This document shows, one piece after another, positions 1 to 64,000 of a DNA stretch of 64,000 bases (its first letter is position 1; each line of letters opens with the position of its first letter). The translations under genes and the position numbers were made by a program. The notes beneath the pieces are model-generated. The model saw nothing but the letters and a program-made list of their open reading frames with translations. It made no database searches and had not been told where the DNA came from. Source of the DNA: Paeniglutamicibacter terrestris (GTDB lineage Bacteria > Actinomycetota > Actinomycetes > Actinomycetales > Micrococcaceae); NCBI RefSeq assembly GCF_012271785.1, contig NZ_JAAWVT010000007.1, positions 62,001 to 126,000 of the forward strand, read 5' to 3'.

Positions 1-195
1 TCCCGAGGCAGCTGAAAGGGTCAGTTGAAGCCGGCCACCGGCGCTGTGCAGGTTCTGCGGTTCCTCCAGCTCCTGCCCGCGGGCGGCCTGAAACTCGCTG
101 CCCCTGCTCCACAGCAATCCTGCCGCACCCGTCGCTGCGGCCGTTGCCCCGAGACTTCCCAGGATCAGCGCGCCGCGACGGCTCAGAGGCTGCAT
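1..195 (-). CDS. Multicopper oxidase, N-terminal part (runs off the window)
   Basis: Read leftwards from the ATG at 195, this encodes 65 residues of a longer protein. It opens with MQPLSRRGALILGSLGATAA, a twin-arginine type signal (SRRG followed by a hydrophobic Ala/Gly/Leu stretch), so export in a folded state is likely. The residues after the signal (RLQLTLSAASG) resemble the start of the first cupredoxin domain in actinobacterial multicopper oxidases. The start overlaps the stop of the SHOCT gene as ATGA, so the two are translationally coupled. Copper-binding motifs lie outside the window. The assignment rests on the Tat signal, the first strand and the SHOCT neighbour, a common pairing in Arthrobacter copper loci. 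Another Tat-exported oxidase is possible. Confidence 0.6.
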   Translation of the reverse strand, partial: MQPLSRRGALILGSLGATAAATGAAGLLWSRGSEFQAARGQELEEPQNLHSAGGRLQLTLSAASG

Positions 196-422
196 CAGGT
201 TCCGTCCCTGAGGGTCTTGAGGCGTTCGCGGTATTCTTCGGTGGTCATTTCACCCCTGGCATAGCGCTCATCCAGAATCCGGCGGGCGCTCCTGCCGTCG
301 CTGGCCCCGCCTGAAAAAGACCGCACCGCAAGGATGCCCAGCAAGACGAGACCGATGACCAGAAGCACCCAGAAGAGCCACACCCAGCCCATCATCGAAC
401 CATATCCATATCCATCCATCAT
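195..422 (-). CDS. Small membrane protein with SHOCT domain
   Basis: 75 residues starting MMDGYGYGSMMGW. One membrane segment (about residues 12-34) is followed by a short linker and a C-terminal SHOCT motif (RRILDERYARGEMTTEEYRE). SHOCT domains are short oligomerisation modules often found at the C-terminus of small membrane proteins, and they often accompany copper or other metal genes in actinobacteria. The start at 422 is preceded by a strong ribosome site (GGAGAAGG) at good spacing. The TGA stop overlaps the ATG of the multicopper oxidase. The reading frame is open upstream into the DUF302 remnant, but this start has its own ribosome site and is the normal length for the family. Confidence 0.8.
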   Translation of the reverse strand: MMDGYGYGSMMGWVWLFWVLLVIGLVLLGILAVRSFSGGASDGRSARRILDERYARGEMTTEEYRERLKTLRDGT

Positions 423-659
423 TTTCCTTCTCCTTTCCTGCGGCAACGGCCGGTATCGTGATTCAGCCGGTGTACCGGTTGACGGTTCTCGGTGGCACCC
501 GGCTGGGAACCTTGTCCGAGCGGCAACGTGTGCTATGTTCCGCCGTGTGGAAAACCGGCTCGGAAAATTCAGCGGTCTCACCAGCCGCCCGCTGGTTGTC
601 CGGTGAGACCAGGGATGGATCTGGCCGGGTCCTGGCGTCACCGATGAAGGCAGACTAGT

Positions 660-926
660 GCGGCACACCGCGGCAATGGGGACCAGAGCTGCGCGGAGCC
701 GGGTGCCGGCGTCGTTGGCGATGTCCTGCACTGCCGGGGTGCACGCACCGCAGATCAGGTAGTCTCCAACGGTTTTTGCGGCTTTGGTACCAAACTTCGC
801 TGCAAACGTGGCGCGGACGTCAATTTCGGACAGGGCCCTGAACCACTGGGAAGCAATCGCCTCGCGTATTCGCCGGACGGCTTTATCCCATCCCACCGGG
901 GCGGTGGCTGTGTGGGTGTGGGCCAC
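660..926 (-). pseudogene. DUF302 domain remnant, C-terminus lost
   Basis: A GTG at 926 sits 8 bases after an AAGGAG ribosome site and opens a frame that matches the DUF302 domain for about 89 residues: EIDVRATF, then GDYLICGACTPAVQ, then ALVPIAAVCR, aligning to the family's ILGACNPxxA and LLPCNVVV blocks. After about 660 the similarity stops. The frame then runs without a stop into the SHOCT gene, giving a potential 243-residue fusion ending at 195. DUF302 proteins are normally 120-150 residues and end soon after the LPCNVVV-like strand. I read this as a DUF302 gene whose end was lost by a deletion that joined it in frame to the SHOCT gene. Confidence 0.55.
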
Positions 927-937
927 TGTGATTCTCC

Positions 938-1063
938 TTAGGTTTGGCTTCTCACCGGTTGCCCGTAGGCAAATGTCTGAAAGTATCTTTGCCGGTCCTT
1001 CTTGTTCATCCTTACCGCTTCCGGGGCGATGATTCTGCCCTGCTTGCGCAGCTCCTCCGGCAT
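938..1063 (-). CDS. Small hypothetical protein, 41 residues
   Basis: A short charged ORF from the ATG at 1063 (MPEELRKQGRIIAPEAVRM, then NKKDRQRYFQTFAYG). It ends 12 bases before the GTG start of the DUF302 remnant, and its composition (Arg/Lys/Glu with aromatic residues) is more protein-like than the other frames. The frame is open upstream of the ATG for about 15 codons to a TGA, so it may be the tail of a longer lost gene. I do not recognise the family. Confidence 0.3.
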   Translation of the reverse strand: MPEELRKQGRIIAPEAVRMNKKDRQRYFQTFAYGQPVRSQT

Positions 1064-1604
1064 CCCTGCGTCCGTGCGCTGGCAGCGAACCCGCCGGAAT
1101 ACCGCTTGAGCACAGATTGATCACGTGGCCCAGGCGCCCTGAGCCCTGGGAACTTCTGCAATCCACCGTAGACCCCCAGCGGTGTTAGAACCACCCTTTC
1201 AGGTCCTTCTCGCTGCCCCTCCGCTCAGCCGGAATCGCGTGTTCAACGATTCATCGAGGAGAGCGTCGAGCACTGGTTCAAGCCGTCGTGGAAGTAGTAG
1301 GGGGTTTGTGAGTTTGCCGAAAATTCAACACTAATCAGCGACATGTCCGGTCGAGAACGTTCGCGAAGCACCTCAAACCGGTTCTTAGTAAGCGCGGAAG
1401 ACAGCAGTCGTATTGGGTGTGATTGTTTGTTCAGGATGGCGTCTTTTCAGGGATTAGTTGGCAGTTGACTGCACTCCAACCGCTACAGGTGTGACTGTTC
1501 GATTCGCCCATTTGTTGGGGAACTGGTCATCCGAGCGCTGACTGGCAAAAGAACGGCAAAGTTCATTCGGGGACCATACTGCTAAAACGTTCACGGTCCT
1601 CTGC
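1064..1604. other. Intergenic stretch with no clear gene
   Basis: No ORF here has protein-like composition and a ribosome site. A short plus-strand frame near 1250-1290 reads like the tail of a gene (RFIEESVEHWFKPSWK then two stops), which suggests a truncated relic. The stretch separates the copper-type genes from the resolvase and probably marks the edge of an inserted block. Confidence 0.4.
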
Positions 1605-1774
1605 GTCTCGAAAACCTAGAGTTTTTCGAGACAGGGGCACGGGTCCCCATCCTCAAATCGGCTGGCCCGAGATGACGTGGCACAAAATGTCTCGGAAAGT
1701 CGTCGCGCCGTAAAATGTCTCAATCGAGTGTCGCGAAGAGGTTTCTGAGTCAAAATGAGGGCGTGAGACATTTG
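1605..1774. promoter_or_regulatory. res-like recombination region of the serine resolvase
   Basis: Upstream of the resolvase is an inverted repeat with arms GTCTCGAAAA (1605-1614) and TTTTCGAGAC (1623-1632). Two direct copies of AAAATGTCTC follow (1684-1693 and 1712-1721), and an inverted copy (TGAGACATTTG, 1764-1774) overlaps the start codon. Paired and inverted sites upstream of the recombinase gene are how Tn3-family res sites are organised, so these are likely resolvase binding and crossover sites as well as its autoregulatory operator. Confidence 0.55.
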
Positions 1775-2338
1775 GGATACACGCGGGTGAGCACTTCGAG
1801 CCAGGATGCGCAGCTTCAGCTCGACGCGCTGGTCAATGCCGGGGTGCAGAAGCGGGATGTTTTCGCCGATGTCACCTCCGGAAGCAGGACGGCGATCGAG
1901 CGGCCCGGGATGAAGAAGCTGCTGGAATACGCCGAGGCCGGGGACACCGTGGTGGTCTGGCGGGTCGACCGGCTGGGCCGGTCCCTGATCGATGTCCTGA
2001 ACACCGTGAACCTGCTGCGCGAACGCGGCGTAAACGTCCGGTCCATTTCGGACGGGATCGACCCCGCGACGTCGACCGGGCGGATGATGCTGAACTTCTT
2101 GGCCTCCTTGGCCGAGTACGAGCGCGAGCTGATCATTGAACGCGTCAACGCCGGGATCGCCGCGGCCCGGGCCTCCGGCACCCGTTTCGGCCGGCCGCTC
2201 TCCGATCCGGCCGTGATCGCGGATAAGCTTGCGATCGCGAAGGACGCCCGCGCGAAGGGACGCACCGCCGAAGACGCGGCACGTTTGGTTGGGTGGAGTC
2301 GCGCGACGCTCTACCGCCACCTCGGCCAAAAGGCCTGA
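1763..2338 (+). CDS. Serine recombinase (Tn3-type resolvase/invertase)
   Basis: 191 residues from the GTG at 1763. The N-terminal catalytic domain carries YTRVS with the nucleophilic serine at residue 10. The expected VVVWRVDRLGRS and the MMLNFLASLAEYERELI segment before the long E helix follow, and a C-terminal Hin-type helix-turn-helix ends with GWSRATLYRHLG. Length and architecture are standard for resolvases that separate transposon cointegrates at res. The frame is open 16 codons further upstream, but these overlap the res-like repeats, and members of this family normally start directly with MRHLGYTRVS. No transposase gene lies beside it. Only a transposase-tail-like segment is seen at 2428, so the element is incomplete. 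Confidence 0.85.
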   Translation: MRHLGYTRVSTSSQDAQLQLDALVNAGVQKRDVFADVTSGSRTAIERPGMKKLLEYAEAGDTVVVWRVDRLGRSLIDVLNTVNLLRERGVNVRSISDGIDPATSTGRMMLNFLASLAEYERELIIERVNAGIAAARASGTRFGRPLSDPAVIADKLAIAKDARAKGRTAEDAARLVGWSRATLYRHLGQKA

Positions 2339-2421
2339 TCCGTCGAAAGACAGTGATCACTGATGCCCCAGCGGAGTACAGGCGACTCTGGCACCAGGTG
2401 AACCGCAGTCCGGGGCCATGA

Positions 2422-2727
2422 TCACACGCTTAGCGCCAACCGCTGTACCGCTGGTCCCCAAGGCCGGGTAAAGCGGTGCGGGGTGGGTCGCATCGTCAGG
2501 GCGAGGCCGATGACGCGGCCCTCGTCGTCGTACTCGGTGTCCGGGACGGCGGCCAGTCCCTGCCGGACCGTGTCTTCGCTCCGGCCGCTGGCGGTGGCCA
2601 GTTCGGCGATCGTTACGGGCTCGCCCTCGGCCAGGAGCCGCAGCAGCGGCACGAACAATTTCGGGTCGATTCCGGAGCGCGCGGGGGACAACAGGTAGGT
2701 GAGGGCCTGGTGGTCGATGGTGGTCAT
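2422..2727 (-). pseudogene. merB: Organomercurial lyase, N-terminal half only
   Basis: The ATG at 2727 opens 101 residues that match the N-terminal winged-helix-like domain of MerB (LFVPLLRLLAEGEPVTIAEL, then EYDDEGRVIGLALTMRPTPH). MerB cleaves carbon-mercury bonds using two cysteines and an aspartate in its second half, all missing here. Normal length is about 210 residues. After PTPHRF the sequence changes to an unrelated tail encoded by a 39-bp segment that recurs at 17151-17189 and looks like the end of a transposase gene read in another frame. The gene follows merA by 29 bases. It is very likely inactive as a lyase. Confidence 0.8.
2428..2466 (-). repeat. Copy 1 of a 39-bp repeat, likely a transposase gene end
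   Basis: This segment matches 17151-17189 at 35 of 39 positions in the same orientation. Read on the minus strand both copies end in a similar peptide (DQRYSGWR here, DQWYTGWR there) followed directly by TAAGC. That pattern suggests the last codons of a transposase gene near a Tn3-like inverted repeat. Here it supplies the false C-terminus of merB. Confidence 0.45.
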
Positions 2728-2756
2728 GGAATTCCTTTGCTTCAGATGGGTTGCAC

Positions 2757-4181
2757 TCAGGCGCAGCAGGAGAGCTTGGCGACGTCGGTGGTGAAGGCCT
2801 TGCAGGCGATCCTGATGCCCTCGGCCATCGTCAGGTAGGGGCTCCAGGCGGCGGCGACCTGCGCGGTGGTCATTCCCGCTTCGAGGATGTAGACGCCGGC
2901 GGCGGCGATTTCCCCGGCGTCCTTGGCCACCGCGGAAATGCCCAGGATCCGTCCGGTGCCGAGCTCGGCGACAACCTTGATGAAGCCGCGGGTGTCGCGG
3001 TTGACCACGGCTCGCGGCACGTACTCCAGGGGCAGGACCCGGCACTCGCAACGGATCCCGGCAGCGACGGCTTCCTTTTCCGTCATGCCGACCGACCCGA
3101 TGGCGGGACTGGTGAAGGTGACCCGCGGCAGGTGCCGGTAGTCGACCTCGGCCAGGGCGTCGGTGAACGCATTGTCCACGGCCATCGCGCCGTGGGCCGC
3201 GGCAACGTAAACGAACTCCCGATGTCCGGTCACGTCCCCGGCGGCCCAGATGCGCGGGTTGGACGTGGCCAGACGGGAATCGACCAGAATCTCGCCTGTG
3301 GCGCCGATCTTCACGCCGACGGCATCAAGGTCCAGCCCCTCGGTCACTGGGCGGCGGCCAAGTGCCACGAGGATGTGGGAAGCGCGGAACACTTCTTCGC
3401 CCCCGGCCACGCTTGCCGTCACCGAGATCCCGTCCGGGCCGGAGGCCACGGAGTCGGCCATGGCCCGCCGGACCACCCGGATGCCCTCGTCGGCAAACAC
3501 CCCCGCAAGGGCCTTGGATGCCTCCGGTTCCTCCTGCGAGGCCAGCCGGGAACGGACCAGCATGGTCACCCGGGAGCCCAGCCGGGAGAAAAGCTGCGCC
3601 ATTTCCAGGGCAACATAGCCCCCGCCCAGGACCAGCAATGATTCGGGAACCTCGTCCAGTTCCATCGCCGTGGTCGAGGTCAGGTACCCGGCCTCGGCCA
3701 GTCCGGGGACGGACGGCACCCAGGGTGCGGCGCCGGTGGCCACGAGGTAGTGCCCGGCCTCGATCGTTCTCACCGTACCGTCCGGGGAGGCGACCCGGAG
3801 CAGTGGTGCGTTCTGGGTCCCGGTGAACGATGCGTCCCCCGAGATCATCGTCCAGCCGTAGTCCGCGGCCAGATCGACGTACTTCTCCGACCGCATGCTT
3901 TCAACCAGCGCGGCTTTGCCCTGGATCAGGGCCGGCATGTCCACCGGGCCCGCCGAGGTCGCCACCCCGGGGAAGCGGGCCGAGTCCAACGCCACGTGGC
4001 GGGCCTCCGCGGCGGCCAGAAGCGCCTTTGAGGGCACGCATCCGGTGTTCACGCATGTCCCGCCCACGGTGCCGCGCTCCACCATCACGACCCGCTTGCC
4101 CAATCCGGTGGCTCGGATCGCGGCCGCAAACGCGCCGCCCCCGGAACCAATGATCGCCAAGTCGAACTGTTCGTTTGTCAT
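2757..4181 (-). CDS. merA: Mercuric reductase
   Basis: 474 residues. This FAD- and NADPH-dependent cytosolic enzyme reduces Hg(II) to volatile Hg(0). The N-terminal FAD site (IIGSGGGAFAAAI) is followed by the redox pair in GTCVNTGCVPSK (Cys43 and Cys48). A second nucleotide site lies near LLVLGGGYVALEMAQ, then the FAD motif RIWAAGDVTG and the dimerisation domain. The C-terminus ends LSCCA, the vicinal cysteine pair (472-473) that hands Hg(II) to the active site and separates MerA from other disulfide reductases. There is no N-terminal heavy-metal-associated domain. The ATG at 4181 has an AGAGG ribosome site; a TTG nine codons upstream lies nearer the promoter and is less likely. merT and merP are absent. 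Confidence 0.95.
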   Translation of the reverse strand: MTNEQFDLAIIGSGGGAFAAAIRATGLGKRVVMVERGTVGGTCVNTGCVPSKALLAAAEARHVALDSARFPGVATSAGPVDMPALIQGKAALVESMRSEKYVDLAADYGWTMISGDASFTGTQNAPLLRVASPDGTVRTIEAGHYLVATGAAPWVPSVPGLAEAGYLTSTTAMELDEVPESLLVLGGGYVALEMAQLFSRLGSRVTMLVRSRLASQEEPEASKALAGVFADEGIRVVRRAMADSVASGPDGISVTASVAGGEEVFRASHILVALGRRPVTEGLDLDAVGVKIGATGEILVDSRLATSNPRIWAAGDVTGHREFVYVAAAHGAMAVDNAFTDALAEVDYRHLPRVTFTSPAIGSVGMTEKEAVAAGIRCECRVLPLEYVPRAVVNRDTRGFIKVVAELGTGRILGISAVAKDAGEIAAAGVYILEAGMTTAQVAAAWSPYLTMAEGIRIACKAFTTDVAKLSCCA

Positions 4182-4223
4182 TCCAGCTACCTCTTCCCTG
4201 TGGTGCAAAACTTCCTATGAACC

Positions 4224-4255
4224 ATCATGAACCTTCCAGTACAATGGAAGGTCAA
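4224..4255 (-). promoter_or_regulatory. MerR-type operator and promoter of merA
   Basis: Between merR and merA is the dyad CCTTCC (4232-4237), 8 bases, GGAAGG (4246-4251). Read toward merA it lies between TTGACC (4250-4255) and a -10-like CATGAT (4224-4229), with a long spacer of 19-20 bp. A dyad centred in an overlong spacer is the hallmark of MerR-family activation by DNA untwisting. Confidence 0.8.
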
Positions 4256-4288
4256 GTTGGGTGGCCACCGAAGGAGGAATCGGGGAAC

Positions 4289-4678
4289 ATGAGGATCGGA
4301 CAGCTCGCGGAAGCAACTGGCACGACGACCAAGACCCTGCGGTTCTACGAGGAGTCGGGGCTACTCCCTCCCGCCGAGCGCCTGGCATCCGGCTATCGGG
4401 ACTACGCCGAGGATGCCGTGGGGAAGGTCGCATTCATCCACCGCGGCCAGGCCGCCGGGCTCACCCTCGCCCAGATCCGCCAGATCCTGAAGATCCGCGA
4501 GCACGGCCAGACACCGTGCTCGCACGTCCAGGGCCTGCTCGGGCAGCGCCTCGGGGAACTCGATGCCCAGATCGCCGAACTCCTGGCCCTCCGGGAAACC
4601 ATTTTCCAGCTCCACGAAAAGGCAAGCAAGCCGGAGCCGGATTCCTGCTCCTCCGACCAGGTCTGCCGCTACATCTGA
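4289..4678 (+). CDS. merR: MerR-family mercury-responsive regulator
   Basis: 129 residues. The N-terminal winged helix-turn-helix (MRIGQLAEATGTTTKTLRFY, then EESGLLPP) is typical MerR, followed by the long dimerisation helix. Three cysteines are placed as in metal sensors: Cys77 at the start of the helix (TPCSH) and Cys120 and Cys126 near the end (SCSSDQVC). In MerR of Tn501 three cysteines across the dimer bind one Hg(II). Here the two C-terminal cysteines are closer together (five residues between, against eight). The ATG at 4289 has an AAGGAGG site. The gene is divergent from merA across the operator, so it should repress and activate both promoters. A related metal could also be an inducer. 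Confidence 0.85.
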   Translation: MRIGQLAEATGTTTKTLRFYEESGLLPPAERLASGYRDYAEDAVGKVAFIHRGQAAGLTLAQIRQILKIREHGQTPCSHVQGLLGQRLGELDAQIAELLALRETIFQLHEKASKPEPDSCSSDQVCRYI

Positions 4679-4948
4679 TCGATGTCCCATCCCGCTGATT
4701 GCGTGCCGCGCGGACGGGAATACCTGCCAGGCGGTAAGGGTGGGCGCCCATGGACCGCGCATCCCCACGAGGGCTTGGGCGGCTTCATGGTCGCCCGTTG
4801 GACTGGCACCGTGGCGGGCCGAAGCACCTTCCGAGGCTTGTGGCTACGACATTTAGCGTTGAAAACCACACGCTTCATCAGGCTTACGTCTGTTTGGGGT
4901 TTACCCTAACAAGTCATTTGAGGCCTAGCGCGCAATTTCACGTCGTTA
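4679..4948. other. Intergenic stretch, no gene seen
   Basis: Between merR and the small genes at about 5 kb there is no ORF with a ribosome site and protein-like composition, and no clear repeat. A minus-strand 22-codon ORF (4949-5017, ending in LLNGRDEVGFR) abuts it. It may be a frame-shifted tail of the 5020-5439 gene. Confidence 0.3.
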
Positions 4949-5019
4949 CTACCGAAACCCCACTTCGTCCCGCCCGTTGAGCAGTTCCTGGTATTCGTCG
5001 GGGTCCATGGCATCCACGG

Positions 5020-5439
5020 CTATGCGCTCTCCGGGCGACGGATCGGGGTCACTATGGTGTGGGGGCACCATGCGCCGAGGATCTCCCCTTCATCATCAAT
5101 CCACACCACGTGCACCAGATGCGGGGTTCGGGCCGTGACATCGACAGGAAGGATCAGGATGCCGCTGGTCGTGGGAATTTCTGCAGTCGCCCTGTGGTGA
5201 GGCACCACCTCGGCAGGCTCATCCCCCGGATAGAAGCGCAGGATCTCATGGATCTGACCCAGGTGGGTGAAACGGTCGGAGTTTCCCTGCGCAGGGATAT
5301 CCGATGCCCATATCGATCCGGCGCTGCCGTCTGCAGAGCTTGCGATGAAGGCCGCCTCCGCAGTCCGGGGCCGCCGCTCCCCTGGCGTTCCGACGCGGAC
5401 CTGTGTGCCGTGGAATGGAAAAACAAGGTCGACGCTCAT
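5020..5439 (-). CDS. Hypothetical protein, 139 residues
   Basis: Starts with MSVDLVFPFHGTQVRV at the ATG at 5439, with GGGAG nine bases upstream. The protein is soluble and beta-rich in appearance, with no membrane segment or signal. Segments such as ILILPVDVTARTPHLVHVVW, then IDDEGEILGAW, read like alternating strands of a small beta domain. I do not recognise the family. It stands alone between the mercury genes and the partition genes, transcribed away from the latter. Confidence 0.6.
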   Translation of the reverse strand: MSVDLVFPFHGTQVRVGTPGERRPRTAEAAFIASSADGSAGSIWASDIPAQGNSDRFTHLGQIHEILRFYPGDEPAEVVPHHRATAEIPTTSGILILPVDVTARTPHLVHVVWIDDEGEILGAWCPHTIVTPIRRPESA

Positions 5440-5873
5440 GTATGGACTCCCTTTTGGATATGAGTGTATCCACGGTGGACAACATATTGGGAGCATCATC
5501 CCATTACCGGGTGGTGCGTGCGGTGTGGCGCCGACAGACTGTGGAAAACACCGCTGGGAACGAACGCAACGGGAAGTCGGTGGTCGGGGCAGGCCACCAG
5601 CGCGGGGCCGCGGGAGTGAAATATTTGCGAGGCATGGCGGGGTGAACCGCAAGCCTTAAACGACTCATTCAGAAACTCTATGAGCCGCCCTCTGTGTCGT
5701 CTGATGGCTGCAGGTAGGCATATTTGCTGGGCACCGTAGAGCCGATCTCCCCCAGTCCTGGAACGGTGTGTCATAAAACCACACCGACCCAGTCGTTCAT
5801 GACTATTTAATTGGATCCCTTGTCATGACGCCAAAGGCCCTAGAATCGTCGGCCCCAACGACACCTAATGTTT
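5440..5873. other. Intergenic stretch, no gene seen
   Basis: About 430 bases with only overlapping short frames of unbalanced composition. It contains the 5' region of the 5020-5439 gene and the 3' side of parB. No terminator with a clear T-run was found. Confidence 0.3.
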
Positions 5874-6380
5874 TCAAACGGCACCCCGAGGTTCGAACCT
5901 CAGCGGACGACCCTTCGGAATTTCGGCTTCCGTCCACTCGAACGCAGCCCCGTCATTGTGCTCGTCCTCCAGCCGGGTGCATTCTTCCAATACCACTGCG
6001 CGAAGGAAGTCATTGAGCGTCGCATACCGGGTGAGATGACGGGTCGACATGAATGCACTTCGGATACGGTCGTGTTCGTCGAGTGTAGGAGCGAAAGACA
6101 TTTTGCGCCGTGGCACCGCACGTCTCTCCGCTGCCTCGGCTGGAGCTGGTTGCTGAGATGGTGCAGCGACAAAGGCGGGGTCGGGAATTTCCGTCATAGC
6201 CGCAGTGGGGCGCACTTGGACCGGTTGTACCAATGGTTCGTCGAGGGAAACAACCGGATCCGGGGCCGACATCTCCTCCACCACACTTCTTTCGGCGGCT
6301 TTGGCAAGTTTGGGACGTTTCAGTCTACTCAGCGCCTCCCCTGCACTGCCACCTCTGCCTGCGGCCGGGCTTGTAGTCAT
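5874..6380 (-). CDS. parB: Plasmid partition protein, small ParB type
   Basis: 168 residues from the ATG at 6380, which overlaps the parA stop (ATGA) and has a GGAAAGG ribosome site inside parA. The first half is proline- and alanine-rich and flexible. The second half (RKMSFAPTLDEHDRIRSAFM, then LNDFLRAVVLEECTRLEDEH) looks like a ribbon-helix-helix-type DNA-binding module, as in ParG- or Omega-like centromere binders, not the large ParB/Spo0J fold. Coupling to a Walker ATPase and closeness to the palindrome array at 7355-8436 indicate that it binds the centromere and bridges it to ParA. The name is by position and general form, not by close recognised similarity. Confidence 0.65.
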   Translation of the reverse strand: MTTSPAAGRGGSAGEALSRLKRPKLAKAAERSVVEEMSAPDPVVSLDEPLVQPVQVRPTAAMTEIPDPAFVAAPSQQPAPAEAAERRAVPRRKMSFAPTLDEHDRIRSAFMSTRHLTRYATLNDFLRAVVLEECTRLEDEHNDGAAFEWTEAEIPKGRPLRFEPRGAV

Positions 6381-7186
6381 GCTGATGTACCTTTCCAAAC
6401 TGCTGTGGCAACGCGACGTAGCGCATCCAACAGGAGATCGGCAGAACGGCCGTAGTCTGCCAACGGACGGGCTGCCGCCTGGGCCTTCGCAAAAATCTCT
6501 CGATCTGGCAACCCTGGATCGAGTACCAAATCTCCATAGTCGGTCCGCATCTTGCGTACCCAGTGTTCCTGGTCGGTGCGTCCCTTACGGAGCTTGTTAA
6601 CGATGATGCCGGCTACATCCAGATTTTCATTCAAGTTTTCTTGCACCTCAGCGACAGTGGTGACAATCTCAGTCAAACCTTCCACTGAGGAAACTCTGGC
6701 TTCGCTGACAAACAGCGCGTGGGTGGCCGCCGTCAATGCGTTGACGGTCAGCAGCCCCAGAGATGGTGGGCAATCGATAAGAACCACGTCGTAGTCATCG
6801 GTAACACCCTTAAGTGCATTGTGTAAACGTCGTTCCCTGGCCATCATCGAATCTCGTTCACGGGATGCCAAATTGCGCTCTGAAGCAATCACTCGTAGTT
6901 CAGGAAAGTCACCCTGCCAGGCCTTCCCTGCCGGGATAATCGCATCGCCGGCTACGCCAGGCGTGATCTTATGATTCTGTTCTTCGTCTCCATAGAGAAC
7001 GTCATTAAGCGTGAACTCGGGTTCATGAATGCCCAACGCAGATGTGGTGTTCTTTTGCGGATCTGCGTCGATGACTAAAACCCGCTTGCCATGGTCGCGG
7101 GAGTAAACCTCGGCTAGCCCAGTGACAAGCGTGGTTTTACCCACGCCGCCTTTTTGGTTGCATAACGCGATGATCCTCGGTGACAT
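6377..7186 (-). CDS. parA: Plasmid partition ATPase ParA
   Basis: 269 residues. The deviant Walker A box is QKGGVGKTT (residues 11-19), with LVIDADPQKNTTSALG as Walker A' and DYDVVLIDCPPSLGLLTVNA as Walker B. ParA forms dynamic ATP-dependent patterns on the nucleoid that move plasmid copies apart. There is no N-terminal HTH domain, so this is a short type Ib-like ParA whose operon is expected to be repressed by the small partner protein. The ATG at 7186 has a GGGAGAAAG site; the longer open frame to 7321 has no better start. The AAAGGTACCTTT array begins about 170 bases upstream. Confidence 0.9.
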   Translation of the reverse strand: MSPRIIALCNQKGGVGKTTLVTGLAEVYSRDHGKRVLVIDADPQKNTTSALGIHEPEFTLNDVLYGDEEQNHKITPGVAGDAIIPAGKAWQGDFPELRVIASERNLASRERDSMMARERRLHNALKGVTDDYDVVLIDCPPSLGLLTVNALTAATHALFVSEARVSSVEGLTEIVTTVAEVQENLNENLDVAGIIVNKLRKGRTDQEHWVRKMRTDYGDLVLDPGLPDREIFAKAQAAARPLADYGRSADLLLDALRRVATAVWKGTSA

Positions 7187-7354
7187 GAAGCTTTCTCCCG
7201 ACCAGTTTTGGTGACAGGCTACCGAACCACCCAGAGGGCATAACTCTGTTAAAAGGGCCGGCAAACCACAGTTGTTACTGCACACGCTAGACGTGAAACA
7301 TCTCCTCCCGCCACACGCCACGCCCTAACAATCAGAAAAAGTTACAGATTGATG

Positions 7355-8436
7355 AAAGGTACCTTTCATACCGTTGACACCTAAGCCGCACGTAAATAAA
7401 GGTACCTTTTACACCGAATGAGAAATTGCCCCCATTCAACCCCCAGGTACCAAGTCACCGTTCGGACTTATTGCATGAAAGGTACCTTTCCCACCGAACA
7501 CGCATAAAGAATCTCGATCTCAACCTCGTCCAAGGGGGGAGACCGATCACCTAGTTGCCCATGAAGTTCAGGCTGCTCAATCATCGATAACTTCAAGGAT
7601 GATGCCACTGGGCCCTCCTCAACAGGCTGCATTATCGACCACTAGACCTGACATATATCATGTACCATCGCTCACCAAAGGTACCTTTAGTGGAATAAGG
7701 TCCATTTTATCTAAAGGCAGCCCGTGGAACTTGCGTATCCTCGAATAAGGTACCTTTTGATCAAACGGGGTAGCTTCCTCTCGAGATATTTTAAAAGTCG
7801 CCAAGCAAGTACCAAAAAGCACAATTGGGCCATCAGGACTAAAGGTACCTTTAGCTCCAATACCAACTGCCTGGCCGCACGTTCGTGCGGCCGTCCTGCC
7901 CTTGGCTTGCTACTCATCGCCCGAACTCTCCCCTGACCCTGGACGCGGAGAGTTCGGATGATTCCCGCTGGCGGAATGTCCGCTCCATCAACGATTACCA
8001 AATCCTGATTTCTGATCAAGGCTGCACAAGTACGTTCGCAGTTTTGGACGCGATTTCGCGGCCAGAGGTTCCGACGATATTTGAGGTTCTTTAGTAGCAA
8101 AAGGTACCTTTGTTGCCGCGTGTGGCAGTTAGATTCTTCGTGTGACAGGGCTGGGGCGAGAACATCATTTGAGTAATAACCTGAGAACTGAGCCAGAAAA
8201 GCTCAGTTGGACTAAAAGGTACCTTTACCACCAAGCATTCAAACGGTGAGTGGGAAGGGCGATGGCTGAAGGGGCGTCAGAGTGATGGTTGCACTTGCCG
8301 AATGCCGATAGCTAAAGGTGGCAAAGGTACCTTTAGCCAATTCTAGTTAACCAAACTAGCATCGCTAAACGTGCTAAGCCGGGATGTAGCTGAAGCACGA
8401 AGAAGCAACTGTGCTAATAGTGCTAAAGGTACCTTT
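7355..8436. repeat. Array of the 12-bp palindrome AAAGGTACCTTT (centromere/origin candidate)
   Basis: Nine perfect copies begin at 7355, 7398, 7478, 7677, 7841, 8100, 8215, 8323 and 8425, and one variant (TAAGGTACCTTTT) lies at 7746. Spacing is irregular (43 to 259 bp). The stretch 7187-8810 has no convincing gene and is richer in A and T than its surroundings. Two further perfect copies lie upstream of the RHH gene (11242 and 11350), and a half-site (GTACCTTT) lies at the parB ribosome site. Position between parA and rep suggests a parS-type centromere bound by the small ParB or the RHH protein, possibly overlapping the replication origin. Confidence 0.8.
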
Positions 8437-8648
8437 AATTCCACATCGTGCCGTTTGGAATTGATGGTTCCTCGTGAACCGTCACCAATCGATTGCAGTC
8501 ACACCGTAAGATCCAGCGACAACCTCAAACAGATCAGTCGTCTTCCGGACACGGGGGAGCCGTCAGATTAAAGAAGCCCTGAGACCAGTAGTACTTCTGG
8601 TGCCAAACAAACTCGCAGAAATAGCGTCGTCTTCCAACCCTCGCGAAT

Positions 8649-8706
8649 AGCCCTTTGGTGGTTGCTTGTTCCTGGCATGCCAGGAACAAGCAACCACCAA
8701 AGGGCT
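8649..8706. repeat. Perfect 58-bp palindrome without loop
   Basis: The arms 8649-8677 and 8678-8706 are exact reverse complements, centred on GCATGC. There is no spacer and no mismatch. The inner part reads CCTGGCATGCCAGG and the outer arm begins AGCCCTTTGGTGG. It lies between the palindrome array and the 3' end of rep. It could act as a bidirectional terminator or cruciform, but no T-run follows on either strand. Confidence 0.85.
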
Positions 8707-8810
8707 TCCGAGTCAATGACTAGGGTGGGGGAGTGGCAGCCTGCCGGCCGCTGGGTGGCCACGCTCTTCTTTCCGGGGTCTACTCGGTGAGACCAATCCC
8801 CGCGGGGGCG

Positions 8811-10655
8811 TCAGCTGGCAGCACGCAAGGCCAAATCGGATAGTGTCCAGTCATCTGGGGGCCCGCAGAACTGTTCCCACGGGTAGTCGTCGTCAGGAGC
8901 GGGGAACGAGGAGAAAAGAGTAAGCCGTTGGGCCAGCCATTCTCTCCACAAAACGCGTTGCTGTTTGTATCGCAGTACCTGCTCGATCACCATTTCCAAA
9001 ACTCCAAGTACCTCAGCAACGGCATTGAGGCTTGTTTCCTTCCTGATCGTCCACCCAGTCGCCGTTCGTTCGGCCAAAGACCACGCTGCGAGCACTTCGA
9101 GCGCATCGTGGACGGCACTTCGGCTCAGACCGGTCTCACGTACGACATCGCTAACGGAAGCAGTATTTGCGTTGGATTCCAATGCCTCATAGACAAACGC
9201 TGCAGCAGCACCAAGCTCCCTAAATGCCGGCCTTAGCGAGTGGAGTTTTCCAGCTGGCCAGGAGCGCTTGGTGGCAGACTCCTGGAGGTGAGCTGGGATG
9301 ACGAGTTCGTACTGGTCACCGTGGACGCCACGAGCTTCCCCAACATGACGAATCAACGGATCGCTCTCAGACCTCAAAGCGCGCAGGTGGGCAGCTACAG
9401 TGGTCGGTTCGATTCCGGAGGAGACTGCCAATGAACGTACACCGAATTCAATGACTCGGCTTCCTGTCATGTGCGCTGCGGCACCTAGAGCCCGAAGAAC
9501 CAACCGACGCCCGAGGCCGCTCCTGCTTGATTGATAACGTTTTTCCGACAGTGCCAGTGCGCTGCGCCAGGAACGAAGAAACTGATGTTCTTGAGAAGAA
9601 CCAAGTTCGAAACCATTACCCCACCCCCCCTGTGAAGATGGCCCGCTTGTGTTGGTTTTACGGACAGGAGCCTCCGCCGTATTGTTGGCCACAAATTTGG
9701 AGGCCTTGAGCCAATCGCGTCGCAAACTTGCTGCTCGTTGCCCGGGGGAGTATCGCGAATAGAACTGGGCCAGGCCTGGCCAGGAACCTTGCTGGGTTCG
9801 ACGCTGGACATCGGTGAGCTGCATCCCCGCGGCAACAGCTGCTACGAGCACCGCCTGCCGGGCCTCTGATGGGCTCTCATAGCGTGAGGTGTCATAGGTT
9901 CCGTGCGTCGCGATCGTCATGATGCGGCGGGAAATAGTTTCAGGCGGGACACTGGGGTCGACTGTGACTGTTTTCTCGGTCGTAGCTCGCTGCGCTGCGA
10001 CTGCTGCAAGGTCAACCGTCAAAGTTTCGATCAGCTTTGAAACGGTCGCTTGGGTGTTCCGTTTCGTAACCACATCCAAGGCCATGGACAGACTCATGGC
10101 CAGCTGCTGCCGGCCTCCCGACTTATGTGTGGCGCCAGGGGTGCGGATGCAGCCGTGGCGAAGGTTCTGATGGGGGGTGGGGTCCAGGGAACTGTAGCGG
10201 CTGGCGAGGGCCTCAACAATATCCCGCGCCTGGAGGAACGGCATCGGTTCGGACAGCGGAACGTAGATATGGCGACCTCCGTTGGGGGAGTGGTCTTCGA
10301 CCCAACGTGCACCATGTTCGTAGAGCCAGATGGTCGTTTCTCTGACATCGGCAGCAACCCGGGCTTCCCCTCCGGAAGCCGACGAGTCGAAGTCCAAGCA
10401 CAGCGTCCGGCACAGTCCGTCGCGTCCGTAGATAAGTACAGCTGCCGGCTGAGTGGGGCGCTGTCCCGTGAGATCTCTCTCATATCGTTGGGGGTAGTTC
10501 TTGCCGCCGTCACGCGAGATCCGAACACGCGGTTGCCCGGCAATCTGGGGTGCGAGTGCCGACCACAAGGTCTCGTCCTCAGGGTCCCAGGCTGCGACTC
10601 GCCCGGAAGGATTTGGGGACAATGGTGGCAGCACCCCATGGCGCTGTTGTACGAT
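8811..10655 (-). CDS. Replication initiator with primase-polymerase (AEP) domain
   Basis: About 614 residues. The N-terminal half looks like an archaeo-eukaryotic type primase: RTLCLDFDSS holds the metal-binding DxD, HSPNGGRHIYVPLSEP the following GGRH motif, and a PrimPol C-terminal segment follows (RHGCIRTPGATHKSGGRQ). The C-terminal half has winged-helix-like segments (LSRSAVHDALEVLAAWSLAE). This resembles replication proteins of actinobacterial theta plasmids that prime their own origin. The start is uncertain. The frame is open to a TTG at 10730, but that lies inside a hairpin. The only good ribosome site (AGGAAGGA) points to an ATC at 10655. The nearest standard in-frame start inside the gene is a GTG at 10634 without a ribosome site. 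Position beside parAB supports the role. Confidence 0.75.
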   Translation of the reverse strand: MVQQRHGVLPPLSPNPSGRVAAWDPEDETLWSALAPQIAGQPRVRISRDGGKNYPQRYERDLTGQRPTQPAAVLIYGRDGLCRTLCLDFDSSASGGEARVAADVRETTIWLYEHGARWVEDHSPNGGRHIYVPLSEPMPFLQARDIVEALASRYSSLDPTPHQNLRHGCIRTPGATHKSGGRQQLAMSLSMALDVVTKRNTQATVSKLIETLTVDLAAVAAQRATTEKTVTVDPSVPPETISRRIMTIATHGTYDTSRYESPSEARQAVLVAAVAAGMQLTDVQRRTQQGSWPGLAQFYSRYSPGQRAASLRRDWLKASKFVANNTAEAPVRKTNTSGPSSQGGWGNGFELGSSQEHQFLRSWRSALALSEKRYQSSRSGLGRRLVLRALGAAAHMTGSRVIEFGVRSLAVSSGIEPTTVAAHLRALRSESDPLIRHVGEARGVHGDQYELVIPAHLQESATKRSWPAGKLHSLRPAFRELGAAAAFVYEALESNANTASVSDVVRETGLSRSAVHDALEVLAAWSLAERTATGWTIRKETSLNAVAEVLGVLEMVIEQVLRYKQQRVLWREWLAQRLTLFSSFPAPDDDYPWEQFCGPPDDWTLSDLALRAAS

Positions 10656-10701
10656 GGCCGTATTCCTTCCTAAGGATGGCAGGCAAAAGCCCGCTATCGG
10701 G

Positions 10702-10731
10702 ATTGTTGAAAGCTGGCAGGCTTTCAACAAT
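10702..10731 (-). promoter_or_regulatory. Leader hairpin upstream of rep
   Basis: Arms ATTGTTGAAAGC (10702-10713) and GCTTTCAACAAT (10720-10731) enclose a 6-base loop. Read toward rep it is followed by a second small stem (CCCG/CGGG) and CTTTT, then the rep ribosome site. It could be an attenuator controlling replication protein synthesis, as in plasmids with copy control through leader structure. Confidence 0.5.
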
Positions 10732-10820
10732 GGATAACAACACTTCTAAGTGTTGATAAAACTGAATCGGTTCTTCGTCTAAAGGCCGGCAAGCACTCAG
10801 ACGGGGAACACATACTTCCA

Positions 10821-10843
10821 AGGGCCCGCTTCAGGCGGGCCCT
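10821..10843 (-). terminator. Hairpin after the RHH gene
   Basis: Arms AGGGCCCGC (10821-10829) and GCGGGCCCT (10835-10843), loop TTCAG, start 6 bases after the stop of the RHH gene. The stem is very GC-rich. The T-run is short on both strands, so termination strength is uncertain. Confidence 0.6.
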
Positions 10844-10849
10844 TTATGT

Positions 10850-11077
10850 TTACGCGGATAAGCTCAGACGTTCGGTTCCTTTCCGTCCGGCACCGGTGTG
10901 CACCGGGCTGTCGACAGCAGAGACTATGAGGTTCTCCACGAACTCGCTGATGGAGAGGTTGTCCCGTTTGGCAGCCTCTTTCAACTTTTCCTGGTGCGCG
11001 ACCGGGACACGAGTACCCACAAAGAAGCGCTCGCCCTTACTCCGACGACCGCCTCCGCGGTTTCCTGATGCAGCCAT
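10850..11077 (-). CDS. Small ribbon-helix-helix DNA-binding protein
   Basis: 75 residues from the ATG at 11077, with AAGGA eight bases upstream. After a basic Gly/Arg-rich start, GERFFVGTRVPVAHQEKLKE and RDNLSISEFVENLIVSAV form a typical strand-helix-helix (Arc/MetJ/CopG) pattern. Such proteins bind short palindromes as dimers. Two copies of AAAGGTACCTTT lie 165-285 bp upstream of its start, one inside a longer palindrome, so autoregulation through this motif is plausible. The gene sits just upstream of rep in the same orientation and may control copy number, or may be a second centromere-binding protein. Confidence 0.75.
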   Translation of the reverse strand: MAASGNRGGGRRSKGERFFVGTRVPVAHQEKLKEAAKRDNLSISEFVENLIVSAVDSPVHTGAGRKGTERLSLSA

Positions 11078-11234
11078 GTCTGAATTCCTTCGCTCTCCTG
11101 CTTTGGCCATGGTGGTTGGCTTGTAACTGTTTCCAGCTACCAATGAAATTACCACCTTGTAGTTCTGGATTTAGGGATGCTGATTTCCCGCGCGGGTCCG
11201 GTGTTGTGAGAATCTAGGGGCCATTGGCCACCAT

Positions 11235-11260
11235 CTGGGTGAAAGGTACCTTTCACCCAG
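11235..11260. promoter_or_regulatory. 26-bp perfect palindrome containing the plasmid 12-mer
   Basis: The 12-mer AAAGGTACCTTT (11242-11253) is extended on both sides by CTGGGTG and CACCCAG, making a perfect palindrome centred at 11247/11248. It lies about 160 bp upstream of the RHH start. Confidence 0.7.
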
Positions 11261-11349
11261 CATTTTCTGTCCTTGTTCGAAGCCGTTTGAGACGTTTCTT
11301 GAGCTCTTTCGCCCAAAATCGGGTTCGTTTAAATGGAGTTAAAGGTTTG

Positions 11350-11361
11350 AAAGGTACCTTT
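11350..11361. promoter_or_regulatory. Further copy of AAAGGTACCTTT
   Basis: A perfect copy preceded closely by AAAGGTTTGA, a half-site-like sequence. Together with 11235-11260 it forms a pair upstream of the RHH gene. Confidence 0.6.
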
Positions 11362-12527
11362 AGATCCGTTGGTTCACTACATGTACGTTCGTGAAATCTC
11401 TTAAAAGTATTCTTGTGAGCATGGGCGTGTCGACTGGGAGTCGGCTAACTGGGCGCAGCCGGTGAGCGAATGACAACCGCAAGAGTACGAGAAAGCAACG
11501 GTAAACGTTGACCCTGCTTTTTTACGGGACCGAAGCAACGCCTTTGCCATGTCGGCTTTGACGCCAGGGGATCCCATGCCAATGGGGCGGTCGTGAACAC
11601 TGTTCATAATCTTACCGACGAGATGAAAATGTATGGAGTGTGTGGCTCGGGGGTTCAAAGGTAGATTATTCGATACTGTCGGGCACCTTCTCGGCGGTCA
11701 GCATCTTTGATCATTTCTCCCTGCTTGCTCGGGTGGCTGTGAGTCTTGACAAGAGCGTTCCTCAACGGGAGGGTTGATCCCGCCTACCGTGGGGGAGTGG
11801 AAGCATGCTCCCGTCGACAATCATCAGCCCATCACTCCAAGTACCTAGGGCGCTGGGACTTGGCAAATGCGCCCGGGGCTTCGCAGAATCTGCCGAGCTA
11901 ACGACCAACGAAGTGCGGGTCAGTACCCGTTGGCCTAGAGATCCTCGCACTCGGGGCAGATTAGGGGTGAAAACGTCGAATATCCGACGTTTGCGCGATT
12001 TTTCGCCCGAAGAGTGCAGGCGTTGATTTGCAGGCGTTGATCAGCACTCTGTCCGGTTGGTAGCCCTGCGCCCGATCTGCGCAGGCATCGTGTATCGCAA
12101 AGCCCGGAGGTCATTACATTGGCACGTACACGGCAAGCGTTACAAAATGGGCCGCGGGAATACGCGGGCCACGAAACCGGAGGAGGAGTGTCGCGCGAAC
12201 GATCGAATACGAACGCTTACAGACGCAGAAGACGGCGAATAAAGAGACGTCCACAATCGTTTATTTTTTGCTTGTCGATTCCCGGGACCAGATAGAAGCT
12301 TGCGGTTAATTGTGTGGATTCGTGCCCCAAGGGCTCTTTCCCGACTGCCTATGGGGCTCGGCATCGAAGAGCCTTTGTGGCTGGAGCATCGGTGCTGGTT
12401 GGTGTCTGTGTTGTGCGCATGCCATGCCATGCCATGCCATGGAGGACTTGGCCATGGCATGCGCGGAAATACCAAGGCAAAAGACCGTTCCCGATACACG
12501 GCGATTGGATGACTGTCCTGACAGTGG
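11362..12527. other. Gene-poor stretch between rep region and island
   Basis: No convincing gene in about 1.2 kb. Short frames have mixed composition and no ribosome site. A motif GGGGGAGTGG at about 11791 recurs near 8727 and 19533. Four tandem GCCAT units (12421-12440) lie near the broken resolvase. The stretch is probably relic DNA from earlier insertions. Confidence 0.3.
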
Positions 12528-12722
12528 TTATCACGAGAGTATCGCCCTCCTGTAAGGCTTCCAGTGCCTTGTCGGACCCGGGACGACTGGCCCTAGAACC
12601 ACTAACTCCCCGGTCCATGTACAGATCATCGCGTCGGCCCCAGCGCCTAGCAAGTCGGTGATTTGCCGGTCAGCATCCTGAGCACGTGTTGATACGCGCT
12701 CGTACCCGATCAGCTTGCCCAT
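12528..12722 (-). pseudogene. Broken serine resolvase
   Basis: From the ATG at 12722 the sequence reads MGKLIGYERVSTRAQDADRQ and ITDLLGAGA, the N-terminus of a Tn3-type resolvase with its YxRVST catalytic motif. A one-base shift near 12635 then moves the match to a second frame (DDLYMDRGVSGSRASRPG, then ALEALQEGDTLVITT). The match ends near 12528, about residue 65 of roughly 190, so the rest of the catalytic domain and the HTH are gone. The gene differs from the intact resolvase at 1763 and belongs to a different element. Confidence 0.8.
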
Positions 12723-12939
12723 TTGCCGTCTCCAAAGTGTCCGGCAACAGTGGTTGCCTACCGCAAATCCACCTTCTACTTATGGGACATAGTGGCAAGA
12801 CAGTTTGGTCCCTGAAGTATCAAGGATCCGAAAGTGTCTCGACCTGGTGTCTTGTAGCCCACGGGTTTCGAGACTGTACGACGGGTTACTCAGGGGGGTC
12901 ATCGTCTGGAACTGCCCCTGCGTAATTCCGCACTGTTAG
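12723..12939. other. Remains of a res site or transposon end
   Basis: Upstream of the broken resolvase are GTGTCTCGAC (near 12835) and TTTCGAGACTG (near 12867), similar to the inverted arms at 1605-1632. GGGGTCATCG near 12897 has the GGGG start of Tn3-family terminal repeats. This fits a decayed resolvase binding region. Confidence 0.35.
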
Positions 12940-15375
12940 TCAAGGCTTATGAAGCAGATTTACCGACACGGACGTACAGGCACAACGAAGAGAGTCCTTG
13001 TCGCCTGCAATTTTCACTAAGCCCTCACACTCGCTACACGAAAACTCCTTGATCAAGCTCCTCCAAGAAGCCGCTACCAGAGAAAATTCAGCCGGGGTCT
13101 GGTTCTCCCATTCGTTGAAGTGAACGACAGCATTGATCGCCCATTCCTCCTGCCTTGCTTCCTGGGCTGCTGTTTGAATACGGCTATCCCAAGCGTCTAG
13201 TTCAGCAACAACGTCGGGACGGCCCCAAGAGTTGGCGGAATTCTTCCCTTTCTTAATTGTGTCCTTCAGTGCTTTGATGCCGCTGTTGAAGAGTTCTCCA
13301 AGCGTATTCTGCCCATCAAGCCGGTATGGGACCGGTGCTGCGACGTTGCTGGCGCATTCGCGTCCAATGTGCTCAAGGAAAGAGCGCAATGATCCAGCAG
13401 CGGCTTTCACCTGACCTGTACCCAATAAGGTCTTGATCTCATCCCACGGTTCATAGTTTGCCCAGTCCACAGGCCCGTTACCGACGCTCCAGGTCCGAAA
13501 CTGGAGTACGTTACGACCTTGTACAAAGCCCTGCGATTTCATTTGGCGCATCCATTGCTCGTCGTGGGTAGTCACGACAAACTGCGTGTTCGGAAACTCC
13601 TTCATCAACAACGAAACGACGAATCGTCTATGACCAGAGTCGATCGACATTAGGACGTCGTCCAAAGCGCACAGGGTAAATCCGGTGCCCAAAGTCAATT
13701 GGGCCAAAGCGAGATAGAGGCATAGGCCCATCGCATCCTGATGACCTTCGCTATGGTAGGCCCCAGGGGGGAACTCGCCTCGTCCGTAGAAGTCGACATT
13801 CATGTCTAATCCCGGGCCCGACGGAGTTAGAGTCGCCGAAAATTTGCTCTCATCGTCAGCATTGACAGCCGCGTAGAAGAGTGCGAATTTCGTTTGGACA
13901 TCGAGAAAAATTTGCTGGAGGCTCGCAGAAGTTGACGAGTCAAAGATATCGCAGGCTGCGCTTGACCTTCTAGACTTTTCCAAAAGAACGGAAGCCTGTT
14001 GTTGCTGTTGTGTGTACTCATGCAAGGCGTTCGATATTGATCGCAAGCGACCCTTTCGTTCATCCGTTTCGCTGGGTAAGGGGAGTGCCAGAACTTTCAT
14101 CTCAAGCTCCGAAAGCCAGCTGCTCATCGGCTCCATATTCGGCTTCGTGAGAGCAGCAAGCGCTCCTAGCTCTGCAGGCGAATCGACGGAAAGGAGGGTG
14201 TTGACCGCCGCAAGAATCACTTCGAGTTGCTTCTTTGTCGCGGTTGACTCGTGGCCGACTGCTTCCGCTATAGGAAGCACACGAGAGATTTTGTTTCGCA
14301 AATCACTGAAATCTGTCACTAAAAGACCCGCCCTGATTTTGAGCGCCGCTAGAGTCTCCTTTGCTGCAGTTGACTCAGCTCTTTTGCGCGTAATTACCGC
14401 CTCAAACTCGCCCGGGATCCAAGTGGTGGTGCAAACGGGGCATTCCACACCGTCGAACAGTTCCAGAGCCGTTTCCAGAAGAGCATCGGACTCCACAGCC
14501 GTCATGAACGCGGCCGAATCAACCCGACCTGCGGCATCATCAACCAATTGACCTAGCTGCCCATCGAGGTCATTCTGGTGGGAGGCTTCTAGGCTTGCCT
14601 CAAGTAATGACAGCCCGTTTATCCATTCGGACCGGTTGTGAGATGACGCGTGATTGCTCGCGGAAGAGTCGACTCCTAATAAAATCTCTTCGGGAGTTGC
14701 GTCGCTGATAGGAGTAAGCCCCAGACCTATTCTGTTCGTGTTGACCACAGCTAATAGCGCTTTGGTGTCGAGAGTTTCGATTCCCGACGCAGACAGTAGG
14801 ATGTTTTCGCGACCGGTGAGACTCATTTTTGCGCTATCAGAATCGCGTTTGTCCGTATTCCGAACCCGGACCAATATTGCTCTCACTTGGCCGATACGTT
14901 GAAGACCAAGCAGATCTGCAACACCGTCAGCTCGATTTTTGCCCTCAGCTAGAACGAAGCGAACTATCTCTCTTCGCGTGAGGGCGAACTCAGGATGCTG
15001 CACCATCCAATTGAGTGCAGCCTCAGACTCGGGGGTCTTTGGGGTCAAAGTTGCCTTCCGGGGGCTCGCTACAGACCTCTTCAAGACATGAGTTGAGCCG
15101 GTCCCGACGACAGTGAAAGTCATCTCGACCCAAGCATCTTTAGGCGTCTCGGCCACGTCAACATGCGAAGCATGCAACTTGACCGAGACCCCACCCGAAC
15201 CGCTGCCGGTTAAACGTGTAATAGATCCTGTGAGTGCGAACTCGAGTGCATCGATTACACCGCTCTTTCCGGTCCCGTTCCGCCCTGCGACTACGAAAGA
15301 TTTCTTATCCATCTTGAATTCGAACGAGCGGATACCTCGGAAGTTATTGACACGCAGCGTCTCGATCTTGATCAT
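12940..15375 (-). CDS. SMC/RecF-like AAA ATPase with zinc motifs
   Basis: 811 residues. The N-terminus (LRVNNFRGIRSFEF) and Walker A GRNGTGKS (31-38) are typical of RecF/Rad50-type ATPases. Central coiled-coil-like helices contain CPVC (312-315) like a Rad50 hook. The head resumes with SEGHQDAMGLCLYLALAQL as a signature-like region and FTLCALDDVLMSIDSGHRR as Walker B, with a switch histidine in VVTTHDEQW. A C-terminal extension ends in a zinc ribbon (CSECEG, then LRCAC). Such ATPases act on DNA ends, and several plasmid-borne ones are phage- or plasmid-defence components. The start overlaps the upstream small gene by ATGA, so the two form a unit. No known defence family is matched with confidence. 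Confidence 0.75.
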   Translation of the reverse strand: MIKIETLRVNNFRGIRSFEFKMDKKSFVVAGRNGTGKSGVIDALEFALTGSITRLTGSGSGGVSVKLHASHVDVAETPKDAWVEMTFTVVGTGSTHVLKRSVASPRKATLTPKTPESEAALNWMVQHPEFALTRREIVRFVLAEGKNRADGVADLLGLQRIGQVRAILVRVRNTDKRDSDSAKMSLTGRENILLSASGIETLDTKALLAVVNTNRIGLGLTPISDATPEEILLGVDSSASNHASSHNRSEWINGLSLLEASLEASHQNDLDGQLGQLVDDAAGRVDSAAFMTAVESDALLETALELFDGVECPVCTTTWIPGEFEAVITRKRAESTAAKETLAALKIRAGLLVTDFSDLRNKISRVLPIAEAVGHESTATKKQLEVILAAVNTLLSVDSPAELGALAALTKPNMEPMSSWLSELEMKVLALPLPSETDERKGRLRSISNALHEYTQQQQQASVLLEKSRRSSAACDIFDSSTSASLQQIFLDVQTKFALFYAAVNADDESKFSATLTPSGPGLDMNVDFYGRGEFPPGAYHSEGHQDAMGLCLYLALAQLTLGTGFTLCALDDVLMSIDSGHRRFVVSLLMKEFPNTQFVVTTHDEQWMRQMKSQGFVQGRNVLQFRTWSVGNGPVDWANYEPWDEIKTLLGTGQVKAAAGSLRSFLEHIGRECASNVAAPVPYRLDGQNTLGELFNSGIKALKDTIKKGKNSANSWGRPDVVAELDAWDSRIQTAAQEARQEEWAINAVVHFNEWENQTPAEFSLVAASWRSLIKEFSCSECEGLVKIAGDKDSLRCACTSVSVNLLHKP

Positions 15376-15584
15376 TTCTTGTCACCTTCGAGAATCGCGC
15401 GAATTTCTGCTTCATTGGGTGCCTTCTCCCGACGGAAAAGTGTCGCCAATTCAGCCCCGGTGCTTGAAAATCCTTCGAGTTCTCCGAAAGAATGACCAAA
15501 ATTGAGCATGATGTGATCTAAAACGGAAAGAACGTTGTCATCTGTTGGCGTCTCAGTGTGCGCCTGTTCGTCAGAGTTGAGCAT
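15372..15584 (-). CDS. Small acidic partner protein of the ATPase
   Basis: 70 residues starting MLNSDEQAHTETPTDDNVLS, acidic and without membrane segments. LDHIMLNFGHSFGELEGFSS is likely helical. It ends with the TGA inside the ATG of the ATPase (4-bp overlap), indicating stoichiometric coupling. It could be a regulator, adaptor or antitoxin-like partner. I do not recognise the family. Confidence 0.6.
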   Translation of the reverse strand: MLNSDEQAHTETPTDDNVLSVLDHIMLNFGHSFGELEGFSSTGAELATLFRREKAPNEAEIRAILEGDKK

Positions 15585-15933
15585 GTTGTCATTCTGGGCT
15601 AAGGAGTCGTCAGCTCCTATTATTAGAGTCTTTCAGAGCGATTCGCTAAGTTTTAGCCATACTCACTGACTCGATAATCTGCCGCTTGAGGGGCCTCCGA
15701 ACGCAGCAACTTGCCTACACATCGACCGAGGTGGACGAATCGCCTATTGATCGCTTGGGCTCTTAGGTGAATTGCACCCTGTGGCCTGGTTGCTCAATCA
15801 ATGTTTTTCGCAGCCTAAGTGCCTTGAAGCCAATGGCTTGCAAGACAGTTTCGTTTCGCGTCCATGACTGAGCGCCCAGCACGGCCGGAAAACAGAAGCA
15901 CAATCAGTTCGCTGGAGAACTTAATTTCCTAGG
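15585..15933. other. Intergenic, no gene seen
   Basis: About 350 bases between two minus-strand genes. It should hold the promoter of the ATPase pair, but no clear -35/-10 pair could be chosen. Confidence 0.3.
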
Positions 15934-16929
15934 TCAGTCAGCAAGCAGGATAGGACTCTCACCTAGATGTGTCAGATACAGGAGATACTCATCAAGCGTG
16001 ATTTCCTCCTGGCAGGCTAGAGTTCTTATCGCTTTGCGATAAGTCCATGTAAAGACCGATCCATCTATGCGTGTGACCTCATAGAAGTGTGGTGGTAATT
16101 GCGCCAGGTCTTTCAGCAGACCTTCTTTGTCACCGCGCGTATTGCTGAGCTGGTTTTTCAAAACATCTAGGGCACTCAAGTATTGGTCACGCGTCAAGTC
16201 ACGCTTCTCGACTGGAGCGGTATGGGCACGCGGATTAGCTAGGTGGTTCAAAGTTGTGCCAAGAGTGACCAGACCACCATCTATGCGGTTCAATATGAAT
16301 CGACGATCTGCGAGCTCGGCAAGTTCCTGTTCAACTTCGTAATAGTCATCAGTCTTCAGCGCATAAAGCCTGGAATTGTCCAAGGGTCGAAACTCGTCAA
16401 CCGGGAAAACTGAGCCGAATTCAGAACCGAATATTAGACGGTCAAAAGGCTTTCTACCCGTCCAATGCTTCTTTACGCGCTTGCGAATATCAGTGCTTTG
16501 GCCGATATACATCGTCTTGTATTCGTCAAAAACCATCAGATACACGCCAGCCTGTTGGTCGAATTCCTTTAGATCCTCGACCTCCTGCAAACCGTGATTA
16601 TGGGCAAGCAGGTTGGTTAAGGATTCGTTGAATTCGTTGTGATCCAGCGAGTCGAAATAGGCCATGCTCAAATCAAAGTTCACTAAGGCCATGTCTCGCC
16701 AGGCGACACAAAATAGGTCGGAATGTTCCCGGTGTTCATCGTCCCGGTATTGCCAAGCCGATTTTTGCCATCGTTCTTCACCTGAGTATTCCCGGTTAGG
16801 TCGCTGGTGTGGTTTGCGGTTTGGTAGTCCGTACATGTCTCGACTGAGCTTGAGTCCGTACTTGCCTCTACGGAGGCTCTCCCCAAAGTGCAGTCCAGTC
16901 CGTTCATAATCTAGCGATGCGAGCACCAT
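15934..16929 (-). CDS. GIY-YIG nuclease domain protein
   Basis: 331 residues from the ATG at 16929, which follows GGGGGA closely. The GIY-YIG core is at about residues 128-165: GVYLMVF, TMYIGQSTDIRKRVKKHW with the conserved arginine at 149. The flanks (about 125 residues before, 165 after) are not familiar. GIY-YIG domains cut DNA in homing, repair, restriction and transposition. The gene follows the orientation of the SMC-like ATPase 350 bp downstream, so both could belong to one defence or mobility locus. A 23-codon upstream extension has no ribosome site. Confidence 0.7.
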   Translation of the reverse strand: MVLASLDYERTGLHFGESLRRGKYGLKLSRDMYGLPNRKPHQRPNREYSGEERWQKSAWQYRDDEHREHSDLFCVAWRDMALVNFDLSMAYFDSLDHNEFNESLTNLLAHNHGLQEVEDLKEFDQQAGVYLMVFDEYKTMYIGQSTDIRKRVKKHWTGRKPFDRLIFGSEFGSVFPVDEFRPLDNSRLYALKTDDYYEVEQELAELADRRFILNRIDGGLVTLGTTLNHLANPRAHTAPVEKRDLTRDQYLSALDVLKNQLSNTRGDKEGLLKDLAQLPPHFYEVTRIDGSVFTWTYRKAIRTLACQEEITLDEYLLYLTHLGESPILLAD

Positions 16930-17679
16930 ATTTTTCCCCCATAAATCGTGCTTATTATCCGTGGTATTTCCTGACAGTAAGCATATGGGTCTGCCCAAGG
17001 TTTAGTTGACAAGTTGGATTGATATTTCGGAGACCTACTGGTCGGGCCACTGCCAATATGTTGGATTTTTCTACAGTGCTTCGGGAGCGCAGAATCGGTC
17101 TGCGGAGACAGCAATAGGAATACAGGAACTCAAAAGGAACGTGGTTAAGTGCTTAGCGCCAACCGGTGTACCACTGGTCGTCAAGGCCGTGGAAGGCGGA
17201 AATTATGTTGGATTCACAGGAAGCCGAATAAGGGGACTGAAAAGTCCAAGATTTCATGAAGGCTGTTTCCAAGAATCGTTACCAGTCAGCAGCGTGCGAC
17301 CCTGCGGACAACCTACAAATAGCGCGAGCCTACTCGAACACGCCTGAACTCAGCCGTGCGGACGAATTCACAGACCCCCAATGCCAACTTTCTCTGTCGT
17401 AAAATCACTCTAGCGTCGGTTATTCCACTTTTTCACAATCCACCCCGGCAACATGCTGCTTGCTCTCAGTGGACAGCCCGTCACCATTACGATTCACGGT
17501 GTGAAGCACTCAGCGGGGGGTGCAACAGCCCGAATGCTCAACAAGAGAGTCATCACGCGACTTAATGAGTGGAACCAATGCCTGGTGTTCTTTGGCCTGT
17601 GTGAAGCCGGGCATTTGACCACCACGTCTCTCATGTTCCTGTTCATAGTTATATCGGGACCATGAGATAGGTTTTCTTT
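16930..17679. other. Gene-poor stretch with transposase-tail relic
   Basis: It contains copy 2 of the 39-bp repeat (17151-17189). A 70-codon plus-strand frame (17453-17665, MLLALSGQPVTITIHGV at its start and a hydrophobic end) has no ribosome site and is not called. It probably carries the promoter of the repeat-protein cassette. Confidence 0.35.
17151..17189 (-). repeat. Copy 2 of the 39-bp repeat
   Basis: 35 of 39 positions match 2428-2466. On the minus strand it reads HGLDDQWYTGWR then a stop. The two copies bracket a 14.7-kb block holding the mercury, partition and replication genes and the ATPase/GIY-YIG genes, in direct orientation. Confidence 0.5.
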
Positions 17680-18093
17680 ATGACTACTTGGCCCCGTGAC
17701 AATTCCACATCGACTGGTGGTGGACTCTCCACATCGTCCGGCGGGGGGCTTTCCACGTCCTCGGGTGGAGGGGCTTCTACGAGTTCGGGTGGCGGACTCT
17801 CGACGAGCTCTGGTGGTGGCATGTCCACCAGTTCGGGCGGGGGACTCTCGACGAGTTCTGGTGGCGGTATGTCCACCAGTTCGGGCGGCGGCCTTTCAAC
17901 AAGCCGCGGTGGCGGCCTTTCAACAAGCCGCGGTGGCGGGCTATCAACAAGCTCTGGGGGTGGCCTCTACGCTGGACGCTGTGCCAATCCATACCGAAGT
18001 AACTGGCCACCTGCACCGCAACTGTTTGCCTACCTGCGAAACTCAGGAAGGGGTCACATCGCTGACCTGTTGGAGCGGTGCGGCTGGAAGTGA
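17680..18093 (+). CDS. GGGLSTSS-repeat protein
   Basis: 137 residues. After MTTWPRDNSTST come about eleven tandem 8-residue units of the form GGG(L/M/A)STS(S/R) (residues 13-100), encoded by 24-bp DNA repeats. A conserved-looking C-terminal domain of about 37 residues follows: CANPYRSNWPPAPQLFAYLR, then a helix ending LLERCGWK. There is no signal or membrane segment. I recall unnamed bacterial proteins with GGGLSTGPGGG repeats followed by a similar PYxSNxPP domain, but no assigned function. The gene overlaps the next one, and the third follows without a gap, so all three form one operon closed by a strong terminator. The repeat number may vary by slippage. Confidence 0.8.
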   Translation: MTTWPRDNSTSTGGGLSTSSGGGLSTSSGGGASTSSGGGLSTSSGGGMSTSSGGGLSTSSGGGMSTSSGGGLSTSRGGGLSTSRGGGLSTSSGGGLYAGRCANPYRSNWPPAPQLFAYLRNSGRGHIADLLERCGWK

Positions 18094-18560
18094 TCACTGG
18101 TCACCGGTTGAAACTTGTATGCGCTCTTCTTGTCGGTGCGGTCGTAGGTGCATTCTTCGGGCGGTTGCTGCCTCCCTTTGTCCTTGACCATCCTTTCTGG
18201 CGGGAGTTTTGGTCGGGCCCTCCTGCGGCTGGGCTATTCGCACTTGGCGGAGCCTTCATAGCCTATGGCGCTGCCCGGCTCGGAGCCAGAACATCGCGTA
18301 CGGCAGCGAAACGGCAAGAATGGTGGGACCGGGCCGAATGGGCTCTCACGCTCGCTAGGTCCGATCAAGGTGTTGACCGCATCATCGGTTTGGAAGCCCT
18401 GACTGCGCTGTCTGACGAAGCCACTAAAACTGAGTATGCACTGATTCTTGCCGTGACCGAAGCAGTCTCCGGTGGAGGTTTGGAGAGCCCAGACTCAGAT
18501 GGAGATGTGGACACTGAGCGCCAGATGCAGGAGAATGAAGCAATGGGAGGTGGATCATAA
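18078..18560 (+). CDS. Membrane protein of the repeat cassette
   Basis: 160 residues if the GTG at 18078 is used; GTG at 18090 is an alternative. Two membrane segments (about 12-32, LVCALLVGAVVGAFFGRLLP; about 50-68, AGLFALGGAFIAYGAARLGA) are followed by a basic stretch and a cytosolic helical domain (RAEWALTLARSDQGVDRIIG), ending in an acidic tail. Overlap with the repeat gene upstream and with the next ATG shows translational coupling. The fold is unknown. It may anchor the repeat protein at the membrane. Confidence 0.7.
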   Translation: MRLEVITGHRLKLVCALLVGAVVGAFFGRLLPPFVLDHPFWREFWSGPPAAGLFALGGAFIAYGAARLGARTSRTAAKRQEWWDRAEWALTLARSDQGVDRIIGLEALTALSDEATKTEYALILAVTEAVSGGGLESPDSDGDVDTERQMQENEAMGGGS

Positions 18561-18781
18561 TGGCTAGAAAATACACTCACGTCAGTGCGCTCGATGGTCG
18601 AATAAAACAAGGAAAAGCCGACCCCATCACCCCAGCAGAAAAGCGCCTCGTTGCTGGACTCCGTGAGGGCTACGAGAAGAAGTACGGTGCCGCCGAGTCT
18701 GGCCGGTTTGTAACCTCGGTCGGGTCCGGAAGATCGTCTAGAGTATCGACCGGGAAATCTGCGTCTAGAGCAGCAAAATAA
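18560..18781 (+). CDS. Small basic protein of the repeat cassette
   Basis: 73 residues starting MARKYTHVSALDGRIKQGKA, rich in Lys/Arg, with PITPAEKRLVAGLREGYEKK as a probable helix and a Ser/Arg-rich tail. It begins on the last base of the upstream stop codon and ends 5 bases before the terminator stem. No family is recognised; the charge suggests nucleic-acid or acidic-partner binding. Confidence 0.65.
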   Translation: MARKYTHVSALDGRIKQGKADPITPAEKRLVAGLREGYEKKYGAAESGRFVTSVGSGRSSRVSTGKSASRAAK

Positions 18782-18785
18782 TTGT

Positions 18786-18828
18786 AAAGCGAGGGACCTC
18801 ACCATTCATAGGTGAGGTCCCTCGCTTT
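18786..18828 (+). terminator. Strong intrinsic terminator
   Basis: An 18-bp perfect stem (18786-18803 with 18811-18828) and a 7-base loop ATTCATA, rising from GCGAGGGACCTCACC and ending in CGCTTTT. It directly follows the stop of the third cassette gene. Confidence 0.92.
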
Positions 18829-19094
18829 TGAGTTTTTTACCTTGTCAGACCGTAACGCGTAAGAGAAACCTCATTCTGGGTAAGAAAGATGTCACAGAGA
18901 ACGCAGGAAGCGGTAAAGCGCCTTCTTGGGGTGAAATGTCGTATTGTCCTCCCTCGAACCCCGACTCGCCGATTCAATCGTGTTTCAATCACCGGATACG
19001 TCAACTGGAATGCCACCTGACGGCCTAATGCGTCAATTTAGCTGAGAATGCTTCAACTTAGATGACCAAGGACAAATATGATGAGACGGGTGTC

Positions 19095-19443
19095 CTTTTT
19101 CATTTCAGGTGAGGCAGATCGCCCCGGTTTTGTGCGGTTGCCTCGGGTGTAGTGAGATGGAATTCGGGGTTTATCTGATTACACCCGAGGTAAATCGTAT
19201 TTTCCTTGGGCTTTATGGTGCTGTGTTGGTTTTGTTGGGGTCGATTGATACGGGAGTTTCGGAGAGAAGGACTTGGATTCTTTCGACCCAAGTGAGAGGT
19301 GAGAATGCCTCATCGACGCCAGGCGGATACACCCAAATGCTTCGTGTGAAGTGAGACAAGACCAGCGGATGCTTCGGGTGCAATGTGACAAAAGCACCTA
19401 AGGCCTCTGGTGAAGTGAGATTGCCTCGCCTGTAATGAGATAG
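19095..19443. repeat. Array of degenerate 22-bp repeats, transposon-end-like
   Basis: Five direct units of the pattern TGCCTCGGGTGTAGTGAGAT begin at 19139, 19338, 19370, 19402 and 19422. The units at 19338, 19370 and 19402 are exactly 32 bp apart. Inverted units lie at 19095-19116 and 19171-19192, and weaker ones near 19028-19070. No gene lies inside. Repeated subterminal transposase sites of this kind remind me of IS21-type elements, so this is probably the abutted ends of a lost element. Regulatory or replication sites are alternatives. Confidence 0.55.
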
Positions 19444-19700
19444 GACAACGGGACAGATTATCTGCACATTCTGCGAATAATCTTTTTGCTACTTGACATA
19501 ATCTCGTTTATCGGCCATCCAAATTCAACGGGGGAGTGGAAGGCAAGCTCTTTCGCGGAGGTAAGGGTGCTAGTACTGGTAGCGGTCGTTATTCAAGTGG
19601 TCTGTATCTGCCAGGTTTGATCTTGTTGGTTCGTGGCTAGGTCTAATAGCTGGTGAGGTTGATGTGTTCCCATCTCAGGGGTAAGAGGAAACGCAGCAAG
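19444..19700. other. Short gene-free stretch
   Basis: No gene seen. It contains GGGGGAGTGGAAGGCAAGCT near 19533, related to sequences near 8727 and 11791. Confidence 0.25.
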
Positions 19701-20008
19701 TCAGGGCCCGTGGCGTTGAACCCCCTGATTCAAAGTGGTGATGGTGCGGTCGAGGTAGACCGTGTTCCAAAGAACGATGGCCGCGAGGATAAGATTCAGC
19801 TCTGATGCCCTGTAGTTCCGCTGTTCAAAGGATCGACCACGAATCTCCCCCGGACGGTGGAAAAACACTGCCCGGGTATGGTGTTCCGGGCTTCCTTCTT
19901 GTTCAGCCGAGCTGTGACCTCGCGCCGATAGACGACCACGTGGCCTGTTCCCCACAGCGCCATCCGAACCTGTCCAAGAACAGATATTAGGATGCCGAAC
20001 ATCAGCAA
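19701..20008 (-). pseudogene. Tn3-family transposase, C-terminal relic
   Basis: The end of a Tn3-type TnpA is readable in two frames: [14 protein letters not shown] in one, then [20 protein letters not shown] and [18 protein letters not shown] in another. These match the conserved LNKGEARNALARAVFF, GEIRDRSFEQ and [13 protein letters not shown] blocks of Tn21-like transposases. At least one frameshift separates them, and the catalytic DDE core upstream is missing or unrecognisable. Confidence 0.8.
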
Positions 20009-20234
20009 GAGCGGTATGACTGGCCTGTTTCAGGGCCAGTTGCTTGCGTTGGACGACCTTTAGCGCATCAACCACATAGTGTGTCGTCGCAGAGGGCTTC
20101 TTGAATGGCCGAATCCTCTCCTTGATTTCGAGAGTGTAAAGAATTGCCAGTTGACTTTGCGCAAATCGATAGACAATAATTACGTGGGCTGCTCTAGAAA
20201 TAAAAAAAGCGACCTGACTAGTGGCGGTCTCCGC

Positions 20235-20570
20235 ATGGAGATCGCCGAAAATGGTGTTGAGACTCCCTCTATGGCAAATGTCCTTCACTCGTTTCCTAGG
20301 GAAATCATGCAAATCGTCATCAGCATTGCACTCGTCGTCGTCTCCATTTCGGTTGCGCACCTATTGCTGTCATCAAGCAAGCGCCAAGACGCAAATTCTC
20401 CACGTGTGAAATGGACCATTGCTGGACTGTTCATTGCTTTCTGCGTGCTTCTGGGAATCAGCGATCAATTTGATTCGCGCCTTCTCAACATCCTGATCTT
20501 GGTGGTTATCCCAGCTATCTGCACTGTGCTTTGGCACGTCGTATCGGCAAAGAAGCCACGCAGCTCCTAG
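20235..20570 (+). CDS. Small membrane protein next to the secreted protein
   Basis: 111 residues from the ATG at 20235; an internal ATG at 20307 has a better ribosome site (AGGGA) and would give 87 residues. Three hydrophobic segments (around [55 protein letters not shown]) and a basic C-terminus are seen. It lies 82 bases before a secreted protein gene in the same direction. Small multi-pass proteins in this position often give immunity to a secreted toxin, but this is only inference. Confidence 0.6.
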
Positions 20571-20652
20571 CCAAACACTCTTATTCGTTCCATCCAGCCT
20601 TTCGTGCGCGGCGGGCTGTTGAGTCATGCTCAAAATCATCACAGGGGGAAAA

Positions 20653-21732
20653 ATGTTTGGATTAAAGTCACGAGCGCTGCGCCTATCATTAGGCGCAGCT
20701 ATCACCTTCACGCTGCTCGCTGGAGCACTGCCTGCCCAAGCCAGCAGTGAATTCCAACCGACTGCTACAGAGGGGACAAAAAACCAAGAATCGGGAAATT
20801 CCGTTTCCGGTTCAGATGCCCTCACTGAAGGACTTGCCGGATTCACAGACGGTTCACCGGAACTGCATGAGCGACTAGGGTCGCTTATTAAGGATTCTGC
20901 TCCCGTGGAGTCTGGAATCAGCAGTAATGAAGACGGAATGACGCTCTTTCCGGACGAAGGATCGTCCGAATTTGAGATGATGTCATTCGCTGAAGGTGAA
21001 GCTGTCTCGTTTGAGATCGAGGGATCCGAAGCCACTTCTTTGGAGGGAGATGCTGCCGTACTTGAAACGGAGTATGACGATGCCGCATACATGGCACATT
21101 CCACCACTGACGGGGGATTGCAGATCGCGAAAATCCTTCACTCTGACGAGGCCGAACCAAGTATCGCAATAAACAGTGAAGTACCCGAAGGATACTCCTG
21201 GGTGCTTCAGGATGACGGTTCTCTACACCTTGCGGGGGAACCTGCCGGTGTCAAGGAAACCCTCATGGTGATGGATGCTCCATGGGCTGTGGATGCCAAC
21301 GGCATCAAGCTACCCACCTCCTTTAACCTCGATGGAACACGCATTGTTCAGACCATCGATACCGCTGGCGCAACCTTCCCCGTTGTTGCCGATCCGAGTG
21401 CTTGGTGGTGGGCGCGCTCCACTGCCACATGTATCGCACAGGTCGGGCTGCTCTTTGCTCCGGGTGCTGCAGCAGCTAAGGTCGCCAAAGCGATGACGAA
21501 GGCCCAATCGATCATCAACAAGAGCGCCAAGCTGAAAAAGGCAGTAAATGCCCTTGGTGGCCTCAAGCCGGCGTTGAGTAAGGTTGTCCAGTTCGTAAAG
21601 AACAAAAACAAGCTCACAGCATCACAACGAGCAAATGTTTTGCGCATGATCAACTTCGGCGTGACTATGCTGGACGATGCTTTGGGAATCGGTTCATGTG
21701 TATCAATTATCAAAGAGATAGCCAAAAAATAA
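20653..21732 (+). CDS. Secreted protein with AWWW motif, function unknown
   Basis: 359 residues from the ATG at 20653, with AGGGGGGA just upstream. A Sec signal peptide (MFGLKSRALRLSLGAAITFT, cleavage near AQASS) is followed by an acidic Ser/Glu-rich stretch to about residue 150. A beta-rich module follows (PEGYSWVLQDDGSLHLAGE, then APWAVDANGIKLPTSF, then ATFPVVADPSAWWW), then a basic, helical C-terminal domain of about 110 residues with two cysteines and many lysines. The APWAxDANG...FPVVADP module occurs in many actinobacterial secreted proteins, as I remember them. The acidic pro-like part, basic helical end and neighbouring membrane protein make a secreted toxin or bacteriocin conceivable. 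No enzyme motif is seen. Confidence 0.65.
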   Translation: MFGLKSRALRLSLGAAITFTLLAGALPAQASSEFQPTATEGTKNQESGNSVSGSDALTEGLAGFTDGSPELHERLGSLIKDSAPVESGISSNEDGMTLFPDEGSSEFEMMSFAEGEAVSFEIEGSEATSLEGDAAVLETEYDDAAYMAHSTTDGGLQIAKILHSDEAEPSIAINSEVPEGYSWVLQDDGSLHLAGEPAGVKETLMVMDAPWAVDANGIKLPTSFNLDGTRIVQTIDTAGATFPVVADPSAWWWARSTATCIAQVGLLFAPGAAAAKVAKAMTKAQSIINKSAKLKKAVNALGGLKPALSKVVQFVKNKNKLTASQRANVLRMINFGVTMLDDALGIGSCVSIIKEIAKK

Positions 21733-21762
21733 GTATCAGGCTCGGAGAGCCAATGGAGTAAA

Positions 21763-21816
21763 GATGGCTGATACTCACATAACAAGTGGTCACTTGTCGT
21801 GTGAGTATCAGCCATC
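21763..21816 (+). terminator. Long hairpin after the secreted protein gene
   Basis: A 17-bp perfect outer stem (21763-21779 with 21800-21816, GATGGCTGATACTCACA) contains an inner stem ACAAGTG/CACTTGT. It starts 30 bases after the stop codon. The following T-run is poor (ACTTCTTT), but stem length supports termination. Confidence 0.8.
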
Positions 21817-22197
21817 ACTTCTTTGCCACTACCTACTAGGCAAAAATCTCAAAGTTTTCTCCCGCATTCAGCCGATTCGTCGATGGGGGATGACCCAGTG
21901 ATCCAGGCGTTTATAATCGCTGGCGGAACAGGCGTTAGCGCTGAACTAGCTGTTTGGAAAGCACGGCTCAGAAGTTGATGGTGTGCAGGTGGCGGTAGAT
22001 GGATTTCCGGTACGCGACGAGTGCCTTGGCGACCCGAGTGGGACTATCCGCATTGACTCGGCTGGTTTGGGCGGCTGGAGGATATAGGCAACCACGCCGG
22101 TTAGGGGTCCAACGTTTCGGTCTGGGGCGCAAGCCACGTCGCGACCGACCGACCGACCGACCGACAAATTGTCCGTACGAAAAGCTACCTTGATCGA
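21817..22197. other. Intergenic with GACC simple repeat
   Basis: No gene is seen. Nearly six tandem GACC units (22143-22165) lie 33 bp before the GTG of the next gene, in the position of a promoter or untranslated leader. Confidence 0.4.
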
Positions 22198-22701
22198 GTG
22201 AATATCAACGAATTGAGCATGCGGATCCAAGACAAATATCGTCAAACGCTCACGGACTTCCGGCGCAAGATCCTTGGGGAGGAAGGCCGGTCGACAGCTT
22301 TAAACCAAAACGATCCGCACCGGGAAATCCCTAGCATTGGGAGAATTCGTTCTTTGGAGGACAAACACGTCGAACTAACGATTGTTGCTGACGCCGCGGA
22401 TTTAGACTGGTTTGCCGAAGACCCCGCGTTGGAGGGAACGTGCATTACGGTTTCCATGGCGGGACACCACCGGCTTTTGGGCTCCCGCACATCATTGCCC
22501 ACTGGGGAATGTGACGCGTGGCTTCGAGCTATTCTTGGGGCCCATTGGGCCGATCATGCTTATCGCGCTGGCACTCTGAGTGGAGTCGATGGGCGCTTGA
22601 GCACGGTTTATTACCGGCTTTTCCTGGATGGGGACGATTGCCCGATGCTGCGACCGGATTCTTATAAGGAAAGAGGGCTACGAAAAATGAGTGAGCTGTG
22701 A
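22198..22701 (+). CDS. Hypothetical protein, 167 residues
   Basis: Starts at GTG 22198 (MNINELSMRIQDKYRQTLTD); an ATG at 22219 is an alternative. No membrane segment or signal. Segments such as HVELTIVADAADLDWFAEDP and SAVYY-like strands suggest a mixed alpha/beta cytosolic protein. It ends with acidic and basic patches (YKERGLRKMSEL). It is convergent with the nuclease gene downstream. No family is recognised. Confidence 0.5.
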   Translation: MNINELSMRIQDKYRQTLTDFRRKILGEEGRSTALNQNDPHREIPSIGRIRSLEDKHVELTIVADAADLDWFAEDPALEGTCITVSMAGHHRLLGSRTSLPTGECDAWLRAILGAHWADHAYRAGTLSGVDGRLSTVYYRLFLDGDDCPMLRPDSYKERGLRKMSEL

Positions 22702-22789
22702 TTTTTCCACCTTCGAAATCGTCAGACGATTCACTCTTTCTAGGCTGACAAGGACCTTGGCAGCCGCCCAAATATCTTGTGTCAAACTC

Positions 22790-23635
22790 TCACCAAACAA
22801 TGTCGCCAGCGCCATCCAGCGGCGATCTCTCCCCCAAACTCCGCACCGAAGTCAGCGCACCCGTGCGTTGTATGATCGCCGGAAAGTGCAGTGTGGTGCG
22901 TTCCTCAAGTTCAGCCACGGTAATTTGGTAGACCCTGAACTCATCCAACATCGGGATCTCCCTCAGATGCTCGAGATTCTGGGTCAGCACGAACGCTCGT
23001 GACTTCACGACACCTTGCTCTTGAAAGACCAACAACTTCCAATACTCCGCAGGTAGCGCAACACCCCGATATTCCCGGTCATCGGCATGGAAGATGGGGC
23101 CACCGAAGACACTGATCCGTAGGTTCTGGACGTCGACATCTTCGAAGAGAGCATTTTCCAGCCGGCCCCACACTCCTTGTTTGCTGCTTTGGTTGAAGTC
23201 GTCCATCTGTGGGGTGATGTTGGTGTACCGGAATGAGTCGGTATTGGCTTGCTGTGCTTCGGACATCGTTCCCCACAGCAGGTCGGAGCGTCTGGCGATA
23301 TGACCGCGGTCTAGCCGATTATCGTCGTAGAGTTCGTTGCCGATCTGGGTCTTGGCCGGGAGCCTCGGGTCTTTGGTGAAGGTGAGATTGGTGCGGCTGA
23401 TCAGCTTGATGCTGGCCCCGTCGATGTTCCAAGCCACCCACCGGGCAAAGCGTCTCGTCTGACTCATGGAGAGCGAAAAGTGAGTATATGGGATGGTCTC
23501 TTTCCCGTTCCAGAGGAGCGCATCGTCCTGAATACTGGGGTCTAAGGACGGCAAACCCACGGGTGTGCCCAGAAAGTCGGGGTCGTAGCCACTTCGGGGT
23601 AGGGAAGGATCAGTTTCGTGTGTACTTCCAGCCAT
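22790..23635 (-). CDS. DNA/RNA non-specific endonuclease (NUC1 type)
   Basis: 281 residues from the ATG at 23635, which follows AAGAAGG at 8 bases. The beta-beta-alpha-metal active site is clear: RLDRGHIARRSDLLWG with the catalytic His, and RYTNITPQMDDFNQ with the metal-binding Asn region, then WGRLEN. The fold cleaves DNA and RNA without sequence preference. No signal peptide is visible, so it is either cytosolic or part of a longer protein. The frame stays open to a TTG at 23863 with protein-like sequence (LALPRYPPYPEDIGVQLDAT), so an N-terminal domain may be present. Flanked by an unrelated hypothetical gene and a divergent HTH gene. Confidence 0.85.
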   Translation of the reverse strand: MAGSTHETDPSLPRSGYDPDFLGTPVGLPSLDPSIQDDALLWNGKETIPYTHFSLSMSQTRRFARWVAWNIDGASIKLISRTNLTFTKDPRLPAKTQIGNELYDDNRLDRGHIARRSDLLWGTMSEAQQANTDSFRYTNITPQMDDFNQSSKQGVWGRLENALFEDVDVQNLRISVFGGPIFHADDREYRGVALPAEYWKLLVFQEQGVVKSRAFVLTQNLEHLREIPMLDEFRVYQITVAELEERTTLHFPAIIQRTGALTSVRSLGERSPLDGAGDIVW

Positions 23636-23977
23636 GTCGAACGCCTTCTTCCAGATCGCTGTCGCATCAAGCTGCACGCCGATATCCTCAGGGTAGGGCG
23701 GATAGCGTGGCAAGGCGAGAGCGAACCGCGCTGGTCGCACACCCGCTTCGCACACCCGTGCCACCGATGCGGCCCCGATGGCCAATCTAGGATCTGCAGT
23801 ACTCCAGAATGGGTTCGCACGAACTCGATACTTCTGGTTCTTCGGGCCATGGAGGAAGACCAAACGGTCATGCGCCTAGGCCTTGGAGGCAAGTCGCACA
23901 ATAGCTTCCAACGCGTATCGCGGCAACGCATGCCATCGGCTAGATTGGTATGAGAAGCTCCTTGAGGGGAAGCAATT

Positions 23978-24673
23978 GTGATCCTGACTAAGTCCGATGT
24001 TGAACAGTGGCTCGACTCGGTCGCGCCCGGTATCGGGTTGACGGTGCTGTCCAAGCAAGCCGGTTTCTCCCGGATCCGTATTATCCAGCAGTTGGCCGGT
24101 GATCGGGTCCCAGTGGAAACGATTATCAAAGTCGCCCGCGTTCTGGGCCTCAACCCCTTGGATCAGCTGCGCTCCTTCCCCGATTATGAGTACCTTAAAC
24201 CGTCATCTCCTGCTCGGCGTGAGGTGAGTGCCTTCATCCAATGGGAGCATCTGCTGCGCGCCAGTGCCGCACTTGAATTCGGTGAAACCATCACCGAGTC
24301 TTCACTAGGCCCCATCCATTTTGGAGAGACCAGCCGTCAGTGGATCGACTGCATCGATCCCGATGGCGGGTTGCGCAAGCACCTGCAGGCGGCGGGGCCG
24401 ATCAGCAACCCTGGGCTCTCAAAAATGCTTAATGGTCCCCTGCGTTTAGACCTCGCGTTGCTCGCTGCGCAGTACGCTGATATTCCGACAGTTTCGGCGT
24501 TGGTCGCAGCTCATCTTCTGATTCCTTCGGAGGCGGGGTGGGCTGGGGATGAACGCGTGCAGTGGCTCCACGAGTTGGGGAGAGTCGAACGACTTCAACT
24601 CGTGGAGACACGAATCCATGCCGCCCTTGTGCGGGAACAACGGACGCAGGACTTTATCAACCATCTAGGGTGA
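23978..24673 (+). CDS. HTH transcriptional regulator
   Basis: 231 residues from the GTG at 23978, with GAGGGG nearby. The N-terminal third resembles a Cro/CI-type helix-turn-helix (TVLSKQAGFSRIRIIQQLAG, then VETIIKVARVLGLNPLDQL). The C-terminal part is helical (LALLAAQYADIPTVSALVAA) and of unknown role. It is followed after 5 bases by a 7-TM protein and then a convergent PAP2 protein. I recall this XRE plus MAB_1171c-type membrane protein arrangement from other actinobacteria, where the regulator is thought to act with the membrane protein. Confidence 0.7.
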   Translation: MILTKSDVEQWLDSVAPGIGLTVLSKQAGFSRIRIIQQLAGDRVPVETIIKVARVLGLNPLDQLRSFPDYEYLKPSSPARREVSAFIQWEHLLRASAALEFGETITESSLGPIHFGETSRQWIDCIDPDGGLRKHLQAAGPISNPGLSKMLNGPLRLDLALLAAQYADIPTVSALVAAHLLIPSEAGWAGDERVQWLHELGRVERLQLVETRIHAALVREQRTQDFINHLG

Positions 24674-24678
24674 TAAAT

Positions 24679-25419
24679 ATGGGCGACTTGATCGCCGGCA
24701 TATTTGCCACGGTGTTCAGCATATTGGTCATCATCAGGGCGCCTAGCGCATTGCGCGAGGCGGCCCGGGTACGCCTGTGGCTGGCCCACTTAGTCATGGC
24801 CATGGTGCTCTGGCTCAGCGTGACCGCCGTATACCTATCCGGCGACGCACTGTTGGGCGGTCGGAACATCACTAACTTGATCTCGCATTTCGGCTTCTAT
24901 CTGATGTTCTGGCTGGGCGGCGCCGAGGTTGCCTTGAGCATTGGGCGCCAGGACTTGTACCGGGTGGTGCACGGAACTATTGGGGCGTTAGTTCTGGGTG
25001 CTGGCGCCGCGGCCATGACGGCCACGTTCATCGCCGCGGCCCCCGCATACTCCGCCATGGGCTTGGACCCCTTCCGCGGTGACCCACTGATCATTCTGTA
25101 TAAGGTTCTGAGCTATCTCTACCCGGGATTTGTCGCCGCCGTACTGGCCAGACCGATGCTCCGTGCCTCCGTGGAGAGCCCTGGATTGTTGGGATCCGCG
25201 AAGCGGTGGATGGCGATTGGCTTTGTGTTGGTGCCGCTGGTCCCGGTGGCGCATCTGGGCGAGTTACTTGATCCAGGCTATGCGGTGGTTGTTGATCTGG
25301 TCCTTTACCCAGCGATCATCTTGGTCGCCACAGGCGTCACCCTGGCGTTCATCGCCCGCCAGCAGATCAGCCGGGCCGCTTCATCAGAGCACCGGAAGCA
25401 GACCGAGCGTAGCGACTAG
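24679..25419 (+). CDS. Seven-segment membrane protein, MAB_1171c-like
   Basis: 246 residues from the ATG at 24679, 5 bases after the HTH gene. Seven hydrophobic segments, beginning MGDLIAGIFATVFSILVIIR, and a short basic tail (SEHRKQTERSD). Length, topology and the upstream HTH gene fit the MAB_1171c-type putative transporter family. No transport motif or enzyme site is visible. Its end overlaps the stop of the convergent PAP2 gene. Confidence 0.6.
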   Translation: MGDLIAGIFATVFSILVIIRAPSALREAARVRLWLAHLVMAMVLWLSVTAVYLSGDALLGGRNITNLISHFGFYLMFWLGGAEVALSIGRQDLYRVVHGTIGALVLGAGAAAMTATFIAAAPAYSAMGLDPFRGDPLIILYKVLSYLYPGFVAAVLARPMLRASVESPGLLGSAKRWMAIGFVLVPLVPVAHLGELLDPGYAVVVDLVLYPAIILVATGVTLAFIARQQISRAASSEHRKQTERSD

Positions 25420-25965
25420 TGCGCCAATGATGGCTCCGGCAAAGACTTGGCTGCTGGTGTGGTGGCTCAGTTGGACCCGGGCCCAGCTGGTGATCGCGAT
25501 CATGATGACTGCTAGGTAGGGACCGTAGGGTTGGCTAGCGAAGGCGTGGAGAAAGACGAAGGTGGCCACGGCGACGTGGATGGATATTTTCCATACCAGC
25601 GTGATGGCGCCGGTGACCAGCAGCCCGGCCAGGATCAGTAAGACCTCTTGGATCATGACTGGTTCGACCCGTGTCACCAACATCAGTCCCAGGCCAGCCA
25701 GAATGGAAACCAGCGCGACCAGCAATAGAGGCCAGCGTTGTTCGCGCCGGGTCACATGAACGTCAGTGACTTTTCCTCTAGACCGCGCCCAGATCAGTGC
25801 AGCCCAGGGAATCAGGGTGGTGAAAGTGGTGGCAAACAGTGCCTGTCCCCAGGGCACCTCTGGGTACCGCAGCGGGGTCAGGGCCAGTAGGGCTGTGGCG
25901 AGGATGGTTGGGGCCAAGGCGTGGGAGATCAGTCGCGGCATCGTGTGCGTCGACAAGGGTGGCAT
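25384..25965 (-). CDS. PAP2-family membrane phosphatase-like protein
   Basis: 193 residues with about six membrane segments. DVHVTRREQRWPL resembles the first PAP2 motif (KxxxxxxRP) only loosely. KISIHVAVATFVFLHAF and SWARVQLSHHTSSQVFAGAI match the later histidine motifs (SxH, and R...H...D-like). Family members dephosphorylate lipid phosphates such as undecaprenyl pyrophosphate. The weak first motif means activity is not certain. The frame also has a possible start at MPRLISHALAP (25941). Confidence 0.65.
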   Translation of the reverse strand: MPPLSTHTMPRLISHALAPTILATALLALTPLRYPEVPWGQALFATTFTTLIPWAALIWARSRGKVTDVHVTRREQRWPLLLVALVSILAGLGLMLVTRVEPVMIQEVLLILAGLLVTGAITLVWKISIHVAVATFVFLHAFASQPYGPYLAVIMIAITSWARVQLSHHTSSQVFAGAIIGALVATLGLLPVL

Positions 25966-26086
25966 GGTGAGGTTCTTCCTGCTCGGAGGCTGCCGGCTGT
26001 TGTGAGGTGCGGGAGTTGAATCTATGCGTGGGTTCTCCCATTCTCACCGATTCGGTTCGCTGACGCGCCCTGAGGCATCGTGGATT

Positions 26087-26653
26087 TCAGCTGTGTCGGG
26101 AGTATTCCTCGTAGGTGTAGTCGCTGATCTTCCACCCCTCAGCGGTGTTGGTCATGGCGAGGGTGTAGAGGCGGACCGAAGTGCCGGGTGTGGTGTTCCC
26201 TGACGTGTCCATCCATTCCCAGGTGACTTCGTAGGCCAGAAGTCCCGGCTGGAGGGAATCGGTTTCCTCCACGGCAATAACCTGCGGAACGGAAACGCTG
26301 TGGGGGTGGGCGAACCATTCGCCGCTGGCTCCATTACGTTCCGGGGCCGTGATCATGGTAGCCAGTTCCTGGGTGAAATAGATGCGGGCCCGTAGGTCCG
26401 CGGCGGTCTGCGTGGAATCTGATTCGGTGTGCCAGGTCGTCATGATTCTCAGGGCCTTGATGGCAACTGCTTGCTGCGCTAACCCCCGTGGCCCGGGTGA
26501 AGGACTGCTGGACGCTAGTGCTTCGGTCCCCGGTCGATCGCTGGGCGGAGACTGCGAGGGGACAGAGGGTGGTGTTGGGTCGGCTTTGGGTGCACAGCCG
26601 ACCAGCAAAGTAAGGGCTGCGCTAGTGAGTAGTGTGCGGCGTGTGATGGTCAT
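26087..26653 (-). CDS. Conjugation-associated lipoprotein
   Basis: 188 residues. The signal ends in a lipobox, LTLLVGC, so the protein is anchored outside the membrane. A proline/serine-rich spacer (about 25-55) precedes a globular domain (ARIYFTQELATMITAPERN, then AYEVTWEWMDTSG, then GWKISDYTYEEYS). The domain recalls the NTF2-like fold of small transfer proteins. The ATG overlaps the stop of the upstream transglycosylase gene (ATGA), so both are made together, probably for the transfer channel. Confidence 0.65.
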   Translation of the reverse strand: MTITRRTLLTSAALTLLVGCAPKADPTPPSVPSQSPPSDRPGTEALASSSPSPGPRGLAQQAVAIKALRIMTTWHTESDSTQTAADLRARIYFTQELATMITAPERNGASGEWFAHPHSVSVPQVIAVEETDSLQPGLLAYEVTWEWMDTSGNTTPGTSVRLYTLAMTNTAEGWKISDYTYEEYSRHS

Positions 26654-27735
26654 AAGATGCCCTTTTGGATGAGTATCGGGGAGGGATCAATGGTGTCGGC
26701 GTGGATCATGTGTTGGTCGTTTGATTCGGGTTTGATCACCTGAAAGTGCAGGTGTGCCGCCGTCGAGTTCCCGGTGTTTCCTTCGATCCCGAGTGCCGTT
26801 CCGGTTTCGATTTCTTGTTGTGGGCGCACAAGCATGGAACCAACTGCGAAGTGGTGAAAGTCGAAGATGTAGCCGGGCTCCAGTAGACATCGGGCCATGA
26901 TGCGGGATCCGTAGCCTCCGGCGAGTTCTTGGACGAGGGTGATGCGCAGCGGTGTGGGCGCGATGACAGTGGCTCCCCTGCCGGTGGTTCTCCCCTGGCC
27001 GGTGGAGAAATCCATTCCGTAGTGGAAGGTGGTCCAGGGGTTGCAGGATGCGCCGGCTGGGCAGGGGCGGGGGCCGAAGCCGCTGGTGAGCCGGCTGTGT
27101 GGCAACGGGTGGACCCATTTTCCCTCCCCCGGCCGCAATTCTAGGGGTCCGCTGCCGGCGCAGTCTGCGCTATAGACGCGCTGGGCGAGGTCGAAGATCT
27201 GGGAGACGTAGCTTTGCGTTTCTCGGAACGGTGGGATGCCCGAATATTTGAGCACGTTGCCCGGGCCGGCGTTGTAGGCCGCGAAGACTAATCTCAGCGG
27301 GTCCTTCCCCTTGATCCCGGCGATCGCCGCGCGCAAGTCATGCAGATAGCGTCCTTGGGCTCCAATACTTGCGATGGGGTCGAATGGATCGGCCCCATTG
27401 CCATACTGATCCCAGGTTTTGGGCATGAACTGGGCTAGCCCGCGGGCGCCGGCAATACTGACTGCCTCGGGGTTCCATCCGGACTCGGCGTCGATCTGCG
27501 CGGCTAGGTACTGTGCCGGGATCCCCGCCACTAGGGCCGCTGCTGCTAATGCTGGTACCCATTCGCGGTGTTTCACGGCTTCGATACGCAGTCCTTTGCC
27601 CGTGGGCGTGCATCTGGGACCGATCGTTCCGGGAGGTGGATCGTTGTTTGGTCCAGGGCCGAGGAACATGGGGATGGCCACGGCTCCGAGGGCGAGTCCT
27701 GCTCCCCCGCCGATGAGTGTTCTGCGACTGATCAT
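26650..27735 (-). CDS. Bifunctional lytic transglycosylase / M23 peptidase (VirB1-like)
   Basis: 361 residues. An N-terminal Tat-like/hydrophobic signal (MISRRTLIGGGAGLALGAVA) exports the protein. The SLT domain shows the catalytic glutamate in AAQIDAESGWNPEAVS, followed by GARGLAQFMPKTW and AAYNAGPGNV. The C-terminal M23 domain carries SGFGPRPC, TFHYGMDFS with the zinc-binding HxxxD, and AAHLHFQV with the HxH. Together they cut both glycan strands and peptide bridges of the wall so the mating channel can cross it. It is divergent from the plus-strand transfer operon, with an operator-like palindrome between them. Confidence 0.9.
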   Translation of the reverse strand: MISRRTLIGGGAGLALGAVAIPMFLGPGPNNDPPPGTIGPRCTPTGKGLRIEAVKHREWVPALAAAALVAGIPAQYLAAQIDAESGWNPEAVSIAGARGLAQFMPKTWDQYGNGADPFDPIASIGAQGRYLHDLRAAIAGIKGKDPLRLVFAAYNAGPGNVLKYSGIPPFRETQSYVSQIFDLAQRVYSADCAGSGPLELRPGEGKWVHPLPHSRLTSGFGPRPCPAGASCNPWTTFHYGMDFSTGQGRTTGRGATVIAPTPLRITLVQELAGGYGSRIMARCLLEPGYIFDFHHFAVGSMLVRPQQEIETGTALGIEGNTGNSTAAHLHFQVIKPESNDQHMIHADTIDPSPILIQKGIL

Positions 27736-27778
27736 TTGCGTTCACGTGCCTTCGCAAAAAAGTTTCATCTCGTTGACC

Positions 27779-27793
27779 TAGAGACTATCTCTA
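27779..27793. promoter_or_regulatory. Operator-like dyad between divergent transfer operons
   Basis: TAGAGA, CTA, TCTCTA form a 15-bp dyad in the 101-bp gap between the transglycosylase gene and the ParA-like gene. TTGACC overlaps its left edge. A repressor acting on both promoters could bind here. Confidence 0.4.
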
Positions 27794-27836
27794 AGTTGGA
27801 TGTTACTCTAGGGCCACGAGGCATAAGGAGGTCATC

Positions 27837-29033
27837 ATGACCGTGGAACCTGACTGGCCGGGAACGGCTCGACGACGCACTGCGGCCGTGTCCGCACTCA
27901 AACCCCTCGCCGAACCACCTGAAAAACCACCCGACAACGAAACCCCCTTCTCAGACCAGCAATCCCCTGCCTCTGGCCCACCTTCGAATCCGCCGTCAGC
28001 CGGCTTGGTACGCGGACGCAGGAGCGCCGCGGTCCTCAAGGAAGAGAACGTGGATCAGCAGCTGCCAGCTGGGGATGGATGGCAACGCTGGGCAAGGACT
28101 TTCACCGCGGGGCTCTGGAAACCCGCCGCTGGCCGAAACGAAATAGAACGCCGTAATGACATCTCCACGATTCAGCGAGTGTTCCCGCGTCCCATGACCG
28201 TATTCGTCACCCAGCCCTTAGGCGGGGCAGGTAAAACGATGGTCAGCGTGGGGATCGGCTCCACTTTCGGGATCCACAGCACATTGGACACTTTGGTGTG
28301 GGATAACAACGAAACCATGGGTTCATTAGGGATCAGGACCAACTCCAACGGATCGCGCACCACCGTCTGCGACTTGCTCGAAGAACTACCTAGTCTCCAG
28401 GCCGAACACACCCGCAAGGGCGACTTGTCCTTCTACACCCGGCATCAAGGCAACAACCGCTTTGCGGCATTGATCTCCGATGAGGATCCCGAGCGGATGA
28501 AAATGATCGGGAACATCGAATTTAATGCCATCCGCACCGTGGTCGAACGCTTCTACAACGTCGTCGTCGTCGATTCCGGGAATAATACCCGCGCCGCCAA
28601 CTGGCTCGCCGCCCTGGATGAAACCGACCAATTGGTCATTCCTGTGACGCTGAAGCAGAACTCGGTGGCTTCCATGCTGCGGATGATCGAGCAACTCGAA
28701 TCCATGAGCGATCTAGACGGCACTCCCCGCTATGAGGAACTCTGCCGACGTGCTGTCATCGTGATCACCCCGGGGTCCCAGCGCACCCAAGCGGACCCAA
28801 AGGAACGCCGCCGGTTGCGTGAACTCGTCGCCGAGGCTGTCGGAAACCGTGGACATCTTTTGGATATTCCCTTTGACCCTGCCCTAGATACCGGTGCCAT
28901 CATCGATTGGCAATTGGTCAGCGACGACACCCGCAGGGCCTTTGAACGCGTGTGCGCGCGCATCGCCGAGGGCCTCTACCTCTGGGCGCTGGATGAGAAG
29001 AAAAACCCGGCTTTGAAAGGAACACAAGGCTGA
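27837..29033 (+). CDS. ParA/MinD-like ATPase of the transfer operon
   Basis: 398 residues, start with a perfect AAGGAGG. The first 110 residues are proline-rich and variable. The ATPase has PLGGAGKTMVSVGIG as Walker A, LVWDNNETMGSLG as the A' aspartate region and YNVVVVDSGNNTRAANWLAA as Walker B. It lacks an HTH. Such ATPases lead many actinobacterial type IV secretion operons and may place the transfer machine in the cell. The stop overlaps the next start (TGATGA). Confidence 0.75.
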   Translation: MTVEPDWPGTARRRTAAVSALKPLAEPPEKPPDNETPFSDQQSPASGPPSNPPSAGLVRGRRSAAVLKEENVDQQLPAGDGWQRWARTFTAGLWKPAAGRNEIERRNDISTIQRVFPRPMTVFVTQPLGGAGKTMVSVGIGSTFGIHSTLDTLVWDNNETMGSLGIRTNSNGSRTTVCDLLEELPSLQAEHTRKGDLSFYTRHQGNNRFAALISDEDPERMKMIGNIEFNAIRTVVERFYNVVVVDSGNNTRAANWLAALDETDQLVIPVTLKQNSVASMLRMIEQLESMSDLDGTPRYEELCRRAVIVITPGSQRTQADPKERRRLRELVAEAVGNRGHLLDIPFDPALDTGAIIDWQLVSDDTRRAFERVCARIAEGLYLWALDEKKNPALKGTQG

Positions 29034-29371
29034 TGAACACCCACCCAAGATTCACGGAACTTCTTCAAGGGCCCTTGGCTGCGGGTTCGAACCCCTTAGA
29101 CGGGGTCACCCCCAACTTGGAGCTCTTGGGAGTTCGGTTCTCCAACATGGTCACCCTCGTCTTGGGCGCCATCTGGGCCGTAGCACTGGCGGTCATCGCC
29201 GCTGCCTTCCTTTGGAACCTTGCCAAGTGGGGCTTGGCCGGGCAACGCGGCAACGTCGATGACGTCGAGGACGGCTCTGCCGGCGCGAAACGTTCGGCAA
29301 TCGCGTTCTTTGGAACGGCAATCGCCGGGATCATCCTCGGGGCTCTGCTGGCTGTGGCGGGGATGCTGTAA
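29033..29371 (+). CDS. Small two-TM protein, VirB2/TrbC-like position
   Basis: 112 residues. Two membrane segments (about 40-63, TLVLGAIWAVALAVIAAAFL; about 90-112, FFGTAIAGIILGALLAVAGM) separated by a charged loop, no signal peptide apparent. Size, topology and position just after the ATPase fit pilin-like VirB2/TrbC proteins of Gram-positive T4SS. The assignment is by context. Confidence 0.6.
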   Translation: MNTHPRFTELLQGPLAAGSNPLDGVTPNLELLGVRFSNMVTLVLGAIWAVALAVIAAAFLWNLAKWGLAGQRGNVDDVEDGSAGAKRSAIAFFGTAIAGIILGALLAVAGML

Positions 29372-29373
29372 CG

Positions 29374-30099
29374 ATGAGCCGCAAGCGTGTCCTCGTCATC
29401 ACCATCCTGGTGCTGCTGGTCGTCTCCGTTGTGACGGCAAGTTTCTTGTTATCAGGAAAACGCGCCAGCGATCCGAACGAAGGCGCTTCCTTGGGAACGA
29501 ACTCTGAAGGATTCGAGATCTCTCCGGTGAGAGCTGGCGAGGGCGGCACCGCGATGGGTCCCGACGGAGTGACTCCCATCGGGTATCCACCGACGTGTGA
29601 GGGCGCCTACGCAGCAGCCATCAACTACCGCAAGACGGAACAAACCGCAGACAAGAACTGGAAGAAAACGCAAGAAACACTTGATTTTATCTATACGGAG
29701 CCTGCTGCAGACTCCTTATCGCAACTCATGCAAGCGAATGGTGAGAACGACTATCTGTCGTCTGATGTGAAAGCACTCGGAATCTTCAAGCCGTTGAGTT
29801 GTGAGGCAGGAAAGAACGCCCATGTTGTGGTTTCGGACGTGACGGTGTTCAAGAACTTTCCTGAAACAGAGCCATATGTCCTGCTCCAGGCCGGACCAAC
29901 TGAACTCGTATGGAAGGACAACGACTGGAAACGTATCCCCGTTTACAACGGTGATGTGACAGAAACACTCAGCCTTAACCTGCAGATGAATGCTGCTCCG
30001 AAGATCACCCAAGAGATTATCGATGCGCTGTTTACCGCAGATGATGGTCACGCGATCAGTCGCGATGGGTGGCTGGTGATCAACAATGCGACACGCTAA
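29374..30099 (+). CDS. Membrane-anchored transfer protein, VirB8/TcpC-like position
   Basis: 241 residues. One N-terminal anchor (VLVITILVLLVVSVVTASFL) and an extracytoplasmic domain (PPTCEGAYAAAINYRKTEQT, then FIYTEPAADSLSQLMQ, then VSDVTVFKNFPETEPYVLLQ). The form resembles VirB8/TcpC-type bitopic proteins that organise the channel. It overlaps the next gene by 14 bases. No enzyme motif is visible. Confidence 0.6.
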   Translation: MSRKRVLVITILVLLVVSVVTASFLLSGKRASDPNEGASLGTNSEGFEISPVRAGEGGTAMGPDGVTPIGYPPTCEGAYAAAINYRKTEQTADKNWKKTQETLDFIYTEPAADSLSQLMQANGENDYLSSDVKALGIFKPLSCEAGKNAHVVVSDVTVFKNFPETEPYVLLQAGPTELVWKDNDWKRIPVYNGDVTETLSLNLQMNAAPKITQEIIDALFTADDGHAISRDGWLVINNATR

Positions 30100-32167
30100 A
30101 TTCCTCAAAGGACTATGCCTGCTGTTATTCGCCGTCTTTACTGTCCACCTGGCGATCGCACCCATGGCCTCGGCAGCCGACGGTATCCCGTCCACTATGA
30201 CCCCGGATCAATGGAAGAGATTTCAAAAACTGGAACCGTCGCAGAAACTCGAAATCCGTGATTCCATCATCAACGAAAACGCGAAGGAACGGTGTGGAGA
30301 CGCACTCTTCTACACGTTGCTCCTCAAAGGCAGCGGATGCGAAGACATGGTGAAGGACGCCTTCGCCCTTGTGTGGCCCACAGCGGAACACGCTCTTGGA
30401 GTTGAGAAGATTCCCATTGGCGTCTGCCCTGCTTTACGACGAGTCGGCATGAATATCGCTGCCTACACCCAATGTCTGGCCAACACCTATATCACTGCGC
30501 TTAAGATCGCTGGAGGCCCACTAGTAAAGATCGCTCTTCAGCAGACACCGACCGGCCGGTTGGTCCTCGGACTTACCGAGGGCGGAATCACCATGGTGAA
30601 GTTCATTGCCGATCCGAAGTCGGAGCTTGAAAGCATGGCCAACACGGCCAAAGCAGAAAGCGTGAATTCCACCCAAAAGGTCCTTGAACAGATCACAACA
30701 ACATCTTCCTTCGATGCCGGGGACGAGGGTTTCCGGAGTATGTGGGCGACTTTTGCAGGTGTCGGACTAGTACTCATGGGCCTAATGATTTTTGCCCTGC
30801 ACCATTCATACAGCCGCGGGGAAATGTCCGACGACACCTACCAAAACGCCCTCATGTACTACGCGCCGGGCGGAGCAATCCTAGCGATTTGGGGGCCTCC
30901 GTTGATCCACCAACTCGGTGTTTGGTCCTCAGGCCTCGCTGCAGGCACGGGGGCGTTCGCTGGTTCCCAAGTCACCGACTTCATTGCTGTCATCGCACGT
31001 TTCGGCGCTCTGGAATCCACCGATTGGTTCGGGCCCCTGATCGCGTTGCTCTTCTTTGGCCTGTTGTTGCTGGGTTCCTGGGGTGTGTTGATCTACCTGG
31101 CCATGGTTCCCTTCCTGCAGGCCTCGGCTGCGCTTGCCCTAGCGTTGTTGGTCGGCATGTTCATCCACCCCCGGACCAAGCCCTATGCGCTCAAGATCGG
31201 CGCCACCGTTCTGGGGCTGATGTTCCTCAAACCGGTCCTCTACTTGCTCTTGGGCGGCATCTTTTGGATCCTCGCCAATCAAGAAGTTCTCACCACCGGT
31301 GCAGACAACGTCCTGTCCACTGCGGTCAGTCTCGCTGTTACAGCCATGGTTCTGATCGCCGTGTTGTTTGCTCCTGCTGCGATCTTCAGGCTGATGCCCG
31401 CGATGCCGTCCAGTAATTTCCAGTTCGGAGGAGGTCCCAATGTTGCTGGAGCTGCGCTGGTTGCAGGGGCCGGGGCAGCGGTGTCGCGCGCCATCTCCAC
31501 TAAGCGCGGAGGAGCCGCGTCCTCCGGCCGCCCGGGAAGCAGTGGCTCGTGGGGTCCTCGAACCGGCCCGACAAGTTCCGGTGATGCCGGAGGTGGGCCG
31601 GGTCCCGGAGCCGGTCCCCCGGCCTCACCGCCCACGCCCGGCCCCATGCCTACACCTCAGCAAGGACGACTCGCCATGGCCGGAGGCGGAAGCCACACCA
31701 GCGATAACAGCGCTGGGAGGACCAGTAGCACTCCGGATCCCACGGGATCTCAGCATCAGGGGACCGGCGGGGCACCCGGTGACAAGACGACGACGCCGCG
31801 GCAGCAGCAGCAGCAGCCGAACCTGCCCGCAGGCGGGAATCCTTCCGGTGGGAAGACTCCCGTGTCCTCGGCTGGCCCGGTGCCCGGTCTCGGGACCACC
31901 CCTGTGAGGGGCGCAACCCCTGGAAATGCGTCGGCAGGACCTCAGAGTGGAGCAGCAACCGGACCGGCCAACCACGTTACCGGCACCCCGGGCAGCAAGA
32001 TACGTTCGGTCGGCAGCACCTTGGGTGCCGCGGTGGGCTCTGTGGCCCGTGCCTCGGTGACCCCGATTCAGGCCGGTGCCGTAGGTGCTTTGCATGCTGG
32101 GCGGGAAGGTGCTCGACGCGCGCGCGAAGCCTCTGATGCCATGATCCCCAAGAGCTGGGGTGAGTGA
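30086..32167 (+). CDS. Polytopic transfer protein, VirB6/TrbL-like
   Basis: 693 residues. A signal-like start (FLKGLCLLLFAVFTVHLAIA), an extracytoplasmic region with paired cysteines (ERCGDALFYTLLLKGSGCED), about six membrane segments (residues 215-455), then a long Gly/Pro/Ser/Thr-rich tail (about 470-690) that is probably disordered. This matches the VirB6/TrbL-type channel component of Gram-positive systems. The tail contains a Q-rich stretch encoded by CAG repeats (31801-31819). Confidence 0.75.
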   Translation: MRHAKFLKGLCLLLFAVFTVHLAIAPMASAADGIPSTMTPDQWKRFQKLEPSQKLEIRDSIINENAKERCGDALFYTLLLKGSGCEDMVKDAFALVWPTAEHALGVEKIPIGVCPALRRVGMNIAAYTQCLANTYITALKIAGGPLVKIALQQTPTGRLVLGLTEGGITMVKFIADPKSELESMANTAKAESVNSTQKVLEQITTTSSFDAGDEGFRSMWATFAGVGLVLMGLMIFALHHSYSRGEMSDDTYQNALMYYAPGGAILAIWGPPLIHQLGVWSSGLAAGTGAFAGSQVTDFIAVIARFGALESTDWFGPLIALLFFGLLLLGSWGVLIYLAMVPFLQASAALALALLVGMFIHPRTKPYALKIGATVLGLMFLKPVLYLLLGGIFWILANQEVLTTGADNVLSTAVSLAVTAMVLIAVLFAPAAIFRLMPAMPSSNFQFGGGPNVAGAALVAGAGAAVSRAISTKRGGAASSGRPGSSGSWGPRTGPTSSGDAGGGPGPGAGPPASPPTPGPMPTPQQGRLAMAGGGSHTSDNSAGRTSSTPDPTGSQHQGTGGAPGDKTTTPRQQQQQPNLPAGGNPSGGKTPVSSAGPVPGLGTTPVRGATPGNASAGPQSGAATGPANHVTGTPGSKIRSVGSTLGAAVGSVARASVTPIQAGAVGALHAGREGARRAREASDAMIPKSWGE

Positions 32168-32169
32168 TC

Positions 32170-33696
32170 ATGTCGCGAAGTGTCATCCTCGGCGGGGAAA
32201 TTCGCGCACGCGACGCCGGAGGACGCAACGTCTACGAATGGGCCCTCACCCTAGCCAGTCTGCTGCTAGCACTGATCATTGGGCTCGCCGGAGGAGACAA
32301 CTTCGGATTCTTCTTCCTCGCCGTTCTGATAGGTGTCACCGGAGTAGCGATGAACTCACCGGCTTCCATCTGGGGCGGGCGCAGCCCCGCCGGGCTGCTG
32401 GTCGAACGCGCCTATTGCGTCTACCGTCGGCACACAGGACGAAACGTCTTCGACCCCGAACTCCCAGGCTCCGGATCGCAGCCGGCTACGAAACCCACCA
32501 GGACCAAGAAAGAAATCCCAGATAACGCCCCACTGATGGTTGGGGACGTGCGAATCACCGAAGTTCCCTTTTCGCTCCGCGATCAAGCCACGATTTTTCG
32601 TCAGCAAGCCGGAGGCCCCTCCTTCTACACGATCATTTTGGAGGTCCAAGGCGCGGCCAGTGGCGTCCAGGAAGAAGACTTCGAAGACGCATCCCATATC
32701 GGGTGGGGCCAAGTGCTGGCGCGCTGTGCCCGGCGTACCTCCCCGGTCAGCCATGTCCAGTCTTTCGCCCGCTCTGTACCCTCGGATATTACCGATCACA
32801 CCCAATGGCTATCGGCCTACATCTCCCCCGATGCCAACGACGAAGTACTGCGCTCCTACCAAGACCTCTGTCTGGAAGCCGATTCAAGGGCCGAACAACA
32901 CCGCTCCTACGTGGTGCTGAGATTCAATTCCTCCGTAGTGCTGGGACGGATGGGCACGGCCCACGGCGGCGGACTGGAAGGGATCTATCGGGCCATCGTC
33001 AATGAATCACGGGCCGTGATGGAACTGGCAGTCTCGCTCAACGCCATCACCGCCTTCCGACCACTCGATAACTCCTTGGTGGCTTCTCTCTTCGCCCACT
33101 GCCAAGACCCCTACACGTACGCCATCGATGACTATGAGGGCGCCTCCATCGAGACCGTCTGGCAGTACCTTGACGCCAACGCCTCCACACACGGGATACA
33201 GGTCAACGGGAAAGGCTTCACCCGGGTCGGATATATCCCTCGAGACGGGTTCGAAGTCGGGGACCTTCCGGTCCAAACACTGAAGCATTTGGTCTCGGGG
33301 ATCTATCCTCCGGTGATTCACTCGGTGTCCTGGATCAATGCGCTCGAAGACAGCCAACAAGCGCGCGTGAAGGCTCGGAGGCACCGGACCAGGGACTACG
33401 CAAAGAAACGTGAACGCGCCAAAAAGCACACGATCTCCGATGGCACGGACGAGGTGATGCTCGGTGCCTCCGAGCAGCGGGCCTCGGACTTAATGCCCGG
33501 CCAAGGCCATCACGGGGCGATGTGGGCCGCGTATCTGGGCTATACGGTGGAGCGGGAGGACCAGCTCGAATCGGTCGCCACGCATTTGGAAGCGGCAGCC
33601 TCGAATGCCGGGGTGCGACACATCGAATGGTTGGATCTCAAGCAGGACTTGGCCTTGGCCGTTGTCCTTCCTCTGGGACGGGGAATACGTTCATGA
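32170..33696 (+). CDS. SCO6880-family type IV secretion protein
   Basis: 508 residues from the ATG at 32170; a GTG two codons earlier overlaps the previous stop. Two N-terminal membrane segments (YEWALTLASLLLALIIGLAG and GFFFLAVLIGVTGVAM, PrgI-like) are followed by the cytosolic domain usual for SCO6880 proteins (FYTIILEVQGAASGVQEEDF, then YVVLRFNSS). Family members replace VirB3 plus the N-terminal part of VirB4 in actinobacterial T4SS. The ATPase domain is in the next gene, coupled by ATGA. Confidence 0.85.
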   Translation: MSRSVILGGEIRARDAGGRNVYEWALTLASLLLALIIGLAGGDNFGFFFLAVLIGVTGVAMNSPASIWGGRSPAGLLVERAYCVYRRHTGRNVFDPELPGSGSQPATKPTRTKKEIPDNAPLMVGDVRITEVPFSLRDQATIFRQQAGGPSFYTIILEVQGAASGVQEEDFEDASHIGWGQVLARCARRTSPVSHVQSFARSVPSDITDHTQWLSAYISPDANDEVLRSYQDLCLEADSRAEQHRSYVVLRFNSSVVLGRMGTAHGGGLEGIYRAIVNESRAVMELAVSLNAITAFRPLDNSLVASLFAHCQDPYTYAIDDYEGASIETVWQYLDANASTHGIQVNGKGFTRVGYIPRDGFEVGDLPVQTLKHLVSGIYPPVIHSVSWINALEDSQQARVKARRHRTRDYAKKRERAKKHTISDGTDEVMLGASEQRASDLMPGQGHHGAMWAAYLGYTVEREDQLESVATHLEAAASNAGVRHIEWLDLKQDLALAVVLPLGRGIRS

Positions 33697-35294
33697 GCCT
33701 GACCCAGAACAAACGACGAGGCGCCAAACACCAAGACCAAGACCAAGGACTTGCCAAAGTCAGTAGACCACGGCGCGGTGCTCGCCGAAATGACCAGCCA
33801 CGCGGCGCCACCGACCAGATGCCCACGCCTCAACAGGGCAGCGTGCCCTCGAAGACGACGGCGGTCGGCGCGACGGCTGCAGGCCGGTTCCGACGCAGCA
33901 AAAGATCCGGAATCGCAGAAAATCAGAGCATTGCCAGTGGGGAGAATAGTTTGCGGTGGCACGCCCACCGTCGGCTATCCACCGGCTCCAAGCTTGGGCT
34001 CTATGACCCGGCCCCGCCCGGTGCGCTGTCCTCGACCCGGCAGATGGAGGCCAGCCTGCTGGCCGTTGCGGCTCCCCCGACCAACCACAAGGGACTGATC
34101 TTCGGCCTAGACACTAGTACCGGCTGGATCATTAGCCACGACCCGTTCTTCGCCTACGGACATACTGTCCAGAACCCCAACGTTTGCTATATCGGGGACC
34201 TTGGATCCGGGAAAAGCTCCGCCATGAAAACCTGGGGACTGCTCCGTCCCTTGATCTTGGGCCGCGACGTCGTCGTCCTGGACAAAAAACTTCAGAAGAA
34301 CACGGGGGAAGGAGAATACGCTCCCCTATCCAGGCATCTGGGCCGAGAACCGATCATCTTCAGGATTGGCGGCGGCGGATCCTGCATCAACATCCTTGAT
34401 CCTCGGATCGGGACGGGGGATCACGACGAGCAAAACACTGGCTCTCCGGCCGGGCAATCCATGTTGCTGCGGGCCGTCACCGAAGAAGCCCTCGGCCGGG
34501 CTTTGTCCCCGTTTGAAGGCAAGGCGTTACGGACCGCACACCGCCGAGCCCTCCACACCGCCACCGAGCAGGGATATGTGGCAACGATCAGCCATGTACT
34601 GGAGGCCTTGCTGCACCCGGACGAACAGGACGCGACCGAGGTAGAGGTCCCTCGCGCCGAGCTACGCGGTTGGGGCTTAGAGATCGCTTTTGAACTTGAA
34701 CGGCTGATCAGTGACGATTTGGCCGGGCTCATCGACGGAGAGACCTCCCCCGATGTGCAGCTCGGTGAAGGCCTAACGGTGTTCGATGTGTCCAACCTTC
34801 CCGAATCGGGTCCAGCCCTGGCGATCGTGATGACGCTGGTGAACACGTGGCTGGCGAACATGCTGCACCGTCGTACCCAAACCCGTCCCACGCACTTGTT
34901 GGTTGAGGAAGCGTGGCATCTGGTGCACGGCACGGTCGCCGAAGTGATCGCCCGGAACCTCAAGCTCTCGCGCGCTCTGGGCTTATCCAGCCATTTCGCG
35001 TTCCACCACATCAGCGATGTCCCCGAAGGATCCACCGCCCGGGCCATCATCAAGGAATGCGACACCATCTTCATTTACCAGCAGAAGAAACCGGCCGATG
35101 CCCGGGCGGTGTTGGAAATGTATGACCTGCCGGCCTCCAGTTACCTAGACATTCTGAAAATGCCCACGGGTAGCTGTCTGCTGAAGATCGGCAGTGAGGT
35201 GCCGATCAGGGCCAGGCACCTGCGCAGCCCCAGTGAGGTCACGCTCACCGACACCGATGCAGCAATGAAGCAGGTGCAACATGCCCGCAACTAA
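33693..35294 (+). CDS. VirB4-like T4SS ATPase (separate ATPase part)
   Basis: 533 residues from the ATG at 33693. After a basic, disordered start of about 90 residues come Walker A, CYIGDLGSGKSSAMKTWG, and Walker B, PTHLLVEEAWHLVHG. The segment FAFHHISDVPEGSTARAIIK is typical of VirB4/TraE ATPases. It powers substrate transfer and channel assembly at the inner face of the membrane. The usual N-terminal half of VirB4 is absent and probably supplied by the SCO6880 protein. It overlaps the next gene by 14 bases. Confidence 0.85.
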   Translation: MSLTQNKRRGAKHQDQDQGLAKVSRPRRGARRNDQPRGATDQMPTPQQGSVPSKTTAVGATAAGRFRRSKRSGIAENQSIASGENSLRWHAHRRLSTGSKLGLYDPAPPGALSSTRQMEASLLAVAAPPTNHKGLIFGLDTSTGWIISHDPFFAYGHTVQNPNVCYIGDLGSGKSSAMKTWGLLRPLILGRDVVVLDKKLQKNTGEGEYAPLSRHLGREPIIFRIGGGGSCINILDPRIGTGDHDEQNTGSPAGQSMLLRAVTEEALGRALSPFEGKALRTAHRRALHTATEQGYVATISHVLEALLHPDEQDATEVEVPRAELRGWGLEIAFELERLISDDLAGLIDGETSPDVQLGEGLTVFDVSNLPESGPALAIVMTLVNTWLANMLHRRTQTRPTHLLVEEAWHLVHGTVAEVIARNLKLSRALGLSSHFAFHHISDVPEGSTARAIIKECDTIFIYQQKKPADARAVLEMYDLPASSYLDILKMPTGSCLLKIGSEVPIRARHLRSPSEVTLTDTDAAMKQVQHARN

Positions 35295-37071
35295 TCCGCG
35301 CGGCACTGCACTGGGCCCGCTGCTGATGCTGGTCCTGCTTCTTACCGTCCCCTACCTAGCGTTGAACCTCGGCGAGGCGCTAACCCCCACGGGCTCGGCC
35401 ATCACCTGGAACATCCCGAACCTTGGCGCGGCCATCGTGCAGGGCCAGGTTTCCTGGCCGTTCGCCTCCACATTCATCGCAGTCGGATTGTTCATCGCCA
35501 TGGTCTTTGCGGCGGCGGTCCTCGTTGAAGGCAGCAAGAACTTGCGGACCAAGAACAGCGGCCAGGGTCCTTCAGCCGGAACCTTGCGAGTCCTGTCCCT
35601 TCGCCATGCTGCCAAATATGCACGCAAGGGCCTGCGGGTCCCACCCGGGACCAAAGACAAGGACCTCGTGGTGTCCATGGCGACAACAAGCCAGCGCAGG
35701 AAACCGCTCTACATGCAGTTCGAGGATTCCTGCTGGGTCTACGCCCCCACCCGTGCTGGCAAGACCCTCACCATTGTCGCCCCAGGAATTCTCAGCGCTC
35801 CGGGTCCGGTCTTGGCGACTTCCACCAAGGTCGATGTCCTCACCCACACCGCAGTCCCCCGTCTGGAAACAGGCCAGGTATTTGCCTTTGATCTGGAACA
35901 AATCAGCGGCTGGCCCCACCAGGTCTTCTGGAATCCGGTGCACGGATGCCAGAAAGACACCGAGGCACTGGCCCGCGGCAAGGCCTGGGCACGGGCCACC
36001 TCCAAGGGAAACGTGAAAAACGGTGACTGGTTCGCCGACCAGGCCGCTGCCGTCCTCGGCCGGCTTCTGCACGCCGCCGCGTTGGAGAGCAAAGACCTGC
36101 GTGATGTCATGCGCTGGGCATCGGACTTCAGCGACGCGGAACCGGTGGAAATTTTGCGCCGCAACGGAGCCCCAGAATCTTTCATCGCCCGATTAGTGGA
36201 CCTGCGCACCTCGCGTGCCGGGGAGGCAGTGGATGGCATCAAGATGACCCTCCAAGGACTCTTCGAACCTCTAGCATCCGAGCGTGTCCTTGCCCAATTA
36301 ATTCCCGGAAATCAAAGTACCTTTGATGCCGAAGAATTCCTGAACGGACAAAACACCCTCTATGTCATTGCCGACGGGGAAGCCTCCCCGCTAGCACCAC
36401 TGGTAACGATGTTTACCGACTTCGTGTTCCGCACCGCCAGACACCTGTCCCAGCAACGCGCCGGGGGCAGGCTTTGGCCAGTGTTCACCATGTTCTTAGA
36501 TGAGGCACCGAATGTGGCCGCCATTCAGGACATGCCGGCGGTGCTCTCAGATTCCGGGGGACGCGGCATCCGGGTGCTGGGCTTCTCATCATCCTTCGCC
36601 CAAAACGAGGCTCGTTGGGGTCTTGAAGCGGCCAAGGCCATCCAGGAGACCGCGAACGTCATCATCCTGATGCCCGGACTCAAGCGCGAAGCGCTGAAAG
36701 ACTACGCGGCCGAAATGAGTACTAAGCAGAAGCAACGCCGCAGCCATTCCACCGGCCGCAACGGAGGCTCCACGACCACCAGTGTCGAAGATGTACAGGT
36801 CATGACGCCTGAGGAGATCAAGCACCTGCGTGTCGGGGAAGCATTGGTGGTGTATCGGAACCTGCCGCCCTTCGTAGGGCGGATGCACCCCTTGTGGGAG
36901 CGCAAAGACTGGAAGCACCTCAAGGAACAAAGCCGCCAAGCAGAATTGATGTGCGGGAAGTTCTTCGTCGATGAAGACCTGGGGGCGGAGGTGCAGAGCC
37001 ATGGATACGGAAGATTCATCGGACGGATCGGGAACCGGATCGGAGAACGTCTCGCCCGCCGCGGAAGCTAA
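35281..37071 (+). CDS. traG: Coupling protein, TraG/VirD4 family
   Basis: 596 residues. Two N-terminal membrane segments (ALGPLLMLVLLLTVPYLALN and TFIAVGLFIAMVFAAAVLVE), then the ATPase: Walker A VYAPTRAGKTLTIVAP, FAFDLEQISGWPHQVFWNPV and Walker B WPVFTMFLDEAPNVA. SSSFAQNEARWG and a conserved MTPEEIKHLRVGEALVVYRN end region complete the family pattern. It links the relaxase-DNA complex (relaxase at 53915-58261) to the channel. Confidence 0.9.
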   Translation: MPATNPRGTALGPLLMLVLLLTVPYLALNLGEALTPTGSAITWNIPNLGAAIVQGQVSWPFASTFIAVGLFIAMVFAAAVLVEGSKNLRTKNSGQGPSAGTLRVLSLRHAAKYARKGLRVPPGTKDKDLVVSMATTSQRRKPLYMQFEDSCWVYAPTRAGKTLTIVAPGILSAPGPVLATSTKVDVLTHTAVPRLETGQVFAFDLEQISGWPHQVFWNPVHGCQKDTEALARGKAWARATSKGNVKNGDWFADQAAAVLGRLLHAAALESKDLRDVMRWASDFSDAEPVEILRRNGAPESFIARLVDLRTSRAGEAVDGIKMTLQGLFEPLASERVLAQLIPGNQSTFDAEEFLNGQNTLYVIADGEASPLAPLVTMFTDFVFRTARHLSQQRAGGRLWPVFTMFLDEAPNVAAIQDMPAVLSDSGGRGIRVLGFSSSFAQNEARWGLEAAKAIQETANVIILMPGLKREALKDYAAEMSTKQKQRRSHSTGRNGGSTTTSVEDVQVMTPEEIKHLRVGEALVVYRNLPPFVGRMHPLWERKDWKHLKEQSRQAELMCGKFFVDEDLGAEVQSHGYGRFIGRIGNRIGERLARRGS

Positions 37072-37648
37072 GGGCACCATCGAAGAAGTTGTCCTAGACC
37101 ATGACAACAAGCTCGAGTATCTGCACACGATGATGCAGGACCAGCAGAAAACGCTGGCAGCACTAGTCAAACATCTAGAACGGCCGAACAGCTCCCCTGA
37201 TTTTCAGGATCCTTCGCCGTGGAATCTAAAGGACGGGACCGAAATACAGCGGCGCAAGATCCTAGGCCAGCTCAACGATTGGATTAGTTGGTACAACGAC
37301 AACTACCCCGGAGTCGAGGAACACGTGATCCCTCCGTGCTGGTTCCTTCACCGCGCCGTCGTTCAGGAATTGGTGGCCGTGTTCGTGGCCTGGCAGGCTG
37401 CCTACTGTGGGTTGGAGGAGCCCGATGATGCGCCGGCGTATTGGCATGAGCGGATCCTTCATCCCACCATCGCACGGCTCTCGAGGGACAAAGCTGCTGG
37501 ATGGGGCAACTGCCTGGGCGCCCATCGGGAACCTCATGCCCCAGACTTTGACGGCCCCGAGCAGCCCGCATTTGAAGCGTGGCTCGACGCGTTGTCGGCT
37601 CGGGCCAAACCGGTCAGCCAAAGTGTAAAAAACCTTAGCTTTGGCTGA
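37001..37648 (+). CDS. Hypothetical protein at the end of the transfer operon
   Basis: 215 residues from the ATG at 37001, inside the traG end, with GGAGG upstream. An acidic N-terminus and a coiled-coil-like stretch (DHDNKLEYLHTMMQDQQKTL) precede a Trp-rich domain (LNDWISWYNDNYPGVEEHVI, then PPCWFLHRAVVQELVAVFVA). This domain recurs in genes following TraG in actinobacterial plasmids, as far as I recall, without a known role. The stop codon lies inside the terminator stem. Confidence 0.65.
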   Translation: MDTEDSSDGSGTGSENVSPAAEAKGTIEEVVLDHDNKLEYLHTMMQDQQKTLAALVKHLERPNSSPDFQDPSPWNLKDGTEIQRRKILGQLNDWISWYNDNYPGVEEHVIPPCWFLHRAVVQELVAVFVAWQAAYCGLEEPDDAPAYWHERILHPTIARLSRDKAAGWGNCLGAHREPHAPDFDGPEQPAFEAWLDALSARAKPVSQSVKNLSFG

Positions 37649-37652
37649 CCGG
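37610..37652 (+). terminator. Terminator of the transfer operon
   Basis: A 14-bp perfect stem (CCGGTCAGCCAAAG at 37610-37623, reverse complement at 37639-37652) includes the last codons and stop of the upstream gene. It is followed by GACGAAAAATT instead of T's, so it may be factor-assisted or protect the 3' end. Confidence 0.65.
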
Positions 37653-37910
37653 TGACGAAAAATTCAGCGTCCATTATCCCTTGTGCCAGGTTCAGAATGA
37701 CATCCAGAGACTTGGGTCTTGGCAAGTCGCCCTATTATCAAATTTGACTGCAACCACGGCACCTAGTCTGGAGTATCCCATGTAAAGATTGTGACAATTC
37801 AGCAGAACGGTCAGAGACCACAACAGGCACAAACACTGGTATCACTTCAAAAATGCCATCATGATTCTTGAATTCTGCTAAGAATCAAACCTTGGGCCTA
37901 GAGCAGCGGG

Positions 37911-38096
37911 CTACTCCATCCTGCGAGCTCGCCGCCTCGCAACGATGATCCAGACCACTGAAGCGACGAGGACCACCGCCCCGGCCGATGTCATGAACGG
38001 GGTGACTCTCGGTACTCCAACGAACAGCCAATTGACTGCACCCAGAACCATTAGAACGGTACCGACCATCAGAAGAAACTGAAACAAGTACCTCAT
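37911..38096 (-). CDS. Small two-TM protein at the end of the lan operon
   Basis: 61 residues (MRYLFQFLLMVGTVLMVLGA, then a second hydrophobic segment and the basic end ARRRARRME). It lies 69 bases after the ABC permease, in the same direction. Small membrane proteins in this place may contribute to self-protection as LanI-type immunity, but it could also be unrelated. Confidence 0.6.
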   Translation of the reverse strand: MRYLFQFLLMVGTVLMVLGAVNWLFVGVPRVTPFMTSAGAVVLVASVVWIIVARRRARRME

Positions 38097-38165
38097 GCAT
38101 TCACCCCGCTGGACGAAAAATGTCGTATGCGCTTCGATATGACATCGTGTCCTTCACTCCGGACC

Positions 38166-39002
38166 TCACACGGTAAGCGCACGGCGCCGGACTCCAATGA
38201 CGTAACCGATGACAATCAACACAACCGCGTAGGCCCCCAAAACCGCCATTGCCGGACCAACCTGGAGTGCTTCCCCACCCAGCCCGCCCATTGCGCTGTC
38301 GCTTCCTGTAGCATCCACTGGCCAGACTATGGCCCAATTAGCCGATCCGGGCAAGAATTTGCCGATAGTAGCAAAATCGGTATTTTCGTTGCTGAACGAG
38401 GTTAGCATTGGTTCCAGGAACAAGGTGAACAACAGAACGATAACGACGGCGGCCACCTGGTTTCGCACGATGAGTCCGAGACCAAAGCCGATCAGGCCCC
38501 ATACCGCGAAAGTGACTACTGTCCGGGCTCCGATGGCCCATTGTGCCGCAGTAATAGATTCGGATGTGAATGATGGTTCACTTGACATCAAGGCATAGAC
38601 AATTGCGAAACTCACTGCAACGCCGACAACAGCGGTGACCAAGGAAATCACCACGACGGTCCCAATCTTTGCCACTGTGACCATCGCCCGCGACTTGAAG
38701 AAGATCAGTGTCTTTGCGAACAGACCATTCGACTGGTCGGCCGTAGCAACCAGAACGCCCACCAAGAACGTTCCGAAGTACGCCGATCTCCCCGTTGATG
38801 AGTACAGATAGTAACGGACCAGATCCTCGAATTCCTCGGGTGTACGAGAGGGAACACCGTATTCCACCTGTGACATCATTCCTGACCCGGTGCCGAAGGA
38901 AATTAGTCCTGCAAACAGAACACATAGAATCATGATGCCGGGGATGACCGGCGTCCCCACCGTTTTTTGAATCTCAAACTTCAATGCAGCAACCATCGTC
39001 AC
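38166..39002 (-). CDS. Lanthipeptide immunity ABC transporter permease
   Basis: 278 residues (276 from the ATG at 38996). Six membrane segments typical of ABC-2 permeases such as LanE/LanG, with an extracytoplasmic loop after the first. The GTG start overlaps the ATPase stop by 4 bases. With the ATPase it should export or expel the mature peptides from the membrane of the producer. Only one permease is present, so it probably works as a homodimer. Confidence 0.8.
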   Translation of the reverse strand: MTMVAALKFEIQKTVGTPVIPGIMILCVLFAGLISFGTGSGMMSQVEYGVPSRTPEEFEDLVRYYLYSSTGRSAYFGTFLVGVLVATADQSNGLFAKTLIFFKSRAMVTVAKIGTVVVISLVTAVVGVAVSFAIVYALMSSEPSFTSESITAAQWAIGARTVVTFAVWGLIGFGLGLIVRNQVAAVVIVLLFTLFLEPMLTSFSNENTDFATIGKFLPGSANWAIVWPVDATGSDSAMGGLGGEALQVGPAMAVLGAYAVVLIVIGYVIGVRRRALTV

Positions 39003-39700
39003 TTGCCCTCCCTCGCGAAACGCAGGTATGCCTGCTCCAATGATTGTCCGGAGCGCAGATCGTCCACGTCTCCTCTAAAAGCGACTGCTCCATCCCGGAG
39101 CAGGACCACATCCTGTACGAACTGTTCAGCTTCGTTCAGCATGTGGGACGAAACTAATACAGTGGCCCCCCGTTCCGCTACTTCGATCAGGAGGTCACGG
39201 AGCCATTGAATTCCCTCCGGGTCAAGTCCATTCATCGGTTCATCCAAGAGAACATAGTTCGGCGAACCAATGAGCATCTCCGCCAAGCCCAGCCTCTGAC
39301 GCATTCCAAGCGAGTACGTGCGGATTCTCCGCTTCGAAGCCCCCTGCAACCCAACTTTCTCGATGGCCTGATTAATCTCACCTGAATCGGCACCAACGGC
39401 ATCAGCCACCATACGTAAATGCCCAATTCCTCGACGCCAACCATCTTGACCTTTCTTTTCGAACAGCGCGCATACGCCTCCTTTGCCTCGAGGCAGGGAA
39501 GCGAGCGGTTGTCCGCCGAAAGTAATCTCGGCCCCTGAAACCGGGATAAGGCCAAGCATGGAACTGAGAGTGGTTGTCTTCCCAGCACCATTCGGCCCGA
39601 GGAACCCAGTGATCCTGCCCGGAGCCGCAGTAAAGGCCACGTCCTTTAGGACATCCCTGCCACCGAGTCGCTGGTTTAAGCCGCTAACCTTGATACCCAT
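38999..39700 (-). CDS. Lanthipeptide immunity ABC transporter ATPase (LanF-like)
   Basis: 233 residues from the ATG at 39700, 4 bases after lanT. Walker A LGPNGAGKTTTL, signature YSLGMRQRLGLAEML, Walker B NYVLLDEPMNGLD and the switch histidine in VLVSSHMLNEAEQF are all present. The sequence resembles BcrA/LanF ATPases of antibiotic self-resistance transporters. An unusual stretch (LFEKKGQDGWRRGIGHLRMV) lies where the Q-loop is expected. Its job is probably protection of the producer. Confidence 0.85.
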   Translation of the reverse strand: MGIKVSGLNQRLGGRDVLKDVAFTAAPGRITGFLGPNGAGKTTTLSSMLGLIPVSGAEITFGGQPLASLPRGKGGVCALFEKKGQDGWRRGIGHLRMVADAVGADSGEINQAIEKVGLQGASKRRIRTYSLGMRQRLGLAEMLIGSPNYVLLDEPMNGLDPEGIQWLRDLLIEVAERGATVLVSSHMLNEAEQFVQDVVLLRDGAVAFRGDVDDLRSGQSLEQAYLRFAREGK

Positions 39701-39704
39701 TCTT

Positions 39705-41915
39705 TCAATCTCCCTTGAAGGCAATATGGATTCCGGAAGATTCCCGGAATGCTGAGGTTTCTTTTTCCGGTTCGAGGGCATCGAAGTGGCCATCGGCCAA
39801 AACCGATGCAGTGTCCTCTTCAGCCGCTTCGTTACGGAACTCTAGGTATTCCAATACCGACATGGTGGAGAGACCGCCACCTGCCTCATCAAGCCTAAAT
39901 ACAACGTCTGCGTTTTTTATTGTGGACAGCCGGTGCGCAATAACCACCTTGGTCATGTTGAGCTTGCTGAGCTGCTCTGTGACATCCTTTTCCGTTTGCT
40001 CGTCCAAGTGGCTCGTTGCCTCATCTAGAACCAGCAGGGAAGGCCGTCCCACAATTGCACGGGCAATGGCTAGTCTCTGGAGCTGGCCCCCCGAAAGGCC
40101 CTTCCCCGATTCACCCAACGGCGTGTCAAGCCCCATGGGCAATGTCTTCAGGAGCTCTGTCAGTCCTGCCATCGCGCAGGCCTCCAGCATGTCGTCCCGA
40201 GTGATCCATTCGCGTCCGAAGGCGATGTTGTCCCCTAGGCTGCCGCTGATTCCTGAGACGGTCTGCGTGACCAAGCCGACGCGCGATCGAACGCTGTGCA
40301 AATCGACTTGAGTACTATCGAACCCTTGGTATCGAATCGTGCCCACCTTTGTTGGCAGCAACCCGAGGATGGTCTTCGCCAGTGTGCTCTTCCCGGCCCC
40401 AGACGGGCCGACTATGGCCGCGGTCTGTCCCGCAAGCAAAGAGAAAGAAGCGCCCTCGATAACCGGTTTTTCGCCGTCGTAGGCGATAGTCACGTCCACA
40501 AATTCAACTTGTCCCTGGAAATCGATAGCCTCGCCTCCGCCCATGGCCTCGGGAGCTTCGTCGGTAATGTCTTGGAGCCGCGCGGTGTGTACACCGACCG
40601 TCTGTAGGCTCTGCAGAGCAATCCCGATATTTTGAACTGGACCGATAGCCGTACCTGCCAGCGTCCCTGCAGCCAAAAGCTGACCAATGGTCATTTCCCC
40701 CATGCTAAAAAGGAAAACTCCCATGCACAGAAGTGCTAAGGGCACGAAGAGTGAAAAGGCTTGGAAGACCGCATAGAGAACATTCTCGAGCCGCTCACGC
40801 TGTACCGACCACCGAACACTCTCGAGGTAACGAGCCTCGTACCGTTCTTGGGATTCCGTTTCCAGTCCCAACGACTTAATCGTCTCGATACCCTCGATCG
40901 ATTCCAATAGAATCGACTGGCTCTCAGCCATCTTCTGGAGTTCTTTGTCGGCTAGGCGCTTTGATAAACCCAAGGTAAACAGGACGATGCCACCGAAAAT
41001 GAAGAGAAGCGCCAAGACTGCCAGTAGATAGAAAACGTGGTAAGAAGCCAGGACCATCCCGTAGAACAACAGCAACATCCCGTCCATGAAGAGCGGAAAC
41101 AGTCGTCCGCTAACGGCATCTCGGATCGTTGACGCAGACGAGAACCTTACTAACAAATCGCCGCTTGACCGGTTCATGAAGTACGAGAAAGGCAGCTTGA
41201 GTAGGTGTCGGAACATCCTCAACATCATGGCAACATCAATTGATTTCTCAAGCCAGAGGATCATTTCCGACCGCGCCAGCACAAGCAGAAAATGAAAGAG
41301 AGCAACGCCGACAAATAGCAATGCCAAAGGGAGCACCGCGTTCTCAAGCCCAAAGGGAACTAGATGGTCAACCACGACCTGAGTTGTCAGAGCTGGCAAC
41401 AGGGCCAGCATTGAAACAAGTCCAGCTAAAACGGGAAGGCCAAACATCCACGATGTATTGTGCGGGAGGTACTTGACTACAAACGGCAGCAGACCGCCCT
41501 GCTTGGTCCGCCTTCGCTTAAACTCTTCCCCGGGGCTAACTGTCATGAGAACGCCACTGAAGCTGGCGGCGAACTCCTCAGCATCGACCACAATCTCCCC
41601 GACGGCGGGGTCGATAACTTCGACTCTTCCGCGGCGTATCCGGCTTATGACAACGTAGTGAGAGTTTTCCCAGAACGCAATCGCCGGCACTGGGAAGTCT
41701 GAGAGTTGAGCAGAGGAGTTCACGCCGAACAGCTTGACGTCGAAGCCCTGACGAGTTGCAATAGAGCGCATCTGGGCGAGATTAAGACCTGAGCGTCCCG
41801 GCGCGGCAAACTGCCGCATTTCTTGAATGGTCGTCTCGTAGCCGTAGTGCGACATAAGGGTGGATAACGCGGCAAGGCCGCATTCAGTTTCAGTCGATTG
41901 CAATACTGTTCTCAT
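39705..41915 (-). CDS. lanT: Lanthipeptide exporter with C39 leader peptidase (LanT)
   Basis: 736 residues from the ATG at 41915 (GGAGG nine bases before). The N-terminal C39 peptidase has Cys12 in STETECGLAALSTL, His86 in FWENSHYVVISR and Asp102 in EVIDPAVG, the complete catalytic triad. Six membrane segments follow, then the ATPase: Walker A VGPSGAGKSTLAKT, signature LSGGQLQRLAIARAI, Walker B LLVLDEATSHLDE. It removes leader peptides at double-glycine type sites while exporting both lanthipeptides. The start overlaps the upstream stop as ATGA. Confidence 0.93.
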   Translation of the reverse strand: MRTVLQSTETECGLAALSTLMSHYGYETTIQEMRQFAAPGRSGLNLAQMRSIATRQGFDVKLFGVNSSAQLSDFPVPAIAFWENSHYVVISRIRRGRVEVIDPAVGEIVVDAEEFAASFSGVLMTVSPGEEFKRRRTKQGGLLPFVVKYLPHNTSWMFGLPVLAGLVSMLALLPALTTQVVVDHLVPFGLENAVLPLALLFVGVALFHFLLVLARSEMILWLEKSIDVAMMLRMFRHLLKLPFSYFMNRSSGDLLVRFSSASTIRDAVSGRLFPLFMDGMLLLFYGMVLASYHVFYLLAVLALLFIFGGIVLFTLGLSKRLADKELQKMAESQSILLESIEGIETIKSLGLETESQERYEARYLESVRWSVQRERLENVLYAVFQAFSLFVPLALLCMGVFLFSMGEMTIGQLLAAGTLAGTAIGPVQNIGIALQSLQTVGVHTARLQDITDEAPEAMGGGEAIDFQGQVEFVDVTIAYDGEKPVIEGASFSLLAGQTAAIVGPSGAGKSTLAKTILGLLPTKVGTIRYQGFDSTQVDLHSVRSRVGLVTQTVSGISGSLGDNIAFGREWITRDDMLEACAMAGLTELLKTLPMGLDTPLGESGKGLSGGQLQRLAIARAIVGRPSLLVLDEATSHLDEQTEKDVTEQLSKLNMTKVVIAHRLSTIKNADVVFRLDEAGGGLSTMSVLEYLEFRNEAAEEDTASVLADGHFDALEPEKETSAFRESSGIHIAFKGD

Positions 41916-42298
41916 AGACTGCCACCTCCATTGCCTAAGAATGAGTGGACGGTTTTCCACAGCGTGCTTTGTTCATTGACTTCAATTGGCGTGTTGACTT
42001 GAAGCCGCGGCCCGGGACACGGAGAGACCGTGACTTGATTCCCGGATCGAATAGTGTCAGCACCGAGAATCTGAATCACCCGCAGAGGAACCTGATTCGT
42101 TTCCGTGGGTTGAATGACGCACGATTCGCCCGCATGACTTTTAACGGTTCCAGACCATGTGGCCGAATACGGAACGGATACGGCTGCCCAGAAGATACCC
42201 GCAACAAGAACCACTCCAGCCATGCTCGGCCACCACCTCGGACGGATGGTCGGAACCAGTTCGCTCGCCTCGACATCGATATTCGTTGTCATGCTCAT
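41912..42298 (-). CDS. Small membrane accessory protein of the lan operon
   Basis: 128 residues. A cytosolic N-terminus, one membrane segment (PSMAGVVLVAGIFWAAVSVP) and an extracytoplasmic part with strands (TWSGTVKSHAGESCVIQPTE, then PLRVIQILGADTIRSGNQVT). The latter looks like the barrel half of a membrane-fusion (HlyD-like) protein. Overlaps of 4 bases with lanM and lanT show tight coupling. It might help LanT or bind the immunity transporter. Class II clusters do not normally encode such a protein between lanM and lanT, as far as I know. Confidence 0.65.
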   Translation of the reverse strand: MSMTTNIDVEASELVPTIRPRWWPSMAGVVLVAGIFWAAVSVPYSATWSGTVKSHAGESCVIQPTETNQVPLRVIQILGADTIRSGNQVTVSPCPGPRLQVNTPIEVNEQSTLWKTVHSFLGNGGGSL

Positions 42299-45200
42299 GC
42301 CGTGTGAACGACCTTGCTACGCGGTACCGCAAGGCCAAAGGACAGAGCTTCCCAAGTGACCGACTGGTTATTTCCCATCAGCCGGCGGAGTCCCCAAGAC
42401 ACCCCACTCAGTCCCATGAAGAGGTCGGGGATGGGGGCTCCTGGGAGTCCACCAAGACGTGGCCCTCGAGAGCAGATGGAGCTGATCGATGCCTCGACGG
42501 TCCGATCCAGCCGCTCGTGGGTCCCACGTTGCAAGAATCCGGCCTCCGCTAGCATTTTGAGAATCACGAGGTTACCTAGTCGACCATGGCACAAGCAGTC
42601 GCCGAGGAAGTCAGCGCCAGTGGACAGGAGGCTTCCATCGATCTCATCGAGGATCGCTTTTGAGACTGGGTCAAAGATCCTTCCATATTCCTGTTGCCGG
42701 GCTTCGTCCAAAGAGTTCCAGGAAAGCGCCCTGGCCAAGAGAGCTCCGGGCGAACCGTGGCACCAAGCGCGCATGGACGCGGCAGGCTCCAGTCCATCAC
42801 GCAGGTCGGGCCAGTTAAGAGTATTCGCGTCGAAAAGGGAGTCATCAAAGTCAAGAGCGGCCCGCCCAAGAAGGAGCGCTTCGCGGTCCCCGGTCTCACG
42901 CGCACCCGCCAATAGGTAAGTAGCAATTCCTGCAGCACCATGTGAGAACCCGCCAAGAAGTTGACCAGTCTCAGGATCGCGCCACCCGATGCCTTGTGCA
43001 GCTTCTTCTGCATGTACCTTCAGGTGGCGCGTAGCCTTGGTTATCAGGGCTTGGAGTCGATCGTCGTCAACAATGCCTCTAACTGCAAGAGCAGTAGCGA
43101 TCGATCCAGCGCTGCCGGACATGACGTCGTACGTCTTATCTTCGTCGATGAGATGGATAAGTAGTTCGACCACATCCCGAGCCGCACCTTCTACATCAAT
43201 GTCGCGTCGCAGTCCTGGGACTGTGGCTAGGCAGGCCGCCCAACCAGCCAGACTGGATGCTGCACCAACATCCATTGCTCTCAATGCAGCCCCATCGCCA
43301 GCAAGGCCGGCGTGTACTATCGCTTCCATGGGGCGCATCGACCGGAGCAGGAGGTCGTGGTGAAGGGATACTTCGCTGGACCCCTCACTCTGAAGTGCTT
43401 GATCCGCGAGTAGCATCCCGGCACGACCGTTATAAGTTTCGAAGCCGACGGGGGCCACCGTCCAATGCGCGGCCGAGGCTGCGATTAAGGTCGTGCTAGC
43501 TAGGGTCTCTTCAACTTCCCTAAATCCTGCGACAGCCCTCCCCATGATCGATCTTGCCGGGCCATTTGCGGTCTCGGAGGAAGTCAGCCTCCCTAAGGTG
43601 TCTATGTTGCGAATAGGTGCACCAATAGATGCAAAGCTCTGCTCAATCACTCGTTTCTGATATTCCACGTGGGCGGCGTCCAAGACATCGACCAGTCTCG
43701 TGGCAAGGCGCTCACGGATTGTCGGTGCGCCAGCTACTTCTCCGTCCCATGGGGACGCGTCATCCAGAGAACAGCTGATGTGCGGAATATCCCCTACCAG
43801 CAACGAACGGTACTCGGAACGGATGAGTTCAAGTCGGCCTGGGGCATTAACGTAGCCGTTCCAAGCTTTGGCTAAGACAACATCGCGTGCCGTACCAAAC
43901 TGCAGGAAAAACGGGTGAAATGATTCCGAGAGGAGTTTAGCGTAGACCATGGTCGGTCGAGGAATATATCGCAGTTGCGCCCGGTCGAAATAGTCGACAA
44001 CATCATCCGGTCCGGACGCTAGCGCCACCTGAGTTCGGCATGCAGATGCGGCGGCAAGAAAGCCTTCGAGGAACTCTTCGCCGTGGATTCGCAATAATGG
44101 TTCGCCGGGTCCTCCGTCGTCGTCGATCAAGGCCTCGATGATCCGCGGCAGTCCCGCTTCGTCAGTGCTAAGTGTTGGGACGACCATGGGCGTCCTTTGC
44201 CCAGCAGAGTAGCCCACCACGCTGATGTCCGTCGCTTCAATTCCTCCGTCTGGGCTTCTGGATACGATCTTGCCTGGGACAATCCCTGCAACTGCAACCG
44301 AATCCATCAGCACACGAAAGGCCGGGTCTGCATTCTCATCGAGTGGTTGGGTCGCCTGTCGCGCGTCAACGCGAACAACTGTTTCCAAATCGACAGGGCA
44401 GGCACGCCCGCCCGCAAACCGAACGTTTTCGTGGTGGAAGTCATTTCCCCCGAGAATATTGATGACTGCGGATAGTGCGCCCAATGTCCGGGCTGCTCCG
44501 GCGGCATCTTCAGCCTCTAGCGGATCGTCCTTGATATGTTCATGCCACGACCAACTTCCTCGGTCGATGACGTGGGGCACAGCGAAGCTAAGTGGACCGA
44601 CATCACCAAAGAGCCGGTCACGCAAATTCTGAAGTGCGATTTCGTTCGTCCCACCTCGCGGTTTATACACGAGTACGCCATACCGGGTTGTAACCACAAT
44701 GACGCTTCGACCTTCCAGATGGGAGTCACCAGCACCTATCGAAATATCGATGACGTCAGGACCCTTCGGGAGCTCTCCTTCCGGATGATCGGAAAAGTCA
44801 AGGAACTTTTCTTCTTCTAGTACCGGCAGATCGAGCATTAGATGCTTTACGAACTCCAATAGCCGCGCCTGCCAGAAAAGTAGCCGAGTCACCACCAACC
44901 GAGTGAGAACCGGATACTTCCAAGTCAAGTTTTCTTCGAAGCGCTCCTGAGCGATGAGTTCGCCGAATGTCGCCGATGAATCTTCGTTGCCAGCCTGGTT
45001 ATGCAATTCTTGAACCAAGGTCCGGGTCGTTAGATTCTGCACGTCCTCCAACGGCGGAAGGTCAAGCAGTGCAACTGCCACTGCATGGACGAGGCGATTT
45101 TGCCTACTACTTGGGCCCGGCAGGAGTAATTCCATGGACTCACGCAGTTCGTCAACAGCTCCTTGAACGAGCGTCTGATAGGGCATAGTCGACGAGGAAT

Positions 45201-45546
45201 CCCGAATATTTGCTCGGCGCCACCATCGCTGGCGCGTAGCCTCCCATTCGGGTGGGGCGACCACGCCCGAAAGGTCACCATCGATTTCGGCCAGAGTCAG
45301 TGCCTTGCTGAGATCCATTGGATCCATCTGCAAAATCTCCGAGACCACTTCGATCCCTTCAGCCCAGACTTTGGTTTGGGACCAAAGGCCTAGCGTTTCA
45401 GGGCTCTCGGGCCTGATACCGGTGAAATCACCAGCTACTCCATCGAGATCTACAAGTTCCCGCGTCGTCAAGGCCCTCCACCACGGGAACGCCCTCTGCT
45501 CCGTCTCCGGATCAACTACGCTTCCCGTTTGCTCATCTACCAGCAT
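42295..45546 (-). CDS. lanM: Class II lanthionine synthetase LanM
   Basis: 1083 residues. The dehydratase domain carries VYKPRG (293-298), GNDFHHENV (367-375) and PVDLETV (384-390), which bind ATP and phosphorylate/eliminate Ser and Thr. The LanC-like cyclase domain has the zinc ligands Cys929 in WCHGSPG and Cys986-His987 in CLCHGRLGN, and GGFSHGAAGIATYL. A single LanM must modify both precursors; two-peptide systems often use two LanM enzymes, so shared use is notable. The ATG at 45546 has a GGAG site. Its end overlaps the next gene by ATGA. Confidence 0.95.
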   Translation of the reverse strand: MLVDEQTGSVVDPETEQRAFPWWRALTTRELVDLDGVAGDFTGIRPESPETLGLWSQTKVWAEGIEVVSEILQMDPMDLSKALTLAEIDGDLSGVVAPPEWEATRQRWWRRANIRDSSSTMPYQTLVQGAVDELRESMELLLPGPSSRQNRLVHAVAVALLDLPPLEDVQNLTTRTLVQELHNQAGNEDSSATFGELIAQERFEENLTWKYPVLTRLVVTRLLFWQARLLEFVKHLMLDLPVLEEEKFLDFSDHPEGELPKGPDVIDISIGAGDSHLEGRSVIVVTTRYGVLVYKPRGGTNEIALQNLRDRLFGDVGPLSFAVPHVIDRGSWSWHEHIKDDPLEAEDAAGAARTLGALSAVINILGGNDFHHENVRFAGGRACPVDLETVVRVDARQATQPLDENADPAFRVLMDSVAVAGIVPGKIVSRSPDGGIEATDISVVGYSAGQRTPMVVPTLSTDEAGLPRIIEALIDDDGGPGEPLLRIHGEEFLEGFLAAASACRTQVALASGPDDVVDYFDRAQLRYIPRPTMVYAKLLSESFHPFFLQFGTARDVVLAKAWNGYVNAPGRLELIRSEYRSLLVGDIPHISCSLDDASPWDGEVAGAPTIRERLATRLVDVLDAAHVEYQKRVIEQSFASIGAPIRNIDTLGRLTSSETANGPARSIMGRAVAGFREVEETLASTTLIAASAAHWTVAPVGFETYNGRAGMLLADQALQSEGSSEVSLHHDLLLRSMRPMEAIVHAGLAGDGAALRAMDVGAASSLAGWAACLATVPGLRRDIDVEGAARDVVELLIHLIDEDKTYDVMSGSAGSIATALAVRGIVDDDRLQALITKATRHLKVHAEEAAQGIGWRDPETGQLLGGFSHGAAGIATYLLAGARETGDREALLLGRAALDFDDSLFDANTLNWPDLRDGLEPAASMRAWCHGSPGALLARALSWNSLDEARQQEYGRIFDPVSKAILDEIDGSLLSTGADFLGDCLCHGRLGNLVILKMLAEAGFLQRGTHERLDRTVEASISSICSRGPRLGGLPGAPIPDLFMGLSGVSWGLRRLMGNNQSVTWEALSFGLAVPRSKVVHTA

Positions 45547-45594
45547 TTCTTTCCGCTCCTCAACAACCCGTATTCACTCAGTTATGGCCGCTTG

Positions 45595-45648
45595 GGGCCG
45601 GACGACGTCCGGCCCGGCCTCGTCTTTCGTAACGATGCCGGGCCGGAC
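45595..45648 (-). promoter_or_regulatory. Mutually exclusive hairpins between precursor genes and lanM
   Basis: Stem A pairs 45637-45648 with 45607-45618 (GTCCGGCCCGGC, 12 bp perfect, loop 18). Stem B pairs 45607-45615 with 45595-45603 (GGGCCGGAC, 9 bp, loop GAC). Both use 45607-45615, so only one can form. This sits between the stop of the second precursor gene and lanM. It may limit read-through so that precursors are made in excess over the enzyme. Confidence 0.65.
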
Positions 45649-45658
45649 TGACTTTGGC

Positions 45659-45862
45659 TCAGACGCAGCTGGGCGTGTTGCAGACCAATCCGCACTTCGT
45701 CCACGATGAGTACCAAGGCAGGCACCAGCAGCAGCCGAGTGTCTTCATCGTTTGACTACCGCGTGCAGCCGAGGCGATACCTTCAACCGATCCGTCGTCA
45801 AGGTCACTCAGATCAACGAATCCAGCCGGATCAAACTTTTCCATGGTGGCAGTAATTTTCAT
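45659..45862 (-). CDS. Lanthipeptide precursor A1 (six-cysteine core)
   Basis: 67 residues. The leader (MKITATMEKFDPAGFVDLSD to ARGS, 36 residues) ends in a GS site acceptable to C39 peptidases. The 31-residue core contains six Cys (core positions 8, 9, 11, 21, 25, 30), four Thr and three Ser. The core middle is LGCCWCLPWYSSW and its end CNTPSCV. The WY element and the CxxPSC-type end recall alpha peptides of two-component lantibiotics such as haloduracin, but the CTxxxEC lipid II motif is missing. Start ATG 45862 with AGGGGA upstream. It lies 57 bases after precursor A2. Confidence 0.88.
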   Translation of the reverse strand: MKITATMEKFDPAGFVDLSDLDDGSVEGIASAARGSQTMKTLGCCWCLPWYSSWTKCGLVCNTPSCV

Positions 45863-45919
45863 TTATTTCCCCTAAAGAAATTTAAAGACTACGAGACGGA
45901 CAAATTCTGACTCTAGGTG

Positions 45920-46111
45920 TTAGGCCCATTTGCCGCAGCAACCACGAGTGCCGAGTTGACAGGAGCCGAACAGCAGCGTGTTCCCGTCCCACTCCCACCA
46001 GTTGCCACCAGCCAAGGCCTGGGCCTCTGCCGAGTCCGCCGAAATTTCGTACAACGGGTCACCCGACAGATCAACACGACCCGCCGGACTTCCAGTTCTT
46101 TTCTTATCCAT
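45920..46111 (-). CDS. Lanthipeptide precursor A2 (double-glycine leader)
   Basis: 63 residues from the ATG at 46111 (AAGGGA six bases before). The leader (MDKKRTGSPAGRVDLSGDPL to ALAGG, 36 residues) ends in a classic GG site. Its AG-R-VDLS stretch parallels AG-F-VDLS in A1. The 27-residue core starts NWWEWDGNTLLFGS and ends GCCGKWA. It has three Cys (15, 22, 23) and three Ser/Thr (9, 14, 19), so at most three rings. The cluster of three tryptophans at the N-terminus is unusual. First gene of the operon, so it should be the most abundant product. Confidence 0.88.
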   Translation of the reverse strand: MDKKRTGSPAGRVDLSGDPLYEISADSAEAQALAGGNWWEWDGNTLLFGSCQLGTRGCCGKWA

Positions 46112-46237
46112 TTCATTTCCCTTCAAAAAAACTGAACGAATATCATGAATTTCAACGATTATCGCTGCATTCCATGACGTCAACGAGTCCAGTATTGTCG
46201 AAAGGCAAGGGTTAATCAATCAATTTTAGTCAACGTT

Positions 46238-46257
46238 GGTTGCATATGTGCGCAACC
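46238..46257. promoter_or_regulatory. Dyad upstream of the lan operon
   Basis: GGTTGC and GCAACC flank 8 bases (46238-46257), between the end of the HTH gene and the first precursor gene, about 127 bp before its start. It could be the operator for the neighbouring regulators. A possible promoter (TTGACG, then GATAAT/TAATCG) lies near 46145-46175 on the minus strand, read with low confidence. Confidence 0.45.
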
Positions 46258-46272
46258 TATATTGACGTGCGC

Positions 46273-46818
46273 CTACAAGCCTCCTTGGTCCTTAACATAA
46301 AAAACGTCCGGAAATCGAACCGCAGCAACTTCCCATTCCCGGGAGCTTTTTTGTTCAACTCGCCGCAGCGAAAGCATTGAATCGCGCCGCACCGACCACT
46401 TTCGGTCCGTCATTTCGACAGAGTGTTCACCATGCCTAGAAGCTCTCAGTTTCCACCCGAGTAGTCCTGCGGCTTCAAGGATGTTCACTTCGTCACCTCT
46501 AGTCGTGGGACCGAGCATTACCCTCGCACTGTCACTTGACAGCTTCAGACCTTCCTTGCCAAACCTCTGCTGCATGGCTTGCCGGGAGATGCCCATTGCA
46601 TCACCGAGCAGACTCCATGGCACCCCTTGTGCGCGAGCCGCTTGAACCGCGTCCTGCTGCAAGCGGAGTATCTCCGCCCGCATGGAGTCAAGTACCACGA
46701 CCGATCTAACTAGTTGCGAGGCGTCGAGCCCTTGGGACTCGTCCGGGTTCTCAATTCCCAGGCGCTGCAAGCCAATGCGCGCCAATATCGCCGCCAGCGA
46801 TTCGTCATTCGTGGCCAT
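46273..46818 (-). CDS. HTH regulator 1 next to the lan operon
   Basis: 181 residues. A central helix-turn-helix reads GVPWSLLGDAMGISRQAMQQ after a helical stretch (LDSMRAEILRLQQDAVQAAR). The C-terminal part (MTDRKWSVRRDSMLSLRRVE, then WEVAAVRFPDVFYVKDQ) is beta-rich and may sense a ligand. It shares order and motifs with regulator 2 at 47123-47653, in particular the HTH, the GPTTRGDEV / GPVTRRDEV block and a VxxxRFPDxFxV end. It follows the membrane protein gene by two bases and precedes the precursor genes, so it probably controls them. Confidence 0.7.
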   Translation of the reverse strand: MATNDESLAAILARIGLQRLGIENPDESQGLDASQLVRSVVVLDSMRAEILRLQQDAVQAARAQGVPWSLLGDAMGISRQAMQQRFGKEGLKLSSDSARVMLGPTTRGDEVNILEAAGLLGWKLRASRHGEHSVEMTDRKWSVRRDSMLSLRRVEQKSSREWEVAAVRFPDVFYVKDQGGL

Positions 46819-46820
46819 GA

Positions 46821-47090
46821 TCAGTTCTCATCCGAAGGCTTCCAGGAAGTGCCATCCGCAGCGTGGAGGCTGGAACTCCGCCTGTCGATTAGGAAGCAAG
46901 CGATCCATGCAAGGACTGCAATCAAGAATGCGACACTAGCCGGGGCGAGAATCAGCACCGGTAGCGGCATGCCAACCAACAGGCTTAGAAGTAGAACAAC
47001 AGCCAGACCAATCGTGATCCATTTGGCGATACGCCTGTAGAGGTCCAACTTACGTTGCTGCGCATTTATGTTTTTCTCGTTTTCAATCAT
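46821..47090 (-). CDS. Two-TM protein between the two HTH regulators
   Basis: 89 residues. Two adjacent membrane segments (about 24-64, IAKWITIGLAVVLLLSLLVG and LPVLILAPASVAFLIAVLAW) with charged ends inside. It lies 32 bases after regulator 2 and 2 bases before regulator 1. A membrane signal protein working with the regulators, or an additional immunity protein, are both possible. Confidence 0.6.
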   Translation of the reverse strand: MIENEKNINAQQRKLDLYRRIAKWITIGLAVVLLLSLLVGMPLPVLILAPASVAFLIAVLAWIACFLIDRRSSSLHAADGTSWKPSDEN

Positions 47091-47122
47091 GTGTCAATGA
47101 TCCCTTGACACAAGTATCGGTG

Positions 47123-47653
47123 TCAACCATCAATGAGACGACGTACAAGAAAACAATCAGGAAACCGGATGCTGGAGACGCTCCATCCATCACCGTCAGG
47201 TGGGGACGGTGAGAATACAAAGCGACGACTCAATTCCCATTGTCCATTCGTCGTCCGCCTCAACAGGTGGTGCCCATGGAACGATTGCGTGGGAATCCAG
47301 CCTTCCAGAGCCGAGGCACCAAGCTCCAAAACTTCATCTCGGCGAGTAACGGGCCCCAAACGACGCAGACCTTCGGCGCCCCCGCCCTCACCGCTGGTTG
47401 AGTACTTCTTTTGGACGGCCTGGCGAGTAACTCCCATGGCTTCTCCGATTTGAGACCAAGGGCTCCCATGCCACCGAGCAGATTTAACAAGCTGGCGTTC
47501 CATCCGCTCACAGTGCATCTTGACGACCGTCAACGCTTCCAACGTCTCCAGGGTCAGGGCTTTATCGCACGATCCTTCATGATCTTCATCGTCGCCATAT
47601 GCCTTCCAAGCGAGCTTTAGAATCTCCAGATCAAGCTGTTTCTCCGTGTACAT
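47123..47653 (-). CDS. HTH regulator 2 next to the lan operon
   Basis: 176 residues. Paralogue of regulator 1: helical N-terminus (TLETLEALTVVKMHCERMER), HTH GSPWSQIGEAMGVTRQAVQK, block GPVTRRDEVLELGASALEGW and end SSIRFPDCFLVRRLIDG. Two related factors could form a heterodimer, or one could answer the mature peptides and the other set the basal level. No two-component (LanRK) pair is present, so control of this cluster is unlike nisin-type autoinduction. Confidence 0.7.
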   Translation of the reverse strand: MYTEKQLDLEILKLAWKAYGDDEDHEGSCDKALTLETLEALTVVKMHCERMERQLVKSARWHGSPWSQIGEAMGVTRQAVQKKYSTSGEGGGAEGLRRLGPVTRRDEVLELGASALEGWIPTQSFHGHHLLRRTTNGQWELSRRFVFSPSPPDGDGWSVSSIRFPDCFLVRRLIDG

Positions 47654-47889
47654 GTCTTTCGACGCCTGTCATGGCGTCGGCCTCCGTTCGAAAACCTTCA
47701 TTGCCAACTTCTAACGATCTCATCTACGATCGCCATACGAGCCGACTCAGGATTAACATATCAAACACAGGAACTAAATAATAACTAGTCAGATGTTTGG
47801 AGTGTCATCGACCGGTGTCATATATCGGAGTGTGGATCCACCGGGGTTGCCGCGCAATCGTAATCAGATAAAGTCCGCGACCCCATCCT
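47654..47889. other. Intergenic, no gene seen
   Basis: Should hold the promoter of the regulator genes (minus strand). A palindrome could not be confidently identified. Confidence 0.25.
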
Positions 47890-48134
47890 CAATGCAGTAA
47901 GAATCCGGCAGATCGCGCACCGACTCCACGGCGGACTTTGATCATTTTTGGCCATCGGCCTTGCAGGCAGCAATCCGCCTGCTGACCGAGCTGTCCGAGG
48001 CACGTGGAGAGCACGTGGCACGGTTGTGGTTTAACAGCTCGTGCCTCTGGCTGGATGAGGACTTCCAGGTGAAGGCCATCATTGAAGACCGGTACAAGGA
48101 GACCCGGGCAGCGGCCAACGCCATGCTCCCCTGA
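47890..48134 (+). pseudogene. Degraded duplicate of the 52378 antitoxin-like gene
   Basis: In one frame IRQIAHRLHGGL, a stop, SFLAIGLAGS corresponds to IQEIVRRLNSGL to GLAGS of the intact gene at 52378. In another frame AAIRLLTELSEARGEHVARL, then EDRYKETRAAANAML matches its second half, with about 25 codons deleted in between and a stop at 48132. This is a decayed paralogue. Confidence 0.75.
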
Positions 48135-48647
48135 GGATTATCGGGTTGAACACGCGCTTCTGCGAAGGGACCTGACTTGCCGTCATCAAAGATCCGGTCG
48201 CCTAGTACCGGATTTCCAGCGCCACAAGACCCTGAACCTCGAAACGCCACAACGATGGACTACAGGGTGTCTACTGGATCCGCTGGTGCACAATTGCGCG
48301 GAGGCACCAATGGCCACCATCGGTTGAACTACCCGCGCTTTACACCAATTTGATGTCAAAGCGTTTGGCGACCACGTTGAAGTCCGGATCGAAAAAGTGA
48401 ATTCCCGCCCGGGACGACTCATCACAGGGTCCTGTGCCATTCCCAGATCTGTCCGCACCCCCAAAATGCCCAGTAAAGGTTCCGCTTGCGGACTGCGACC
48501 CATGTTCTAGACCATGGGTCATTCATGGACGACATCCTCGGGAAATATCGGCCGTCACTTGCGTACTCACGAATTCAGTCAGCATCGGACACTGCCTTAG
48601 CATGAGAATAACCGAACCTGGTAGCAACAGATGAGTTGGGGATCGAA
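48135..48647. other. Gene-free stretch
   Basis: No convincing ORF. It may hold remains of the partner of the degraded antitoxin-like gene, but I recognise nothing. The arginase-family promoter should lie near its right end. Confidence 0.3.
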
Positions 48648-49526
48648 GTGACCGATTGGGACCTTCAGCTGGTGGTGCCGTTATGGCAAGGCAGCGGCGA
48701 GCCTGGAATTGCGCAGGGCTCCACTCGTTTGGCCGAGATGCTCTCTCCATCGACCGTGCGACACATCGTCGAACCGGACTTTGGAACACGCGATACGCAC
48801 GCGAACAACGAGGACAACTCCTTGATCGAAAGCCACGATGCCGTCGAGACCCATCTGATCGCGGCCTCGAATGTCTTGCGGGCTCTTATGCCGAGCAGCC
48901 TACTAACCCTGGGCGGGGACTGCACCATGGAAGTGGCCTCAGTGTCGCACATGGCCTTAATCCACCCGGACCTGCACGTGGTGTGGATCGATGCCCACGC
49001 CGATTTGAACACGCCGGAATCCAGCCCCAGCGGACAAGCACACGGCATGCCACTGCGCACCCTCTTCGGCGAGGGCCACCCGGATTTGGTCCCGTCCACC
49101 ACCCTGTCTCCACAACGATGCGCGCTCCTGGGCACCCGCTCCATGGACCCTCCCGAGCAGGCATTCATTGCCGCACACGAGCTGCCAGTAATCAACCCCG
49201 AGCAACTGCAAAACGAACCGGACCTCCTGGAAGAACTTCTGGTCCGGTGGCTGCCCGACGGTGCACCGCTCTACGTGCACCTGGATCTGGATGTTCTGGA
49301 CCCCACAGTGTGGCCAGCGGTGGCTGTTCCCGAGCCCGGTGGGCTGGGCATCGCTACCTTGGTCGCGGTGATCAACAAGCTTCGGACCCGGGGCAACCTT
49401 GTGGGTGTAGGTATCACTGAATACGTGCCCGGAGTGGACCACAACCCGTCAACACTCTGGCCAGTGCTGGACGCGTTGGGCATCACCGTCCAAGGCCGCA
49501 ACAACAATGCAGCCCAGGAGGGATGA
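48648..49526 (+). CDS. Arginase/agmatinase-family ureohydrolase
   Basis: 292 residues from the GTG at 48648 (GGGGA just before). The binuclear manganese motifs are complete: LLTLGGDCTMEVA, HVVWIDAHADLNTPES and VHLDLDVLDPTVWPAV. Arginases make ornithine and urea, agmatinases putrescine and urea; the local sequence does not decide, and related enzymes act on formimidoyl-glutamate or guanidino acids. It is coupled to the GDSL esterase gene downstream (start overlaps or abuts). Why it is on the plasmid is unclear. Confidence 0.88.
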   Translation: MTDWDLQLVVPLWQGSGEPGIAQGSTRLAEMLSPSTVRHIVEPDFGTRDTHANNEDNSLIESHDAVETHLIAASNVLRALMPSSLLTLGGDCTMEVASVSHMALIHPDLHVVWIDAHADLNTPESSPSGQAHGMPLRTLFGEGHPDLVPSTTLSPQRCALLGTRSMDPPEQAFIAAHELPVINPEQLQNEPDLLEELLVRWLPDGAPLYVHLDLDVLDPTVWPAVAVPEPGGLGIATLVAVINKLRTRGNLVGVGITEYVPGVDHNPSTLWPVLDALGITVQGRNNNAAQEG

Positions 49527-49528
49527 GC

Positions 49529-50098
49529 ATGGTTCAGGCGAATGCCGCTGATATCGAGGAGCAGTCGGACCCGGATGTGCGAGTCTGCTTTATCGGTGAC
49601 TCCTTCGTGGCCGGAGTCGGGGACGCCCGACGCCTGGGCTGGGCCGGACGCTTGGCAGCGCGAAGCCATGCACAAGGACACGCGCTGACCGCCTACAACC
49701 TGGGCATTAGACGAGACACCAGCGCCGACATCCTCCGCCGCTTCCGGGCGGAATGCACGCCCAGGCTTCCTGCCGGAAGCCATGCGGGTGTGGTGTTGTC
49801 TTTCGGCGTCAACGACACCATGTTTGAATCCGGTGCATCACGGGTCGCAGCCGAAGCGTCGGTATCCCATTTGCGTGAGCTTTTGACGCAGTTCGGCAAG
49901 TCGGGGTGGCCTGTCCTGATGGTCGGTCCGCCAGCGGTCGATGACGATGCGCACAGCGAACGGGTCGTTGTCCTGGATGCCTTGTTGGAGGCTGAATGCG
50001 CTCGTCAGTCCGTTCCGTACGTGAGTGTCGTGAGTCAGATGCAGGTCCATGATGTTTGGCGGCGCGAGGTGCGCGAGGGCGATGGGGCTCATCCATGA
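49529..50098 (+). CDS. GDSL/SGNH hydrolase with premature stop
   Basis: 189 residues from the ATG at 49529, AGGAGG seven bases before. Block I is VCFIGDSFVAGVGD with the serine nucleophile, SFGVNDTM holds the Asn, and GDGAHP the Asp-His pair. A TGA follows GAHP directly at 50096-50098. The same frame then continues AGGYDALTTLLRPAWDSW to a TAG at 50186-50188, exactly the expected end of an SGNH domain. A single base change (probably GGA to TGA) thus removes the last 29 residues. All catalytic residues are kept, but the truncated fold may be unstable. Confidence 0.85.
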   Translation: MVQANAADIEEQSDPDVRVCFIGDSFVAGVGDARRLGWAGRLAARSHAQGHALTAYNLGIRRDTSADILRRFRAECTPRLPAGSHAGVVLSFGVNDTMFESGASRVAAEASVSHLRELLTQFGKSGWPVLMVGPPAVDDDAHSERVVVLDALLEAECARQSVPYVSVVSQMQVHDVWRREVREGDGAHP

Positions 50099-50188
50099 GC
50101 AGGGGGCTATGACGCCTTGACCACGCTGCTTCGGCCCGCTTGGGACAGCTGGCTTTCTGCACTGAGGGCCGGCCAGGCCAGCGTCTAG

Positions 50189-50463
50189 AGACGGCGGGTC
50201 TACAACGGCTTCCTTGCGAGGACCGGAGCAAATACCGCCCTGCTGCATCCGAATCGCTGCGGAGAACTGACGTGTAGCATCCGCTGCCCCCAAGCATTCA
50301 TACCGTCTCAGTGAGCGTTCGTCTGACGGAATTATGAAGGCCGTGCAGACGGGTGCTGAAATTTGTGCAGGCGACTTCTGAAAATGACATTTTGACCGGC
50401 GGGGGAATATCCCGGTTCCTTGGAAATGGAACGAAAGGATCTAGGGGCAGATCGACGCGACTG
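50189..50463. other. Short intergenic region
   Basis: No gene seen between the GDSL gene and the convergent collagen-tailed gene. Confidence 0.3.
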
Positions 50464-50823
50464 CTACTTGCTTGGCATCCAGTCGTTCCATTCTTGTGTG
50501 GACCAGCCGCCGGATCGCCCGGGCTTACCCGGTGTCCCCGGGATGCCAGGCCGTCCAGGACGGCCGCCGATCCCCGGCCTGCCTGGCACACCGCTGAGTC
50601 CTGGGCGAGGGATGGAGGCGGAGATGTCGCGCGTCATCCCGATGGCACGGTTCTGGGAGTCCCAGAAGACACCCTGTTCGAACCAACCAAGGTGGTACCC
50701 CTTCTGGTAGCTGATCACACTACTGCCGTTAACAAAACCTCGGTGCGCTCCGCCCAGGTCCAAGATGTCTTTGCCGTAAAGCCAAGCAACGACAGCGCCG
50801 TTCTTGTTGAATATCGGGTCCAT
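50464..50823 (-). CDS. 4-fold beta-flower type protein with collagen-like tail
   Basis: 119 residues. The first 65 residues (MDPIFNKNGAVVAWLYGKDI, then FEQGVFWDSQNRAIG) show short repeated DKNG-x-xxW/FxxxG turns. I associate this pattern with small bacterial beta-flower domains. Then comes a G-x-y stretch of about 11 triplets (GLSGVPGRPGIGGRPGRPGI, then GTPGKPG), as in collagen triple helices, and a short Trp-rich end (STQEWNDWMPSK). No signal peptide, so the collagen-like part is cytosolic unless exported otherwise. Function unknown. Confidence 0.75.
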   Translation of the reverse strand: MDPIFNKNGAVVAWLYGKDILDLGGAHRGFVNGSSVISYQKGYHLGWFEQGVFWDSQNRAIGMTRDISASIPRPGLSGVPGRPGIGGRPGRPGIPGTPGKPGRSGGWSTQEWNDWMPSK

Positions 50824-51297
50824 GACTTTTAGCTCCTGCAGTTATTGGGGTCGATGGTGTTGTACTCAAGAGTAGCCACTGCATCTGAAAACCTGCACGC
50901 AGTCACACCCCTGGAAGTGGGATGTAGTGAAACGAAATCGTCATTTATGCCGTGCAGTATCGCTGCGGGCCGGACATGGGGAGCTTAAGAATTAGAAGTT
51001 GCTCGGGATCTTGAGCAATTATTTGCTTTTGGCCCGCGTGCTAAGGGATCTTGCTGGAGATATTTTCAGAGGTCCGTCTCGGGCTCGGTGACTTGGTGGT
51101 GCCAGGCGGTCAGGGAACCTCAGATCATGGGTTACCTGGTTGTGGCCAGGGAGTGAGATGGATCTGCTGATTGTCAGAGGGCCGATATAGAGTCCTAGAT
51201 CGTATGGAAATGGTCAACCGCCCCCCAGAGGTTCCCCTTCCGGTCATGAAAGGGCTGCTGATGGGCCAGCTCAGCGGAATGGCAGGAATAGCACCAT
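50824..51297. other. Gene-free stretch
   Basis: About 470 bases without a supported gene or RNA. No umuC-like sequence follows umuD here. Confidence 0.3.
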
Positions 51298-51726
51298 TTA
51301 GAGTCTGTGGAGGCATGTTTCTGCCACTGCCCAGATTTCCAGTGAAGCAAGTTCACCGACGCTGATGTCTGGATACTCCGGATTCTCCGCCTGCAGCACG
51401 ATCCCTGACGGAGTCATCCGGAGGCGTTTGACCGTCATTTCACCATCAAGGACAGCGATCACCACCGAGCCGTCAATGGGTTTGCGAGCACGGTTCACGA
51501 TCAGTTCATCGCCATCAGCGATCCCTGCCCCCTCCATGGATGATCCGGATACACGAACGACAAAGGTGCTGGTGGTGTCATGAATGAGGTGCTCGCTCAA
51601 ATTGAGTGTGCCGTCGAAATAGTCCTGCGCCGGACTGGGATATCCTGCCGCCACAGCAGTGAGTGCTACCTGTACGACGGAGTCTGCGCGGTACAGCCGA
51701 ATAGAAGAAATTTTCACATTAACCAC
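51298..51726 (-). CDS. umuD: UmuD-like S24 peptidase
   Basis: 142 residues from a GTG at 51726 (a second GTG is at 51717). The S24 catalytic pair is visible: serine in VRVSGSSMEGAGI and lysine in EMTVKRLRMTPSG. An Ala-Gly cleavage site lies in AVAAGYPSPAQDYFDG. UmuD cleaves itself with RecA and then supports error-prone polymerase V. No umuC lies beside it, so it is an orphan. It could process a chromosomal partner or act as a repressor-cleaving regulator. No LexA box could be recognised upstream. Confidence 0.85.
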   Translation of the reverse strand: MVNVKISSIRLYRADSVVQVALTAVAAGYPSPAQDYFDGTLNLSEHLIHDTTSTFVVRVSGSSMEGAGIADGDELIVNRARKPIDGSVVIAVLDGEMTVKRLRMTPSGIVLQAENPEYPDISVGELASLEIWAVAETCLHRL

Positions 51727-51847
51727 ATCCTGAAGATTTAATTAGAACATTAGTCTCAATCCAAGGGTAGGCGTTTCCCAGACAATTTGATCGCGGAGCC
51801 CGCATCCCCTTCGTCCGATTCCGGCTATACGCGTCTATCCTTGGGGA

Positions 51848-52054
51848 ATGACCAGCGAATCCATGGCGGCACGTAGGCTTCGCGAGATCCATGAATTGCG
51901 ACTCACGCTCAAACAGCAGCTTGCCGCAAGCAATCCGGAATCAAGCGATCACGTCGATCTTCAGCGGCAACTTGATGGGCTCGATTCAGACGCCGATGAC
52001 GCCGAGTCAATCCGTGCCGCTGAGCTGCGCCGGCGGTTCAAAACTGGTCACTGA
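51848..52054 (+). CDS. Small charged helical protein
   Basis: 68 residues starting MTSESMAARRLREIHELRLT, strongly charged and probably a helical hairpin. GGGGA is very close to the ATG; an internal ATG at 51863 is possible. Its end overlaps the 32-residue hydrophobic ORF on the other strand by 7 bases. No family is recognised. Confidence 0.45.
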   Translation: MTSESMAARRLREIHELRLTLKQQLAASNPESSDHVDLQRQLDGLDSDADDAESIRAAELRRRFKTGH

Positions 52055-52146
52055 CCGAACCCGGAACGCTTGCAGATAAGGACCCCGCCAAGCCCGGCTG
52101 CGATCATTGCCACTATTGACGATGAAAATGGCAGCCAGAAGCTCAT
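52048..52146 (-). CDS. 32-residue hydrophobic peptide
   Basis: ATG at 52146 preceded by GGAG at 8 bases. The peptide (MSFWLPFSSSIVAMIAAGLG, then a short hydrophobic run and the basic end CKRSGFGQ) has one membrane segment and a positively charged C-terminus. That is the layout of small type I toxin or membrane-regulatory peptides. Its end faces the 3' end of the 51848-52054 gene. A candidate only. Confidence 0.4.
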   Translation of the reverse strand: MSFWLPFSSSIVAMIAAGLGGVLICKRSGFGQ

Positions 52147-52377
52147 TAGTGAAGCTCCAACACATAAGGAAGCCCGATGCCGGTTGGATCCCCGCGCCTC
52201 AGGGGTTGCAGATCCTTACGCAGAAATTGAGGGCAGGTCAACCGACGCATGTGGCGATGGAATGCCGACCGGTTTTGACGACTGCCAAGCGTGGAGATGT
52301 CGTACGACGATTTGGTGGGGCACTCGCGCTCAGAGTGACGCCATGAAGATTCACCCAAACATCAAGGAAGGCCAATC

Positions 52378-52761
52378 ATGTCCAACGACGCAGTCGTGGG
52401 ATCCGCAGCGGTCCGCACCAATGAACTCGGCATCCAGGAAATCGTCCGCCGACTCAACTCTGGACTGGGACCGACCCTGGTTGCCGGGCTGGCCGGCAGC
52501 AAGGATCGTCGAATCTCTCACAAGTGGGCCAAGGAAGACGGCCCGGAGCCCAATCAGGCGGCAGTCCGACGCCTCATGGCAGCAATCCGCCTGTGGACCG
52601 AGCTGTCCGAGGCGCACGGGGAACACGTGGCCCGGCTATGGTTCATCGGCTCGAACCCCTGGTTGGAGGAGGACTCCCCCGTGGAGGCCATCATGGAAGA
52701 TCGATACAAGGAGACTCGGGCAGCGGCCAACGCCATGCTCACTGGAGGATTCTCGGGGTAA
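52378..52761 (+). CDS. Xre/MbcA/ParS-like antitoxin-type protein
   Basis: 127 residues, AAGGAAGG at good spacing before the ATG. An N-terminal Xre-like helical part (IQEIVRRLNSGLGPTLVAGL, then DRRISHKWAKEDG) is followed by the C-terminal domain (LWFIGSNPWLEEDSPVEAIM), resembling the DUF2384 antitoxin domain. Such proteins usually neutralise RES-domain toxins and repress their operon, but no RES gene follows. A decayed copy is at 47890-48134. It may be an orphan regulator, or its toxin was lost. Confidence 0.7.
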   Translation: MSNDAVVGSAAVRTNELGIQEIVRRLNSGLGPTLVAGLAGSKDRRISHKWAKEDGPEPNQAAVRRLMAAIRLWTELSEAHGEHVARLWFIGSNPWLEEDSPVEAIMEDRYKETRAAANAMLTGGFSG

Positions 52762-52868
52762 GCACGCACATCATCCAAAAGACAGGCCTGCCCTCTTTGG
52801 CGGTCTTGTTCTCTGGTCCTGGTCCGCCAATGCCAGCAACGGGGCGTTGAGCCCGAGAGGCGTGATGT

Positions 52869-53495
52869 TCAAGGGTCCAAGGGGCGTATGCAGTCGCTGA
52901 ACATCACGATGAGCGGTTGGTAGTTCTGCTCTTCGCGGGCGATCTGGCTGGCTTCGTTAAGTTGTTTTCCATGCACTTTGCCCCAGTCGATGTACCATCC
53001 GGCATCTTCGGCCACCCTGGTCCAGAATTCCCGCTGGGTCCGACCATTACCTTCCCGAAAGGGGTGGATGTAGTTGAAACTGTCGTAGTAGAAGGACAGT
53101 TTTTCCACGAATTCCCGTCGCTCCAGACCTTGGAGGTGGTTGTCCTCAGCGAGTTCGCGGGAAATAGTCGCCGCTGCCCGCTCGATCAGATTTACGGGGC
53201 AAAAAGGCTCGTTGTGGGGACGCGCCAAATCAATCGTCCGGAGGTGTCCGGCCCATGCAAAAATGTCGCCAAAAAGTTGCCGGTGGATTGCCTGGAACTC
53301 TTGAAGGTCCCGGCTCGGCTCGATATGCGCGCTGTCACGCAACTGGATCACACGAGCAGCCACGAGGTCAGCTTCTGCTGCCGCAAGCTCTTTACTAGTG
53401 GTCGCTCCGACGAGGTTCCTGAGAATACCTGTTGACGGATCTAGATAGGGATCGGGAGCTGAACTATCGAAATCAGTCGAGCCCAAACCGTGCAC
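52869..53495 (-). CDS. Fic-domain toxin (AMP-transferase)
   Basis: 208 residues from a GTG at 53495 inside the antitoxin gene. The Fic motif HPFREGNGRTQREFW is complete, with the catalytic histidine and the phosphate-binding loop. The flap region (RPHNEPFCPVNLIE) and the helices before it agree with VbhT-type and chromosomal Fic toxins. They AMPylate targets such as DNA gyrase or topoisomerase IV. The antitoxin directly upstream overlaps by 23 bases. Confidence 0.9.
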   Translation of the reverse strand: MHGLGSTDFDSSAPDPYLDPSTGILRNLVGATTSKELAAAEADLVAARVIQLRDSAHIEPSRDLQEFQAIHRQLFGDIFAWAGHLRTIDLARPHNEPFCPVNLIERAAATISRELAEDNHLQGLERREFVEKLSFYYDSFNYIHPFREGNGRTQREFWTRVAEDAGWYIDWGKVHGKQLNEASQIAREEQNYQPLIVMFSDCIRPLDP

Positions 53496-53646
53496 GTGCT
53501 TTTCTTACCAGTTCGTCTGATGTCACTTTTCCCGTGACATACTCTTCAGATTCCGCACGGTATTCGTCACTGACTTCAAGACCCTCGAGACTCATGCTGT
53601 GGGCGGCCTCGTTGACCCACTTGGATCGCTGCTCTGTCATGGTCAT
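53473..53646 (-). CDS. Fic antitoxin, VbhA-like
   Basis: 57 residues (MTMTEQRSKWVNEAAHSMSL at the start). HSMSLEG contains the SxxxE(G/N) inhibition motif whose glutamate blocks ATP placement in Fic proteins. The rest (EEYVTGKVTSDELVRKARAR) matches the short C-terminal helix region of VbhA-type antitoxins. Start ATG 53646 with GGAAGGA; ATG 53640 is alternative. It overlaps the toxin gene, so both are made from one message. Confidence 0.85.
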   Translation of the reverse strand: MTMTEQRSKWVNEAAHSMSLEGLEVSDEYRAESEEYVTGKVTSDELVRKARARFGLD

Positions 53647-53914
53647 GCCGTTTCCTTCCCACGCCTCTTTGTCGCCACATCCACCAGAGGTTCCGCCGAA
53701 CTCGTAAGTGCAGGAACAGCCGGAAACTACCTGATGGACTAGTGAATCAATTCTACTCGCGATCGGCCATGAAATTGTGTGCCACACAGAAGAGCCCAGC
53801 CACCTCGTGAGGCAATCACAAGCGCCACAGCCATCGTTGCAGTTCGTTGCCTGCTCCGGTGCCCTCGGAGACAGACCACCACGAGTCATTGCTCCGAACC
53901 CCGTGACGGGCCGG

Positions 53915-56900
53915 TTACCCCAAGCGCGGGCCTTCGGATTCCGGGCCGGTAACGGGGCCATCGTGCCGCCGGGCCCTGCGCGCCTTCGGTAGGTTCGGAT
54001 CCTGCAGCCGTGCAAGCCGCTCCCGCAAAGTTCGGCGCCCATCCTCTTCGTCATCGGGCTGCGGACGCGCAGGCATGGCCTCTTTTCCCGCGTCCTGCTC
54101 CATGAACGTCACAGGATCCGGTTGCCTCTTCCCGGCGCGGCGTCGACGCAGTTCGGCAATGGCCTCCTCGGCCGCCGTCGGTGCGGTGCCGGGGGCCGCC
54201 AGTTCGGCCTCGAGGCGATCGATTGTCCGTTCCTCCTGGTTCAAGGGCGGCTTCGTGGTGAGGCTGCTGTGCTTGTGCAGGGAGGTTGCCCGGGCTTTGA
54301 GGTCTAGGGCGATCGGGTTGTTGCGGTGGTCTTTAGGGACCATTAGCGGTTCGCTGTCGGGGATGTTGTAGGTGTGGCGGTAGGCGAGAATTTCGGCCGC
54401 GAGATCACACCAGTCCCGGTGCCGGTCACCTCGGCGAGGCACCGGCCCCAGATCGGTGAGCCAGGCCGGCGGGTTCTCGGCCAGTTCGGCACCCACCCGA
54501 GTGAACTCGCGTTTCGCCACGGTGCGGTATTGCTGGATTTGCGTGGCCCAAACCTCCGGGGTTTCGGGTTTCCAGAGGTGTTCGGTGGGGGCAAACCATT
54601 CGGGCAGATCCCTCTGAGTTTCGTGTTCGCGCTCATCCAAGAGGGAACGCACTTCCAGTTCGTCGTTGAGTCGTTCCACGATGGTGTCGGCGCCGCGGAT
54701 TCGGCTGGTGCGTGCACGTTCAAAGGTCTCAGCCCGGTACACGTCCTCAGACATAGTGCCCCGTAGTGCTCGTTCCTGGCGAAGTGCATCCACTTCCCAG
54801 GTCAGCTCTTGGGTCTTGTTCTGCGGGTCGGACGGGATCTGCCGGTCCCGTTCTTCCTCGCACCGCCCGATACGTGCGGTGAGTTCGTCATCTCCCAGAT
54901 GACCGTAGAGGCGGCGGCGCCAGGGCTTGATTCCGCGTGTTTCGACGGCGATGGGTTCATCGATGATGCCGTGGTGACGTTCTCTGGCGAGGACGGACAG
55001 CCGCTGAAGGTGCTCGGTGGGGACGACCTTCAGGGGGCGGTGGGACTCGGATATTAGCTGTTCGAGGTTTGCCATGAGTCGCTCCACTCTCCAGGCCAGC
55101 ACGGCCGATCGGTCCTGCGCCGAGTCAATTTCCCGCTCGTTCACGGCGTCCTGGACGAGCCGATGTATCTCGAGTCCCTGGTCTTCCGCGTTTCCTAGGT
55201 GGTGGACGAGGGCTCCCCAGGCCGGGGCACGGAAATACAGGTTGGCGGCCTCGTCGCCCACCTGAGCTGCCAGGATGGCTAGTAGGCGTTGTTCGCGGGC
55301 CTGTTCAACCAGGTCGCGGTGGATGGCGCCTAGGTGTTCGATGCCGCGGGAGAGGGCTCGTTCGGCCGTTGAGGTGTCGTGCGCGCTGAGGTTCCCCTCG
55401 GTATTTCCGGCAATCCGCGCCAACACCTCCGGGGCGTCCTCCCCCGTTTCTAGGGCCACATAGATCTTGTTGTCGTACCGTCCGCGGCTGGTGGCCACAT
55501 AGGCCTGCGCCCGGTCCAACCCGGCGGCCAGTAAGGCGTGGGAACTGTCGTAGGTCATGCCTTGGGCGCGGTGGATGGTCGAGGCGTAGCCGAGCTCCAC
55601 ATGGGTCTGCACATATTCGGCGGGCAGGGTGGAGGTGCCGCGGTGGTCACGGTGCTGCACATCCAGCGCCCCATCGGCCCGGATGCCGGTGATAATCCAG
55701 ACGTCGTTGTTTTTCACGAAGTCGTGCCCGCGGTTCACGACTAGGCGGCGGTCGTTGCGTCGGGTCACCACCACATCCCCTACATAGGCCCGGGCACCGG
55801 GTTGCAGAACCGCACTGGTATCTGTGGGCAGCTCGCCAAGTTCGATGCGGTAAGCCTGCGCACGGTCGTTCAGCGCACCGACCAGGGCGTTGTTGGGGGC
55901 GATCATCAGCGCGTGGTGCCCTGCATTTTGGTCTTTTTGCCATCCGGCAAAGACGTGGTGTTCCATCAATTCGGTGTCCCCGGCCATGATCCGGTGATGA
56001 TCCCAGTAGAACGCCCACGGGTCATCGGTGCCGAGCAAGGGTGCTTGGCGCAGGACCAGGCTGGCGGCGGCTTCTTCCTCGTGTGGCGTTCCGTCCGGGT
56101 GGCGGAAGCGGTGCACGGTTTCCAGACGCACCGCTGGTTCGTCTTCATCGATCATCCGCAGGGCGCCCCCGCAGCCGATGGCTCCGAGTTGGCGGTCATC
56201 GCCGATGGCCCGAATGAGAGCCCCGTGCTTGGCTGCCAGGCTCACGGCTTGGGCGAAGAGCCCGGTGCCAACCATGCCCGCCTCATCGAGCAAGAGCATG
56301 TCCCCTGGTTTGAGGGGGACAAAGTGTTCGGAGGGTTCATTGGCGCCCAGGACAAAGGCGTCCAGGGTCATCGCTTCGGTGCCAATTTCTTGTCCCAGCA
56401 AGGTGGCAGCTGCTGCGGTCGGTGCCACGGCTAGAACCCTGCCGCCGGCAGCTTGGGTGGTGTCCGCGACGAGCCGCATGGCCGTGGTTTTACCGGTTCC
56501 GGCCGGGCCGATGCCGATTTTCAGCAGCCGGTCACTGCAGGTGAATTCTTCGGCCAGGCTCCGTTGTCCCTCATCAAGCCATCCTTCTACTTCGCCTAGG
56601 ATGCGGGTGAAATGATCGTGGGTAGCCACGGGGATAACCACGCGCTGTGCGGCACCCAAAAGATCACTTTCGGCCGCCAGGACCGTGGGTGAGGTGTAGA
56701 GCTGACGCTTGGCTTTCTGGTATTTGTGCACCGCTGTCATCGCCCCAGCCACCGGCGCGGGGACCGGGAGATCCGCGGTTAGGCACAAGCAGTGATGTTC
56801 CAGAACGGTGTGGGTGAGGGCGAATACGAGAGCGTCGGGCAGTTTCCGGGGTCCGGCGATAGCACCGAGTTGGCGGGTGGCTTCGGCCTGCACGTGGTGT

Positions 56901-58261
56901 TCACCCCAGACGGCACGCTCGGATTCGAGCCGCTGCACCACGCTCACGGCGACGCTCTGCAACTCCAGCCCAGAGAGCTCGAAGGGGCTCGATGATGCAC
57001 CAATTCCCAGAGCCTTTCGAGCCTTCTGGGCCCGTAGAAGTGCGGCTTCTCCGACTGGCAGGTGCAGGGAGCTGCCGAACTTCTGCTGCCACCCTTCCAC
57101 CAATTCCGCCAGCGGTTTGCCGTGTTTCTTGTCCGCCCTGGTAGTGAGGGTTGCTTGCTGGCTCAGGTGGATCATTTGTTTGCGATTCGGTTCGTAGCCG
57201 TGCTCGGACCGGAACGTATCCACCAGTATCCTCAGTGCCGATTGGATCTGTCCGCGGCGGGAGGATGCGGCCTCGATGGCGGCCACATCGATGCCAGCGA
57301 TCTCCGTGACTGGACGCTTCCCCGGCACCGGCCGCATCGTGGTGGCCACACCGAGGGATTCGCAGACGTTCTCCATGACGTGGCGGTTGTAGTGCTCACT
57401 GGCTGCCACATTGAACTGATACAGCAACGCACCATCCAGGGTCCCCCATCTCTCGTCGGTACCCAATACCTTGTTGGAGACCACGACATGGTCATGCAAT
57501 TGTGGATCCCCGTCACGGGAATCGTAGTGACGGAAGCGCGTGTAGATGAGCCCGCCAGCGACGTCTTGCTGCCGCACCCCGTTCTTTCCCCGCCGCGTAT
57601 AGACGGCGGTATCCTCGAGGTAGGCCATGGTCGATTCCACGGCCTGAAGGTGCGCCTGCTCGATGGCCACGCGCACTTTGTCGCCACCTACGCCCCACAG
57701 GTAAGACACGGATTTGGGTGGGGAAAAGACGAGGTCGAATCCGGCGACGGCCTGGGCTGCGGGGCGCATGTGCTGGGCAATGAAGCGGCCCAGTTCCTCC
57801 TTGGAGGCCGGGTTGCGGCCGTGTAGTTCGCGGAAGTACTGGGCGCCGACCTTTGACCTCAGGCGTCGACGTTCATCCACATCAGGGGCCCGGTGCTGCA
57901 GACGCTCAAAATCGCCCAGCACGGTTGTGATGCGCTTCTGCAGGACATTCTCTCTCTGGGAAAAGCGTTTGTAGCGTTGTCCCAGGTCCTTCTCGAACGG
58001 TTCCCCGCTGAGTTCGCTGCTCTCACCAAAGCGGGGGTGAAGACCTTCTCCATAGAGCAGTTGCATCTGTTTCTCGGTGACTGTTCCTGCGACTTCGAGG
58101 TTTTCGGCCCCTCGCCCACCCCACTGCCCCGGTGGGTAGCCGGAGAGGTGGTAGTACTCCCCTAGCTCGCGGTCTTTGGCCCGTAGTTCATCACCGCTAG
58201 CGACTTCACGGGTGTAGTACGTGTAGCCGTCGCCCGCACTGAGTTTGTGCACGGTCATCAC
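53915..58261 (-). CDS. traA: MobF relaxase-helicase, TraA/TrwC type
   Basis: 1448 residues. The N-terminal relaxase domain (KLSAGDGYTYYTREV, then FDLVFSPPKSVSYLW, then the metal-binding DPQLHDHVVVSNKV) nicks and covalently holds oriT. A RecD2-like helicase follows with Walker A GIGPAGTGKTTAMRLV, LLLDEAGMVGTG and a late SF1 motif YASTIHRAQGMTYD. The last 300 residues are charged and probably bind DNA or the coupling protein. Its own strand leads into the Fic pair. The start is MM at 58261/58258. A full transfer system is therefore encoded on both sides of the lan region. Confidence 0.93.
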   Translation of the reverse strand: MMTVHKLSAGDGYTYYTREVASGDELRAKDRELGEYYHLSGYPPGQWGGRGAENLEVAGTVTEKQMQLLYGEGLHPRFGESSELSGEPFEKDLGQRYKRFSQRENVLQKRITTVLGDFERLQHRAPDVDERRRLRSKVGAQYFRELHGRNPASKEELGRFIAQHMRPAAQAVAGFDLVFSPPKSVSYLWGVGGDKVRVAIEQAHLQAVESTMAYLEDTAVYTRRGKNGVRQQDVAGGLIYTRFRHYDSRDGDPQLHDHVVVSNKVLGTDERWGTLDGALLYQFNVAASEHYNRHVMENVCESLGVATTMRPVPGKRPVTEIAGIDVAAIEAASSRRGQIQSALRILVDTFRSEHGYEPNRKQMIHLSQQATLTTRADKKHGKPLAELVEGWQQKFGSSLHLPVGEAALLRAQKARKALGIGASSSPFELSGLELQSVAVSVVQRLESERAVWGEHHVQAEATRQLGAIAGPRKLPDALVFALTHTVLEHHCLCLTADLPVPAPVAGAMTAVHKYQKAKRQLYTSPTVLAAESDLLGAAQRVVIPVATHDHFTRILGEVEGWLDEGQRSLAEEFTCSDRLLKIGIGPAGTGKTTAMRLVADTTQAAGGRVLAVAPTAAAATLLGQEIGTEAMTLDAFVLGANEPSEHFVPLKPGDMLLLDEAGMVGTGLFAQAVSLAAKHGALIRAIGDDRQLGAIGCGGALRMIDEDEPAVRLETVHRFRHPDGTPHEEEAAASLVLRQAPLLGTDDPWAFYWDHHRIMAGDTELMEHHVFAGWQKDQNAGHHALMIAPNNALVGALNDRAQAYRIELGELPTDTSAVLQPGARAYVGDVVVTRRNDRRLVVNRGHDFVKNNDVWIITGIRADGALDVQHRDHRGTSTLPAEYVQTHVELGYASTIHRAQGMTYDSSHALLAAGLDRAQAYVATSRGRYDNKIYVALETGEDAPEVLARIAGNTEGNLSAHDTSTAERALSRGIEHLGAIHRDLVEQAREQRLLAILAAQVGDEAANLYFRAPAWGALVHHLGNAEDQGLEIHRLVQDAVNEREIDSAQDRSAVLAWRVERLMANLEQLISESHRPLKVVPTEHLQRLSVLARERHHGIIDEPIAVETRGIKPWRRRLYGHLGDDELTARIGRCEEERDRQIPSDPQNKTQELTWEVDALRQERALRGTMSEDVYRAETFERARTSRIRGADTIVERLNDELEVRSLLDEREHETQRDLPEWFAPTEHLWKPETPEVWATQIQQYRTVAKREFTRVGAELAENPPAWLTDLGPVPRRGDRHRDWCDLAAEILAYRHTYNIPDSEPLMVPKDHRNNPIALDLKARATSLHKHSSLTTKPPLNQEERTIDRLEAELAAPGTAPTAAEEAIAELRRRRAGKRQPDPVTFMEQDAGKEAMPARPQPDDEEDGRRTLRERLARLQDPNLPKARRARRHDGPVTGPESEGPRLG

Positions 58262-58743
58262 ACCCCCAGTGTGACCCCGCCCCCCTCATTTATCAAGGAT
58301 GCATGAGGTGTGACAAAACATGGTGGTTTGACGAGTCCGACGAAGGAGCAGAAGTCTCGGCGAACCAGTAGCGATGCTGTTCATCCGAGGGACGAGAAAT
58401 GCGTGAACAGCATCGTGCCAGGCTTGGCCATCAACGGTGTTGATGCGGTTGTGCACACGCGAATGCGCGGTGGGTAACACTCTTTTCGTTATCCACGGTG
58501 CGTTCAACTGTGTGCAACCGAGGCGCGGAGGCAGGATTTTCCACAGGCCACCGCTGGTTTTCCACGCGCGGACGGTGTACCGATCTGCAGGAACGGAGCA
58601 CCGGACGGGATGCCGGTGCCAGGCATTTCGGCTGGCCCGGGTTGCCGGTGCCGCCTCGGGCGATCTGGGACCGGCTGCCCTGTTCCGCGGGCATCAACGG
58701 GTTTATTCTGTGGTGACCGTTAGGTTTCGATTCAGGAGTGCTC
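58262..58743. other. Likely oriT region between relaxase and accessory gene
   Basis: This 480-bp stretch lies between the divergent relaxase and mobilisation genes and has no gene. It contains an inverted repeat of 12 bp (CGATGCTGTTCA at 58372-58383 and TGAACAGCATCG at 58404-58415, loop 20) and AT-rich stretches (CTCATTTATCAAGG near 58287). MobF oriT sites are usually beside the relaxase gene and contain such repeats near nic. The nick site cannot be named from the sequence alone. Confidence 0.5.
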
Positions 58744-59097
58744 ATGGCCAAGGAACGGAAATCGGCGGCGGCGTTGGCCGCCCGCCAGAAGGCGCGGACC
58801 AAGGCACAGGAAATGACCCAACGCCACGAGCTGTTGCTCGAGAAGGCGGCCGAATACTTCGTGCTGGAGGACCAATCCGCCGCACGCATGGAGTCGGCCC
58901 AAGAGCAGGCACGGCAGATCCTGGATCAGGCCAAAGAGTCGCTCGATGCCGATCGCATCCAGCGCGGACGCATCGTGGTGTCGATGGTGGCCACCGGGGA
59001 ATCCAAGGTTTTGGTGGCCCAACGGTTGGGCATTTCCTCCGGAGAGCTGCGCTCCCTGCTCGAGGCAGCCAGCCCCACAGCAGAAGATCGACCGTGA
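58744..59097 (+). CDS. Mobilisation accessory protein
   Basis: 117 residues from the ATG at 58744 (CAGGAG upstream). A long charged helix (RQKARTKAQEMTQRHELLLE, then QARQILDQAKESLDADRIQR) is followed by an HTH-like element (VLVAQRLGISSGELRSLLEA). Position divergent from the relaxase gene, across the putative oriT, suggests a relaxosome protein that binds oriT. No named family is recognised. Confidence 0.65.
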   Translation: MAKERKSAAALAARQKARTKAQEMTQRHELLLEKAAEYFVLEDQSAARMESAQEQARQILDQAKESLDADRIQRGRIVVSMVATGESKVLVAQRLGISSGELRSLLEAASPTAEDRP

Positions 59098-59142
59098 AAC
59101 CTGGTGTCGGGTCCATTTCGGGGCGGGTACTCGGTGTCCGAT

Positions 59143-59682
59143 TCAGAATAGGGTGGGGTCATCGACGCGCGAGCCGGTGTTGATCGCATGGATGCGTTGG
59201 GCATCCCATCCGTGGGCCAACAGGTCTGCGCGCAGGGCGCGGGAGCGGGCGGCCATGGCCGCCCGCGGCAGTCCCCGGAAGCGCAAGCCCGACCCGTTGG
59301 CGGAGCGCAGCTTGCGTTGCCGATCGACCATATTGGACTGCCGGTCCCCCAGCCCCAGGTGCCGGGGATTCACACACAGGGGAACATCGCATTCGTGCAT
59401 CAGCTCGGGCAGCTGATCGTGGGCCAGTCCCAGGTCCAGAGCGAGGCTGTAGCGGTGCGGGCGCACCGAGGTCCCGTCCAGGTAGAAGCGTCCGTAGCCG
59501 TCATCGGCGATGGCCCCGACCCAGATCCAGCACTGTTCCGGGCGCGGACCGCGGATGACCTTGGACCAAAAACGGTGCTCCTCGCTCCCTCTCGCCCTCT
59601 GTAGCCCGAGGTCTTTCGCTTCCCCCGTAATCTCGGTGATCCGGATTCGGGTTCCGTCCGGCCGCCACACGCGGGGACTCAT
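59143..59682 (-). CDS. HNH endonuclease
   Basis: 179 residues from the ATG at 59682 with AAGGA upstream. Typical order: FWSKVIRG, CWIWVGAIADDGYGRFYLDG, PHRYSLAL, then LMHECDVPLCVNPRHLGLGD with the HNH metal site (H-E-C... C-V-N-P-R-H). This resembles phage- or plasmid-borne HNH homing nucleases. The C-terminal tail is basic. It could process foreign plasmids or be a selfish gene. Confidence 0.85.
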   Translation of the reverse strand: MSPRVWRPDGTRIRITEITGEAKDLGLQRARGSEEHRFWSKVIRGPRPEQCWIWVGAIADDGYGRFYLDGTSVRPHRYSLALDLGLAHDQLPELMHECDVPLCVNPRHLGLGDRQSNMVDRQRKLRSANGSGLRFRGLPRAAMAARSRALRADLLAHGWDAQRIHAINTGSRVDDPTLF

Positions 59683-59806
59683 GCGTGGGATCCTTGGCCG
59701 CGTGCATGGCGGGGAACCGTACCGAAGATCTGGGACTGAATGCACCGGCGCAAGGTTTGATTCCGCCTGTGTCGATTCCGCCTGCTGGTCGCGTGGTTGG
59801 CTGCCA

Positions 59807-60046
59807 TCAGGCCACCTGGCGTGAGAGCTTGTTGGTGCACCACAGCAGGAACACCGCGGGCAGGATCCATCCGGCGGCTTCGAGGTAGTCATGGTTCCAG
59901 AACCGGCCCAGGGCGGTGAGCAGCAGGATGAGGCCGACCACCGTGCAGAGCATCCGACCGAGGGCCAGCATGCTCTGGAGGGGATGAAGCACCAGTTTCA
60001 GGAGCAGGGCGAGGCACAGGAGTCCCGCGGCGAGAAGGAGGGTCAT
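59807..60046 (-). CDS. Small membrane protein
   Basis: 79 residues (MTLLLAAGLLCLALLLKLVL at the start), three hydrophobic segments, GGAG before the ATG at 60046. Located in the leading region between the HNH gene and the RHH gene, all on the minus strand. Function unknown. Confidence 0.6.
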   Translation of the reverse strand: MTLLLAAGLLCLALLLKLVLHPLQSMLALGRMLCTVVGLILLLTALGRFWNHDYLEAAGWILPAVFLLWCTNKLSRQVA

Positions 60047-60408
60047 CGTTTGCTCCGCCGTGTTCCTGCGGGGCTTGTGCCGCTTGTGTGTCGTGCCTGG
60101 CGGTGGGGTTGGTGCTGCACGCCGGGACTCGTCATGGTGCCTCCGCTCTAAACCGGGACGTGGGAGATGTCCCGTTGGTGCGAAGATAGCGGAAACCACC
60201 GACACTTGGGAAACGTCACACTTTGGAAAACGCCCGCCGTCCGCGGGGGTCTTGCGGGATCCGACCCTGTCGCCAGTCGAGCAGGTTGGAACTCGCATGG
60301 GTTCCGGTACCCGTGGATTTCTGCGCCGCGGTAGGTCGTTCTTCCGGCGTGCCGGTGTGCGGTTCGGGCCGTGCCGGCTTTCGTCCCCGGCATGGGTTCG
60401 CGTGGCGA
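60047..60408. other. Intergenic stretch, no gene called
   Basis: An 81-codon minus-strand frame (60148-60393) is arginine- and proline-rich without a good ribosome site and is not called. No clear terminator. Confidence 0.25.
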
Positions 60409-60621
60409 TTACCGGTCCCGGGGCGCGTCGGGGGAATCCCGGGGGTCCTGCGTCGCCGGTGGCGTGCGGTGGACGCATCGGCGCATGAATCCGAGCACCA
60501 GGTCCCGCTGGGTCTTGCCGTTCAGGGCGGCGTAGGCCTTGAACTCGCGGGCGAGGTCCTCGGGGACGTCGAAGTTCAACCGTTTCTGCGGGGTTCCGTC
60601 CGCCGTGGGTTTGGCGCTCAT
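60409..60621 (-). CDS. Small ribbon-helix-helix-like protein
   Basis: 70 residues. KRLNFDVPEDLAREFKAYAA and LNGKTQRDLVLGFMRRCVHR form the strand and two helices of an RHH (ParG-like) DNA-binding protein. The C-terminal tail is charged. The ATG overlaps the stop of the glutaredoxin gene (ATGA). It could be a partition or transfer-gene repressor. Confidence 0.7.
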   Translation of the reverse strand: MSAKPTADGTPQKRLNFDVPEDLAREFKAYAALNGKTQRDLVLGFMRRCVHRTPPATQDPRDSPDAPRDR

Positions 60622-60872
60622 CCTGCCACATCCTGCCGGGCGAACGTGATGGCCCGGGCGATGTTGGCCGGATCCAGTCCCGACCAGTGGAACTGGTCAT
60701 CCACGACGACGACCGGTGCCTGGGAGTATCCAAGCTCCTCGGTGACGTACTCGAGGGCGGCCGGCTCCATGGTGAGGTCGACCTCCGTGAAGGCCACGTG
60801 CGCCGCGGTGAATTTTTCGGTCGTCTTGCGGCATCCGAAGCATCCCGGCTTGGTGTAGATGGTGATGGACAT
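60618..60872 (-). CDS. nrdH: NrdH-type glutaredoxin
   Basis: 84 residues from the ATG at 60872 (GGAGGAAGGG region). The redox motif is CFGC in YTKPGCFGCRKTTEK, where NrdH usually has CVQC or CMQC. The cis-proline segment QAPVVVVDDQFHWSG and GLDPANIARAI are typical NrdH. These proteins reduce class Ib ribonucleotide reductase, but plasmid copies also occur alone. Coupled to the RHH gene. Confidence 0.85.
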   Translation of the reverse strand: MSITIYTKPGCFGCRKTTEKFTAAHVAFTEVDLTMEPAALEYVTEELGYSQAPVVVVDDQFHWSGLDPANIARAITFARQDVAG

Positions 60873-61567
60873 TGCCCTTCCTCCCATCCTTTCGCTATGC
60901 ACCAAATCTACCCTCATTTAAGGGTACAAGCCATTGCTTTATCCTGATTTTTCAAGGTTTTTGGACCCTACGGGTACGCAACATGTTCCGGGTGGTAGGG
61001 GTCAATGGGAGCGTGGTGAAGGCACCTCGGCTATGGAGCCTTCCACGGCACCGGGACGGGCCACGACCAAGGAACCGGCTCCCTGCGAATGCCGTGCCAT
61101 GCCTTTTTTGGTCGTCTGTTGGACCCGATTCGGCAACTTCCATGATGGTGCACCTGAACGATTCGGTCCGTTCAGGACGGGGCTTCGGGCTCAAGGCCGG
61201 TGTCCTGGCAGGAATGTTGCGGCAGATGGTTCGTTTGCGGCAACGAGACACCCTTGGCTTCGGTCTCGCTGTGGTGGTGGGCGGACCGGTGCGGGTTCGC
61301 CCGTGCGTGCGGGGTGGGGCGCGCAGCGCCTTGGGTGCGGCGGCCGGGGGAGCTTGCGGAGGAGGCCGCCGCCGAAATCGGTGAGCCCGGGACGTTATGC
61401 GACCGAAGCGGTCCTGCGCGGTCACCGGGATGAAACAGCCACGCCGATACACTGACGCGGCCCGGTGGGCACTGTGCCGTGGACACAAGGAGCGGGATGG
61501 GGCGAGGTTTTCTCGCTCCATCCCGATCGGTTTGGTGGGTGCTCTTGGGTGCTTTCCTGCCGATGGC
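60873..61567. other. Gene-free GC-rich stretch
   Basis: About 700 bases. Open frames on both strands are Arg/Gly/Pro-rich shadows without ribosome sites. The region just before nrdH (near 60900-60950) should hold its promoter. Confidence 0.3.
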
Positions 61568-62557
61568 TCAGTGCTTGGTGGTTGCGGATTCGGGCAGTTG
61601 GCCGCTGGCAATCAGTCGGGTCAGCAGCTTGGTGAGACGGTGCCCGGGGTCGGCGGTGCGGGCAAGGTCCAAAAAGGCCATGGCTTCGCTTCCCTTTCCT
61701 TCGATCCAGCGCGTCCAGCCCAGCCCGGCCAGCAGGTCGGTGCGGTGCTCCGGGGGAATGTATTCCAGGGCCGTGTAGATGGCATCGGCTCCGTTCCTGA
61801 AGTGATCCCAGCTGTCCGGGGGAACTTCTCCCATGAGCGCGGCACCCATGATCTCCGGGTCCAACGTGGCAACGGCCAGCGAGGCGAAGACCAGATCACG
61901 GATGCCCTTGTTCGTGCAGGTTCCGGCCAGCCATGCCGCCTGCGCAGGGGTCACTGCTCCGGTCTCCCGGTACCCGGTCGTCATGCCGACCAAGGTGTAA
62001 AGCACCTTGATGCGGGTGGGCTGGTCCTGCTCATGGAGCGGGCGGGCTTCCTCTGCGAAGCGGCGCACGTGCGCCGCCGCATCCTTGGTGGTGCAGTGCG
62101 GGATGTCGGCGGCGAGCTTCGGGTAGCTCTCGGTGCCAAGCATGAGCGCCAGTGCCGCATTCGAGGTGGCGACCGTGTCGCAGGGAACCTTCTCCGGGTT
62201 CCGGTGCTCGTAGTCGGTGAGGTATCCGTCGCGAATCAGCAGGGCGTGGCGGATGGGGCGTCCGGTCCGGGCGAGGATGGTGTCCAGGGCCCGGTACTGT
62301 GCCGGGGTCATCGCCCGGTCATTTTCGAAGCTGAGCAGCAGCACCCCGGTGACCTTTGCGAGGCGGTCGACGTAGTGGGTGACTTCGGCGGCCCAGAATC
62401 CCGCGGGGGCTTCGGGGCGTGCGTCGAGGCGCAGGGTGGCTGCCACGGTGCGGTGTTCCAGCAGCATCAGCACCACCGAGGAGGTGGGGGTGAAGCCGAG
62501 GGAGTGGATGGCGACCGCGACGGTGTCGGCCATCGTGGTGGCGGTGATCTTGTCCAT
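61568..62557 (-). CDS. DUF4192 family protein
   Basis: 329 residues from the ATG at 62557 with GAGGA upstream. The start (MADTVAVAIHSLGFTPTSSV, then VVLMLLEHRTVAATLRLD) and the later AAWLAGTCTNKGIRDLVFAS and ALGWTRW-like segments fit the actinobacterial DUF4192 family, usually chromosomal single genes of unknown role. The plasmid form seems complete. Open frames on the plus strand opposite are shadows. Confidence 0.8.
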   Translation of the reverse strand: MDKITATTMADTVAVAIHSLGFTPTSSVVLMLLEHRTVAATLRLDARPEAPAGFWAAEVTHYVDRLAKVTGVLLLSFENDRAMTPAQYRALDTILARTGRPIRHALLIRDGYLTDYEHRNPEKVPCDTVATSNAALALMLGTESYPKLAADIPHCTTKDAAAHVRRFAEEARPLHEQDQPTRIKVLYTLVGMTTGYRETGAVTPAQAAWLAGTCTNKGIRDLVFASLAVATLDPEIMGAALMGEVPPDSWDHFRNGADAIYTALEYIPPEHRTDLLAGLGWTRWIEGKGSEAMAFLDLARTADPGHRLTKLLTRLIASGQLPESATTKH

Positions 62558-62627
62558 GATCTTGTCCTCGTTCCAAGGTTTCGGGGGCCGCGGTGCCAGC
62601 CCCGCGCTTTGGATCTCTCCCCCCATG

Positions 62628-62837
62628 TTTTTTGTTTGCTGGCGCAATGAAATGAGCAGGGCCGGGACCAGGCACAGCAACCCGAAGGGCGGGGGCGGGA
62701 AAAGTTTGTGGCCGAAATAAGCGACGCAGGAGCGCGGCCACCAAGTTTTCCCGTCACCGGCCCGGAGCGACGAAGGAGCGTAGTGGCTTGTGTGCTTGGG
62801 CCCGGCCCATATACTCCGAAGGTCAGCAAACAAAAAA
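62628..62837. repeat. Small segment bounded by 14-bp inverted repeats
   Basis: TTTTTTGTTTGCTG (62628-62641) and CAGCAAACAAAAAA (62824-62837) are exact reverse complements flanking about 180 bp without a gene. The arrangement resembles a miniature inverted-repeat element, or paired U-tract ends of terminators. Confidence 0.4.
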
Positions 62838-62843
62838 GAAAAA

Positions 62844-62859
62844 GCGGCCTTTAGGCCGC
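62844..62859 (-). terminator. Intrinsic terminator for leftward transcription
   Basis: GCGGCC, loop TTTA, GGCCGC; read on the minus strand it is followed by TTTTTCTTTTTTG. A second inverted repeat (GCCTGATTC/GAATCAGGC, 62861-62889) lies to its right. Confidence 0.75.
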
Positions 62860-62973
62860 AGCCTGATTCGCCGGAACGGTGAATCAGGCCAACAGTCGGC
62901 CGCGGAGCGGACGTCCGGTTTCTTGGGTGCGAGCGAGCGAGTACCCAAGAGGTCCTGAAACCGGCAGCCACAT

Positions 62974-63722
62974 ATGCACGATGAGTTGCACCTGCCGTGG
63001 TCGATGGGTCGACTTGTGGAGAAGCAGAAGGTGTTGGCCCAGGAAGTCAGCGACCTGCTGGCCGAGGCCAAGACCGTGGATGCCACCGAGGACGCGAAGT
63101 TCGGGCCGAGCAGGCTCGGGGACGGGTTGCCGGTGGAGCTGGCCGACCGGCGGGCGCGGGCCTCCCTTGAGGAGGAAGCCGCCGGGAAGGCGCGGGCCGA
63201 GGCCGAGGAGAAGGCCCGGGACCGCGGAGACGACGACATCACCGCCGCCGGGGACAAGGCCGCCAAGGCCGCGGTGCCGAAGCCCAAGGCGCAGCGGAAC
63301 TTCACTGACCTCGATGCCTGGACCATGAAGCGGGCGGACGGCTCTTTTTCGTATTGCTACAAAGGGCAGGCCGTGGTGGACGAATACCGGCAGGTCATCG
63401 TGGCGGCGGAGTATGGCACCGAGTTCTTCATTTCCACCGGCCGGAAGAAGCACGCCACCCCGATCCCGAAGGCACCGAGGGGCCGGATCCCGGCCAATGC
63501 CACCGTGGGCGAGCGGATGGCCCGGAAGCTGAAGACCACGGCGGGGAAGGGGTCTGTTCCCGGCGCAAGGCCATCGTCGAGCCGGTGTTCGGCAGATCCA
63601 CACCCGGCAGGGCAAGCACCTGTTGCTCCGCGGGTTGTGGAAGGCTGCCCTGGAGAGGAAGCTGCTGGCCTGCCTGCCACAACCAAGAAGCTCCACAGCT
63701 ACCGGGAAGAATCGCCGGCATA
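62974..63722 (+). pseudogene. IS1182-like transposase relic
   Basis: Pieces of a DDE transposase are readable: QRNFTDLDAWTMKRADGSFS and YCYKGQAVVDEYRQVIVAAE in one frame, then CSRRKAIVEPVFG in a second and HTRQGKHLLLRGLWKAALER in a third. These match the RNFTDPDSRIM, GYNAQAVVD, RRxxxEPVFG and RGLxKVxxEWxLxC blocks of IS1182-family transposases. A large internal deletion and two frameshifts make it inactive. Confidence 0.8.
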
Positions 63723-63880
63723 GCGGGAGGTGCGGTGGGGGCCTGCCCTGCGCGCAGACCCCGTTGGGACCCGATCATGGGGCTTGGTGCGGCATCTGAC
63801 AGGTTCCCATGGTGTCTGGCCGGCGGTATCGCCCGGTAAGTGGTTTTTGGTCCAGCTTCCCTGTAACTTGCTGCGGATCG

Positions 63881-63967
63881 TCAAACCTCTACTGACCCAC
63901 GCACCCAGGCCGTGGCCTTGTTGATGAACGCCTCGAAGTCGATGGCATCGGCCTCGAGCCGCGAACC
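63881..63967 (-). pseudogene. C-terminal fragment of an unknown protein
   Basis: A short frame before the window end reads GSRLEADAIDFEAFINKATA and ends WVRGSVEV. A stop lies just upstream in the frame, so only a fragment is present. It may be the tail of another transposase. Low confidence. Confidence 0.25.
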
Positions 63968-64000
63968 TCATTCGCGAGCATTAATTATGAGTCAACGCGA

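What the first reader, a model, noticed from the sequence alone, without database searches (positions are those of the whole stretch)
37911..47653. Complete class II lanthipeptide operon with two unusual precursor peptides
Seen: two precursor genes with 36-residue leaders, a shared AG-x-VDLS motif and GG/GS processing sites. One LanM has all catalytic residues, LanT has a full C39 triad, and an immunity-type ABC pair follows, most lan genes joined by overlaps. A1 has six Cys in a 31-residue core; A2 has three Cys and an N-terminal Trp cluster. Known: two-component lantibiotics are made this way, often with two LanM enzymes. Inference: a new two-peptide lantibiotic (or two separate ones) made by one LanM. 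I cannot match either core to a known peptide, and the CTxxxEC motif is absent.
Basis: partly seen in the sequence, partly recalled or inferred. Interest (0 to 1): 0.9.

Follow-up and report, generated by a model that had tools for sequence, protein, structure and literature searches.

The report
Roseocin-type two-peptide lantibiotic gene cluster
An unnamed bacterium, probably an actinobacterium, carries near DNA-transfer genes a complete-looking gene set for a two-part ring-peptide antibiotic; it is a distant cousin of the known antibiotic roseocin whose second peptide looks strongly cut down.

Summary
A1 carries the published alpha motif S/TxxxxTxGCC (SQTMKTLGCC), A2 the beta motif GS/TxxxxS/TxGCC (GSCQLGTRGCC). 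A1 matches the alpha core of a genome with the published roseocin peptide at 20 of 28 positions (0 of 20,000 shuffles as good) and keeps all ten residues that form its four rings and disulfide. Gene order (beta, alpha, one LanM, small membrane protein, LanT, ABC pair) corresponds. In a LanM tree the window groups with two roseocin-type loci (100/100, 100/99). So it is a divergent member of a known kind: a two-peptide lantibiotic made by one LanM, on a contig with conjugation genes. Distinctive: LanM is about 30% identical while the alpha core is 66-71%; both leaders lack the front half of the mersacidin-type leader; beta keeps 3 of 6 cysteines behind a Trp/acidic head, and its GG cut site seems to lie ten residues further in. 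Rings, cut sites and activity are inferred, not measured.

The parts
47123..47653 (-). HTH-type putative regulator, 176 aa; paralogue of the 181-aa protein
   Evidence: 32% identity over 155 aa to the 181-aa protein, E 2e-26; no Pfam match; the helix-turn-helix reading is by eye
46821..47090 (-). 89-aa putative membrane protein, partner of the 181-aa protein
   Evidence: an 84-aa protein beside a 42%-identical regulator stands in the same order in another genome of the genus; only sub-cut-off NCBIfam hits
46273..46818 (-). HTH-type putative regulator, 181 aa
   Evidence: no Pfam match
45920..46111 (-). A2: beta-type precursor, 63 aa; leader 36 aa ending GG, core NWWEWDGNTLLFGSCQLGTRGCCGKWA
   Evidence: beta motif GS/TxxxxS/TxGCC; 13 of 19 identical to G819 beta and 10 of 13 to G731 beta
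45659..45862 (-). A1: alpha-type precursor, 67 aa; core (A-R-)GSQTMKTLGCCWCLPWYSSWTKCGLVCNTPSCV
   Evidence: alpha motif; 20 of 28 identical to G731 alpha and 21 of 32 to G819 alpha
45607..45648 (-). Strong RNA hairpin between alpha and lanM, possible attenuator or mRNA-stabilising element; no T run follows
   Evidence: 17-nt arms, 94% complementary; fold of 45555-45665 has z-score -3.68, 0 of 200 shuffles as stable; not listed by the terminator scan
42295..45546 (-). LanM, class II lanthipeptide synthetase, CHG type, 1083 aa
   Evidence: TIGR03897 6e-122; Pfam DUF4135 and LANC_like; tree with roseocin-type LanMs
41912..42298 (-). 128-aa single-TM protein (by eye) of unknown role between LanM and LanT, same place as a small membrane protein in the G731 cluster
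   Evidence: local score 58 against the G731 protein, 0 of 2000 shuffles as high, over the membrane end only; no BLASTP match at E 1e-3 among the 17 larger loci compared
39705..41915 (-). LanT, C39 peptidase-ABC exporter, 736 aa from ATG 41915 (longer GTG form from 41960)
   Evidence: Pfam Peptidase_C39, ABC_membrane, ABC_tran; 40% identical to G731 LanT and 37% to G819 LanT, the two best of the 17 loci compared
38999..39700 (-). Immunity-type ABC ATPase, 233 aa from ATG 39700 (longer frame from 39793)
   Evidence: best NCBIfam match is the lantibiotic protection ABC ATPase TIGR03740, 146 bits, below its cut-off of 310; 45% identical to the G731 and G819 ATPases
38166..39002 (-). Immunity-type ABC permease, 278 aa
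   Evidence: 37% identical to the G819 permease, its only BLASTP match at E 1e-3 among 17 loci; no Pfam match
37911..38096 (-). 61-aa putative membrane protein closing the operon, possible immunity peptide
   Evidence: no Pfam match and no BLASTP match

Best explanation
The locus is a divergent roseocin-family cluster for a two-peptide lantibiotic. One CHG-type LanM acts on both precursors, which carry short leaders, dehydrates Ser/Thr and closes thioether rings. LanT's C39 domain removes the leaders while exporting the peptides, and the ABC pair protects the producer. A1 is the alpha peptide: four (methyl)lanthionine rings (Ser2, Thr7, Ser18, Thr21 with Cys10, Cys11, Cys23, Cys27; pairing within each overlapping pair unknown) and one disulfide (Cys13-Cys32), as in roseocin alpha. 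A2 is a cut-down beta peptide with up to three rings in its C-terminal part and a ring-free Trp/acidic head. The two are expected to act together on Gram-positive bacteria. Shown: genes, homology, gene order, phylogeny. Inferred: rings, cut sites, synergy, immunity.
For: Both published family motifs fit exactly. G731's alpha agrees with each roseocin alpha residue that I saw printed in sections 16 and 19 of the paper (stretches 2-11 and 18-27, Leu8, Ser12, Cys13, Val22, Cys33, five Ser/Thr and six Cys), so it is a proper yardstick. The window's A1 core matches it at 20 of 28 positions, 0 of 20,000 shuffles as good, and keeps the ten ring and disulfide residues. Trp12 in A1 is the one natural substitution that the paper reports for Ser12. 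Gene order beta-alpha-LanM-small TM-LanT-ABC ATPase-permease is that of G731, apart from one extra 216-aa frame there between LanT and the ATPase. LanM tree: window with G819 100/100, with G731 100/99. The best BLASTP matches of LanM, LanT and the ATPase among the 17 loci compared are in the G731 and G819 loci.
Against: LanM is only about 30% identical to its nearest relatives and has a long branch of 1.71. Neither precursor matches the leader family TIGR03898 that both G731 precursors match. A2 has 3 Cys against 6 in G731 beta and 5 in G819 beta, so its role as a working beta is not secured, and its head shares nothing clear with the other betas. The permease has no BLASTP match in the G731 locus, and the regulators, the 89-aa, the 128-aa and the 61-aa proteins have none in any of the 17 loci. 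No expression, mass or activity data exist here.
Confidence: 0.86

Rival explanations
1. A1 is an alpha-like lantibiotic that acts alone; A2 has lost its beta function and is a separate peptide (signal, immunity-related or independently active).
For: A2 has three of six cysteines, lacks the N-terminal ring region and has a Trp/acidic head and a GKWA tail.
Against: A2 keeps exactly the part that the family conserves, GSxxxxTxGCC, in the same gene order, which is unlikely after loss of function.
Confidence: 0.09
2. The two peptides are independent lantibiotics that merely share a LanM.
For: Their cores do not clearly resemble each other (best local score reached by 1599 of 20,000 shuffles).
Against: Each core has its own counterpart in the roseocin pair, adjacent and in the same order, in two other genomes.
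Confidence: 0.03
3. The cluster is decaying or silent: leaders shortened, beta eroded, fast-evolving LanM.
For: Long LanM branch; short leaders; reduced beta.
Against: The reading frames are open over their full length, the residues of the conserved LanM motifs are kept although six other conserved columns depart, and junctions are tight; several start sites have purine-rich upstream sequence by eye. The relative G819 also has short leaders with a full layout.
Confidence: 0.05

Closest known systems
Roseocin (Streptomyces roseosporus) and the roseocin family (PMC10027976: outline and sections 4, 15, 16, 19, 20 seen, other passages by term search; supplements not seen)
   Same: Alpha and beta motifs, ten ring/disulfide residues of alpha, one CHG LanM for two precursors, gene order, no CTxTxD/EC motif
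   Different: LanM about 29% identical to G731's, leaders without the front half, beta with 3 of 6 Cys and a Trp/acidic head, carried near conjugation genes in what looks like Micrococcaceae (family name inferred, not given by a tool)
   Same: Short leaders, alpha core 21 of 32 identical, LanM sister at 100/100, beta-alpha-LanM followed by LanT, ABC ATPase and permease
   Different: Beta keeps 5 Cys and an N-terminal ring region; only about 200 nt lie between the open frames of LanM and LanT, so a 128-aa gene there would have to overlap
Lacticin 3147-type two-peptide lantibiotics (described in PMC10027976; haloduracin and lichenicidin recalled)
   Same: Two peptides, class II
   Different: Two dedicated LanMs and a CTxTxD/EC alpha motif, both absent here
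Cytolysin, carnolysin, bicereucin (named in PMC10027976)
   Same: One CHG LanM for two precursors
   Different: From Firmicutes; cores not compared here

Membership tests
Class II lanthipeptide cluster | LanM with dehydratase and LanC-like cyclase domains | tested here: met
   TIGR03897 over cut-off; DUF4135 and LANC_like; conserved motifs kept
Class II lanthipeptide cluster | Thioether rings in the product | not testable with these tools
   Needs mass spectrometry
Roseocin family | Precursor homologous to Ros-alpha with S/TxxxxTxGCC near the core N-terminus | tested here: met
   SQTMKTLGCC; 20 of 28 identical, 0 of 20,000 shuffles
Roseocin family | Precursor homologous to Ros-beta with GS/TxxxxS/TxGCC at the core C-terminus | tested here: met
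   GSCQLGTRGCC; 10 of 13 identical, 0 of 20,000 shuffles, but only over this stretch; four residues follow the motif
Roseocin family | CHG-type LanM in the RosM clade | tested here: met
   WCHG and LCHG present; grouped with G731 and G819 LanMs 100/99; RosM itself was not in the tree by name, G731 stands for it
Roseocin family | NHLP (mersacidin-type) leader, reported by the paper for all leaders | tested here: inconclusive
   No TIGR03898 match for A1 or A2, strong match for both G731 precursors, no match for G819 alpha and a sub-cut-off match for G819 beta at model positions 25-44 only; PAG-x-V-x-L is visible by eye
Roseocin family | Six Cys / six rings in beta as in roseocin itself | tested here: not met
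   3 Cys, 3 Ser/Thr; [quoted passage not shown]
Roseocin family | Synergistic activity of alpha and beta | not testable with these tools
   Needs purified peptides
Lacticin 3147 family | Two LanMs and a CTxTxD/EC alpha motif | tested here: not met
   One LanC-like match in the genome as held; motif absent from both cores

The most novel reading that the evidence does not exclude
A natural minimal roseocin beta: the leader cut site has moved about ten residues into the old core, so that mature beta has lost its N-terminal rings and offers a ring-free Trp/acidic head plus a C-terminal unit of up to three rings, while alpha has stayed almost roseocin. If this pair still synergises, it would separate the part of beta needed for cooperation with alpha from the rest, and would show that a LanM can work with half-length leaders while its alpha product is held constant.
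Probability: 0.35. Interest if true: 0.55.

Novelty: new variant of a known kind. Interest (0 to 1): 0.42.

Why it matters
The 2023 family paper calls roseocin the sole actinobacterial example of one LanM serving two precursors (PMC10027976). It also finds leaders better conserved than cores; here the alpha core is held while leader and LanM have drifted far, the opposite pattern. A natural pair with an almost unchanged alpha and a strongly reduced beta is a ready test of what beta has to supply, and of how little leader a roseocin-type LanM needs.

Tried and rejected
A further precursor elsewhere in the window: a six-frame scan with a relaxed family motif found A1, A2 and one frame at 62308-62466 that looks like chance; precursors of other kinds were not sought. 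Close relatives: the plasmid collection gave no match for A1, four weak matches (E about 0.01) for the G731 alpha, LanMs of 28% identity or less in the 20 listed of 100 records, and no near DNA match for the cluster or one stretch of the transfer region; viral contigs gave no relative. Genome contigs gave three distant LanMs. Weak A2 hits in 18 of 196 other family genomes (E 0.0055-0.088) and two weak alpha hits in G863 and G886 look like chance; I read the frames for G886 and did not follow the rest. Circularity of the 244-kb contig: its first and last 20 kb share no match, so plasmid or chromosomal element stays open. PMC10456417 (passages) describes a circular bacteriocin in an Arthrobacter, another thing. 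PMC12715929 (passages) includes a class II lanM region of Arthrobacter sp. ok362 in its survey; I could not see its peptides, so a relation to this cluster is open. PMC7268733 (passages) puts roseocin alpha and beta in its precursor families II 29 and II 2; I saw no sequences there. The regulators and the 89-aa protein match no PADLOC model. No tRNA and no Rfam match in the window.
Full report
What is there. On the minus strand of 37911-47653 lie, in order, a 176-aa putative regulator, an 89-aa membrane protein, a 181-aa paralogous regulator, two precursor genes, LanM, a 128-aa membrane protein, LanT, an ABC ATPase, an ABC permease and a 61-aa membrane protein (membrane readings by eye where no family matched). 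LanM passes its NCBIfam cut-off. It keeps 64 of the columns that 23 other LanMs conserve at 90% or more and departs at six: S333, A382, V423, I590, S684 and E1066; none lies in the motifs GDSH, YKPR, DFHxxN, RPT and the two CHG. It is the only LanC-like match in its genome as held (1 place). A solved-structure search finds LicM2 and CylM. A strong hairpin without a T run lies between the alpha gene and lanM.

Identity. The roseocin family paper gives S/TxxxxTxGCC for alpha and GS/TxxxxS/TxGCC for beta (PMC10027976, section 16). A1 contains SQTMKTLGCC and A2 contains GSCQLGTRGCC. A motif scan of the 39 loci then held found one other genome, G731, with a beta and an alpha in front of its LanM; the other frames it listed look like chance, save one in G430 that may be a roseocin type 3 alpha. 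G731's LanM was the best non-self hit of a search of 394 class genomes, of which 35 matched, own included in both numbers. G731's alpha agrees with each roseocin alpha residue that I saw printed, so I treat it as roseocin or an identical peptide; the genome itself is unnamed. A profile of the two alphas then found G819 in the same order: 4 of 396 genomes matched, own included, two of them weakly and probably by chance. G819 also has beta before alpha before LanM. With G819 added, the profile matched 2 of 389 class genomes, own and G731, and 1 of 161 genomes of G819's family, G819 itself. G731 and G819 were rows of the profiles that found them again.

Strength. Core alignments: alpha 20 of 28 against G731 and 21 of 32 against G819; beta 10 of 13 and 13 of 19, each confined to the C-terminal part; in all four, 0 of 20,000 shuffles scored as high. 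The motifs alone are weaker evidence: 452 and 16 of 200,000 shuffles. LanM tree of 24 rows: window with G819 100/100, then G731 100/99; 9 of 21 inner branches are drawn open for weak support, and the window's branch is long (1.71), so its depth is uncertain though its neighbours are well supported.

How it probably works. By homology with roseocin, LanM modifies both peptides. In roseocin alpha, Ser2, Thr7, Ser18 and Thr21 are dehydrated, the stretches 2-11 and 18-27 are ring-protected, and Cys13-Cys33 is a disulfide. A1 has Ser2, Thr7, Ser18, Thr21, Cys10, Cys11, Cys13, Cys23, Cys27 and Cys32. It also has Thr4, Ser19, Thr29 and Ser31, whose fate I cannot predict. [quoted passage not shown] A2 keeps the motif that I take to hold them and one more Thr/Cys pair (Thr9, Cys15), so up to three rings. 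That beta joins an alpha-lipid II complex and leads to lysis is the model for two-peptide lantibiotics quoted in the paper; a target-binding role of the roseocin alpha motif is a speculation of its authors.

What differs. (1) Leaders: TIGR03898 matches the G731 precursors at 8e-16 and 9e-18, the G819 beta at 0.036 over its second half only, and neither the G819 alpha nor the window's two. The front half (WKDPEYR in G731 beta) is missing in both the window and G819, so short leaders seem to belong to this branch rather than to this cluster alone. (2) Cut sites: for A1 the best fit to the C39 pattern is IASA|ARGSQ, with Ser instead of Gly at -2. For A2, the distance from the leader's PA to GSC is 40 residues in both the window (9 to 49) and G731 (23 to 63), and 41 in G819 from PV (7 to 48), but the window's GG lies ten residues nearer to GSC than G731's. 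This suggests that the cut site moved inwards and the old ring region became leader. It rests on spacing, not on residue matches, in one sequence. (3) LanM is about 30% identical to its relatives, while the alpha core is 71% and 66% over the aligned part; LanT is 37-40% and the ATPase 45% identical. (4) G731 has an extra frame between LanT and the ATPase; the window's regulators, 89-aa, 128-aa and 61-aa proteins found no BLASTP partner in the 17 loci compared.

Setting. The window lies at 62001-126000 of a 244-kb contig. In the same window are a TrwC relaxase, a type IV coupling protein and a ParA-type ATPase; the relaxase is the only TrwC match of the genome. The cluster has 55.3% G+C against 60.3% and 62.2% in its flanks, though 1-24999 is also low at 56.2%. 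It is therefore likely mobile, as a plasmid or an integrated element; which one is open. None of the 14 other genomes of the genus listed has a LanM match; 6 of 394 other family genomes do, the best-scoring at 29% identity. The regulator plus membrane-protein pair also stands in genome G111 with no lantibiotic gene noticed in the 3.5 kb seen, so it may be an acquired control module.

Novelty. The kind is known. This member may be new: full-text searches for roseocin with Micrococcaceae, lantibiotic with Paenarthrobacter, two-component lantibiotic with Actinomyces radicidentis, and lanthipeptide with Arthrobacter showed no description of it, judged by listings and, for two papers, passages. One of the two (PMC12715929) surveys a class II lanM region of Arthrobacter sp. 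ok362 whose peptides I could not see, and the roseocin paper's supplementary lists were out of reach, so an earlier mention cannot be excluded. Micrococcaceae as the host family is my inference from genome sizes and number of genera; no tool named it.

Noticed in passing
L067 1245-2040 (genome G111): An 84-aa membrane protein and a 183-aa HTH-type protein, relatives of the 89-aa and 181-aa window proteins in the same order, with no lantibiotic gene noticed in the 3.5-kb locus: a two-gene module of unknown function.
   Followed up: partly
15934-16998: Strong PADLOC match to UzuA (3e-75), a defence-system protein, on the same mobile-looking stretch.
   Followed up: no
12940-15375: 811-aa SMC/AAA-type ATPase with partial matches to several defence ATPases (PtuA, LmuB).
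   Followed up: no
1715-4678: Resolvase, flavin disulfide oxidoreductase and MerR-family regulator close together; the set recalls a mercury-resistance unit (recalled, not tested).
   Followed up: no
50464-50823: 119-aa frame with collagen-like Gly-X-Y repeats near its C-terminus.
   Followed up: no
L041 12601-13005 and L042 7009-7674 (genome G430): Two further precursors with mersacidin-type leaders by eye, each beside a LanM, perhaps a roseocin type 3 pair with a large alpha.
   Followed up: no
37609-37653: Perfect 15-nt inverted repeat with 15 nt between the arms; it overlaps the end of a + strand 225-aa frame (36971-37648) that converges with the lan operon.
   Followed up: no
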